From Acinetobacter bereziniae (GTDB lineage Bacteria; Pseudomonadota; Gammaproteobacteria; Pseudomonadales; Moraxellaceae): 44,811 nucleotides of DNA. Below are positions 1-44,811 of this stretch, piece by piece (the stretch's first letter is position 1; each line of letters begins with the position of its first letter). The notes under the pieces are model-generated. The model made no database searches, was not told where the DNA came from, and saw only the letters and a program-made list of their open reading frames with translations. Where the stretch lies: the NCBI GenBank assembly GCA_009912575.1, contig WNDP01000017.1:1-44811 (forward strand). The letters are read 5' to 3'. The translations under genes were made by a program, and so were the position numbers.

Positions 1-1
1 T

Positions 2-3000
2 GGAAGTATTAAACAGTTTGTAGTTGATCAAGGAAAAATTAATGTTGGCTCAAATGGAAACAACTTAGGGCTGGGCGGTAATAACAATAATGCTGATTAT
101 GTCGATATTTATGCCAAAGCAGTTGAATTCAATGCCCAAGTTCATGCCAATCAAGCCTTACAAGTGGTTACGGGCTCAAATACGATTAGCGATGACTTGA
201 GTTCAATTACACCTAATCAAGAAAATAGTTATACCCCAACATTTGCACTAGACGTGAAAGCACTCGGTGGGATGTATGCCAATAATATTTATATTATTGG
301 TACAGACAAAGGTTTAGGGGTGAGCAATGCTGGGATTATCCAATCACCGCAAAGTTTAGTCATCACCAGTGCGGGTAAAATTGAAAACACGGGTGCAATA
401 CAAAATACCAATCCACAGGATAGTCTATTGAGTATCAGTACTGGTGATGGGGCTGATATCGTCAGTAGCGGCTCAATGATCACCAATGGCAATTTATTCT
501 TAGAATCTGGTCAGAACATCACTCTGGATAAAGCCCGCTTGGAAAAGCATGGTGCTGATAACCAAAATATTATTTCTGTGAGTGCTAAGGGAGATGTCAA
601 CTTACAGAACAGTACTAATGTTCAAAACTTTGGCGAGCTTGCAGATGGTGGGAATTTATACATTGATGCCAGCAATATCAATATTGGCAATGATGTTTAT
701 CTTGGAGTGAATGGTTCAATCTTTCTAAATGCTCAACAAAATTTAAAAACAGAAGGACTGAAAAGCATTTTAAGCTTGAAGGATGTGACTTTGACTGCTG
801 GTGATATGTTGTCACTCAACAGTACACTTATTGCAAATTCAGGAAACATAAATTTAGCAACAACCAATGCAGGTTCAAACTTTAGTTTGAACTCAAGTAG
901 TTTAAACGCTGAAAAGGATGTGAATATTTATGGGGCTGGTACAGTTTCAATCAGTAATTTGGGGTTAGAAAAAGCTGGGGAAACAACAAAAACAAAGAAT
1001 TTTAATGTGAATGCTCAAGGGGATTTGACTTGGCAAAATGCTGAGACGACTTTGCCTACATTTACAGGAAAATTAGATTTACGCAGTAATGGAACGTTGG
1101 ATGTTTCAGGCAGTCAGTTTATTACCAATGGTGGGATTAATCTGAGTGGTAGTGGTTTAAACGTAAATAGACTGTTGCAGTCTACTCTAGATATCAATTT
1201 AACAGCATCTGAAAATGATTTAAATTTAAACTCCGGAACCATATTGTCTGCTGATGGAAATATCAATGTGTCTGCTCTAGCAGGCAATTTGACAGCTAAT
1301 GGTTTAAAAGCAACATCAAATGCTGGAAAACTGTCATTGATGGCAGATAAAAATGTAGCACTTACAAATGCTGGATTAGACAGATCTCTATTATTAGGGG
1401 CTCAAGGAGTAAATATTGCTTCGTTTGGTAATGGAAATGTTACAGCATTATCAACAGATATAAATTCTAATCAAGGTAATATTTTAGTCAGTTCTAACCT
1501 TAAAAATACTCTGACTGATACGACCCTCAATGCAAATAAAAATATTGAGGTTTTTGCAAAAGATGATCTGACGTTGGATGGGGTGATTACACTAGGTAGA
1601 GCTCACACAGCTTTAAATTCTAAAAAGAATATTTACATTAACAGCACTGCAGGCGCTGCAGATGTACCTGCTTATACGTCAGCACAGTCTCAGCTTAATT
1701 CTAATGGAATTTTGTCTTTAACCGCTGAAAAAAATATAAATGCTCAAAATTTAAAAGCCACTGGCGGAGCAGTATTAATTGAAGCAGGTGAATCTTTCAA
1801 TACACCTCAATCTATAGAGCTTAATGCAACGGGTAATGATCTATTAAGAAATGATCCAAAGCTCAATAGTACAGATGGTAGCTTAACAATACAGACAAAT
1901 AATACCTTAACTTTAGATCCGAGAGTGCATAAATTAAATGCAACAGGTGATATTGATCTTGTTTCTAAAAATGGCGCATTGGCTTTAATTGGTTATAGTG
2001 GTAATGATGGAAATGGTTCAGAACAGGTTGTAAAATTAAGCACAGAAACTGGAGGAATTTCCTTAACAGGGCAAAATGTGCTTTTGCAAGGTTCTGAACT
2101 TAAAGCGAAAAAAGATATAAGTCTTGTTGCAACAGCTGGTGATGTTGTTGTAGATGGGGTGAGAAATAATTTCACAAACAAATCGAATAGTACAAATGTT
2201 AAAAAAATAATTGAAAATTTAAATGTAGAAAAAACATATATTGCTTCTTTATTGGAACAACTGCATTCGAATCAAATTATTAAGGACTTCATGATTCTAA
2301 TGGACAAATATCATCTTGCTTATACGCCAGGCTATGTTGGCCATGTAGAAGGTTCTCCTACAGATATGGCAACTCGTAAGCGAATTTTTCAGCTCAGATA
2401 TGATGCATTTCTACAAAATTATCCTATCTTAGTGTCAATCAACAAAGTTCCAACAGATCTTAATTTCTCTCCACCGATGCAACTAACTTTTGATGGAATC
2501 AGTTACAATCCATATTTTGAGGATGTTAAGAATCTGAAAAACAATTTTGATATGGAAGTTTTATTTAGAGGGTTATTCAACCTTAAATATACAGATAAAG
2601 ATTTAAATCAAATCGATAATGAAATAAATATTTTTAACCAAAATTTAAATGGTTATGAGCATTCAGGATCAAACTTAATTTCAGGTGAAGGAAATATTAC
2701 ACTTGCTTCGGCAAAAGGGATCAGTATTAGCGGATCAAATTTCGATGCTCAAACAGGAGTCGTACGAATTGAGGCGGCAGGTACTTTAGTTGGAGAGGAA
2801 CATGAAATCCAAGGAAAATATCAAAGTACAGTTCCTACGAGTGTAAAGCAAGGGAAGTTAAAAGCGAGTGTAATTGTAGATGGGTTACAAGATTCTTATG
2901 ATATAGGTCAAATTGCGGATGAAAATTATCATTGGAGAAGTCCTGTAACAGTAACAACAATTAATGGTGATAAAGGAGTTAAAATTCTAACTACAGGAAA

Positions 3001-5200
3001 AACTTCAACAGATAATCTTATTTTACAAGGTATTGGAATTACATCGAATAATGGAGATGTCAATATTGAAGCCTATAAGAATATCATTTTTGATGTCGCC
3101 ATTGAAAATGCTTATGATAAAAGTAAAACAACTGAAACGAAAAGAAAGTGGTATGGTAAGAAGAAAACCACAACTACAGTAGAAACAGCTGAGCAAAGTG
3201 GTGGCACGTCTGTTGATATTGATGCAAAAAATATTAATATCAAAAGTCAGGAGATCAATACTCCTGAAATGATTGGTCAAGACCGCACAAGTATTGATTT
3301 ATATTCCAGTCAACTTACCGCAAATGGCGGAAAAATAAATATCCAAGCTGGTGGAGATCTTAATTTTCTGACCATCGATGATGTCTCAATGAACACCTTA
3401 GACATTAGTAAAAAAAGTTCATTCATCGGAATTAAACTTAATGATTCCAAGACGACAAATACACGTAATATCATTTCTGAATTACCAGCTGTACTTGAAG
3501 CAAATTACATTGGTACTAAATCAGGTTTTGATACCCTGTTAAAAGGAACGGTATTTAATTATTTAGAAGGTGCAAATATTGAATCCGGAGGCACAATCGC
3601 TTTAGAAAATGCATCCACAACAGTCGTTGATACTTTAACAAAAGAAAGTAGTAGCGTGATCTGGCAGTCGATGCAAGACAAAGGTTCAATCACAGAAACA
3701 GGTAAACTACCAAGTTTTAATGGTTCTACACCACCTGTATTTAAAGCTGATGGTGGACTAATCGTACAAATACCAGTTCAAGATGATTTAAGAAATGCTT
3801 TAGAGAAACTAATAAGTGAACAAGGGACTGAATATTTAAAAAATTTTGCTCTAAGAAATGATGTGAATTGGCAAGCTGTAAAATTTGCTCAAGAAAACTG
3901 GAACTATAAGAGTCAAGGCTTAACACCAGCCGCTGCGGCAATTATTGTAATCGTTATTACAGTGGCAACATATGGAACAGGTTCGAGTGGTGCTGGTGCC
4001 GCTTTATTAAATACTAGTACTGCAACTACTAATGCGATGGCAAATGCTGCTTTTGCTTCAATGGCTAGTCAAGCTACCATAAGTCTTATTAATAATGGAG
4101 GTGATCCTTTAAAAGCTTTGAAGGAATTAGGAGATAGTGATTATATAAAAAGTTTAGCGGTATCAGTTGTTTCTGCTGGTGCTTTAAGCGCTGCAGGCGG
4201 ACTTCAGTTTATGGAAAAAGTGGAAGGATTAAGGCAATCAGAGGATATAATTACAAGAATAGTCGGAAATACAGCCCAAGCCTTAGTCAATTCAACTATA
4301 GGTGCAGCAATAGATAGTGGTGTTAATGGTAAAAGTTTAAGTGAAACATTAGAAGCTTATCTTCTATCTGGCGCTATGACTGCAATTCAAGGAACATTGG
4401 CTCAAAATATAAAGAGCTTAGAAGCTGAAGGTTTTAGTGTGGAATACGTTTTACATAAAATTTCGCATGCGGCAGCAGGATGTGCAGCCGCTGCGGCAAC
4501 TAGACAAAGTTGCGAAGCTGGAGCTATCGGGGCAGGTGTTAGCGAAGCTGTAGCGGAGTACTTGAAACAACCTAAAGTGTTTGAAAATGTTGATGATGCA
4601 ATATCATATAAAAATCAGATTGTTGAAGTATCCAAGGGTATAGCAGGTGCTGTTGCAGTTGTAACTGGTTATGATTCTAATACTGCAATGTCATCAGCTA
4701 GTAATGCATTAAATAATAATTTTGTTTTTTTAGCTGCAATACCGTCAGCTGGCGAAGCTCTAGTTGGACTAACATTAGGAGCCATTCGTGCTTGTGCTAC
4801 AAATCCAGCGTGCATAAGTAGAGCTGCTCAATTAGGTATATCTATTACAGCTACTGTAGCGGCGAACTCTAATAATAATGACGATAAGAAAGTGGTTAAA
4901 CCAGTGCCATCGTCAAGTGGAGGTAGTACAGGCAGTCCTCAACCACCTGAGGATGATGAGGTGGTTTTCGGTACAAATGCTAATCAACAGCATCATACTT
5001 GGAGACATGTAGACAATCTAGGTCTGAATAGAAAAACTGTTGAATATTCTGTTAGATCAGATATTAATACAAATATTTCAAATATTAAGGCAGGTCAAGT
5101 TTATAATGGTAATGTAATAGTAAATGGTCAAAGGCTACAATATACTGCTTTTAGACGTGCAGATGGTGTTATTAATGTTGGACGAATTCACGGGAAATAG
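2..5200 (+). CDS. CdiA/FhaB-family two-partner secretion exoprotein, 5'-partial
   Basis: The reading frame is open from base 2, so the gene enters from the left edge; a GTG at 164 is internal, not the start. What remains (about 1730 residues) begins late in the TPS secretion domain. It then has long Asn/Gly/Ser-rich beta-helix repeats typical of filamentous haemagglutinins (NGNI/ANGGKINIQAGGDL-type units). From about 3920 there is an Ala/Gly-rich hydrophobic pretoxin region (VLHKISHAAAGC near 4450, NALNNNF near 4706 where CdiA proteins usually carry VENN). A Pro/Ser linker (4899-4960) leads to a tail of about 75 residues with HHTWRHV and FRRADG. By analogy with CDI, the tail would be the toxin delivered into neighbouring cells and the body would be exported by a CdiB partner outside the window. 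Toxin class is not recognised; a small RNase of the BECR type is only a guess. The adjacent small gene fits an immunity protein. Confidence 0.9.
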   Translation, partial: GSIKQFVVDQGKINVGSNGNNLGLGGNNNNADYVDIYAKAVEFNAQVHANQALQVVTGSNTISDDLSSITPNQENSYTPTFALDVKALGGMYANNIYIIGTDKGLGVSNAGIIQSPQSLVITSAGKIENTGAIQNTNPQDSLLSISTGDGADIVSSGSMITNGNLFLESGQNITLDKARLEKHGADNQNIISVSAKGDVNLQNSTNVQNFGELADGGNLYIDASNINIGNDVYLGVNGSIFLNAQQNLKTEGLKSILSLKDVTLTAGDMLSLNSTLIANSGNINLATTNAGSNFSLNSSSLNAEKDVNIYGAGTVSISNLGLEKAGETTKTKNFNVNAQGDLTWQNAETTLPTFTGKLDLRSNGTLDVSGSQFITNGGINLSGSGLNVNRLLQSTLDINLTASENDLNLNSGTILSADGNINVSALAGNLTANGLKATSNAGKLSLMADKNVALTNAGLDRSLLLGAQGVNIASFGNGNVTALSTDINSNQGNILVSSNLKNTLTDTTLNANKNIEVFAKDDLTLDGVITLGRAHTALNSKKNIYINSTAGAADVPAYTSAQSQLNSNGILSLTAEKNINAQNLKATGGAVLIEAGESFNTPQSIELNATGNDLLRNDPKLNSTDGSLTIQTNNTLTLDPRVHKLNATGDIDLVSKNGALALIGYSGNDGNGSEQVVKLSTETGGISLTGQNVLLQGSELKAKKDISLVATAGDVVVDGVRNNFTNKSNSTNVKKIIENLNVEKTYIASLLEQLHSNQIIKDFMILMDKYHLAYTPGYVGHVEGSPTDMATRKRIFQLRYDAFLQNYPILVSINKVPTDLNFSPPMQLTFDGISYNPYFEDVKNLKNNFDMEVLFRGLFNLKYTDKDLNQIDNEINIFNQNLNGYEHSGSNLISGEGNITLASAKGISISGSNFDAQTGVVRIEAAGTLVGEEHEIQGKYQSTVPTSVKQGKLKASVIVDGLQDSYDIGQIADENYHWRSPVTVTTINGDKGVKILTTGKTSTDNLILQGIGITSNNGDVNIEAYKNIIFDVAIENAYDKSKTTETKRKWYGKKKTTTTVETAEQSGGTSVDIDAKNINIKSQEINTPEMIGQDRTSIDLYSSQLTANGGKINIQAGGDLNFLTIDDVSMNTLDISKKSSFIGIKLNDSKTTNTRNIISELPAVLEANYIGTKSGFDTLLKGTVFNYLEGANIESGGTIALENASTTVVDTLTKESSSVIWQSMQDKGSITETGKLPSFNGSTPPVFKADGGLIVQIPVQDDLRNALEKLISEQGTEYLKNFALRNDVNWQAVKFAQENWNYKSQGLTPAAAAIIVIVITVATYGTGSSGAGAALLNTSTATTNAMANAAFASMASQATISLINNGGDPLKALKELGDSDYIKSLAVSVVSAGALSAAGGLQFMEKVEGLRQSEDIITRIVGNTAQALVNSTIGAAIDSGVNGKSLSETLEAYLLSGAMTAIQGTLAQNIKSLEAEGFSVEYVLHKISHAAAGCAAAAATRQSCEAGAIGAGVSEAVAEYLKQPKVFENVDDAISYKNQIVEVSKGIAGAVAVVTGYDSNTAMSSASNALNNNFVFLAAIPSAGEALVGLTLGAIRACATNPACISRAAQLGISITATVAANSNNNDDKKVVKPVPSSSGGSTGSPQPPEDDEVVFGTNANQQHHTWRHVDNLGLNRKTVEYSVRSDINTNISNIKAGQVYNGNVIVNGQRLQYTAFRRADGVINVGRIHGK

Positions 5201-5202
5201 TT

Positions 5203-5556
5203 ATGAGAAGATTAAATAAAGACGAGATTTATATTATTGATAAATTGATCGATGTCTCTCCTGTATCAATTAAATTACTTTCGCCATTAGATACTTGCTT
5301 TGTTAGTAAAGAAAATGATGGCGATATGGGCTCTTTGAAAATAATTTATCCAATTAATAATTTACTTGAAGTGAACCTTATTTCAAGCCAGTCACAAATA
5401 GATTATCTTGATAAAGATGGAGTTTTAGTAAATATTACTTTAATGATTGATAAAAATGAGCATATTCTAAGGGAAGTTGATGTTTTTAAAACTGATTTTT
5501 CAAGCTTAATAGCCCCATTTGATATAAATAATATTGTATCAATCTATCAAGTTTAA
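5203..5556 (+). CDS. putative CdiI-type immunity protein
   Basis: This gene starts 2 bases after the stop of the CdiA-like gene and encodes 117 residues with no signal peptide or membrane segment. The position, size and acidic, hydrophobic-strand-rich composition match the small cytosolic immunity proteins that follow cdiA genes. The N-terminus (MRRLNKDEIYIIDKLI) is reminiscent of DUF6984-type proteins, but I cannot confirm this by eye. Inferred role: binding and neutralising the C-terminal toxin of the preceding gene. It is probably translated by coupling, since no clear independent ribosome site is visible. Confidence 0.7.
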   Translation: MRRLNKDEIYIIDKLIDVSPVSIKLLSPLDTCFVSKENDGDMGSLKIIYPINNLLEVNLISSQSQIDYLDKDGVLVNITLMIDKNEHILREVDVFKTDFSSLIAPFDINNIVSIYQV

Positions 5557-6056
5557 ATAAAAATTACTGAAGTAATTACTTTATTTTTTGAAATTTTAAG
5601 AGCTTTCTAAGTTGGTATTAATTTGCGACTACACTCTAAAAATTCTAGTTGTTTCTCATGTTATTAATAACTAGAATTTGAATAATATCAACCTAACTCA
5701 TGGTTAGAAATGATGCAATGTATGATTTATTGGTTTAGTGAGGCATCAAGTGGTGTCTAGCTTGAATTAAGCAGGATTACATGTATATGATAGAAGTATT
5801 CAATATCTTTAATTTTACGTGTCTGCAATCTTGTAAGTAGAATGCTAAATAAATTTAAAGACTAGTGACCATATCTGACTCAACTTATGAATTGTGTAGC
5901 TAGTTGTCTACTTGGCAATAAGACTGAAATAGCCAGTTTTTTGTCCTAATGTCAAAGAGAAAATACTTTTTTCTACTCATCTATTAGATATTGGCAAAAT
6001 TTTCTCTGGGACTGAATATAGTAGTCATAATGGGTTTAACATATAGTAGCTTTTAA
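5557..6056. other. 500-bp AT-rich spacer without a recognisable gene
   Basis: No convincing reading frame exists on either strand. It lies between the intact toxin/immunity end of the CDI locus and the orphan toxin module. Such spacers are where displaced toxin modules decay. The only structure noted is the inverted repeat at 5640-5679. Confidence 0.5.
5640..5679. repeat. 11-bp inverted repeat with 18-nt spacer
   Basis: AAATTCTAGTT (5640-5650) is repeated in inverse orientation as AACTAGAATTT (5669-5679). There is no T-tract after it, so it is not a convincing intrinsic terminator. It lies about 85 bp past the immunity gene and could be a weak terminator hairpin or the remnant of a mobile-element end. 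Confidence 0.4.
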
Positions 6057-6326
6057 ATATTCTTAAGATATAATGATTCCTTGTTAGTCGAGAATAAATC
6101 TATTCGAAAAACCTCAGGTTGTAATTTATATCCGTTTGAAAAGAAGATTGAACGAGCTTTGATAAAATTAGATAAAAATAGTGAATTAAATAAAGCTATA
6201 GATGCCGAAAACGATAAAGGAACTATAGTTAAAGGAATTACTTATGTTGATAAAGCTAAGGAAAAACTAATGATGATCCGTATAGATCCAGTTAAAAAAA
6301 GTAAAGGGTTTTTTGAAAAAAATTAA
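6057..6326 (+). pseudogene. unidentified open fragment, possible decayed toxin or immunity piece
   Basis: The frame is open from 6057 to the TAA at 6324-6326 but has no good ATG; the only early start option is TTG at 6081. The product (about 80 residues, Lys-rich, e.g. KKIERALIKLDKNSELNKA) has no recognised family. It sits directly upstream of an orphan CdiA toxin module, so it may be the end of an older displaced module. Treat as a remnant; function unknown. Confidence 0.3.
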
Positions 6327-6364
6327 TAAATTAGATGATATGAATTATACAAAGGCCTTAATAT

Positions 6365-7731
6365 ATGTTGCATAAAATTTCCCATGTTGCTGCAGGTTGT
6401 GTAGCAGGGGCATTAATTAAGGAATGTGAGGCAAGTGCAATTGGAGCTGGTGTAGGGGAGTTTGTAGCCGAGTTGATGCCTGCTGCAAGTGGTAACGGAG
6501 TTTATACTGATGCTGAAAAAGAAAAAGTACTTGCAGTTGGTAAAATTTTAGCTGGAAGCGTGGCTGGTATTGTAGGGTATGATGTAAATGTAGCTTCAAA
6601 TTCTGCAAATACAGCTTTGACAAATAATGCCCTTTCTAAAACAGAAGTTGATGTTTTAGCACAAAAATTAAAAAGTTGTAATACAGAGCGAGAATGCATT
6701 AATGCAATTAATTACACTATTGCAAAAAGTAATTATAATCAAGGTTTAGCTGAAAATTGCCTTTCATTACTATGTTCAGGAAACTTAGACCAAGCTGTTG
6801 CTGGTTATAATCAATTAAGAGCTCTCATTGCTAGTGGTAAGTTCTCAAGTTCTGAATTAAACATAATGAATACATTATTAAATAATACGAAAAGTGATAT
6901 TGCTATTCAAATTAATAGACTACCACAAGTTCAAGCATATTTATCTACACCATGGTCTCCACCAACAAACAACAGATTGCCCAAGTTATTGTAGATATTT
7001 TTCCACTAACTAGTGATCCATCTGCTATTTACTCAATTATTACAGGGAAGACTATTGTAACTAATGAAGAGGTTAGTCGATTCTATGCTGGTTTAGGTTT
7101 AATTTTACCAATTACATTAGGCAGGGGCTTAACAAAAGCTGAAATGTCTGGCTTAAAAAGAACAGCAGATTCACCAATTAAAACAACAATAAGCGCAAAA
7201 GATTTACAAACCTTACCACAAGCTGCTCAAAAATTTATAACTGAGCAAGCTGCTGATAGAGTGTCAGCAAAATTATTATTATCAGCTAAAAATGATCCTA
7301 ATTTAAAAAGCTGGAGTAGGCAGAAAATTGGAGATACTGGTGAAATAATTGCAGTTCAAATGGTTAAAGGAAGCGGATATACTGATGTAATTAGCATACA
7401 AAATCGTGCAGGAAATGGTATAGATATCATTGCTAAAAGTCCTCAAGGAAATTATACATATATGGAGGTTAAAACCTCGGCAGTCGGTAATATCGGACCA
7501 TTAACTAAAGGAAGACAAGATGATATGAATTTCTTTTTAAAAGATGTATTAGCAAATGCTTCAAATGGTACAGGTAGATATACAAATCTTGATCTTAAAA
7601 TTAGAGATCAAGCTAAAACCATGTACGCAGAATTTCTAAAAACTAATAGTGTGAAAAGTACAACAGGCACTGCAATAGGCATTGATTTAAAAAATGGAGT
7701 AATTCGCGTTTCTCCGTGGGATAGAAAATGA
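6365..7731 (+). pseudogene. orphan CdiA C-terminal toxin module (PD-(D/E)xK-like nuclease), frameshifted
   Basis: The segment starts abruptly, preceded by a stop, at MLHKISHVAAGC, which matches the pretoxin region of the upstream CdiA (VLHKISHAAAGC). It continues through SAIGAGVGEFVAEL and ANTALTNNALS, the VENN-equivalent position. Frame 2 ends at 6994, but the homologous protein continues in frame 1 from about 6950, so one indel separates the pretoxin from the toxin. The continuation has a pretoxin-like stretch (VIVDIFPLTSDPSAIYS) and a tail with GIDIIAK...YMEVKTS (about 7415-7475). The D, E and K spacing is that of PD-(D/E)xK nucleases. Such 'orphan' modules lack secretion sequences and can be recombined onto a full cdiA. 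Product class is inferred from motif spacing only. Confidence 0.75.
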
Positions 7732-8573
7732 AAGCATTAAATGAACTTAAGCGACATATAAAAGCATATAAGACATATCCAACTCAAGATTTAAAAGAGT
7801 CACTTCGATTAGATAAATTACGGGCTAAAAAAGCACTTGATGAAGATAGTATATTTGTTGCTGAGCTAATACGCATTATGGGATCTACTTATGCTCAATG
7901 TGCTTTTAATGTCATTGAAAATGATTGTTTAAGTTTTGATGCTCTGAAAGATTTAAATTTGGCTTTTATGTATATAGAGGCATGTAATGAATCAGCCTTA
8001 ATCAATTTTAAGAAAAATTCACTTGACCGAATGGAAATACATAGTTTTAAGAAATATTATTCTGAAGTTTCTGCATTATTATTTTGGGCAATATTAACAG
8101 AGAATTTAAATTTAGCTAAAAAATTAGCTAAATCTGTTTTATATTGTTTAGAACAGAGGGTAATTCAAGATTTTCCAAATAGTTATGATTATTTTTCATT
8201 ATGGGCTTATTCAAAATGGTCAAAAGAATTATCTTTGATTGATTTAGATATAAAGGGTGAATTTAAATTTTTGATTGATCATTGGAATGAATCTGGTCCA
8301 AATTTAGATCAAACACTTATGAAAATTTGTGATTTACATTGTGAAGAGCTTATAGATAATGACGAGCGTAAATTTCCACCAAAGTTGGTAAGTGCCCCAT
8401 TTACAATAATACCTTTAGAGATTCATGTTATTAATAAACTAAGATTATTAGATGGATTGGATGAAATTGAAGTTAATCACCCACTTATGCATACAAATGC
8501 TGCAAAAATCAAATCTTTTGAAGTGATAGAAGATGAATTTTTAGAGGAATTCCAATTGAAAATTCTCTATTAA
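7728..8573 (+). CDS. putative immunity protein for the orphan nuclease toxin
   Basis: The ATG overlaps the stop of the orphan toxin module by 4 bases (ATGA arrangement), which indicates translational coupling. The 281-residue product is predicted soluble and rich in alpha-helix-forming stretches, with many Lys/Glu/Leu and no signal sequence. I do not recognise its family. Position immediately after a CdiA-CT module is the reason for calling it immunity. It appears intact although the toxin module in front is frameshifted, consistent with retention for protection against siblings that carry the active toxin. Confidence 0.65.
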   Translation: MKALNELKRHIKAYKTYPTQDLKESLRLDKLRAKKALDEDSIFVAELIRIMGSTYAQCAFNVIENDCLSFDALKDLNLAFMYIEACNESALINFKKNSLDRMEIHSFKKYYSEVSALLFWAILTENLNLAKKLAKSVLYCLEQRVIQDFPNSYDYFSLWAYSKWSKELSLIDLDIKGEFKFLIDHWNESGPNLDQTLMKICDLHCEELIDNDERKFPPKLVSAPFTIIPLEIHVINKLRLLDGLDEIEVNHPLMHTNAAKIKSFEVIEDEFLEEFQLKILY

Positions 8574-8574
8574 G

Positions 8575-8832
8575 CGTAAATCAACGCCTCGAGGATATGG
8601 ATATTTATTATGTCTAAATCATTTAGAACCGAAATATACTCCTTTAGAACTTGCTGAGTGTGGTGGAAAAATGCTCAGTCGATATATGGAGGAGCCATGG
8701 CTGCGTATGGGACTTTATAGTTATGCTGCTACTTGGCTCAAAATAGTCTATTGGGATCATAAAGTTACGACGAATGCATTTGATACAATTAAAAAAGCCT
8801 ATGAATGTATGCCAAATACAGAACCACTTTAA
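8575..8832 (+). pseudogene. 3' fragment of another immunity-like gene
   Basis: Directly after the stop of the previous gene, the +1-shifted frame is open for 85 codons to a TAA at 8830-8832. It encodes a well-formed protein tail (TPRGYGYLLCLNHLEP, EPWLRMGLYSYAATWLK, AYECMPNTEPL). There is no start codon or ribosome site at its 5' edge, so it is a C-terminal remnant. It could be a leftover immunity gene from an earlier module, or the former 3' end of the gene in front; its family is not recognised. Confidence 0.5.
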
Positions 8833-8880
8833 TTAAATAAGCATTCAAATTATGATTTTTTAACTAAGTAGAGTACAAAA

Positions 8881-9339
8881 ATGAATAAAACGTTATTCGC
8901 TATATTTGCAACAACATTTCTTTTTAAAGGATGTGCGTCTGTACCTGTTGCTAATCAGGAATTAACAGCATCAGCTAAACAATTTAAGCAACCTGACCAA
9001 GGAAAATCTGGGTTATATATTTACCGTACTGGTGGATTAGGTGCAGCACTTAAGAAAGATATTAAAATCAATGGTAACTGCATTGGTGAAACGGCGCCAA
9101 ATGTTTTCTTTCATGAGGAAGTTCCAGGCGATCAGGAGTATACCATTTCAACTGAATCTGAATTTTCACCCAATGATCTTAAACTTCAAGCAAAGAGTGG
9201 AGAGAATTATTTTATCAAACAGTATATGAGACTTGGTCTGGTGGTCGCTGGGGCAGGTCTAAAATTGGTTGATAATGCAGAAGGTCAGAAAGCTATTCAG
9301 AAATTGAAACTAGCAGCAAAGGGTACATGCAGTAAGTAG
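8881..9339 (+). CDS. DUF2846-type lipoprotein
   Basis: The 152-residue product begins MNKTLFAIFATTFLFKGC, a lipoprotein signal peptide with the lipobox cysteine at residue 18. The mature part (GLYIYRTGGLG, INGNCIGETAPNVFFHEEVPGDQEYTI) resembles the DUF2846 family of small periplasmic or outer-membrane lipoproteins with a beta-sandwich. The cellular role is unknown. It is probably monocistronic: no gene on the same strand abuts it and the next two genes run the opposite way. Confidence 0.75.
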   Translation: MNKTLFAIFATTFLFKGCASVPVANQELTASAKQFKQPDQGKSGLYIYRTGGLGAALKKDIKINGNCIGETAPNVFFHEEVPGDQEYTISTESEFSPNDLKLQAKSGENYFIKQYMRLGLVVAGAGLKLVDNAEGQKAIQKLKLAAKGTCSK

Positions 9340-9490
9340 ATTTTTCTCGTAGTGTTAAGTGGTTGATGGAAATTTGTTAAATAGTAACAATTAGATCTCA
9401 TAGCAGATATGCTTTTTGGTACTAGGCAGAAAAACTGACGATTGTAGATTGAATGCTTATTACCTATTTAATGAAAATCAATAGAGATTG

Positions 9491-10060
9491 TTAATTATGC
9501 CCCATTTTATTAATTACACGGATTGGGATTGGATAAGTTTGTCTCGTTGTAGGACGTGGTTCAATAAAGTTTTTTAATGGTCGAAGTTTGTTTGGATCGG
9601 CATATTCACCTACTTCAACACCTGTAACTAATTCAGTAATAGGTTTTTTTGTTGTTAAATCAGTTATCCAAAATACACAACCTTCTTGTTTATTTGGAGT
9701 CATTTCATAGCCAACTTGATATGCCTTGTTTGCTTCAATATTCACTTTGATTAAATTGGTATACTTAAAGCCACCACGTCCACACCAAACTTGTATGTCA
9801 TGTTGGCCTGCAAATATGATAAGAGGATTACCAAGGTCTTCGCGCCCCTTCACCACTTTTTTTTGATCTATTGCAAAAACATAAGCGATTGTGTCTGCAA
9901 TATATTTACGCTCAAACATATCACCGATTATAGTTGCTGTCTGTTCTGAGGTAGTTGGTTGAGTATAGTATTCTATCGGCGTTGTATTTTTAGGTGTGCT
10001 TATACAACCAGTAAAGAGTAGAGGGAACGAGAGCAGAGATACTTTTAAAGATAAGCGCAT
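9491..10060 (-). CDS. hypothetical lipoprotein
   Basis: This 189-residue protein starts MRLSLKVSLLSFPLLFTGC, a signal peptide with a lipobox (LFTGC, Cys19). No family is recognised. The mature region has a Thr-rich stretch and paired strands (VNIEANKAYQVGYEM, VFWITDLTTKKPITELVTG). The next gene upstream on the same strand has a similar layout (AGQKYQIKTNQ, FWIENLTTGEAITDKQ), so the two look like diverged relatives. They are 11 bp apart and probably form one operon read leftwards. Confidence 0.7.
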   Translation of the reverse strand: MRLSLKVSLLSFPLLFTGCISTPKNTTPIEYYTQPTTSEQTATIIGDMFERKYIADTIAYVFAIDQKKVVKGREDLGNPLIIFAGQHDIQVWCGRGGFKYTNLIKVNIEANKAYQVGYEMTPNKQEGCVFWITDLTTKKPITELVTGVEVGEYADPNKLRPLKNFIEPRPTTRQTYPIPIRVINKMGHN

Positions 10061-10071
10061 ATAAAACTCAT

Positions 10072-10581
10072 TTATTTGTTAATGATGACTGGAACATAAA
10101 TTTGTTGAGGTTGATTGGCTGCTATATGAGCAAATTGCTTATCTGTGATTGCTTCACCTGTAGTTAAATTCTCAATCCAAAACTGAATTCCTTTTTTATG
10201 GCTATTTTTATCAGCTTGATTAGTTTTGATTTGATATTTTTGACCTGCTTGAGCAGTAAAATTAAGTTCACCAGATGAAAATAAATGTTGAGCATCAGAA
10301 GTGAAACGAACTGTTGTTTGTGTAGGTAGAATTGAATAGATTTTATCCCAATCTTTTGACTGGCTTAATGTAGCTTTGCCATTAATTTGATTAATATAAA
10401 TACGAGATTTTACGAACTTTAAAGGGGTGCTCGTTTCTTGAAAACCTTGAATTGCTGCGAGTTGTGCTGAATCAATGTTTTTAGGCAACTGATAAAGTAA
10501 TTCTTTAGGAATCTCTGCAAGAGTGAATTGTGTAAAGCATAAAGTAACAATAGATATTGTTTTAAAGAATTTATTATTCAT
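10072..10581 (-). CDS. hypothetical exported protein, paralogue of its neighbour
   Basis: The 169-residue product has an N-terminal signal peptide (MNNKFFKTISIVTLCFTQFTLA, likely cleaved after LA). It lacks a lipobox cysteine, so it is probably periplasmic. Its C-terminal half shares the pattern FWIENLTTGEAIT with the downstream lipoprotein (FWITDLTTKKPIT), which suggests a duplicated small beta-rich domain. It is the first gene of a two-gene minus-strand unit. Function unknown. Confidence 0.7.
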   Translation of the reverse strand: MNNKFFKTISIVTLCFTQFTLAEIPKELLYQLPKNIDSAQLAAIQGFQETSTPLKFVKSRIYINQINGKATLSQSKDWDKIYSILPTQTTVRFTSDAQHLFSSGELNFTAQAGQKYQIKTNQADKNSHKKGIQFWIENLTTGEAITDKQFAHIAANQPQQIYVPVIINK

Positions 10582-10817
10582 ACAAAATTAAGCCTATAAC
10601 GTTGGAAGCTATCTTTAGAACTTTACTATAAGTATTCATTAGTGAGTATATAACAAATGACATTGGTCCAGCAGACTATATTTATATACTTTTAAGGTAA
10701 CTTATTCTGAAGTGCTAATACAGTATATAATTCATGCAAAATGACATTTTTTGACGTGTATGGAAAAGAGATTCATCTGATGCGAATGCAGTTGAATTCA
10801 CAACCAAAACTTAGTAA
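10582..10817. other. intergenic region with probable leftward promoter; no gene seen
   Basis: This 236-bp AT-rich gap separates the leftward exported-protein pair from a rightward mobile-element fragment. A short open stretch (about 10748-10820, ending at a TGA that overlaps the next GTG) could be a decayed gene tail. It marks the left edge of the mobile-element debris. Confidence 0.35.
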
Positions 10818-11147
10818 GTGATTTATGCTGAACATATTCCACTGACGACCACAGATTTAACCGAAGATGATCAGGCCAATCAACAATTTGAACAATTGAT
10901 TCAAACAAATCATCAAATTGAAAAGCATCAGGAGCAATTTGACCTACTCAAACATCAACTGCAAGCCAAGATGCAACAGGCTGAACGAGCCACCTTTAAA
11001 ATCGGTTCAGTGACGTGGAAGAAGTCTAAAAACTCAGTCAGCTTAGACAGTAAGGCTTTACTGAAATCACACCCAGAATACTTAAACCAATTCCCACAAA
11101 GCAAACAAGGCTCACGGCGTTTCAACATCTATACGAATGATGATTGA
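10818..11147 (+). pseudogene. C-terminal fragment of a YqaJ-type exonuclease/recombinase protein
   Basis: Only about 109 codons remain, preceded immediately by a TAA (10815-10817), with a GTG as the sole early start. The protein has a Gln/His-rich coiled coil (residues 20-60). Its tail (FKIGSVTWKKSKNSVSLD, LKSHPEYLNQFPQSKQGS, RRFNIY) is the characteristic end of YqaJ-like viral recombinase proteins in Acinetobacter plasmids and integrative elements. The nuclease domain is absent, so it is a non-functional remnant. It is followed by a terminator and an RDF-like gene, as in intact elements. Confidence 0.65.
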
Positions 11148-11188
11148 AAGGTAATTAGCCTAAGCGAAATACGAAACTTCACCTAAAC

Positions 11189-11218
11189 ATCCCATGCCAG
11201 CGCGTATGGGATTTTTTT
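11189..11218 (+). terminator. intrinsic terminator after the YqaJ fragment
   Basis: A 7-bp stem ATCCCAT/ATGGGAT (11189-11195 with 11206-11212) is followed by a run of seven T (11212-11218). It separates the fragment from the following gene. Confidence 0.75.
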
Positions 11219-11276
11219 ATGCAAATTTCATTTTAACCAAATACAGAAAATCATTTAAACAAAAGAGGAAACTACC

Positions 11277-11993
11277 ATGATTAAAGGTTTAGCGATTACA
11301 CCACCCATACTCGGCAGAATTAGCATTGGTAAAGTCGTCGAAAAGAATGGAAAGCGACTGCCTGAACGGGATGATCAATTTACCATTACCAGTCAAATCC
11401 AAGGCAAAGATGGATGGGTGAAACATCCTTTGGATGAACAGCTTCGTGCCAAAGCACCGAATCAAAAACTCCGTTCAATCCCAGTACGGATGATCTTTAA
11501 TGATCCTGAGCTTAACCTTCGAGCGGAATACAGCTTATTTGATCGACAAACAGGTCGCCCTGTTTGTGTGGGAAATGGTGAGACTTGCCAAAGACAAACC
11601 AATCAAGGCATTGAACAACATCCATGTCCTTCACCTGACTTATGTCCTTTGGTACAAGGAGGGAACTGTAAACCTTTTGGTCGTTTGCATGTCAATTTGG
11701 ATGAAAGTGATGAACTTGGCTCCTTCATCTTTAGAACCACAGGCTTTAATAGTATTCGGACTTTAGCAGCGCGCTTGTCTTATTACCATGCATCTTCGAA
11801 TGGTTTGCTTTCATGCCTCCCACTGCAACTTACCTTAAGAGGAAAATCCACCACACAAAGCTATCGAACACCTGTGTATTACGTCGATTTAACTTTAAGA
11901 GATGGTGTCAATCTGCAACAAGCGATTCAAATGGCGAAAGAGATTGATCAACAAAGCAAGGCTTCAGGATTTAATCAACATGCTTTTAGTTAA
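11277..11993 (+). CDS. RDF/Gp3-like mobile-element protein (often labelled hydrolase or metal-binding protein), possibly 3'-altered
   Basis: This 238-residue protein has a good ribosome site (AGAGGAAAC, 9 bp before ATG). The N-terminal half (FTITSQIQGKDGWVKHPLDE, LRSIPVRMIFNDPELNLRAE) and the Cys cluster (VCVGNGETCQR, CPSPDLCPLVQGGNCKPFG) resemble recombination directionality factor (Gp3-like) proteins that accompany YqaJ genes in Acinetobacter and Pseudomonas mobile elements. The four clustered Cys probably bind zinc. The C-terminus (KASGFNQHAFS) lies right at a junction where the frame of an unrelated ATPase fragment takes over, so the last few residues may come from the fusion point. Role in excision is inferred from the family only. 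Confidence 0.6.
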   Translation: MIKGLAITPPILGRISIGKVVEKNGKRLPERDDQFTITSQIQGKDGWVKHPLDEQLRAKAPNQKLRSIPVRMIFNDPELNLRAEYSLFDRQTGRPVCVGNGETCQRQTNQGIEQHPCPSPDLCPLVQGGNCKPFGRLHVNLDESDELGSFIFRTTGFNSIRTLAARLSYYHASSNGLLSCLPLQLTLRGKSTTQSYRTPVYYVDLTLRDGVNLQQAIQMAKEIDQQSKASGFNQHAFS

Positions 11994-12882
11994 AGATCTA
12001 GGAGAAGTGATTATTGATCTTTACAATGCTTTTAATCGAAATGATATGGATAGTGAACTTCTAGCTGAAGTGAAACTACCAATTAATCAGAATCAGAGAA
12101 TGGAAATTGCATTTAAAAGCAATCCAGAAATTTTTTTTGATGCACTCCATATACTTAGTGAAGGGCATATTCGATGTTTAGGATTAGCAATTCTATTGGC
12201 TAAAAATATTAAAGAAGAGTCACCCTTATTGATTTTTGATGATCCTGTGAATGCCATAGATGACGAGCATCGTGAAGCAATTCGAAAAACACTCTTTGAG
12301 GACCAGTTCTTTAGTAATAAGCAAATATTGTTAACGTGCCATGGTGAAGAATTCTTCAAAGATATTCATAATCTGCTTTCAGTAGAACGAGTGAAGTCAA
12401 CAAAATCATTTAGTTTTCTACCAAGATTGGGTGAGCAACATATCAATATTAATTTTAATTGTGCGCCTCGTAATTATATTGTCGCTGCTAGAGAGCACAT
12501 CAATCAAAATGAAATTCGTGATGCTTTGACAAAGTCAAGACAAGCATTGGAAGCAATAACTAAAGGAAAAGTTTGGAGGTTTGTGAGTAAGCATGGTGAT
12601 GGGAATTTGAGTCTAAAGCTACGATCAGCTACATCTTCAATAGAGTTAAGAAATCTTACTGAACAATTGAAAGCTAAAATTGGTAAGAATGATTTTATTC
12701 ATGCTAAAAAAGATAGTGTTTTGCAGCCATTAGTATCATTGTTAGGGATCGGTGGTGAGAGTAGGGAGTGGAGATATCTTAATAAGGGAGTCCATGAAGA
12801 ACAGGATCGAGCCGAGTTCGATAGAAATGTTGTGAGTGCTATAATCTTGAATTTAGAAAATTTAGATGAAGCTTTGAATTAA
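11980..12882 (+). pseudogene. C-terminal fragment of an SMC-like/ABC defence ATPase
   Basis: From about 11985 the frame encodes the C-terminal globular half of an SMC/RecF-like ABC ATPase: signature motif LSEGHIRCLGLAILLA, Walker B LLIFDDPVNAID, and H-loop LLTCHGEEFF. It then has a C-terminal domain of about 170 residues (AREHINQNEIRDAL, WRYLNKGVHEEQDRAEFD) that looks helical and HEPN-like. The Walker A and coiled coil are missing, and upstream sequence belongs to the RDF-like gene in another frame. It is therefore a 5'-truncated gene, although ATG11980 could start a 300-residue product. It lacks the P-loop and cannot hydrolyse ATP alone. Compare the reciprocal fragment at 24055-26286, which has Walker A but no signature or Walker B. 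Confidence 0.75.
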
Positions 12883-12885
12883 AAT

Positions 12886-12914
12886 TTCAATGGAGGCTTA
12901 GCGCCTCCATTGAA
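12886..12914. terminator. 12-bp perfect hairpin between convergent genes
   Basis: TTCAATGGAGGC (12886-12897) pairs perfectly with GCCTCCATTGAA (12903-12914) across a 5-nt loop. It sits 3 bp past the ATPase fragment stop and 6 bp before the end of the leftward gene. It most likely acts as a shared terminator, though the flanking T-runs are short. Confidence 0.65.
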
Positions 12915-12920
12915 TCATCA

Positions 12921-13841
12921 TTATTGCGGTACGGGTGGAAGAACGATAATTCTATCATTTGGGATTGCTAAGTTTTGGGGCTTTGTTGCCTTTACAGGCA
13001 TAAATTGAATAACAGTTTTTTGCCCTATACCTGATAGCTTAACATCAATGTCTTTAAACGCGACGAATCCCTCTTCAGCATATACGGGATGCTCATCCTT
13101 ATACTTTTTTGGAATAGCTTTGTCATAAGGTGGCTTAACTAATACGGATGATACTCCCATATTTAGATTAGAAAACCGCATTCCTGCATCCAAAACTCTT
13201 CCTGACACACCACTGAAAAGTAGAGGGATAATAAAAATAAGTGCCAACAATGTCCATTTGGTTTTTTTTGCATTTTCGTGTGGTTGAGGAACAGGGGGTG
13301 AATTCTCTTCTTGGGAAGAGTTGATTGGTGGTAGACGGTTATCATGGTAACCCGACCATAAAACTGAAAGAAAAAATGTAGTTGCTAATAAGCTCAACAG
13401 CACAGTTGGATCAGAATCCGATTTGTACATGAGATAAATGAACAGAACACCAAAACCGGCTAAAAAGACATGAATCAGTTCAGGTTTAACAAACTCAATA
13501 GGAACAGGAACTTCTAGCGCTCCTTTGTTCAACTTATACTGTTTATAGTATTTGTGGATAAATTTAAACAATGGTTTCAAAACATAAGTAATGCATACAC
13601 CAAGTGATAATAAGCACACAATCATGAAACCGTAAATTAAACAAAAGCTTACAGCAAAAATGATAAACACTAGGCTGTCACTGATGGTCACTCCTGTTGG
13701 GAAATAATTTAGGTTGTGGCAATACAGCGTGAAGCAAAGTGCGCCTACAAATGTACCTACCTTAAACAACAGCGATAAGTATTTTGAAAAAGCCTCTGCT
13801 TGTTGATTAAGCTCTGTAGAGTTTGGGCTGTTCATAGTCAT
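12921..13841 (-). CDS. polytopic inner-membrane protein of unknown function
   Basis: The 306-residue product has five clear hydrophobic segments (near residues 25-45, 55-90, 120-140, 145-165 and 195-215). These are followed by a C-terminal soluble region of about 95 residues (DIDVKLSGIGQKTVIQFMPV) and a Pro-rich end. A charged, Pro-rich loop (residues 170-193) precedes the last membrane segment. No family is recognised. It is transcribed alone, leftward, between a broken defence ATPase and the T6SS cluster, so it could be cargo of the same island. Any role in immunity or defence is speculation. Confidence 0.7.
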   Translation of the reverse strand: MTMNSPNSTELNQQAEAFSKYLSLLFKVGTFVGALCFTLYCHNLNYFPTGVTISDSLVFIIFAVSFCLIYGFMIVCLLSLGVCITYVLKPLFKFIHKYYKQYKLNKGALEVPVPIEFVKPELIHVFLAGFGVLFIYLMYKSDSDPTVLLSLLATTFFLSVLWSGYHDNRLPPINSSQEENSPPVPQPHENAKKTKWTLLALIFIIPLLFSGVSGRVLDAGMRFSNLNMGVSSVLVKPPYDKAIPKKYKDEHPVYAEEGFVAFKDIDVKLSGIGQKTVIQFMPVKATKPQNLAIPNDRIIVLPPVPQ

Positions 13842-14511
13842 TTTTTCCTACGATAGATTGTTTAGAAATTAACTATGACTGATGAAGGTGATATAACAAA
13901 TAGGTTGTTAATTGATCTACGACAATATGAGTCGCGAAGTTTAATCCCGTCTTTTACAATACGATGAAAAAAATCAGAGCCGCATCAACAAGGTTGTAGT
14001 TTGAACCATTTTCAGGATATTCAGTATTCAGAAGGGGTACAACAAAGTGTAAGGTCTGTAAGTTAAAATTGGAGTTATCAGTTTCGGTTATGGAGATAGA
14101 TGACTAATAATTGTGGGAAGTGTGTCGGAATAGATGGAACTGTATGCTTTTTGTGATTTAATATTTATTTTATTTTTAAGTATGTGTTAAAAAACATACT
14201 TCACGATACATTACACCAATACTCCAATGGAGTAGCAATATCGTAGTCCCATGTCCTTCCCCAAGGGTTTGGGATTTTTTTATTTGAGTTGAAGTGGCTT
14301 TCCTTTTTTAGGAGGGAGCTGCATGATGGTTTTTTGCCTAACACTATTTTTTGTATTTGATCGTATCTAAAGAGTGAGTTGATTGCTGTTAGAACTGAAA
14401 CAAAATGAGACATAAACTGTCGCTGTAATGAAAACCATAGACAGCTCTGTATAGACAAATTGTCCACTTTTTTAGTATAGTCAGTCACAATCTAGAATTA
14501 AATAATAACGT
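13842..14511. other. 670-bp spacer upstream of vgrG, no gene supported
   Basis: No credible coding region is seen; a 95-codon minus-strand frame at 14201-14488 has no family resemblance and overlaps a terminator. The last 80 bp before the vgrG ATG are AT-rich (TTAGTATAGTCAGTCACAAT) and probably hold its promoter. A palindrome-like TACTCCA/TGGAGTA (14219-14233) precedes the terminator hairpin at 14247. Confidence 0.4.
14247..14280 (+). terminator. intrinsic terminator without an obvious upstream gene
   Basis: A stem TCCCA..TCCTT / AAGGG..TGGGA (14247-14274) is followed by seven T. No protein gene on the plus strand ends nearby, so it may terminate a small RNA starting after about 14100 or be a relic of an excised gene. 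Confidence 0.5.
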
Positions 14512-17358
14512 ATGTCTAATAATATTTACGCTGCCTTGGAGCAGCTTGGCTTAACAGCACAAAAACGTGCGCTACATATTCAGTTCAGTAATAGCTTACT
14601 CAACGATCAAGTGTTCTTGCAACGTATTGATGGGACACATGTCATCAATGAGGGGCTTCAGCTTCAGCTCATCTGTCTCTCAACGTCAGCAATGATTCCA
14701 TTAAAAAGCTTTATTGGGAGTCAAGCGGCAATTGATATCGTCAACGATAAATCAGAACTCAATCGTATTTCAGGGATTGTGACCAAAGCTGATGTGGGCG
14801 CTAGTGATGGCTCACTCACGATTTATCGCCTCACAGTAGAAGACCCAACGGCACTGTGGAAATATCGTAGAAATTCGCGCGTGTTTATGGCGAAATCTGT
14901 TATTGATGTGGTTCAGTGTATTTTTTCCGAATGGACACAACGAAGCCCCTTGTTTGCTTCAAGTTTGACTTTAGATAAAAGTGGTTTAAGCAAAGACTAT
15001 GATGTACGCCCATTCATTATGCAGAATAATGAACTTGATAGCGAATTCATTCAAAGATTGCTATTTTCCGAAGGGATTAACACTTTAATTGATGAAGCCC
15101 AGTTTAAGGTTTCTAGTTTAAGTGAACCAATCCAACCACAAAAGTTACGTTTAATTGATGATAACACTCACTACCAAGCCCTTGATCGACGTAGCATCCG
15201 TTTTCATCAGAGTTCCGCTGTAGAGCTTACAGACAGCATAACAGCCTTTACTGGGTTGCGTTCCATTCAACCCACCGCAGTGCATATACAACGTTGGCAG
15301 GCTGATGCACTGGAAACAGAAGAGGGTGCAGGCTCAGTTTTAACTAAGCATCGACATTCAGACAATCAAGATTCAGCGAGTTTAGGTCTAGAACAGGCAT
15401 GGCACTTTAGCCCTGCATGGATACAAGACTTAAATGGTGAAGATGGTGCGACCAAATCAAGCAACAGTCAGATTGAACGGTTTAACCAAAACTTAAGCAA
15501 CTATTACGATTCCCAAGCCAAACAATTTACTGCAACATCGACAGTGCGTGATGCACAAGTGGGTTACTGGTTTGAGTTCAACGAACATCCTGAAATTGAT
15601 CAACACGATACTTCCGAAAAGCAGTTCTTGATTATATCTAAGACCTTCTATAATCAGAATAATTTACCGAAAGACCTGGCAGATCAAGTGACAGTGTTAC
15701 TCAAACAAAGCAACTGGCAACAGGCTGAAATTCGTACCAATAATCATGACGAACGCCAAGCAAATCATCTTGTTCTCCAACGGCGTAATATTGCAATTGT
15801 TCCAGAGTATGAGCCACTTCAACACCGACCGATTGCTTCCCCACAGCGTGCTAAGGTGGTGGGGCCAAGTGGAGAAGAAATTCATGTTGATGAATGGGGG
15901 CGTATAAAAGTTCGTTTCCTGTTTACCCGTAATGAAGACAACACCCATGATGGTGGTGCTGGTTCCAATGACAACGATACAGATTCAGCTTGGGTTGATG
16001 TTTTGACCCCGTGGGCAGGTGAAGGCTATGGTGCGCGATTCTTACCCCGTATTGGAGAAATTGTCGTCATAGACTTCTTTGATGGCAACCTTGACCGACC
16101 ATTTGTGGTGGGACGTATCCATGAAGCACAACGAAGTCCGACCAAGTTTGATGACAAAGGCAGTCTGCCTGATACCAAGAAATTGGCAGGAATCAAAAGT
16201 AAGGAATATCAAGGCAGTGGTTTCAATCAACTGAGGTTTGACGATACCCAAAACCAAATCAGCAGTCAACTACAAAGCAGTCATGGCGCGAGTCAACTCA
16301 ATTTAGGTAATCTCAGTCATCCTAAAGAAACTGACACCAGCGAAGGACGAGGTGAAGGCTTCGAATTGCGTACAGATCAGTGGGGAGCACTCAGAGCCAA
16401 ACAAGGCTTATTGCTTTCTACCTATTCACAAGACTCAGCAGGTGGCGATCATCTTGATGCCGCTGAAACAAAATCACAACTTGAATCGAGTTTGAATAAT
16501 TCAAAAGCTTTAAGTGAAGTTGCCAAGAATCAACAGACTGACCCTTTAGAAGTGCTAGATGGTCTAAAACAGTTTATTGAGCAAATCGAACAGGAAAGTG
16601 AAACTAAGGCAAAAGCATTTAAACAAGCTTTGATGATTTTGACTTCACCCGATTCAATCGCCCTTGCAAGTAATGAAGATGTACATCTTTCAGCAGATGG
16701 TCAAATTAGTCACAGTGCAGGCGATAGTATTAACCTAAGTACTCAAAAGAACTTGTTAGCTCATGCACAAAGTAAAATCAGTTTGTTTGCAGCACAGGAA
16801 GGTGCCAGATTCTATGCAGGTAAAGGCAAGGTTGAAATACAAGCTCAGGGAGATGGGGCTGATTTGATTGCACGTAAAGGGGTTCAAATCATTTCAACTG
16901 AAGATGCAATCTATATCACCAGTCCTAAAGAGATTAGATTAGTTGCAGACACCTCAGAATTAAAAATCAATGGCTCAGGTGTGTTTTCCACGACTGGGGG
17001 TTTGTTTGAGAGTAAGGCGGGGCAGCATAAGTTTGTGAGTGGGAGCAAAATTAGTACTCCTGCATTTACTTTACCTAAGTTAGAATTTGCACAACCACCC
17101 TTTTCAGGACAATACCAATTGTTTAAGGCAGATGGTCGAAACTTCAAAGGTTATAAATATTCAATACATGATAGTAAGGATAACCTATTAAAAGAGGGGG
17201 TTACAGATGAGCAAGGCTTTACGGAGCAAGTGATTACCCAAACTAAAGAGAAAATCATCGGCTACAAATCTGTGATGCGTGAAAGCGAACGAATTACAGA
17301 GGATTGGGAATCTAAATTAGAACAAATGTCGAAAAAAGTCCAAGGGGGGCAAAGTTAA
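14512..17358 (+). CDS. vgrG: T6SS spike protein VgrG with DUF2345 and C-terminal extension
   Basis: The 948-residue protein forms the trimeric needle tip that carries effectors through the type VI secretion tube. In order: gp27-like base (about 10-400), gp5 OB-fold (about 440-545, with EEIHVDEWGRIKVRFLF and ARFLPRIGEIVVIDFFDGN), Gln/Glu-rich spacer, DUF2345 beta-helix (about 690-850, repeated ISLSTQKNLL / GKGKVEIQAQGDGADLIARK). It ends with a tail of about 90 residues containing a small beta-domain (YKYSIHDSKDNLLKEGVTDEQGF) and a charged coiled end that probably loads cargo. The length is normal for Acinetobacter VgrG. The nuclease gene begins 1 bp after its stop, so the two are translationally coupled. 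Confidence 0.95.
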   Translation: MSNNIYAALEQLGLTAQKRALHIQFSNSLLNDQVFLQRIDGTHVINEGLQLQLICLSTSAMIPLKSFIGSQAAIDIVNDKSELNRISGIVTKADVGASDGSLTIYRLTVEDPTALWKYRRNSRVFMAKSVIDVVQCIFSEWTQRSPLFASSLTLDKSGLSKDYDVRPFIMQNNELDSEFIQRLLFSEGINTLIDEAQFKVSSLSEPIQPQKLRLIDDNTHYQALDRRSIRFHQSSAVELTDSITAFTGLRSIQPTAVHIQRWQADALETEEGAGSVLTKHRHSDNQDSASLGLEQAWHFSPAWIQDLNGEDGATKSSNSQIERFNQNLSNYYDSQAKQFTATSTVRDAQVGYWFEFNEHPEIDQHDTSEKQFLIISKTFYNQNNLPKDLADQVTVLLKQSNWQQAEIRTNNHDERQANHLVLQRRNIAIVPEYEPLQHRPIASPQRAKVVGPSGEEIHVDEWGRIKVRFLFTRNEDNTHDGGAGSNDNDTDSAWVDVLTPWAGEGYGARFLPRIGEIVVIDFFDGNLDRPFVVGRIHEAQRSPTKFDDKGSLPDTKKLAGIKSKEYQGSGFNQLRFDDTQNQISSQLQSSHGASQLNLGNLSHPKETDTSEGRGEGFELRTDQWGALRAKQGLLLSTYSQDSAGGDHLDAAETKSQLESSLNNSKALSEVAKNQQTDPLEVLDGLKQFIEQIEQESETKAKAFKQALMILTSPDSIALASNEDVHLSADGQISHSAGDSINLSTQKNLLAHAQSKISLFAAQEGARFYAGKGKVEIQAQGDGADLIARKGVQIISTEDAIYITSPKEIRLVADTSELKINGSGVFSTTGGLFESKAGQHKFVSGSKISTPAFTLPKLEFAQPPFSGQYQLFKADGRNFKGYKYSIHDSKDNLLKEGVTDEQGFTEQVITQTKEKIIGYKSVMRESERITEDWESKLEQMSKKVQGGQS

Positions 17359-17359
17359 C

Positions 17360-18361
17360 ATGGCTCTTCCAGTTGTCCTAGTTGTAATCGAAATAGCGGG
17401 TTATGCAATTGCAGCTTATGAAATTTATCGAGTTGCATCGAACACGTATGAAGAGGTAAAGAACTACCAAGATAGTATAAAAAAAGCTAAAGAAGAAATG
17501 AAGAAGCTCATGAAGAATCTTGGGCAGGAAATTTCAGATAAGATTGATAAGCAAAAAGAAAAAGTCCTGCTGACGACATTAACCACAGGCGACAAGCAAA
17601 CAGAAAGCACAAAAAAGGCAACAGGTAGGCCGCAACAAAAAAGTGCAGTGATTCAAGGAGCGATTAAACAGAAAATCCCATTTCGGCAGATTATTAGTCA
17701 AATCTGTGAAAAAGCTGAACAACTACCTATGATTCAGTTGAGGAAACAGAAGGGGCAAAAGCTAAAAGATGTTATTCCCAAAAGCAAAGTGGATGTTGTA
17801 GCCAAGTTATTAAAGATGACAGCAGAAGAGCTTGCCGGGGCAAATGTTGATGAATATGTGATTGTCCGATTAAAACAGCTTGCTACAAACTTTATGTTTG
17901 AGTTCATGGATGAATTGTTAAAATGGAAAAGTCCATTAAAGGCCGAAGTTTGTTTTGGGTATGATTTGAAAACCAGAAAATACTTAACCCCACAGCTTGC
18001 AGGGACAACACGTTTAAAGCGTTCAGGTTCTGAGATCAATCCATTTTGGCCGATGCCGTATAAAGGGAAAAATACTATAGGTGCGGATATCATTATTCCA
18101 GAATATCGTGGTGAGCCTTTAACCCTAACCAATATTTTTGCACTGGTGGAGATTAAGTTCCAAGGCGATCGGATTGATGAAAAGCAGTTTAATAACTATA
18201 ACGATTTAAAAAATCAATGTGCCCAAGCTAAGAAAGCCAGTAAGATTACTGCAAGTGAAGGTTTTAAGTTGTCTTTGTTTCGTTATCCTGAAGATGCAAG
18301 CCCAACAGAACATAAAGATTCAAAATCAACTACTCCAAGTAGAACACAGAAAACACGTTAG
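17360..18361 (+). CDS. T6SS nuclease effector with VRR-NUC/PD-(D/E)xK-like C-terminus
   Basis: The 333-residue product begins with a short hydrophobic segment (ALPVVLVVIEIAGYAIAAYE, residues 2-21) and a Lys/Glu-rich coiled coil (35-70). A central helical region follows, then a C-terminal domain with GADIII (Asp near residue 242) and LVEIKF (Glu264, Lys266) followed by QFNNYNDL. This D...E-x-K layout is that of VRR-NUC/PD-(D/E)xK endonucleases found in T6SS DNase effectors. The N-terminal hydrophobic helix may aid loading or membrane passage. Start 1 bp after vgrG and the following likely immunity gene support an effector role: DNA damage in the recipient cell. Activity is inferred. Confidence 0.8.
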   Translation: MALPVVLVVIEIAGYAIAAYEIYRVASNTYEEVKNYQDSIKKAKEEMKKLMKNLGQEISDKIDKQKEKVLLTTLTTGDKQTESTKKATGRPQQKSAVIQGAIKQKIPFRQIISQICEKAEQLPMIQLRKQKGQKLKDVIPKSKVDVVAKLLKMTAEELAGANVDEYVIVRLKQLATNFMFEFMDELLKWKSPLKAEVCFGYDLKTRKYLTPQLAGTTRLKRSGSEINPFWPMPYKGKNTIGADIIIPEYRGEPLTLTNIFALVEIKFQGDRIDEKQFNNYNDLKNQCAQAKKASKITASEGFKLSLFRYPEDASPTEHKDSKSTTPSRTQKTR

Positions 18362-18372
18362 GAATTTTACTC

Positions 18373-19647
18373 ATGAGTACATCTGACACTTTTTTAAGTG
18401 ATGAAGAGATTTTCGAATTAACAAGAGACATGCGCGAGAATACATCTATTATTTATGGTGAAGATGACCAAGAATTTGGTATTACACCTTACATTACTTT
18501 TTATGTTTACCATCAACAGGATGAAGTTGAAGATATTGCTAATCAAATTGTTGATCTTTATGAAGAGTTCGAAAGTAACATTATCGATAAACCTTTTAAA
18601 CTAAGGTATCGAGATACAGGCATATGGAAAAATGCGACTAAGTGGAAACCTTCACGACAGACAATGTTAGATGAAATGCTTGAGAGCTATAAAAAGTACT
18701 CTGTCTATTTTATAGCAGCTACAACAGGTGATTCTGCTATTCAAAGTGCACGTTGGGCTTTAGAAAGTAACATTAGGGATAACGGTCTAAGATATTCGAG
18801 TCTAAAGCTATCATTTGGTGAAAATTGGTATAAAGAGCATAAGCAACAATGGTATGATTTTGTTGAAAAATGCCTAGTTAAACTCAATCCGATTCAAGCT
18901 TATAGTGGCTATGAAATTGGCAACACGACACATTTCAATATCGTTCCACCTGAATTTGAGATTGTTGAACGAGTATTTAGTGATTACTTTTATGGTTTGG
19001 ATATTGATCATCCAAGTGAAATGAGTACTTCTCATGACTATCCTGATGGGTATATTCATTCATCTGCTTTATGCGCAGGACTTCGTACCCCGACATGGTG
19101 CTTCTTGCTTTCACCTTATTGGATTGAAAAACTAGGATTGACAGAAGAGCAAATTCGTTCAAAGCTCAATGATCCACGTATAGAAATTACCAAATTACCA
19201 GACCCCACGAATACTCATAAATTTAGTCTTTGGATACGTTTAGGTGATTTATCGCTTTATCCAGTTGAGGAAGGTGTCCCTGATTTATTGGTCATGGCAA
19301 ACGAGTTGATTAAACCAATTCGATGTAACGAATTAAAGCTAACCACTTTAGATGCATGGGATGATGACCCTAATCCTAGATTTGATATAGAAAGCTCACC
19401 ACAGTGGATTGCACGTTTTGATAAGGATAGTACATGGCCTGAAGGGAAACGTGTAAACCTAAAAAATAGTAATTCCAATGTGGATACGAAACTATCAATG
19501 AGGGCTGGTGAAAAATGCCCGCAATCAGGCTATTGGTTTACTGTTGCTCAAGAAAACTCACGTAGGTACTTTGAACAAGGTGAACTATTACCTGATATCA
19601 AAAGTGATTGGGGGAATGTTTACTGGCAGTTTGATGGTGATGAGTAA
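18373..19647 (+). CDS. type VI immunity family protein (DUF3396-like)
   Basis: The 424-residue cytosolic protein follows the nuclease effector by 11 bp. A central region (WFLLSPYWIEKLGLTEEQI, KLPDPTNTHKFSLWIRLGDL) resembles DUF3396 'type VI immunity' proteins. The C-terminus (KCPQSGYWFTVAQENSRRYF...WGNVYWQFD) is the Cys/Trp-rich tail often attached to these proteins. The expected role is neutralising the VRR-NUC-like effector in the producer. A 42-residue copy of the same tail occurs at 21012-21140, so a second related immunity gene once stood downstream. Confidence 0.7.
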   Translation: MSTSDTFLSDEEIFELTRDMRENTSIIYGEDDQEFGITPYITFYVYHQQDEVEDIANQIVDLYEEFESNIIDKPFKLRYRDTGIWKNATKWKPSRQTMLDEMLESYKKYSVYFIAATTGDSAIQSARWALESNIRDNGLRYSSLKLSFGENWYKEHKQQWYDFVEKCLVKLNPIQAYSGYEIGNTTHFNIVPPEFEIVERVFSDYFYGLDIDHPSEMSTSHDYPDGYIHSSALCAGLRTPTWCFLLSPYWIEKLGLTEEQIRSKLNDPRIEITKLPDPTNTHKFSLWIRLGDLSLYPVEEGVPDLLVMANELIKPIRCNELKLTTLDAWDDDPNPRFDIESSPQWIARFDKDSTWPEGKRVNLKNSNSNVDTKLSMRAGEKCPQSGYWFTVAQENSRRYFEQGELLPDIKSDWGNVYWQFDGDE

Positions 19648-19689
19648 ACGTTTAGGCCAATAGATAGTGCTGAGTTTATTAGGTGAATT

Positions 19690-20937
19690 ATGATGGATAT
19701 TACAGAATTTAAGTCATCCTTAACTGATAGAGAGTTGGATGGTATAGATTCGGAATATACTTACTCGACACTTGCATTGGTTAAGTTATTCAATGCCAGC
19801 GGCCCACACATGAATCGTTGGTGGGTAATGACCCCAGTGAACTGGTCTTGCCCGTGTTGTAAAAGGACTAAGGCAGAAATAGTAAGGTTAAATAAAAATA
19901 ATTATCTAACCTGTCAATTACATGAGCATCATGACCACATGAAAGATGTGGTTAAGGGACTTTTTGAAAAGTATTCGATTCAAAAAGATCACATTGTAGC
20001 TGATGAGCTTTCCGAAAAATTTGCTATCAAGGCTGCATTTTCTTTATCTGCTTATGACAATACTGTTGTTTGCTTTGATTGTAATAAAGCAGATGCTGAT
20101 GCCAAAAAAATAGTGAAAGCACACAAGTATTTTTCTTTTTCGCCACGTGAGATTGCAGAGTTTGTCAAACCTTCACCCAATCAAGAACATGAAATTGATC
20201 CATTGCTTGCTCAGCAAGTATGGGAAAGGGCTAAACCCATTTTTGAAATGAGAATGGAGTTTGCTGAAAGATTTGCAAAAATTGCTGCTGAAAATCAAGA
20301 TTGGTATCAACCTTCAGAAAGAACGGCTAAGCAAATTGAACGACTTGCTAAATGGCATTTTGAGCGCCATGGATTACATCAATTTGATAGATTTGAACCA
20401 GAGAGGTTACTTTATAATACAGTGCCATTTAAAGGTGCAAGTAGTTCATGGAGGTTTAAAGAGAACCCAATACTAAAAATGAAGCCTTCAAGCAATGAGC
20501 TTGCTCATCTTATCGCTACACGAGAGAAATATTGGACCAGATATGAAGATAGTTGGTTATGCCCTTGTTGCTCAAGGGATAAATATAATTGCGTGAGGCC
20601 ATCTAAGAAGAACTCTTGGATTTTTGAAGTTAAAACAGCTTCTCTATTCTCAGTCGAAGAGATGAACTTCCATTCCAATCCTGCCCCAATGTGTGTTGAC
20701 TGTGTAGATATGGCATTAAATTTTGGGAGGGAGGTATTGGAGTTAAGCGGAAAACGCTCAATGATAGAGTATCCAAGCTCAGTTATTAGTTTAGGGGAGC
20801 TAAGTGAAATAGTGATTGCTAGACCACACTCTCAGCACAAGTATAAAAATGATGCCATTGATCGTATCATTCCTAACATTGTACAAAGGATTATTCGGTT
20901 TTGTGATGGATTGGCAGACCGTCGTAATGATTGTTAG
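19690..20937 (+). CDS. HNH-like zinc-motif protein, possible second T6SS-associated nuclease
   Basis: The 415-residue protein lies 42 bp after the immunity gene. The N-terminal third has CPCCKR (about 55), CQLHEHHDHM (about 76) and VVCFDCNKADADAKK (about 128). This Cys2-His/Asp-Cys2-Asn order is what HNH nucleases show: zinc cysteine pairs framing a catalytic His-rich core with a later Asn. A second, weaker set occurs near residues 295-350 (WLCPCCSRDK, MCVDCVD) without a matching HHDH core, so an internal duplication has lost the presumed active site. FSFSPREIAEFV follows the first core. It could be an effector, a restriction-type nuclease, or a partner of the immunity protein. Nuclease activity is inferred from motif order alone. 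Confidence 0.55.
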   Translation: MMDITEFKSSLTDRELDGIDSEYTYSTLALVKLFNASGPHMNRWWVMTPVNWSCPCCKRTKAEIVRLNKNNYLTCQLHEHHDHMKDVVKGLFEKYSIQKDHIVADELSEKFAIKAAFSLSAYDNTVVCFDCNKADADAKKIVKAHKYFSFSPREIAEFVKPSPNQEHEIDPLLAQQVWERAKPIFEMRMEFAERFAKIAAENQDWYQPSERTAKQIERLAKWHFERHGLHQFDRFEPERLLYNTVPFKGASSSWRFKENPILKMKPSSNELAHLIATREKYWTRYEDSWLCPCCSRDKYNCVRPSKKNSWIFEVKTASLFSVEEMNFHSNPAPMCVDCVDMALNFGREVLELSGKRSMIEYPSSVISLGELSEIVIARPHSQHKYKNDAIDRIIPNIVQRIIRFCDGLADRRNDC

Positions 20938-21011
20938 AAATAGGGCACAGAAGATATAATACTGGTTATGATCCTAGGTAGGGTTATGGACAGTCGTATC
21001 TTCTAAGAATT

Positions 21012-21140
21012 ATGTCCACAAATAGGTTTAGGCAAACACCAGCACAACCAGATTCACGTCAGTATTTTGTGCAGGATGAAATTTTTCCAACTCTTGCCGA
21101 GCTAGATTGGGGCGAGTACTGGTATTGGGATAGTAAATAG
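21012..21140 (+). pseudogene. C-terminal remnant of a second immunity gene
   Basis: A 42-codon frame ends TPAQPDSRQYFVQDEIFPTL followed by ELDWGEYWYWDSK. It aligns with the end of the type VI immunity protein at 18373-19647 (TVAQENSRRYFEQGELLPDI, SDWGNVYWQFDGDE). The rest of the gene is gone. It marks the 3' border of an ancestral second effector/immunity pair, now replaced up to this point. Confidence 0.6.
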
Positions 21141-21202
21141 CCTATGTGGCCTTTCTGTAGAGTTAAACGCTGCTGGAATGGAATCTAGAAATAGGGAGTA
21201 TT

Positions 21203-22249
21203 ATGAGTATTATTGTGCGCATCCTCAAAGTGAATCATGGGGACTGTATCTTAGTCAGTTATGAGGAATCGTCGAGCGCTTTCAATATATTGATTGATGG
21301 TGGACCCTCGATGGCCTTTAAGCACGGCCCTAGACAGCGATATAAGGGAGCACTTTGCGAAGTTCTGGATGATCTGAAAGAAAAAGGTCAACATGTAGAT
21401 CTGGCTATCTTAACTCATATTGATGACGACCATATCAATGGACTGATCAAAGCTTTTGAAGATACTGAATATCTCCCTCAACTAGTTAAAACAATCTGGT
21501 TCAATTCATCTCGATTGATTACTCATCATTTCAAAGCCGCTGAGATTTCTGAGAATAATATTCTATTGGCCGATGGTTCTCCGCAAACAAGCGTGCAACA
21601 AGGCAAAGATCTTGAAGCTCTACTTGATGAAATCGGGTGTATAAGAGCACCACTTATCATTGAAAAGCAAGTCCATAACTTAGGCCCCTTTACTTTGACA
21701 GTATTATCACCAGGGCTTTCTCAACTTGAGAGACTCTTACATAAGTGGCCTACTGAAACAGATTCAGGTGCAACATCATCCCATAGTAATGATTATGATC
21801 TTTCACTAGAAGAGATATGGGGTGATGATCAATTTGATTCAGACCCTTCTATTTATAATGGTAGCTCAATTGCATTTATTTTAGAGGTCGAGGATAAAGC
21901 TATGCTTTTTCTTGGGGATGCACATGATCAAGTTGTTGCAGATAATCTGAGAGCACTAGGCTATAGTGATTGTAATAAAATTAAACTTGATCTCGTGAAG
22001 ATTTCACATCATGGAAGCCAATATAACACAAGCAATGAGACTCTTTCACTTCTAGATTCAACATGTTACGTAATTTCTACTGATGGTTCAAAACATGGCC
22101 TTCCAAATAAAAGAACGATTGCGAGAATCCTTAAATCTACAAATGGGAAAATTCTTTTCAATTATGAAAAGGTTATTTCAAAATTACAGTTACCAGAAAA
22201 AGTTACAGCTTCTCGAGTAGAGGTGCTTGATAGTGAGATCAGACTATGA
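21203..22249 (+). CDS. MBL-fold hydrolase, effector subunit of Lamassu/ABC-3C-type defence operon
   Basis: The 348-residue product is a ComEC-like metallo-beta-lactamase-fold enzyme. The metal motif LTHIDDDHINGL is near residue 70, with later ligands LGDAHDQ (about 235) and ISHHGSQYN (about 267). MBL enzymes of this group hydrolyse phosphodiesters or related substrates with two metal ions. A strong ribosome site (AGGGAG) sits 8 bp before ATG. It is the first of four overlapping genes (protease, middle component, SMC-like ATPase). In Lamassu-family systems the SMC complex senses foreign DNA and releases an effector; a hydrolase plus protease pair is one described effector combination. All metal-ligand motifs look intact. 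Substrate unknown. Confidence 0.85.
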   Translation: MSIIVRILKVNHGDCILVSYEESSSAFNILIDGGPSMAFKHGPRQRYKGALCEVLDDLKEKGQHVDLAILTHIDDDHINGLIKAFEDTEYLPQLVKTIWFNSSRLITHHFKAAEISENNILLADGSPQTSVQQGKDLEALLDEIGCIRAPLIIEKQVHNLGPFTLTVLSPGLSQLERLLHKWPTETDSGATSSHSNDYDLSLEEIWGDDQFDSDPSIYNGSSIAFILEVEDKAMLFLGDAHDQVVADNLRALGYSDCNKIKLDLVKISHHGSQYNTSNETLSLLDSTCYVISTDGSKHGLPNKRTIARILKSTNGKILFNYEKVISKLQLPEKVTASRVEVLDSEIRL

Positions 22250-23541
22250 CTGTTTCTGAAATCATGCAGTCTTACTGTATCAGGGTTAATGGGGGAAGTG
22301 GTGTTCTCGTCAATGCTATGACACAGAAGTACTCTTATGTATTAACAGCAGCTCATGTGCTCGATGGTATTACTGCTCATGAAGTTTTGGATTATCAAGG
22401 AAATCCTGTTGAGATTCTAGAAATACTTAGACATTCTGCCCCTTTCGATTTGACAACATTATCTAACGACTATGTGATTTTGAAAGTTAGTTTTCAGGCC
22501 TATGTAGCACAAAAAATATTTAATGCTGAGGAGTTACAGCATAGTGCTGGCTTAACCTTTGTCGGATATCCACAGGGGGAAAGGGCTAGTCAAACCCCGA
22601 TAAAAGTTTATGATGGGCATATAACAAATGTGAATGATGATCTTATTTTTTTCACAATTAATGGTATGCCAAGTAAGTCTGAAATCGAAGGAATGTCTGG
22701 TGGAGGTATGTATTTCCACAAAGATGGGCAGGTGTTTCTTACGGGTGTTGAATTCAGAATGGATGCAAGTGATGAAAAGCACCAATATAGTCGAGTACAA
22801 TGCCATAGCTTACAGAAGTTTTATGAAATAATAGAAATAAATAAAAGTGCACCAATGATTCCTGCTCATTTGGAATGCTTTTCTAGCATACGGGAGATGA
22901 TATTCGCATTCAATGTGATTGATCAAAACAACATATATCATCTTAAAGCAGCATTAGATAGATTTGCCGATTCGCTAATTGCGAGCGGAATGCCTCCACC
23001 TTATGAAGTAATGACGCAATATAATTTACAACTACTTGTTGATTCCACGCGACCTGATGAACTCAAAACTCAAGAATTATGGACAGCTTATTTAGAGTTT
23101 TTAGTAATTTGCGCTTTGATGGATAATATTGGAGTTACAAATGTTGAATATATAAAAAGTATAGAGCGAAAGCGCAGGTTGTTATATACTAGTGACGGCA
23201 CGAATTGGATTAGTCGCTTGGATGAGCTGCTTAAAATTGCACGTAAACTTTTAGACAAAGATGGCACGCTTATTGTTGCATCACCCGATGCTGCAGCAAA
23301 ACACCTACCTCCAAGTTTTGTGCTTGATAGAGTGATAACTAATATTGCTGTTGTACCAAACCAAGGACCATTTTCCATTGATGCGGTTGAAAGCTCTATT
23401 TATACGAGTTTCAAACTAACGCATCTGGAAGGGCTTCGCAAGATCTGTGTGATTGATAGCGAATTTGAATATAAAGGTCTGCCATCTGGAATGGCACAAT
23501 TACAGTTGCTTAAGGACAAACTTAATGAAATTATTAAGTGA
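22246..23541 (+). CDS. trypsin-like protease fused to ABC-3C effector-type C-terminal domain
   Basis: The ATG overlaps the hydrolase stop by 4 bp. The 431-residue protein has an N-terminal chymotrypsin-fold domain (1-195). The catalytic His is in TAAHVLD (about 37), Asp probably lies in SNDYVILKV (about 78), and Ser is in GMSGGGMYF (about 150). It has no signal peptide, so it should act in the cytosol. A helical C-terminal half (about 215-431) with no catalytic motifs probably docks to the middle component and ATPase. As a defence effector it would cleave host or phage proteins once unleashed. The triad is complete, so the enzyme is likely active. Confidence 0.85.
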   Translation: MTVSEIMQSYCIRVNGGSGVLVNAMTQKYSYVLTAAHVLDGITAHEVLDYQGNPVEILEILRHSAPFDLTTLSNDYVILKVSFQAYVAQKIFNAEELQHSAGLTFVGYPQGERASQTPIKVYDGHITNVNDDLIFFTINGMPSKSEIEGMSGGGMYFHKDGQVFLTGVEFRMDASDEKHQYSRVQCHSLQKFYEIIEINKSAPMIPAHLECFSSIREMIFAFNVIDQNNIYHLKAALDRFADSLIASGMPPPYEVMTQYNLQLLVDSTRPDELKTQELWTAYLEFLVICALMDNIGVTNVEYIKSIERKRRLLYTSDGTNWISRLDELLKIARKLLDKDGTLIVASPDAAAKHLPPSFVLDRVITNIAVVPNQGPFSIDAVESSIYTSFKLTHLEGLRKICVIDSEFEYKGLPSGMAQLQLLKDKLNEIIK

Positions 23542-24055
23542 GGAAGTCGATCTAGGTTTCTTATCTGCTCAGTATGAGAACATCAGGTTCTATATGTTTC
23601 GCTCGGATGATCCTCTTTCGTTCATCTCTTGCATAACTTGTATATGTGAAACGTCAGCTGAAGTAGTAGAAAATTGGCAAGCTATCCAAAATATTATTTC
23701 TGTTCACCATCAGCCTGTAGGCAGTTTGGCAGCGTGGAATGTGTATTTGGTTTTTGTCACAGTTGAGCAAGTTCCTTTAAGGGAAAAATATGAAATCGAA
23801 AATAATAAGTTTGCTGCTCGTAAGATCATAATTGATGGGCTTCTAGAAATACCAAGTCTTGAACAATTGGCTATTGAACTACAAAACCAGTTATTAGGTT
23901 CAGATTTAACGCTTGATACTCGAGTCAATGACCCAAAAGAGGCTTTGCTATCTTTAGAAAGGTATGTTCGTGGTGCACCATTAGATTCAAAAACTGAGTC
24001 TAGAGAAAAGCGTTCACAGATGATCAATAACATAATGGAATTTCTGAAAAAATAA
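23525..24055 (+). CDS. middle component (LmuC-like) of the ABC-3C/Lamassu operon
   Basis: I chose ATG at 23525, which overlaps the protease end by 17 bp and gives 176 residues; a more upstream start would lie deep in the protease gene. The pattern WNVYLVFVT followed by REKYEIENNKFAARKIII resembles the small middle-component proteins encoded before SMC-like ATPases in three-component systems, which bridge effector and ATPase. There are no membrane segments. Its stop overlaps the ATPase start (TAATG). Assignment rests on the short pattern and on gene order. Confidence 0.7.
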   Translation: MKLLSEEVDLGFLSAQYENIRFYMFRSDDPLSFISCITCICETSAEVVENWQAIQNIISVHHQPVGSLAAWNVYLVFVTVEQVPLREKYEIENNKFAARKIIIDGLLEIPSLEQLAIELQNQLLGSDLTLDTRVNDPKEALLSLERYVRGAPLDSKTESREKRSQMINNIMEFLKK

Positions 24056-26286
24056 TGAAAATTAAAAAAGTTGAGATTGAGGCATTTCGTGCTTACAAAT
24101 CAAAGTCAGAAGGAACTTTTGATTTTACGAATGAAGGCGATAATCCTTCAAACTTTATTGCGATCTATGCGCCAAATGGTTTTGGTAAAAGCTCGTTTTA
24201 CGATGCGGTTGAATGGGCTGTCACCAACCATTTGGAAAGGCTTGCAGGGGAATATAATAAATCTAACTTTGAAAGGGCGGCTAAGTCTACTAAGGATCCT
24301 AATGAGGGTCAAAAAATCCTACGTAATAAATACGTCGATAATCAAGTGATTACAAAGGTCTCGGTATTCACAACGAGGCCGACCCCTTTTGAGAATGAAC
24401 TACCGAAACTTCGTGCGAATGGGCGGGACTTAAGTTTTGGCGATAAGAGTCAACGGAGAAATGAGTTTTTTCGACGCGTCGTTTTGAGCCAGGATGAGAT
24501 TGATAGATTTCTCAGAGAAGCAAGGCCTCAAGAGCGATATGCTAAATTTATGGAAAGCTTTGGTGGTGATACTGAGATAGCTCGCAAGGAGTTGTCAGCG
24601 CTTATCAGTGATAATAATGCAGAGCTGAGTGTTCTTAATAAGCAACGCGAGTCGCTTATCGAAGAGTTGAAAGAACCAATTAATCTTTCTGTATTCGAGC
24701 GTTTCAATTCAGTTGCGGCTGAACTTAATGCGGTGGGTGAGAATATTGTATTACCTGATGAAAAATTTTCATCTCAGAGCGAATATAAACTTAACGCTAG
24801 CCTTGTATCGCGACAGCATGAACTGAACACGTTGCTCAACGCGAAAACCAAAATATCAGAAGTGCTTGCAGATAGGTTGACGAAAATACCTGAAATAGAG
24901 CGCCATGTTAACTATCAGGTTGAGCAAAAAACTCAACTTTCTAGGCTATTGAAAGGGGTTGCCGATGCCGACAAGTATCAGATGCTATTCGAGTCATACA
25001 ACAAATGTGTGGAGGATCAAAAACAAGCACATGTGCGTCTGACTCACCTTATTGAAATCGCTGAGAACACAGAGACATTTTTAATAACTGAATCACGCCT
25101 TCTCGAATTATCAACAATCCAAAAGGCACTGACCGAAGAGCGCTCAAACAGCACTATCAACCTAGCAAGTTTTGAGCAGCAATTAGCTGAAATTAACAGC
25201 GAGCTTAATATTGCTGACGATAGAGCTTTGCTATTAAGAAATTCTGTCGACAATGCTGGATCAGTTTATGTCTCACTTTCGAACCACCGTGCTCAGATTG
25301 GTATCCTAAGGCAACAAATCACTGCTAAAGAAACTACTATTCAGATAGACAAGATCCAGTTAGATGAATTTAATCGTGAGTTAAGAGAGGTCTCCACATT
25401 AAACATTACATCCAATTTATTATTAACTGGAAATGTAGGTGTTTTACTTTTTGATCAAGATAAAATTAAACAATTGACAAGATGTCAAGCTGACCTTGAT
25501 TTAATCGAAGTGCATAATCAGGCTCTCTCTGCTACTCAGAAAGCCTTAACTGAACAGATGGAACAGCACGAGCAGTTGATTGCCATAGGCTTAGATTATC
25601 TTGTTATACAGCCTTCTAATATTTGTCCTTTATGTACAACTCATCATTCATCTGCAGAGGCTTTGCTAGATAAGGCTAAGAGCCAAAATCTAGTGTCTGA
25701 ATTGAGTTTAGAAAATTCCAGAAAGCTTTCACTCTCATTCATGCGTCAAAAAGAACTCAGAGAAGCAATACAGGCGATTACTCGGCAAGCAGTTGAAGCA
25801 CAGGTTCAGCAGCTCGGTATTCTACATAAAAAGCTCGCTGAAGTTAGCGAGAGACATGCTCGAGCAGTGTTTGAGAAATCTACTTTGGAGGCAGAATACA
25901 ATACCTTAGAAGTTGAAATAATTGAACTGGAAAAGTTAGTTTTGGGGCTTTCAAATGATGAACTAGTGTCTCGAGTAGAGGGAGAGCTTAGCCAACTTAC
26001 GACAAAACGCTTGAATCTGCTTGCACGGCAAGCGGAATTGTCTACTCAAATTCAATCAGTAACTACGTGGATCAATTCTAAAGATTCTGAGTTGTATGCA
26101 TTAACTTCTGAAAGTGAGAGAAAAAGTAGCGAATATGTCTATGTTAGAGTAAAGACGTATCTAAATGAAAATGCTATTGCTGCCTCAGACCTCAAAAAGC
26201 ATTGTGAGGTGAAGAAAAACGAGATTGACGCGGAAGTACTCAAATATAAAGTTGCTAGTGAAGCTTTTCCTGTTTTTGCTGGATAG
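24055..26286 (+). pseudogene. SMC-like/ABC ATPase (LmuB-like), truncated at the C-terminus
   Basis: The 743 residues hold the N-terminal ATPase lobe with Walker A (APNGFGKSSFYDAVEW, P-loop 42-47) and a Q-loop region (LSQDEIDRFL, about 145). Long coiled coils (about 190-510 and 550-700) flank a zinc-hook-like turn NICPLCTTHH (about 523). Everything expected after the returning coil is missing: the LSGGQ-type signature, Walker B and H-loop, some 250-300 residues. The frame ends in a chance stop (AFPVFAG) exactly where minus-strand integrase sequence begins. The defect should abolish ATP hydrolysis, so the operon is probably inactive unless a C-terminal half is supplied in trans; a fragment of that kind occurs at 11980-12882. 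Confidence 0.85.
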
Positions 26287-26566
26287 GATCAATCCCATTT
26301 CGGATTTGAGCTTTCATTTCTTGAGCTTTTGTTCTTGCTTCAGCTAGAGATACCTCAGGGTATGAGCCTAAACCAATATCACGTCGATGGACTCGTTGTT
26401 TACCATCTTCATCAAAACGTTGACCTACAACCACACGTAAAATCCAAGCACGAGAGTCATTCACAATACGCAGGTGTAAGCCATCGACACCGCCTACAGC
26501 GTGCCTACCATTTTCTTTGATTTTTGCTACACTGAGTGCAGAGAGTTCTTTTGCTTTCTTAGGCAT
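26255..26566 (-). pseudogene. N-terminal fragment of a tyrosine integrase (P4/DUF4102 type)
   Basis: Read leftwards from ATG at 26566, the product MPKKAKELSALSVAKIKENG continues through GGVDGLHLRIV, WILRVVVG, RRDIGLGSYPEVSLAEARTK and NGIDPIQQ. This is the arm-binding domain of P4-like integrases. The core-binding and catalytic domains are missing: coding similarity stops near 26262-26280, where the 3' end of the truncated ATPase begins. It is non-functional but shows that an integrative island once ended here. The island would have extended leftwards, over the defence genes. Confidence 0.8.
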
Positions 26567-26704
26567 AGGCTTTTTTCTGTCCCACATAATAACCCACATA
26601 GAATATTGGAAATAGTCGGATTAGACAAGATGGGGTTGGAAAGGTTTTTATTTAAGTTATTGAAAGATAAGTTTATAATGGATTAGTTTGGACTGCATAA
26701 TACA

Positions 26705-26731
26705 GGTGTTATACGGACACCGCTTCCGCCA
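26705..26731 (+). other. tRNA-3'-end-like structure, possible attachment-site remnant
   Basis: GGTGT-TATACGG-ACACC forms a 5-bp stem with a 7-nt loop, followed by GCTTCCG and CCA: the geometry of a T-arm plus acceptor strand plus CCA. The loop lacks the canonical TTCRA, and no complete tRNA is upstream. Location beside an integrase remnant and just before a terminator suggests an old att site, but the match could be fortuitous. Confidence 0.25.
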
Positions 26732-26737
26732 AATATC

Positions 26738-26780
26738 AAACGACAAAGCCCTAATGATGTTAGGGCTTTGTCGTTTTTAA
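26738..26780. terminator. strong bidirectional intrinsic terminator
   Basis: A perfect 17-bp stem (26738-26754 with 26760-26776), loop TGATG, is bounded by A-rich and T-rich arms (CGTTTTT on the plus strand). It would stop transcription from both sides, insulating the broken island from the next gene. Confidence 0.85.
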
Positions 26781-26810
26781 TAGTAGAATAAAAATTAATT
26801 TGTATTCAAA

Positions 26811-27221
26811 TTATTGCTCCAATTCAAATACAATTTCAAAGTGAGTACCGTCCCAAATTGTTAACTCTCCAATCCAATCTATTTTGGCATTAAATCTCTT
26901 AGGATATTTACTTGCATCTTTACCAGTTAAAACCTGTTGGAAATCTAAATAATTGTTGAGCATTGTTATAACTGGTCTAATATTCAGTTTTTCTTCTAAA
27001 GCCAAATCAAGATTTTTCTTTAATTCATTTCGCCCATTTCCTGACCATCTATCAATGTTGTCTCTGTAAATTTGTTTTCTTTCTGTTGGATGTTTAGACA
27101 ATAGAGGTTTATGTCCCCAAAGACTTATAATGAGTTCGTTATTTGAACTAATTGAGGATACTGACCAATTAGAGTTTTTCAGTTCGGCATTAAACTTTTT
27201 AAATTCAGCAACAATTCCCAC
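26811..27221 (-). CDS. hypothetical protein
   Basis: The 136-residue soluble product has a segment with charged/aromatic residues (WSVSSISSNNELIISLWGHK, HPTERKQIYRDNIDRW) and an acidic C-terminus. No signal peptide, membrane segment or known family is seen. It is transcribed alone towards the strong terminator at 26738-26780, which fits as its own terminator. The composition is as AT-rich as the neighbouring island genes. Confidence 0.6.
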   Translation of the reverse strand: MGIVAEFKKFNAELKNSNWSVSSISSNNELIISLWGHKPLLSKHPTERKQIYRDNIDRWSGNGRNELKKNLDLALEEKLNIRPVITMLNNYLDFQQVLTGKDASKYPKRFNAKIDWIGELTIWDGTHFEIVFELEQ

Positions 27222-27664
27222 AAAATAATCCTTATTTCAATTCTACTTAACCTAAGATATTCGCATGCTAGTAATTTACAAGTATTAATAGATAATAAAT
27301 ATCTGAAAATTTGCCTATTTGAATAATCCCCAAAATACTAAATATATAACTATCTTTTAGCCTGCCTTTTCTTTTATCAGGTTGGTAAAATTGTTATTTG
27401 TGAACCGAAGTATTTGAAATATTTTATGAAGTGATTGACGAAATGAGCGCTTTTTGTGGCTATTTATAATGTTGTAATTACAACGCTCTAGTTGTTGGGT
27501 AGTTTTTCATTATAGAACTAATGATTCTATATACTTTGCAAATACGAAAAATTATTTTCATTGTTTTTGAAAAATGAGGAGTATTTTTTGCAATGTTTAG
27601 ATCTAACTACAGAAGCCCAAAATAACAGTTGAAAACTAGGCAATTTTGGGCAGGAATTTAAACC
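27222..27664. other. 440-bp AT-rich spacer; candidate terminator hairpin near its right end
   Basis: No gene is seen. The left part should hold the promoter of the leftward hypothetical gene. Near the right end GCCCAAAAT (27615-27623) and ATTTTGGGC (27643-27651) could form a 9-bp hairpin 14 bp past the thrS paralogue stop. It lacks a T-run on the minus strand, so it is a weak candidate terminator of the zinc operon. Confidence 0.4.
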
Positions 27665-29596
27665 TTATCTGATACACTTACTTTGTAAATCTTCATCAAG
27701 GCTTTTAAAGAAATCAACAAGTTCAGTCAATTTGAAATTGCCTAAATCTACGCCATTTTGTGCACGTAAGCGTATCGATGAAGATTGCTTTTCATGCTCA
27801 CCGATAATAATGAGATAAGGTATTTTCTGTAACGTATTTTCACGGATTTTAAAGTTTAATTTCGAAGGTTTTAAATCTAAGCTTGTCCTAAAACCAAATT
27901 TTCTAAGCAATTGTTGAATGTGTTGTGCATAATCATGTTCTGCAAGTGTAATGGGCAAAATCGCAATTTGGATTGGAGCGAGCCAGAATGGGAAATGCCC
28001 CACATAATGTTCAATCAAAATGCCAATAAAACGCTCCAAAGATCCAAATAAAGCACGATGTAACATCACTGGTCTTTGTTTATGATTATTTTCATCGATG
28101 TAGTGAATATCAAAACGTTCTGGTAAATTTAGATCCACTTGAATCGTACCGCATTGCCATTCTCGACCAATGGCATCTTTCAAGGTGAATTCGAGTTTAG
28201 GGCCGTAAAATGCACCTTCACCGACATTTAGGTAATAGGCAATATCAAGTTGTTCAAGCGATTGTTTAAGAGTATCCTCTAAAAAATCCCAAATTTCTTC
28301 TGTACCAACTCGATGTTCAGGTCGTGTAGATAATTTAATCGAAATTTCATTGAAACCAAATTGCTGATAAATTCTATAAATCAGTGCAATCGTTTGTTTG
28401 CACTCTGATAAAAGTTGATTTTCACTACAAAAAATATGTGCATCGTCTTGGGTAAAATGGCGAACACGCATCAGCCCATGCAAAGAACCTGATGGCTCAT
28501 AACGATGAACCTTTCCGAACTCGGCCATGCGTAAGGGTAGGTCACGATAACTTCTTAACTCATGATCATATAGACAAACAGCTCCGGGGCAACTCATCGG
28601 CTTGAGTGCATAATTACGTTGATCTTCAGTTACCGTTGTAAACATATGTTGCTGATAGTTTTGCCAATGTCCTGAAATTTCCCACAGTTCACGTTCCATG
28701 ACATCTGGTGTATTGACTTCGATATAACCCGCTTCTTCTTGTTGTTGGCGTAAATATTCAGTTAATAACTGAAATAGTTTCCAACCTTTGGCATGCCAAA
28801 ATACTGCACCAGGTGCTTTATCATCGAAATTAAGCAAATCAAGCTGTTGTGCCAATTTACGATGGTCACGTTTTGCTGCTTCCTGAATCTGATGTAAATG
28901 ATTTTTTAATTGTTTTGAGTTCATCCAACATGTCACATAGACCCGTTGTAACATCGGTTGTGAAGAATCTGCTTGCCAATATGCGCCAGAAGCATGGGTC
29001 ACTTTAAAATGTTCTAAGCAACCCGTGTTTGGTACAAGTGGGTATAAGTAGAAATCAGCAAAATGGTGCTGTTGGGAAAAAAATAATACATTTGAGTTAT
29101 GCTTATTTTTTAATACTTGCTGTTTAAAATCGAATCCCTGCTGTTTAAAAAAATCAGCAACTTGATCGACAGTCTGATTTATTGTGTGAAGATCAAGATG
29201 CTGTTGAACGGATTCATGCATTTTGAGTTCGATTTTTTGTAAGTCTTCTTGATTGAAATGTGGTGTATCCGCAAAGTCATAATAAATACCTTGATCTGTA
29301 ATTTGATACTCAACTGGTTGAGCAGCAGGAAATAATTGATGGATTGCCTGCGCCAATAAATAAGCATAGGAATGTCGAAGTAAGTTTAAATTGTGGTCAT
29401 CATTCAAACTAAAAAGTTCGATGACACAGTCTTGCTGTATGAGGTGCTGTAAACTTACATAGTGTTGCCCAACTTTTGCGAGAAATACTTTTTTATAACT
29501 CTGAATTTTAAAACGTGACAAAATCTCAGAAATTGCTAAAGGTTGTTCAACTTTAAAATATTGAGTTGAGCCTTGAAAATTAATTTGGATATTCAT
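27665..29596 (-). CDS. thrS: threonyl-tRNA synthetase paralogue, editing site degenerate
   Basis: The 643-residue class II synthetase charges tRNA-Thr. Order: TGS domain (1-62), editing domain (about 63-225), catalytic core (about 240-535, with MSCPG, RMAEFG, EPSGSLHGLMRVRHFTQDD), anticodon-binding domain (about 540-643). The zinc ligands of the active site are all present (Cys336, His387, His513), so it still needs zinc. In the editing domain the usual HxxxH reads H75-SYA-Y79, and the CRGPH motif reads YLYPL (Tyr183 and Leu187 for Cys and His), so three of four editing residues are gone. It is the last gene of a Zur-type operon, 36 bp after the dihydroorotase gene. Likely a zinc-starvation back-up copy (thrS2). 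Confidence 0.9.
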   Translation of the reverse strand: MNIQINFQGSTQYFKVEQPLAISEILSRFKIQSYKKVFLAKVGQHYVSLQHLIQQDCVIELFSLNDDHNLNLLRHSYAYLLAQAIHQLFPAAQPVEYQITDQGIYYDFADTPHFNQEDLQKIELKMHESVQQHLDLHTINQTVDQVADFFKQQGFDFKQQVLKNKHNSNVLFFSQQHHFADFYLYPLVPNTGCLEHFKVTHASGAYWQADSSQPMLQRVYVTCWMNSKQLKNHLHQIQEAAKRDHRKLAQQLDLLNFDDKAPGAVFWHAKGWKLFQLLTEYLRQQQEEAGYIEVNTPDVMERELWEISGHWQNYQQHMFTTVTEDQRNYALKPMSCPGAVCLYDHELRSYRDLPLRMAEFGKVHRYEPSGSLHGLMRVRHFTQDDAHIFCSENQLLSECKQTIALIYRIYQQFGFNEISIKLSTRPEHRVGTEEIWDFLEDTLKQSLEQLDIAYYLNVGEGAFYGPKLEFTLKDAIGREWQCGTIQVDLNLPERFDIHYIDENNHKQRPVMLHRALFGSLERFIGILIEHYVGHFPFWLAPIQIAILPITLAEHDYAQHIQQLLRKFGFRTSLDLKPSKLNFKIRENTLQKIPYLIIIGEHEKQSSSIRLRAQNGVDLGNFKLTELVDFFKSLDEDLQSKCIR

Positions 29597-29632
29597 GTGT
29601 GGTCGTCAAAATACGGATAGAACTGTTGAAGA

Positions 29633-30997
29633 TTAACGGTCAATTTCTAAGGCTTGACCTTGGCAGTTGAGATAAGGTTGCTGTTGATGCCAAGCGAGTT
29701 GACCTGAAATAATGGTTGTATCAATCAAATAACGAAAAGTTTTATTTTGAAAAGGTGTCCAACCACAACGCATATAATTGGTTTGTTCAGCTACCGATTG
29801 ATTTTGATTATTTTCCCGAATAAGTACCAGATCTGCCCAATAGCCTTCACGGATATAGCCTCGATCTTTAAGGCGGAACAGATCAGCAACCTGATGTGAT
29901 GTTTTGCGTACCAAGGTCTCAATAGATAATTGTTGATTCGCAACTAATTCCATTAATGCAGGTAATGCATGCTGAACTAAGGGTAGACCAGAAGGTGCGT
30001 TAAAATAAGATTGCTGTTTTTCTTGCCATGTGTGTGGTGCATGGTCTGTACCGATAATATCTAAACGTTGGTTGTTGGCGACAGCTTCGATCAATGCCTG
30101 TTTATCGTTGGCTGTTTTAATGGCAGGATTACATTTAATCAAATGACCTAAACTTGCATAGTCAGCATCATCAAAACTCAAGTGATGTATACATACTTCA
30201 GCCGTAATATATTTTTTGTCTAAAGGTAAGTTTTTAAATAGACAAAGTTCTTTCGCAGTTGAAATATGTAGGACATGTAACTGTGTTCCAAATTTTTCAG
30301 CGAGTGATACAGCCAATCGAGAACTTTCAAAGCAGGCATCTTTGTCACGAATTTTAGGGTGCAAATTGGCTGGAATTTCTTCACCATATTGATCACGATA
30401 AAATGCTTCAAGTTGCTTAATACGGGGTGTTGATTCGCAATGGGTCAATAAAATCGTCGGAACATTTGCAAAAAGGCGCTCTAATATGCGTGGATCATCA
30501 ACCAACATATTACCTGTTGATGCGCCCATAAACACCTTAACTCCACTGATCAAACGAGGGTCAAGAGACTCTACAATATCTAGAATATCTAGATTTTCTG
30601 CACTCACGCCAAAGTGAAAGGCATAATTTGTCATACTATGCTGTGCAGCAATCCCTTTTTTATAATGAAGTGCAGCGAGATCTAATGTAGGTGGACGAGT
30701 ATTCGGCATGTCCATGATGCTGGTAATTCCACCGATTGCTGCTGCCAAAGACTCGGATGCAAACCCACCTTTTTCAGGAGAGCCGGGATCACGAAAATGC
30801 ACTTGATCATCAATCATCCCTGGAATTAACCATGCGCCATCTGCTTCAATGTTCTTTGCGTTGTAGACGCCTGAAATACTCGGCTGAATTTTACTGATAC
30901 GTCCTTGTTGAATGAGAACATCACAAACTTGTTGTCGCTGTTCATTTACGATGTTTGCTTGACGTATGATCAGATCAGGGAGTTGTCTAAAATTCAT
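29633..30997 (-). CDS. pyrC: dihydroorotase paralogue (PyrC-like cyclic amidohydrolase)
   Basis: The 454-residue amidohydrolase would catalyse ring closure of carbamoyl-aspartate to dihydroorotate in pyrimidine synthesis. Visible motifs: DDQVHFRDPG (62-72), GITSIMDMPNT (90-100), Lys154 in VKVFMGAS (normally carbamylated), His186 (LTHCES), His244, GTDHAPH (Asp318). The first His of the usual HxH metal pair is Gln65, a variant also seen in Bacteroidetes-type dihydroorotases. This may alter binding of one of the two metals. It overlaps the upstream gamma-carbonic anhydrase gene by 11 bp. Inferred role: substitute enzyme during zinc limitation. Confidence 0.85.
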   Translation of the reverse strand: MNFRQLPDLIIRQANIVNEQRQQVCDVLIQQGRISKIQPSISGVYNAKNIEADGAWLIPGMIDDQVHFRDPGSPEKGGFASESLAAAIGGITSIMDMPNTRPPTLDLAALHYKKGIAAQHSMTNYAFHFGVSAENLDILDIVESLDPRLISGVKVFMGASTGNMLVDDPRILERLFANVPTILLTHCESTPRIKQLEAFYRDQYGEEIPANLHPKIRDKDACFESSRLAVSLAEKFGTQLHVLHISTAKELCLFKNLPLDKKYITAEVCIHHLSFDDADYASLGHLIKCNPAIKTANDKQALIEAVANNQRLDIIGTDHAPHTWQEKQQSYFNAPSGLPLVQHALPALMELVANQQLSIETLVRKTSHQVADLFRLKDRGYIREGYWADLVLIRENNQNQSVAEQTNYMRCGWTPFQNKTFRYLIDTTIISGQLAWHQQQPYLNCQGQALEIDR

Positions 30998-31547
30998 TTT
31001 TTAATGCCTTATATCCCTGAACCAGTTCAATATTGGTTGTAACCACACTTTCTGAAAATTCACTGATAGAAATATCAATGGGTGGATACTGGCTTAAATC
31101 CGTTTTAGCATTGATATAACTCATGGCTGGTACATAAAAGAATTCAGGTAAATCTCGACCATCAACAACAGCATTATGTCGCACAGCACTGTGATCACCG
31201 ACTTTACAGTTAAATAAAACACTGTTAAATCCGACAAATACATGATCACCAATCACACAAGGACCATGAATAATAGAACGGTGTGCGATAGAGGAATTTT
31301 TTCCGATTTTAACCTGAGCACCTGCTTTAGAATGAATGACCACACCATCTTGTATGTTTGAATTTTCACCAATAATGATGGCTTCCATTTCTCCTTGTTC
31401 ATTAACTTCATCTGCACGAATAACTGCATAAGGGCCGACAAAAACATTGGCTTCAATAATGACTTTGCCACATATAATTGCGGTTTGATCGATATAAGCA
31501 GATTGCTCAATGACAGGAAGATGTCCTGTTGGGTTTTTTCGAATCAT
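30987..31547 (-). CDS. gamma-carbonic anhydrase-like hexapeptide-repeat protein
   Basis: I place the start at 31547 (MIRKNPTGHL), 11 bp after the hisI stop; the longer frame to 31637 would overlap hisI by 79 bp. The 186-residue product is a left-handed beta-helix of hexapeptide repeats. The three metal-binding histidines of gamma-CAs are at His72 (VVIHSK), His89 and His94 (IAHRSIIHGP). Gamma-CAs can use iron or cobalt as well as zinc, which suits a zinc-limitation operon. The likely reaction is CO2 hydration; an acyltransferase-like role is less likely because the triad is intact. Confidence 0.85.
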   Translation of the reverse strand: MIRKNPTGHLPVIEQSAYIDQTAIICGKVIIEANVFVGPYAVIRADEVNEQGEMEAIIIGENSNIQDGVVIHSKAGAQVKIGKNSSIAHRSIIHGPCVIGDHVFVGFNSVLFNCKVGDHSAVRHNAVVDGRDLPEFFYVPAMSYINAKTDLSQYPPIDISISEFSESVVTTNIELVQGYKALKNEF

Positions 31548-31558
31548 GTGAAAGTCTT

Positions 31559-32002
31559 CTAAATTGTATGAGTGGATGGAATGATCGGTTGAGTTAAAAT
31601 TTTGGCGTGTTGTTGATCTAATCCTAGATAAAAACAATTTGGGCGATGGGTGTGGCAGGCTGGGCCAGTTTGTTCAACGAGAAAAAGGATGCTGTTACCG
31701 TCACAATCTAGTCTGGCTTCAATCAGTTTTTGCCGATGTCCAGAAGTTTCTCCTTTACGCCACAAGCATTGTCTTGAACGTGACCAGTAACAAATTTGTT
31801 GTGTATTGAGGGTTTCAAGAAGCGCATCTTGATTGATCCAAGCAAGCATCAGCACATCTTTAGTCCTTATATCTTGAGCAATGGCAGTGATTAAACCTTC
31901 CCGATTCCATGGAATAGCATCAACAATGTTGCTCAACTCATAAGATTGCCCAAGTTGGCCTTGTTCTATATCAAGAAAAAGTGATGAATTTACCATTGCC
32001 AC
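31559..32002 (-). CDS. hisI: phosphoribosyl-AMP cyclohydrolase paralogue
   Basis: The 147-residue enzyme opens the purine ring of PR-AMP in histidine synthesis. Family motifs: DVLMLAWINQDALLETL, CYWSRSRQCLWRKGETSG, DCDGNSILFLVEQTGPAC. The three zinc cysteines are kept (Cys100, Cys116, Cys123), so this copy is not zinc-free; it may bind zinc more tightly or act only as extra dosage. It overlaps folE2 by 13 bp and lies in the same Zur-type operon. The hisIE-independent location, away from other his genes, supports a paralogue. Confidence 0.88.
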   Translation of the reverse strand: MAMVNSSLFLDIEQGQLGQSYELSNIVDAIPWNREGLITAIAQDIRTKDVLMLAWINQDALLETLNTQQICYWSRSRQCLWRKGETSGHRQKLIEARLDCDGNSILFLVEQTGPACHTHRPNCFYLGLDQQHAKILTQPIIPSTHTI

Positions 32003-32895
32003 GAACCCTCAGCGACAGCATCGTGGGCGTGTAAACTTTCGGCATGAATTACTTTGAACTTAAAGCCTTTAATTCCCGAATAGTGGATAAATGCATGGTA
32101 TAAACGTCGTAAAGCATCTTCACAGAACATCAAATTCTGTCCATTGGCTAAGGCAAAGGCTTGTTCATCCACACGTTTGACTGCTGTCTGTACAGGGGTT
32201 GCTAAGGCTTGTTCAGCCTGCAAAATAAGTTGCTGTAGAGGAATCGATGCTAACTGAGGTTCTAATCTAAAGCGCAGTTGAGCAAAACTTCTCTGGCTAT
32301 GTGGTGTTGCGACAATGGCATCTGTCGTACCTAGCCATGCCATGATCTCGTCTGTGTTTTGAGGATTCACTTTTTGCGTAGCAATGGCATCTTGAAAGCT
32401 CTTTTGTATCAGGTCGTGAGCCAAAGCGGCTGAACAGGGGCATGTTGATGAGTAGACGATTTCTAAGGCCAACTCCACCTCAAAAGTCGTTTTGTTTAAT
32501 CTACACGATAGGCGAAATGGATAACTTTTCCAGCCTGATAGTGAACTGATTAAGGCGCTTTGTTCTAAATTAATGTCTGCTTGAATATCTAGTCGAGCAT
32601 GTTGAGAGAGTTCGGAGTGACTTGCTAAAAAATCCTCTAATACTTGATGAATATGTTTTAACTTTAGGTCAGGAAGGCTTTTTAATTCTAAAAGACGGGT
32701 ATAAAGCCTAGACATATGAATCCCTTTTGCATGAGGGTCATCAAGGCTGACATAGGCATTGATCTTACTTGAACACCAAGTGTTTTGAATGTGAATGGGT
32801 AAAGCAATATTTTCCATTCCAACCCAATCAAGTGGATAAGCATGTGTCTGTATAAAAGGCTCAGAGGAAATGTCTGGCAGTTGAGAGCTGTTCAT
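31990..32895 (-). CDS. folE2: GTP cyclohydrolase FolE2, zinc-independent type
   Basis: The 301-residue protein belongs to the COG1469 GTP cyclohydrolase IB family, which makes dihydroneopterin triphosphate for folate with Mn or Fe and replaces zinc-dependent FolE when zinc is scarce. The signature YSSTCPCSAALAHDLIQ contains the metal/catalytic cysteine region (Cys152, Cys154) and His160; EDALRRLYHAFI is near the C-terminus. It is the first gene of the operon, starting 15 bp downstream of a perfect Zur-type palindrome. Repression by zinc-loaded Zur is the expected control. Confidence 0.92.
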   Translation of the reverse strand: MNSSQLPDISSEPFIQTHAYPLDWVGMENIALPIHIQNTWCSSKINAYVSLDDPHAKGIHMSRLYTRLLELKSLPDLKLKHIHQVLEDFLASHSELSQHARLDIQADINLEQSALISSLSGWKSYPFRLSCRLNKTTFEVELALEIVYSSTCPCSAALAHDLIQKSFQDAIATQKVNPQNTDEIMAWLGTTDAIVATPHSQRSFAQLRFRLEPQLASIPLQQLILQAEQALATPVQTAVKRVDEQAFALANGQNLMFCEDALRRLYHAFIHYSGIKGFKFKVIHAESLHAHDAVAEGSWQW

Positions 32896-32910
32896 GAAGA
32901 TAAGAATACA

Positions 32911-32940
32911 TTAGATGTTATGTTATAACATAACATCTAA
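32911..32940. promoter_or_regulatory. perfect 30-bp Zur-type operator
   Basis: TTAGATGTTATGTTA (32911-32925) is followed directly by its exact reverse complement (32926-32940). The core TGTTATAACA-type symmetry matches gammaproteobacterial Zur boxes. It lies 16 bp upstream of the folE2 start, overlapping where its promoter should be. Binding by Zur is inferred; the Fur-family paralogue next door is an alternative binder. Confidence 0.85.
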
Positions 32941-33014
32941 TAAAATTTGTTTCTAGTAAAGCTTTTGAGAAAAGTTGAGCCGATCGCTTTAAAAATTAGT
33001 GGGGCATACTAAAT

Positions 33015-33431
33015 TTATAGCTTGGAACGACGAAGGTATCCAAACAAAATTAGAGAATGTCCACTAAGTTCGAAATCATGCTTTTCTGCAATATCTAAAA
33101 GTATTTTTTCAATTTCTTCATTTTTAAACTCAATGATTTGATTGGTTTCTTGACAGACCAAATGATCATGCGTTGTATCTTGTTTGATCTCAAATACAGC
33201 GTGGTTATGATCAAAATTATGGCGTTGAACAATACCTGCCATTTCAAATTGAGTCAGAACACGATACACGGTTGCTAGTCCGACATCTTCATCTTGCTCG
33301 AGAAGTTTTTTATAAATATCTTCAACACTTAAATGGTGAGGGATTGAGTTTTCTAATATTTCCAGAATCTTAATACGAGGTAGGGTGACTTTTAGTCCGG
33401 CTTTTCTCAGATCTTGACTACTAATTTTCAT
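33015..33431 (-). CDS. Fur-family regulator paralogue lacking structural-zinc cysteines
   Basis: The 138-residue protein aligns over its length with Fur: DNA-binding winged helix (GLKVTLPRIKILEIL, GLATVYRVLTQFE) and dimerisation domain (THDHLVC, GHSLILFG). With E. coli-like numbering, His33, Glu81, His88, His90 and His125 of the regulatory metal sites are kept. His87 is Thr, Cys96 of the CxxC structural-zinc pair is Thr (C93-QE-T96), and the C-terminal Cys pair and His-rich tail are absent (ends YLRRSKL). It looks like Fur rather than Zur in sequence. It is transcribed in the same direction as, and 120 bp upstream of, the folE2 operon. Target genes are unknown; the two flanking palindromes are obvious candidates. 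Confidence 0.8.
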   Translation of the reverse strand: MKISSQDLRKAGLKVTLPRIKILEILENSIPHHLSVEDIYKKLLEQDEDVGLATVYRVLTQFEMAGIVQRHNFDHNHAVFEIKQDTTHDHLVCQETNQIIEFKNEEIEKILLDIAEKHDFELSGHSLILFGYLRRSKL

Positions 33432-33542
33432 ATGTCTTATCCAGATTGAATTTAGGGGGAGTGTAGATTTTGATCGTAAAACTGGGGATTATTTATTGAT
33501 TTATTCGGTGGTAGCACAAACATAACGGATTGGTTTCATTGG

Positions 33543-33605
33543 CTACGATGATATAAACTGTCGTTTAGCTGGTGCTTCAGTGTTATAAGTCTTCAAACTG
33601 GGCAT
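33543..33605 (-). pseudogene. 20-codon frame behind a strong Shine-Dalgarno, possible zigA-type gene remnant
   Basis: Minus strand: GGAGGTGA lies about 6 bp before ATG at 33605, and the peptide MPSLKTYNTEAPAKRQFISS ends in TAG. The APAKR ending resembles the N-terminus of COG0523/CobW-type GTPases (zigA is a Zur-regulated example in Acinetobacter), where a P-loop should follow. Here it breaks off. It is about 90 bp downstream of the Zur-like box at 33695-33713. An internal deletion would explain a good ribosome site and operator in front of a stub; a genuine leader peptide is the alternative. Confidence 0.35.
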
Positions 33606-33694
33606 CGCAGTCACCTCCATGAAGTTGTGAAATAGATGGAAAACTAAATCTTATGTTAAGCACAAGATCAAAGAATTTTAAATATACAAATTGA

Positions 33695-33713
33695 TATGTT
33701 ATATCATAACATA
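33695..33713. promoter_or_regulatory. second Zur-like operator
   Basis: TATGTTAT-ATC-ATAACATA is an 8-bp inverted repeat with a 3-nt centre, sharing the ATGTTAT half-site with the perfect palindrome at 32911-32940. It lies between the leftward stub/Fur paralogue and the rightward two-partner secretion genes, 149 bp before the predicted tpsB -35 box, so it more probably serves the leftward side. Confidence 0.6.
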
Positions 33714-33861
33714 ATTAAGAAGAAAAAAGATTTAGCTTTGTTTCGTCATTTGAGTGAAATTGACAATACTGTTTAATCAAAGATTATGTTTTTATGCTTA
33801 TTTTAAATCTAACTAAACTTTATAAGCAGAGGTTATTTGAAAAAAATAATAAATTCATTTG

Positions 33862-33890
33862 TTTACAAATTGTCATAATTTCGAAATAAT
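33862..33890 (+). promoter_or_regulatory. predicted sigma70 promoter of the two-partner secretion locus
   Basis: TTTACA (33862-33867), a 17-bp spacer and AATAAT (33885-33890) stand 32 bp upstream of the tpsB ATG at 33923. This is a match to -35/-10 spacing, not an experimental start site. Confidence 0.5.
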
Positions 33891-33922
33891 AAAACGCGAA
33901 TCACATCATAATTACTATTGAC

Positions 33923-35668
33923 ATGAATAACTTGATATTTAATAAGCTTTCTTTTGCTGTTTTTTTGACGCTTGTGGGTACAGTAACAAACGCAGCAGAT
34001 CCACAATTTCCTCAAAATTTGGAAACAGATGCTACTCAACGCCAACAACAACGTGATGAAGCATTACAAAAGCAATTACAACCAGAGCCTGTTGTACTAA
34101 CAGGTCTAGAAAAACAATTAATAGTGTCACCACAGTTGCAATATTTAAAATCACATAGCGAAAAACTGTGTTTTGACATTAAAAAGTTTGTATTGATTGG
34201 AGAGGATGCACGTCATTTTACTTTTGCAATGCGACCAGTAATACAGGGTGAACATAATTTGATTGGTCGCTGTATCGGGGTACAAGGTTTAAACCAAGCT
34301 TTAGATCTCATTCAAAACAGTATTATTAGTCATGGCTATGTAACCACTCGAATGTTATTGCCTCAACAAAATATCGCATCAGGTGAAATTAAGCTTCAAG
34401 TCATCGCGGGTAAAGTTGATCAAATTTAATTTGTTCAGGGAACATCTAAGCGCGCACATCAGTTTAATGCTTTGCCTGTGCGAACTGGAGATATTTTAAA
34501 TATTCGAGATATTGAACAGGGGTTAGAAAACTTTAAACGTGTACCTACTGTTGAAGCTGATTTCAAAATTAAACCTTCAGAACAACGTAAAGAACCAGGA
34601 TATAGTGATTTAGAACTGGCATGGCAACAATCAAAACCTTATCGCATTCATTTAGGGATTGATGATGCGGGTTCAGATTCAACAGGAAAATATCAAGGAA
34701 CAGCAACGTTATCTTTAGATCACCTATTTACTGCAAATGATTTATTTTATGGCAGTTATAACCATGATTTGGGCGGTGGAGATTCTGGAAAGCGTGGGAC
34801 GGATGGCTACTATTTAAGTTATAGCATTCCACTTAAATATTGGATGTTGAGCACCAGTTATAGCCAATCTGATTATAACCAGACGGTTGCAGGCGCCAGT
34901 GAAAGTTATAGCTATAGTGGGAAAAGCAAGCTCATTGGCGCTGATTTATCTCGTGTACTTTATCGCGATGCCAAACGGAAAACCACTGCCAGTGTCGGTG
35001 GTTGGTATAGAGAGTCACAAAACTTTATCAATGATGTAGAAATTGAAGTTCAGCGTAGAAAAACGGCAGGCTGGAAAGCCAGCGTAGATCATACAGAATA
35101 TTTAGCCAATGCGACCTTAAACGGGAATGTAACTTATAAGCGAGGTACGGGTGCATTTAATGCAATGCGTGCACCTGAAGAGGAATTTGGCGAGGCTTAT
35201 ACTCATGTTGGCATTTTACAAGCCAATGCCAGCTTGCAAGTCCCGTTTAAAGTGGGCAAGCAATCACTACAGTATCTTGCTGAATGGCGAACACAGCACA
35301 GTCAAAAACCACTGACCCCACAAGATCGTTTTTCTATAGGCAACCGTTATACCGTGCGTGGCTTTGATGGTGAGCAAACCTTATTGGCAGACAATGGTTT
35401 CTTAGTCCGTAATGAAATCAGTGGTTCGATGTTTAGACTCCCAATGCAATGGTACAGCGGCATTGACTACGGTGAAGTGGGTGGGAAAACTGCACATGAA
35501 CCTAATCAATTGTTGGGTACAAGTTTGATGGGGGCTGTCTTTGGATTGCGTGGACAAATCTTAAAATCGGTCAGCTATGACGTTTTTGTCGGTACGCCAT
35601 TAAAAAAACCAGAGCACTACAGAACAGACAATGTAACAACAGGCTTTAGTTTGAACTGGATGTATTAA
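33923..35668 (+). pseudogene. FhaC/CdiB-type outer-membrane transporter (TpsB) with an in-frame stop
   Basis: One continuous frame of 581 codons is interrupted by a single TAA at 34427-34429. Before it: a signal peptide (LSFAVFLTLVGTVTNAA), a Gln-rich linker and the first POTRA domain (KLCFDIKKFVLIGE, SHGYVTTRMLLPQQNI). After it, in the same frame: the second POTRA (LNIRDIEQGLENFKRVP) and the 16-strand barrel (YSYSGKSKLIGADLSRVLYR, DRFSIGNRYTVRGFDGEQ, the conserved VRGF motif of the L6 loop). The product would export the downstream tpsA/cdiA protein. One base change would restore a full-length gene, so the lesion is recent or a sequencing error. ATG34472 after the stop lacks a signal peptide and would not make a working transporter. 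Confidence 0.9.
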
Positions 35669-38600
35669 TCCATTACATCAAGATCCATATACAACTTTCG
35701 ATATTGAAAAAACATTAAAAAATTAGGTCAGACATTATGAATAAGAATCGTTATAGAGTTATTTATAGCCAAGCACGTGGGATGTTTATTGCAGTTGCTG
35801 AGATTGTAAAAAGCCGAACAAAAACAGCAGGACAAACACATGTTCAGAGTAGTGAGATTGAAAGACAAGATGTCGAAATATCCCCGATCACCTATAAAAA
35901 GCTAAATCCCGTCAATTTTGCCGTGGTCAGTCTATTAGGTGCAGCAATTTACACCTTGCCGATGGCAACGATTGCTGAAAGTCATATAGTTGCTGATAAG
36001 TCGGCACCAAACTCACAACAAGCGACAATTCTTAATACCAGCAATGGATTGACGCAAGTCAATATTCAAACGCCAAGTGCAGGTGGAGTATCTCGAAATA
36101 CTTACACTCAATTTGATGTCGGGCAAGAGGGTGCAATCCTCAACAATGCCAGAAATAATACCCAAACCCAATTGGGTGGTTGGGTACAAGGTAACCCATG
36201 GCTCGCCAAAGGCGAAGCCAAAGTGATTTTGAACGAAGTAAACAGCAGTAATCCAAGCCAGCTTAAAGGCTATTTGGAGGTTGCAGGTAAACAAGCTCAA
36301 GTGGTGATTGCTAATCCATCAGGTTTGGTCTGCGATGGTTGTGGCGTGATTAATGCGGACCGCTTTACCTTAACTACAGGTCAGGCGGTGATGCATCAAG
36401 GTTACCTTGATTCATTCCGAGTACGTGAAGGACAAGTGACGATTGAAGGAAAAGGTTTAAATGGCAGCTTAATATGATTGCCAATAAAGATCAAATTATT
36501 GTTCAAGCACAAGAGGTTAAGAATAGTGGCAATATCAGCAGTGCAACTTCACAGGTCAGCCTAAAAAGTCAAAATCTAAATAATTCTGGTTTAATCAGTA
36601 GTGCAGATGAATTATCTATAGATCAGCAAGAATTTTTAACAAATACTGGAACATTAAATGCTGCACGTATTGTACTTAATGCTAAAAACTTAAAAAATAG
36701 TGGTTCGATTGAACAAACAGGGACTCAATCACTTAAGCTGGTTAGTGCGTCAATCAGTAATAATGCGGGTAGAATTGGTCTTGTAAAAAAATCAGAAATA
36801 CCAGAGGGATCTGGCAATAATAACACTGGGAATACTGTAGACACTGGTTCAACTGAAATCAAACCAAATAATCCAGCAAAAGATGGTGGTCGTGTTGAAA
36901 GTGCAAATGATGGTTCAATCGCTAAAATTCAAAAAAACTATGACACAGGTTATATCAACGTTAAAGAACAGTTGAATAATGATAAGGGTGGAATTGTTGC
37001 ATATGGTGTAGTAGATATTGATACCAATAATGTTTTAGAAAATCGAGAAGGAAAAATTAATCTTGGACACATTAAAGTTCAGGGTGAAAATTTTAATAAT
37101 GATCAAGGTCAATTAACAGTTCAACAGGCAGATATATCTACTAGCACTTTAAGTAACCAATCAGGACAAATCACAGTAAATAAGAACCTGAGTATTCAAT
37201 CTAAAATTGCCAATAATGATAAAGGAATCATTCAAACAGTTGAGCGCCTTGATCTGCAAACAGCTGATCAGCTCAGTAATCGTGAGGGGAAAATAGCAAG
37301 TGGGCAACAGTTAAGTATTCAAGCAGGGCAAGTCAATAATCAATCAGGTCTGTTATATTCTGAGCAAGCAAATATTGCATTAGATGTTGATAAAAACCTC
37401 GATAACTCTTCAGGTATTATTCAAGCTAAAGATCAATTGAATTTAAACAGTCAAAAGCTAAATAATCGTCTTGGTCAAATTTTAGCTGAAAATATTGAGC
37501 AAAAGCATGACTCAGTCGAAAACACAGAAGGATCTATAGTTGCTAAACAGAATTTAAAAAGTATTGTAGAGCAATTTGATAATAATAAAGGTGAGATTCA
37601 AGCCCAAAATATTCAATTCACACATGTTCAATTAAATAATAGTGGGAATATTTATGCTGATCAAAATTTGAAAATAGCAGCTCAGCTTTTACAAAATGCA
37701 GGAACTTTGAGCGCTGGACAAAACATTCAACTTAATAGTAAAAGCGTGGAACATGAAAATTCTGGTTTGATCGTAGCTGGTTTAGATCGACAAGGTAAAC
37801 TTGGAGCATTGGGTGATCTAAATATTATCGCTGATCAGGTCGCATTGCATGGAAAGAGTTTTGCTGGTAATACACTTAACGTACAAGCTTCATTACAATC
37901 AAAAGATTTGGATGTAAGTGCTTCAGGGACAAACATCAATGTATTGCAAGCTGAGCAGGCCAATGGCAAAAATTTAACAACGGGTCATGCTACTGATTTA
38001 TCAAATACAATTCAGACGCAAACAAGCGGATGGCACCTTGAAAGCCACTGATGGTTCATTGATGCCTGAAAATGTCAAACTGACTACGCTGGAAACTCAT
38101 GATCAACAGTGGGATGAGCAACAAAAGGGTTATCGTGGTGTTGTCAAAGAGTTGATGAAAGTCACTGAAGTCGGTCTGGCTGGTGTTCAGTCTTTATTCC
38201 CTGGTGTTAAAGTGGATACCAAACTTACAGTGGGTGAGTCCACCAGTAAGCGTGAAGAGCAAATTAAACAAACGGGTACAAACTTAACAGCAAACAATGT
38301 TTATGTTGGATCATCAGGTCAAACGACATTAACCAGTGCCGAGATTACTGCAAAAAATACCATCCTTTCAGGTCAAAAGGTGACATTGAATGCGGCTGAA
38401 GAACAAAACATTTCAGCCACTTCACATAGTAAGGAAACCATCGAAGGTTTAGGCGTTAAGCTGAATAAAGACAATGTACGCTTGGGTGGTTTTGTGTCAG
38501 AAGATGCCACGCAAAGTACCAAAACTACAGAAAGCAGCTACAAAGCAGGTTCAATCCAGACTGAAAACCTTAAAATACAAGGTGCAGAAGGGGTGGACAT

Positions 38601-40717
38601 ACTCGGTCAAAATATCAAAGCGACAGGCGATACAGTTCTTGATCATGGTCGAGGTGATTTAAATATCGGTGGTTATGAAAATAAAACCACTGTTGAAGAT
38701 AAGACCAAAAAGGAAACCATAAGTGCAGAAGTTGGTGTGCGAAATGCATACTTGGATGCCGCGCTTGCAGTAGGTGCGGTCAAGGATGCAGCCGAGTCAG
38801 TCAAACAAGCCAAAGATCAATATAGTCAGGCACAGCGTGACTATGCATCAGGTAAAATCAGCAAAGAAGCACTGGACGATACCAAAGCCAATGTTGCAAT
38901 GGCAACCGCCAATCTTGCCAATGCACAGATTGCGGTAGGTTCGGCAGCAGCAACCGCAGCTGCAAGTTCAGCAACTTACGGCTTTACCATTGGTGCAAAT
39001 GGTGAACGTATCGAAACCACCACCAGCACAAACACCACCCAAGGCAAATGGCAAGGTAGCAATCTTGATCTAAACAATCTCACACTGAAATCTGAAAATC
39101 AGGATGTAAATGTTCAAGGCAGTCGCTTAACTGCAACTGGAACGACCACATTCGATGGAACGAAAGATTTTAATATCAGTGCAGGAAAAGAAAACGGTCA
39201 ACAAGAGACCAGCAGTAAAACCAATAACCAAAATGTGAGTTACACTTATGGCGGTGGTGGCAGTGTATCGGTGGGCAAGCAGACATCGAAATCACATGAT
39301 GAAAGTCTGACAAATGTAAACAGTACGGTTGATCTCAACACAGTATATGGATCTTTAAATAAGTTAAATATCCAAGGCGGTGTAGTCAGTATTGCTGATC
39401 GTGGCGATATAAAAGTCAATCAAATCCATGTTGAAAGTTTACAAGATACAGCATCAGGCAACAGTAGCAGTAAAGGTGGTTCAGTTGGCGTAGGCATTGG
39501 TTCAGGTGGTGGTAATGTCACGGCAAGTTATAATCAAGCCAAAGGTCAAAACGATAAAGCTTGGGTGAATGAAACCAGCAAATTGCTTATTGGCAATGCT
39601 CAACATGATGCAGACCTCGATGCGATGGGCGTGCAAAAGGTGAGTAATTTTGGTGGTGTGATCGCCAATGCAAGCAAGAACGCAGACGGAAGTCTAACAG
39701 ATCATGACAAACTGAATTATACAGGAGCACTTGAGCTTAAAGATATTCAAGATCATAGCTCAGAAAGTAATCGAGGCTTCAATGTATCGACCAGTGTGGG
39801 AACATCGATTAAAGGTGAAAGTAAGGAGAGTTATCTTCATCCAAGTGGTAGTACAACAGTTGGTTTACAAAGTACAGGGAATGAAAAAGAGCAGTTAACT
39901 AAAGCAACGATGGGGCAAGGCAGTGTGATCAACACGTCAACGACCAGTAACCGTGATATTAACAATACTCAAGAAATCACCCGAGACCAAGTGACAGGTT
40001 TATTGAATGGTTCAGTAACTGTAGACAATCGTTTACTGACGGAGAGTGGACGTGCTCAGATCATTCAACAACAGAAAGATTTACCGCAGAATGCTGAAAT
40101 TATCGGAAAAATGACAGCAGCAGGTGTCACAAGCTTAGGTGTTGCGACGGCTTCTTTAGCAAGTGGGGATCAAAATCTCAAAGAAGCTTACGATACTGTG
40201 ATGATTCCAGCGAGAACTTTTGATTGCGTACAAAAGCATCCAGAGGCAGCAACTGTTCTAGAGCAGTTTAAAAATGGTTATTATGATGGGTTATTGGCAA
40301 CAAAAGGAAGTATCCAGCTATTAGCACAAGCTTTAGGTCAAGATGTGAATGTACTCACAACTTCAATTACCTCATTCTTAAATATTAAAGGAGCTTATAA
40401 TCATCAAACAGATACAGTTATTTTAGATGTAAATAATGAAAATAGATCATCAATCTTAAATACAACTGGACATGAAATAGCACATGGTCAAGGAATTAAA
40501 AATGAAACTTCAGCAGATTTGGTTGGAAAATTAGTAGATTGGGCATTCAATTCAGATGTTAAGAATAATCAAGGCACGATTGATCAATTTAAAGGTCAAC
40601 TGGGTGATGGGAAAGATGCATCTACTCAATTAAAAAATAATGAAATTTTAACAAACGACAATCATAAAGCTATTGATGATCATTCAGATAAAATCGATGA
40701 AAAAAAAACCCTTAATC

Positions 40718-40726
40718 AAAAAAAAA
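40718..40726 (+). repeat. A9 homopolymer at a frame change in tpsA
   Basis: Nine A precede GATTT. The upstream frame (ending DEKKTLNQKK) and the downstream frame (DLIVALAGCAKNF) join smoothly if one A is removed. A second A9 run stands at 40700-40708. Slipped-strand variation or sequencing error are both possible. Confidence 0.6.
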
Positions 40727-41221
40727 GATTTAATTGTTGCTTTAGCTGGATGTGCTAAGAACTTCTCATTAGATTGTGCAAGTTCAAAATATACAGACTA
40801 TAAAACATTAGATGGAATTCAAAGTTTAGCTTATCAGCGAGGTTATGATAAAGCAGTAGATCAAATGATAACAGATGCTAAGAATTTACCAAAAAATGTA
40901 CGTGAAGTATTGATTTTGATAAAAGATGATCCGAAAGCATTTGGAGCAGCGATGCTTCAAGCACTGAAAGAGATGCCAGCGGAATATCAGGATAAAGCAA
41001 AAAAAGTACTCGCGGCAAAATATATTGCCAAAACACCTGCTGAATTTGAAGCTGCTAGTAAAGCAGAATTAGAATTAAAAGTAGAAATTGGTAGCTTTAT
41101 GCTTGGAGGGGTAGGAGCTGTTAAAACAGGTGCAAAAGTAGGAGCTGAAATTGCTGAGAAAATTAGTGCTAAAGCTGCTGAAAAAGCTCCCAAAGTACTT
41201 ACAGTATGCAGTAATGGGGTA

Positions 41222-41645
41222 TGTTTTGTTTCAGGCACATTAATTGAAACAGATCAAGGTTTTAAAGCAGTAGAAAACTTTGTTGGTGGTGAGCGAGTTT
41301 GGTCAAGAAATGATAGAACATTAGAGTATGGTTACCGCCCTGTTATTGCGACAAAAGAAACAGCTGATCAAACTATTTTCGAAATTGTTATTCAGAATCA
41401 ACAAGGTCAACAGGAAAAGCTTGAAACCACTGCCGAACATCCGTTTTGGGTTAAGAATTTTGGTTGGTTAAAGTCTTCATTACTTCAATCGGGGATGATT
41501 TTACTAGATCGGAATAATGAAGAGTTAACAGTTGTTAACCAGGTACTGATCCCAAATAAAGTTGAAACTGTTTACAATATTGAAGTTGATGGATTCCATA
41601 CCTATCATGTAGGTGAACTAGGTACATGGGTTCATAATGCGAATT
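41222..41645 (+). other. Hint (intein-like) autoprocessing domain in the tpsA tail
   Basis: The domain begins with Cys (CFVSGTLIETDQGFKAVE), has TTAEHPFWV in the middle and ends YNIEVDGFHTYHVGELGTWV followed by HNA. This is the pretoxin-Hint layout in which the N-terminal Cys and the terminal His-Asn promote self-cleavage. It would release the 160-residue toxin that follows. All key residues are visible. Confidence 0.85.
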
Positions 41646-42136
41646 GTTGTGATATTAAGTCAACTAATGTCTTTGTACCTGTAAAACCAAAGTTAAATTA
41701 TGCTGTTGATATAGAAAATAAAGGTCATGGACTCCAAAACATTGATATTTCTACAAAACAACGTTTTGATGAAAAAGGTATTCCAGCAGATACCAGAACA
41801 ACTAAGTCATTTTTGTACTCATCATTTGATTCAAAATCGGGGGAATTCTATATTCAAAAAATGGAAGCGTATCAGAAAGGTAATAATACTGGGAAGGAAA
41901 TGCTTTCTCAAGCAATTGAAAAAATAGGATATTCTAAAATTAACTCTGCAAAAGCTGAATTAGCAGATACAAATAAATTAGCTTTTGAAAATGCTTATAC
42001 AAAATCTGGAAATGCAATTGAAGCAGTTAATAATACACCTCTAGGTAAAGCTATGAACGATCTTGGATTTAAAGTGGATTCAATTGATAGAAATTTAGGT
42101 AGTATGCCAAAAGTTAAATTTATTAGGAAATAATTT

Positions 42137-42466
42137 ATGTTAAAAGAATTTGTAAATAAAATGATTGAATTAAAGCGATATGATGATCTTTTGGAACTAA
42201 TGAGTGGAGATTCAAATTACTGCCTTGATAATCCAGTAAATCTACCCATTACAAAATCAGATATTGAGCTTCATTTGATGTCAATCCATCATGTTCGTTT
42301 TTTAAAAAAGTTTGGTCATACTGATCAAGTAGTATTTGATGAAGATGGGAAAGTATATCAATGGTATATCGATTATTTTGATAAATGGCTTGATAGTGGA
42401 GTTAAAGGACTTGAGGTAGTTGAAGTAGAAAATTATTTGAAAGACCATCCATTTCCAAGAGCTTGA
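42137..42466 (+). CDS. putative immunity protein for the Hint-linked toxin
   Basis: This 109-residue cytosolic protein starts 3 bp after the tpsA stop. It is acidic, with helices and Trp/Tyr-rich patches (DEDGKVYQWYIDYFDKWLD), and lacks a signal peptide. The family is not recognised. Gene position directly behind a polymorphic-toxin tail is the basis for calling it immunity. It is intact while tpsA and tpsB are broken. Confidence 0.65.
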   Translation: MLKEFVNKMIELKRYDDLLELMSGDSNYCLDNPVNLPITKSDIELHLMSIHHVRFLKKFGHTDQVVFDEDGKVYQWYIDYFDKWLDSGVKGLEVVEVENYLKDHPFPRA

Positions 42467-42864
42467 AGTATTTTATTAGAAGGATAAATAACCTAAATAT
42501 GACATAAAAATGTAGAAATAAAGCCATTATATTTTTAAAATATTGATCGTAAATGAGAAAATATAAGGCTTTCTACTAATTATATATCTAATGGTTTTTT
42601 TATAAATGTTGCAGAATATTTAAAGGCTGCACTTGGTATCTTTTAAAAATAAACAAGAGTTAAGTGAAGTTATTGGAGTTGGTATGACATGATCTGATTC
42701 TAGTAGAGGAGATGAGTTAATATTTGGAAAAAATAATTCATTAATTTTTAATAAATAAAATAATATGTTAATAATTGAGTTAATTGTAACAAATTTTGAT
42801 TGGTATTTAAAAAATATTGTTTATGTATTTGATTTGTATGGTGTAGTGATAGAAAGTATTTCAT
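42467..42864. other. 400-bp AT-rich gap, no gene supported
   Basis: No frame has coding character. GTAGAAA-TAA-AGCC (from 42511) and GGCTTTCTAC (to 42577) form an imperfect inverted repeat across 45 bp, of unclear meaning. The gap separates the active immunity gene from decayed toxin tails. Confidence 0.4.
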
Positions 42865-43054
42865 GTTGTGAATATAGTTTTTGATCCTAAAATATATACA
42901 GATGCTAAAATGCAAGATTTAGGCAAACAGGCAGCAGCTAAAGGATACGATGTCTAGTAAAAATGGACAAGTTACTTCTATTGTGTATGGCGTAAGTTTT
43001 AGAATATATGTTGACAAAGCTTCAGGTGTGGTAAAAAGTTATCATCCTAATTGA
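42865..43054 (+). pseudogene. remnant of a CdiA-type toxin C-terminus, frameshifted
   Basis: Frame 1 encodes VFDPKIYTDAKMQDLGKQAA and stops at 42955-42957. The sequence then continues in frame 2 as KNGQVTSIVYGVSFRIYVDK and ends SYHPN at 43052-43054. The two halves together read like the end of an RNase-type CDI toxin (closing with a FRVYVD-like strand and HPN). No upstream pretoxin is present. A short frame with ATG at 43064 and stop at 43127-43129 follows it and may be the stub of its immunity gene. Confidence 0.6.
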
Positions 43055-43129
43055 GATTACAAAATGCAAAATGAATTATTTAATCAATCAGATATTGATG
43101 CAGGCTTAAATATAATAATTATATCATAA

Positions 43130-43369
43130 ATTCCAAAAGATCATATCAATTTATGGGAAAAAAGTTTAAAAATTGAGAGTGATCCAAAGAATAGATGGGC
43201 GATTGAAAACTGAAATGGAAATATTATTTATCATAGATTTCAGGATGATGGTAATGGCAATTTTCATTGGAATGGTTCAACTAAAGGTATTACCTCATCT
43301 GGTAAGGAACGTAATATAAAAATTTCAGATGTTTCTTCTGATTTGATTAAAATTGCAGGTGGGAAATGA
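43130..43369 (+). pseudogene. remnant of a second toxin C-terminus with a nonsense codon
   Basis: The frame encodes PKDHINLWEKSLKIESDPKN, RWAIEN, a TGA (43211-43213), then NGNIIYHRFQDDGNGNFHWN and GSTKGITSSG. The pattern IYHRF..GNFHWNGST is a recurrent ending of polymorphic toxins. Its stop overlaps the start of the next gene (ATGA at 43366), the usual toxin/immunity coupling. The missing 5' part and the internal stop make it inactive. Confidence 0.6.
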
Positions 43370-43815
43370 AAAAAATTGGAAACGATCAAATTTTTTTAGA
43401 ATTTGATGAAGAGTTTAAAAAATCGAAATTAATACCATTGAGATTATGTATTGGTGGAGAATACTTGGGTACTTTAGATTCACCAACTTATGTTACTAGT
43501 TTTATTAATTCTTTGAAAAGTTTATTGACGGATAGTTATTATTACAGTGAGTTTGTTAATGATGAAAACTATAAATGTTTTTTTTACTCTGAAGGGGTAA
43601 TTTCTGATTATTACAGAGTTGTATTTGAAGAAACATTTGATGATTTTTGTAAGAGGGCTGCAAGGAATAATGATACAATTTATTTTACATGGTTTTTATA
43701 TGAAGATCATTTTTTTGAATATAAAGATAATATTGAAAATAAGTTGGTTTTTTCTAAATGTAAAAGTTCGGATTTACTTAATTTAATAAATAGTTTTCTT
43801 GAGGAAATAAATTGA
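43366..43815 (+). CDS. putative immunity protein
   Basis: The 149-residue acidic protein overlaps the end of the preceding toxin remnant by 4 bp. It is rich in Phe/Tyr and Asp/Glu (DEEFKKSKLIPLRLCIGGEY, YFTWFLYEDHFFEYKDN) and lacks membrane segments. The family is not recognised with confidence. It is the intact partner of a decayed toxin, which suggests selection for protection. Confidence 0.6.
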   Translation: MKKIGNDQIFLEFDEEFKKSKLIPLRLCIGGEYLGTLDSPTYVTSFINSLKSLLTDSYYYSEFVNDENYKCFFYSEGVISDYYRVVFEETFDDFCKRAARNNDTIYFTWFLYEDHFFEYKDNIENKLVFSKCKSSDLLNLINSFLEEIN

Positions 43816-43901
43816 TTAGTAAAGAAAAACTTGTTGAAGTATTAATGAATAATTATCCAGAAATTGTTGGAGTATGTATTGAGAGAGGCTTTGTTGCATA
43901 A
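43812..43901 (+). pseudogene. gene start truncated by an insertion sequence
   Basis: A TTG start overlaps the previous stop by 4 bp (TTGA). The frame runs ISKEKLVEVLMNNYPEIVGV and enters the IS end at 43887, ending in a TAA inside it (43899-43901). About 25 native residues remain. It was probably a second immunity-cluster gene. Confidence 0.5.
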
Positions 43902-44811
43902 GCCTACCTCTTAAGGCTTACTCAGCAATATAATTCTCAGATGAATAAGCCTACACCTAAAATTTATCGTACAACAAATTGGTCATCCTACAATCGTGCT
44001 TTGATCAATCGTGGTAATTTAACAATTTAGTTTGATCCAAAAACCCAATGGTACGCTCCCTCCAAAGGCAAACATGGTTGAAATCAAACTTATTCCGACA
44101 CAGCCATTCAATGCTGTTTAATGATCAAATCTTTATTTCATCTTTCCTTACGGATGGTCACTGGTTTTGTTCAAAGCCTTATTAGACTGTGTGGTCTAAA
44201 TTGGACAGCTCCAGATTATCCAACCATTTGTAGAAGACAAAAGCATATTGATATTTAAATTTGCTATGAAAAGCGTTGTAATGGATTGCATCTACTTGTT
44301 GATTCAACGGGCTTGAAGTTTTTAGGTGGAGGTGAATGGAAACGTAAGAAACATCAGCCTGAATATCGTCGCCAATGGCGTAAACTGCATATCGGTATAG
44401 ATGCTAAAACCCTGCAAATACGAGCAGTTCAGCGTACAACGAATAATATCAGTGATTCGCAAGTTCTTGAAGATTCACTTGATCAAATCCCATTAGATGA
44501 GCAGATTGATTCAGTCTATACACACGGGGCTTATGACACAAAACAATGCCGTCAGGTCATTGCAGATCGGCAAGCGTATGCAGTGATTCCACCCAGAAAA
44601 AATGCAAAGCCTTGGAAAGATAACAAAGTTCATTCGCGAGAACGAAATGAATTACTTCGAACAGTTAAACGTTTCGGCAGGACACTATGGAAAAAATGGT
44701 CAGGCTATCATCACCGAAGTTTGGTCGAAACTAAGATGCATTGCATCAAATTATTAGGCGATAAACTCAGTGCTAGGAACTTTCAAAGCCAAGTCAATGA
44801 GGTACATGCCC
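43887..44811 (+). mobile_element. IS5-family (IS903-like) insertion sequence, right end outside the window
   Basis: The left terminal repeat GGCTTTGTTGCATAAGCC (43887-43904) resembles the IS903-group end (GGCTTTGTTGAATAA...). It is followed by a transposase frame. The right end and target duplication are not visible. The element interrupts the toxin/immunity cluster. Confidence 0.8.
43941..44811 (+). pseudogene. IS903-like DDE transposase with three stop codons, 3'-partial
   Basis: The frame is continuous from ATG 43941 to the edge except for TAG (44028-44030), TGA (44079-44081) and TAA (44256-44258). Recognisable parts: NWSSYNRALINRGNLTI, HLLVDSTGLKFLGGGEWK (first catalytic Asp), YTHGAYDTKQC (second Asp position reads His), RSLVETKMHCIKLLGDKL (Glu). 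Three nonsense codons and a lost catalytic residue make it inactive; it could move only with a transposase supplied elsewhere. Confidence 0.85.

What the first reader, a model, noticed from the sequence alone, without database searches (positions are those of the whole stretch)
21203..26286. Lamassu/ABC-3C-like operon with paired MBL-hydrolase and trypsin-like protease effectors
Four overlapping genes (4-, 17- and 1-bp overlaps) encode an MBL-fold hydrolase with THIDDDH, a protease with a full His-Asp-Ser set and a separate C-terminal docking-like domain, a middle component, and an SMC-like ATPase with a CPLC zinc hook. The order matches the described Lamassu hydrolase-protease type. What is unusual is a double-effector operon in which both enzymes appear intact while the sensor ATPase is cut. 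Unrestrained effectors should be toxic, so either they need activation by the ATPase, or the system is dead, or the ATPase is completed in trans.
Basis: partly seen in the sequence, partly recalled or inferred. Interest (0 to 1): 0.75.

Follow-up and report, generated by a model that had tools for sequence, protein, structure and literature searches.

The report
Phage-defence operon with broken sensor
This is a known kind of bacterial anti-phage operon (Lamassu, nuclease-protease type) whose sensor gene was cut short by a deletion running into a neighbouring integrase gene, so it is most likely a dead copy whose two enzymes stay switched off.

Summary
The four overlapping genes are a Lamassu hydrolase-protease operon (PADLOC LmuA, LmuA, LmuC, LmuB; E 9.9e-46 to 2.4e-174). 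Metal ligands, protease triad, Walker A and zinc hook are present. The ATPase stops at 743 aa; seven Acinetobacter relatives have 1037-1046 aa and the C-lobe. A deletion, about 2.4 kb against relative G142, joined lmuB to the inside of a convergent tyrosine-integrase gene; both lost their 3' ends. The C-lobe was not found elsewhere in the genome.

Here two isoleucines, Ile115 and Ile205, are invariant in 16 of 16 near proteins, but they flank the two low-confidence loops instead of lying in them. Intact effectors beside a broken sensor recur in Pseudomonas and Chryseobacterium; a sensor without effectors occurs on an A. ursingii plasmid.

Verdict: most likely an ordinary, recently decayed copy of a known system. 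Completion in trans is not supported.

The parts
21203..22249 (+). MBL-fold pro-nuclease (LmuA, hydrolase type), 348 aa, intact
   Evidence: PADLOC PDLC03854 LmuA 6.5e-124; Pfam Lactamase_B; metal-ligand positions invariant 37 of 37; AlphaFold mean pLDDT 86.9, best PDB fold match by E-value the ComEC beta-lactamase domain 9ic4
21545..21547 (+). Ile115, candidate protease cut site, 10 residues before the low-confidence loop 125-133
   Evidence: Ile in 16 of 16 proteins at >=54% identity (window included), 2 of 21 more distant ones; lies in a confidently modelled short helix, not in the loop; role inferred from PMC12799240
21815..21817 (+). Ile205, candidate protease cut site, 12 residues after the low-confidence loop 187-193
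   Evidence: Ile in 16 of 16 near proteins, 2 of 21 distant ones; lies in a confidently modelled short helix; role inferred
22246..23541 (+). Trypsin-like protease fused to CTD4 docking domain (LmuA, protease type), 431 aa, intact
   Evidence: PADLOC PDLC03855 LmuA 8.2e-129; Pfam Trypsin_2 2.1e-08 and CTD4 1.8e-55; H37/D75/S151 invariant 8 of 8
23525..24055 (+). LmuC, middle component (MComp1), 176 aa, intact
   Evidence: PADLOC PDLC03873 9.9e-46; Pfam MComp1 4.5e-10; start from comparison with relatives
24055..26286 (+). lmuB fragment: N-lobe (Walker A), coiled coil, zinc hook CPLC, part of the returning coil; C-lobe missing; the last few codons come from integrase DNA
   Evidence: PADLOC PDLC03865 2.4e-174, profile 1-714 of 1007; relatives 1037-1046 aa with C-lobe motifs; homology ends at 26262 in the closest relatives
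26259..26262 (.). Deletion junction, apparent 4-bp overlap (TGAA) between lmuB-like and integrase-like DNA
   Evidence: lmuB matches of G019, G052 and G142 end at 26262; integrase matches of the closest relatives begin at 26259 (some others at 26252-26267); 2443 bp lie between the two matched ends in G142
26255..26599 (-). 5' quarter of a tyrosine integrase gene (arm-binding domain only; core-binding and catalytic domains missing)
   Evidence: Pfam Arm-DNA-bind_3 2.9e-19; 94% identical to a 422-aa integrase ORF in G059; full domain set in the G142 relative
26718..26734 (+). Island attachment repeat: 3' end of tRNA-Ser(UGA), CACCGCTTCCGCCAAAT, without the rest of the tRNA
   Evidence: same sequence beside related integrases; L033 (G052) carries this repeat and an intact tRNA-Ser(tga) ending in the same sequence

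Best explanation
The locus is a decayed copy of a Lamassu hydrolase-protease operon, next to a convergent tyrosine integrase of an island type that uses tRNA-Ser(UGA). In an intact copy (inferred from Lamassu, Hachiman and AVAST work) the SMC-like LmuB with LmuC senses phage or plasmid DNA. It then lets the protease-CTD4 protein oligomerise. The active protease cuts the gating loops of the MBL pro-nuclease, possibly at Ile115 and Ile205, and the freed nuclease destroys DNA and kills or stalls the cell. Here a deletion removed the LmuB C-lobe and the integrase core together (shown by comparison with relatives). Without signature, Walker B and switch motifs LmuB cannot form an ATPase head, so no signal is made (inferred). 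The protease most likely stays unassembled and the nuclease gated, so the intact effectors do no harm (inferred). The loss looks recent (inferred from open frames and low dN/dS).
For: Family assignment of all four genes. The same four genes with full-length LmuB in seven other Acinetobacter species and full LmuB in 25 of 31 LmuB-bearing loci of a wider scan (six of those loci are the same Acinetobacter contigs). lmuB and integrase homology meet near 26259-26262, and G142 has both genes complete and convergent. LmuB C-lobe not found in the 5.16-Mb assembly. Active sites present. Two low-confidence segments in the MBL model and two isoleucines constant in near homologues. Best solved fold by E-value is the ComEC nuclease domain, the kind of homologue used in PMC12799240. 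Protease without its partner domain not toxic in Hachiman. Two other loci keep both effectors with a broken LmuB.
Against: No experiment on this operon or, in what I read, on any Lamassu nuclease-protease pair; the pro-enzyme mechanism was shown in Hachiman and AVAST and proposed for Lamassu. A review passage says activated LmuA is liberated and forms a tetramer, so losing LmuB could instead free the protease to self-assemble. The Hachiman pair system was toxic on expression and its nuclease alone nicked plasmid. Ile115 and Ile205 lie in confidently modelled helices, not inside the low-confidence segments, which hold no isoleucine; they are mostly absent in distant members (2 of 21 each), and an Avs1a alignment gave no clear counterpart. 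dN/dS is low, 0.13-0.42 across window-relative pairs, with many dS values near or above 1, so decay is not visible beyond the one deletion. The junction rests on one draft assembly.
Confidence: 0.8

Rival explanations
1. The effectors are held off by LmuC and the LmuB stump, and the stump with the remaining proteins still works as a reduced sensor, so the shortened operon is functional.
For: 743 codons open, no stop in any of the four genes, low dN/dS; zinc hook and Walker A kept. A review passage reports a study in which severely truncated DdmABC variants of Vibrio were said to keep anti-phage activity; the reviewer urges caution.
Against: All C-lobe motifs are missing; an ABC/SMC ATPase head needs both lobes (established knowledge). 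Another review says LmuB ATP binding and LmuA activity are essential wherever tested. A recent deletion explains the open frames equally well.
Confidence: 0.06
2. The ATPase is completed in trans by a separately encoded C-lobe.
Against: Search of the assembly with a relative's last 316 residues: best E 0.059. LmuB and the protease occur once each.
Confidence: 0.02
3. The junction is an assembly error and the real genome has a complete lmuB.
For: Draft of 335 contigs; intact relatives exist.
Against: The join shares only about 4 bp, not the long repeat that usually causes misassembly. No orphan C-lobe lies on another contig; the only integrase pieces elsewhere at over 70% identity are 43- and 31-residue 3' scraps.
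Confidence: 0.08
4. Loss of LmuB releases the protease, which self-assembles and activates the nuclease; the strain survives only because the operon is silent.
For: Activated LmuA is described as liberated and tetrameric (passage). Expression is unknown: promoter-like matches are 29 against 22.2 (sd 5.0) in shuffles.
Against: Protease without its partner domain was not toxic in Hachiman. Intact effectors beside broken sensors occur in three genera. One 10-of-12 promoter-like match lies upstream of the operon at 20931-20960, so silence is not indicated.
Confidence: 0.12

Closest known systems
Lamassu, subtype Hydrolase_Protease (DefenseFinder-style name seen in PMC12447246; PADLOC LmuA/LmuA/LmuC/LmuB)
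   Same: all four genes and order; overlaps similar in relatives
   Different: LmuB lacks its C-lobe here
ABC-three-component (ABC-3C) systems
   Same: CTD4 docking domain, MComp1, Rad50-like ATPase with zinc hook
   Different: ATPase head incomplete
Nuclease-protease pairs of Hachiman (HamM/HamA) and AVAST (Avs1a/Avs1b), PMC12799240
   Same: [quoted passage not shown] two low-confidence segments in the model; two isoleucines constant in near homologues
   Different: core is Lamassu; the isoleucines flank the loops here; cleavage not shown for this type in what I read
DdmABC / Cap4-type Lamassu of Vibrio cholerae (review passages, PMC12409362)
   Same: effector, small middle protein and SMC-like protein
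   Different: effector is a Cap4 nuclease, not a protease plus pro-nuclease

Membership tests
Lamassu Hydrolase_Protease | MBL-fold LmuA gene first in the operon | tested here: met
   PDLC03854 6.5e-124
Lamassu Hydrolase_Protease | trypsin-like protease with C-terminal docking domain | tested here: met
   PDLC03855 8.2e-129; Trypsin_2 and CTD4
Lamassu Hydrolase_Protease | LmuC middle component | tested here: met
   PDLC03873 9.9e-46; MComp1
Lamassu Hydrolase_Protease | complete SMC-like LmuB with both ATPase lobes | tested here: not met
   profile 1-714 of 1007; C-lobe of relatives absent and not found elsewhere in the assembly. So it is a decayed copy by descent, not a working member
Lamassu Hydrolase_Protease | anti-phage activity | not testable with these tools
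   needs plaque assay
Gated nuclease-protease pair | nuclease gene directly upstream of a protease fused to a core defence protein | tested here: met
   4-bp overlap, same strand, protease fused to CTD4
Gated nuclease-protease pair | two disordered insertions near the MBL active site, each with a conserved cleavage isoleucine | tested here: inconclusive
   two segments with pLDDT<50 (125-133, 187-193) without any isoleucine; I115 and I205 flank them, invariant in 16 of 16 near but 2 of 21 distant proteins each. Distance of the loops from the active site was not measured
Gated nuclease-protease pair | proteolytic activation of the nuclease | not testable with these tools
   needs biochemistry
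ABC-3C | CTD + middle component + ABC ATPase | tested here: inconclusive
   CTD4, MComp1 and AAA_23 above Pfam cut-offs, but only the N-lobe half of the ATPase is present

The most novel reading that the evidence does not exclude
The orphan nuclease-protease pair, with LmuC and the headless LmuB stump, has been kept as a stripped-down system: the stump holds the protease until some cell stress frees it, making a sensor that needs no ATPase cycle. Two independent cases (here and Chryseobacterium balustinum) in which lmuB runs into a convergent, truncated tyrosine recombinase would then mark a selected route of change rather than decay.
Probability: 0.04. Interest if true: 0.6.

Novelty: new member of a known kind. 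Interest (0 to 1): 0.27.

Why it matters
It is a natural sensor-loss case of a nuclease-protease Lamassu. That such copies keep both enzymes intact fits the view that the pair is locked by two steps (gated nuclease, unassembled protease) rather than restrained by the sensor. Comparison also gives a testable, though weak, prediction of cut sites (Ile115 and Ile205) for a subtype that, in the papers I could read, was only inferred to use proteolytic activation.

Tried and rejected
Completion in trans: rejected. A second copy of lmuB or the protease gene in the genome: none. Phage origin: no match to the protease in 50,697 phage records; viral contigs gave 1 weak relative from 131 candidate stretches (not examined further). 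Solved structures by sequence: nothing for LmuB at E 0.001 and only four chance-level hits with a full-length LmuB from G019; the protease profile gave seven hits between E 0.025 and 1, one of them a HamA-type chain. A class-wide search with the protease-type LmuA profile found 18 other genomes of 369, each matching at most 206 of 425 positions; those loci were not opened. Relaxed selection on the lmuB stump: window against G142, G019 and G052 gave 0.26, 0.27 and 0.28, against 0.20-0.23 among those three; too small a difference to claim. Alignment with one Avs1a protein placed no unambiguous counterpart of Ile115 or Ile205. Mosaicism was measured but not pursued. The Lamassu structure papers (Li et al. 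2025, Haudiquet et al. 2025) and the ABC-3C paper (looked up by an identifier recalled from memory) were not held, so their content comes only from passages in other papers.

Full report
What is there. Four overlapping plus-strand genes at 21203-26286 were confirmed. PADLOC names them LmuA (hydrolase, 6.5e-124), LmuA (protease, 8.2e-129), LmuC (9.9e-46) and LmuB (2.4e-174). Pfam gives Lactamase_B; Trypsin_2 plus CTD4 of ABC-3C systems; MComp1; and AAA_23. Overlaps are 4, 17 and 1 bp. MBL ligand positions are invariant in 37 of 37 aligned proteins. H37/D75/S151 of the protease are invariant in 8 of 8, as are Walker A and the CPLC hook of LmuB.

How the ATPase was cut. LmuB has 743 aa; seven relatives in the genus have 1037-1046 aa from the shared start (one search lists some with an upstream start). 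All seven carry a C-terminal stretch with YFSxAQ, IDDPIQxMDS and IISTHD, the expected signature, Walker B and switch motifs (motif names recalled), which the window lacks. Homology to lmuB of G019, G052 and G142 ends at 26262; homology to the closest integrase genes begins at 26259, while some others begin between 26252 and 26267. The four shared bases are TGAA. The integrase remnant is the arm-binding domain only. In G142 the two genes are complete and convergent (L029), and 2443 bp lie between the two matched ends. So one deletion most simply removed the 3' parts of both. Of 18 integrase loci fetched (L010-L015, L017-L028), 16 carry the tRNA-Ser(UGA) 3' end beside the integrase. The window has that repeat at 26718-26734 and no tRNA in the contig; L033 has the repeat and an intact tRNA-Ser. 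The island's left end was not found.

Trans completion. The last 316 residues of G142 LmuB have no match better than E 0.059 in the 5.16-Mb assembly. LmuB and the protease occur once each. A close integrase 3' scrap of 43 residues lies on contig C37 and one of 31 residues on C274; neither contig gave a match to the LmuB C-lobe.

Relatives. Among 176 Acinetobacter species, 8 have LmuB at E 1e-10 or better, and the same 8 have the full-length LmuA-protease (two further partial matches lie in frames of 1924 and 1725 aa, one of them in a ninth species). LmuB is complete in 7 of 8; only the window's is cut. A pattern-based scan of a collection of 84,980 species found 38 loci; it favours near relatives, and six loci (L050-L054, L065) are the same contigs as the Acinetobacter relatives. 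Of the 38, 31 have a LmuB match. Of the 31, LmuB is complete (at least 90% of the profile in one frame) in 25, runs to or within 41 bases of a contig end in 3 (L060, L061, L064), and is broken inside in 3 (L057, L071, L076). The 7 of 38 without LmuB are L063, L079, L081, L082, L084, L085 and L087; they were not pursued. L058 counts as complete although its frame stops at profile position 997 of 1044, and L062 lacks the MBL gene because the contig ends there. Both effectors are uninterrupted in 2 of the 3 broken cases. In L057 (Pseudomonas cedrina) lmuB is split by a small internal deletion seen against L056. In L076 (Chryseobacterium balustinum) only 64 residues match, followed by an antisense, also truncated, tyrosine recombinase. 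In L071 the MBL gene is split as well. The reverse also occurs: L066 (Rahnella) has a split protease with full LmuB, and a plasmid of A. ursingii keeps LmuC and full LmuB but only the end of CTD4. L061 has a split protease and LmuB at a contig end. Decay therefore hits either half, and effectors without an intact sensor are tolerated at least at native expression. Complete four-gene operons also sit on conjugative plasmids of Providencia rettgeri and Enterobacter cloacae (conjugative as typed there, genes as annotated, the latter as hypothetical proteins).

Why the effectors need not be toxic. Of PMC12799240 I read the abstract and Results and saw passages of its discussion, legends and references. 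It reports that the MBL enzyme is a gated pro-nuclease, opened by the partner protease at isoleucines in two insertions. In Hachiman, removing the core domain from the protease gave no toxicity, while forced dimerisation did. It shows this in Hachiman and AVAST and extends it to Lamassu as a model. The same paper notes toxicity on expression of the whole Hachiman system and plasmid nicking by the nuclease alone. For the window's MBL, AlphaFold gave mean pLDDT 86.9 with two segments below 50 (125-133 and 187-193). Ile115 and Ile205 are isoleucine in 16 of 16 proteins at 54% identity or more, window included, but in only 2 of 21 distant ones each. Against a simple match to the paper, both lie in confidently modelled short helices 10-12 residues outside those segments, which contain no isoleucine. 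Ile120, nearer loop 1, is isoleucine in 12 of 16 and valine in 4. I did not measure the distance of the loops from the active site. The best solved fold by E-value is the ComEC nuclease domain, 9ic4. Review passages (PMC12409362) say that activated LmuA is liberated and becomes a tetramer, which leaves room for spontaneous release when LmuB is lost, and mention a study claiming that severely truncated DdmABC variants kept activity, with the reviewer's caution. Both points are kept under the rivals.

Age and history. No gene of the operon has an internal stop; dN/dS in window-relative pairs is 0.13-0.42 over the four genes, with many dS values near or above 1. The lmuB stump is not clearly relaxed. 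The operon is a mosaic: protease residues 51-200 are 34-50% identical to G142 but 82-84% to G155, while residues 201-431 and LmuC are 81-96% identical to G142. LmuB is closest to G019 and G052 (87% against 84% for G142).

Closest known kinds. The subtype name Lamassu-Hydrolase_Protease was seen in a passage of PMC12447246. Of PMC10586767 I read section 8 and passages; of PMC8565338 passages only. In the listings of eight library searches I saw no bench study of a nuclease-protease Lamassu and none of sensor-less copies. Some listings were capped (20 of 1,380; 20 of 71) and the library holds only open-licence papers. By descent the locus is a Lamassu operon. As a working system it fails the test of a complete LmuB.

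Verdict. Interest is modest: a natural sensor-loss case and a tentative cut-site prediction.

Noticed in passing
L076:7912-8748 (Chryseobacterium balustinum): A second, independent lmuB running into a convergent and also truncated tyrosine recombinase, with both effector genes intact.
   Followed up: partly
L088:5990-8342 (A. ursingii plasmid NZ_CP089040.1): Mirror image of the finding: LmuC and full LmuB kept, MBL gene and protease domain gone, only the end of CTD4 left.
   Followed up: partly
window 22246-23541: Domain-level mosaic: the protease domain is closest to G155, CTD4 and LmuC to G142; the break lies near the domain boundary around residue 200.
   Followed up: partly
window 26718-26734: Attachment repeat of an island type at tRNA-Ser(UGA), found beside 16 of 18 related Acinetobacter integrases fetched; a similar site with one mismatch is at G000:C136:1580.
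   Followed up: partly
L066:11805-16520 (Rahnella ecdela): A convergent integrase of the same kind sits directly after lmuB, as in G142 and the window; the protease gene there is split.
   Followed up: no
window 27665-33431 (-): Threonyl-tRNA synthetase-like, amidohydrolase, hexapeptide protein, PRA-CH, FolE2 and a Fur-family gene in a row; looks like a zinc-starvation (Zur) paralogue cluster (regulon recalled).
   Followed up: no
window 14512-19647: VgrG gene followed by a 333-aa protein with a sub-threshold VRR-NUC match and a TsiV/TaeI-like immunity gene: looks like a type VI secretion effector module beside the defence operon.
   Followed up: no
window 164-8573 and 34472-38051: DUF637 haemagglutinin-like protein and pre-toxin (PT-VENN, PT-TG) pieces on the left; ShlB/FhaC transporter and a filamentous haemagglutinin repeat match on the right.
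   Followed up: no
window 11277-12882: Gp3-like recombination directionality factor gene overlapping a 326-aa ORF with a sub-threshold SMC_N match.
   Followed up: no
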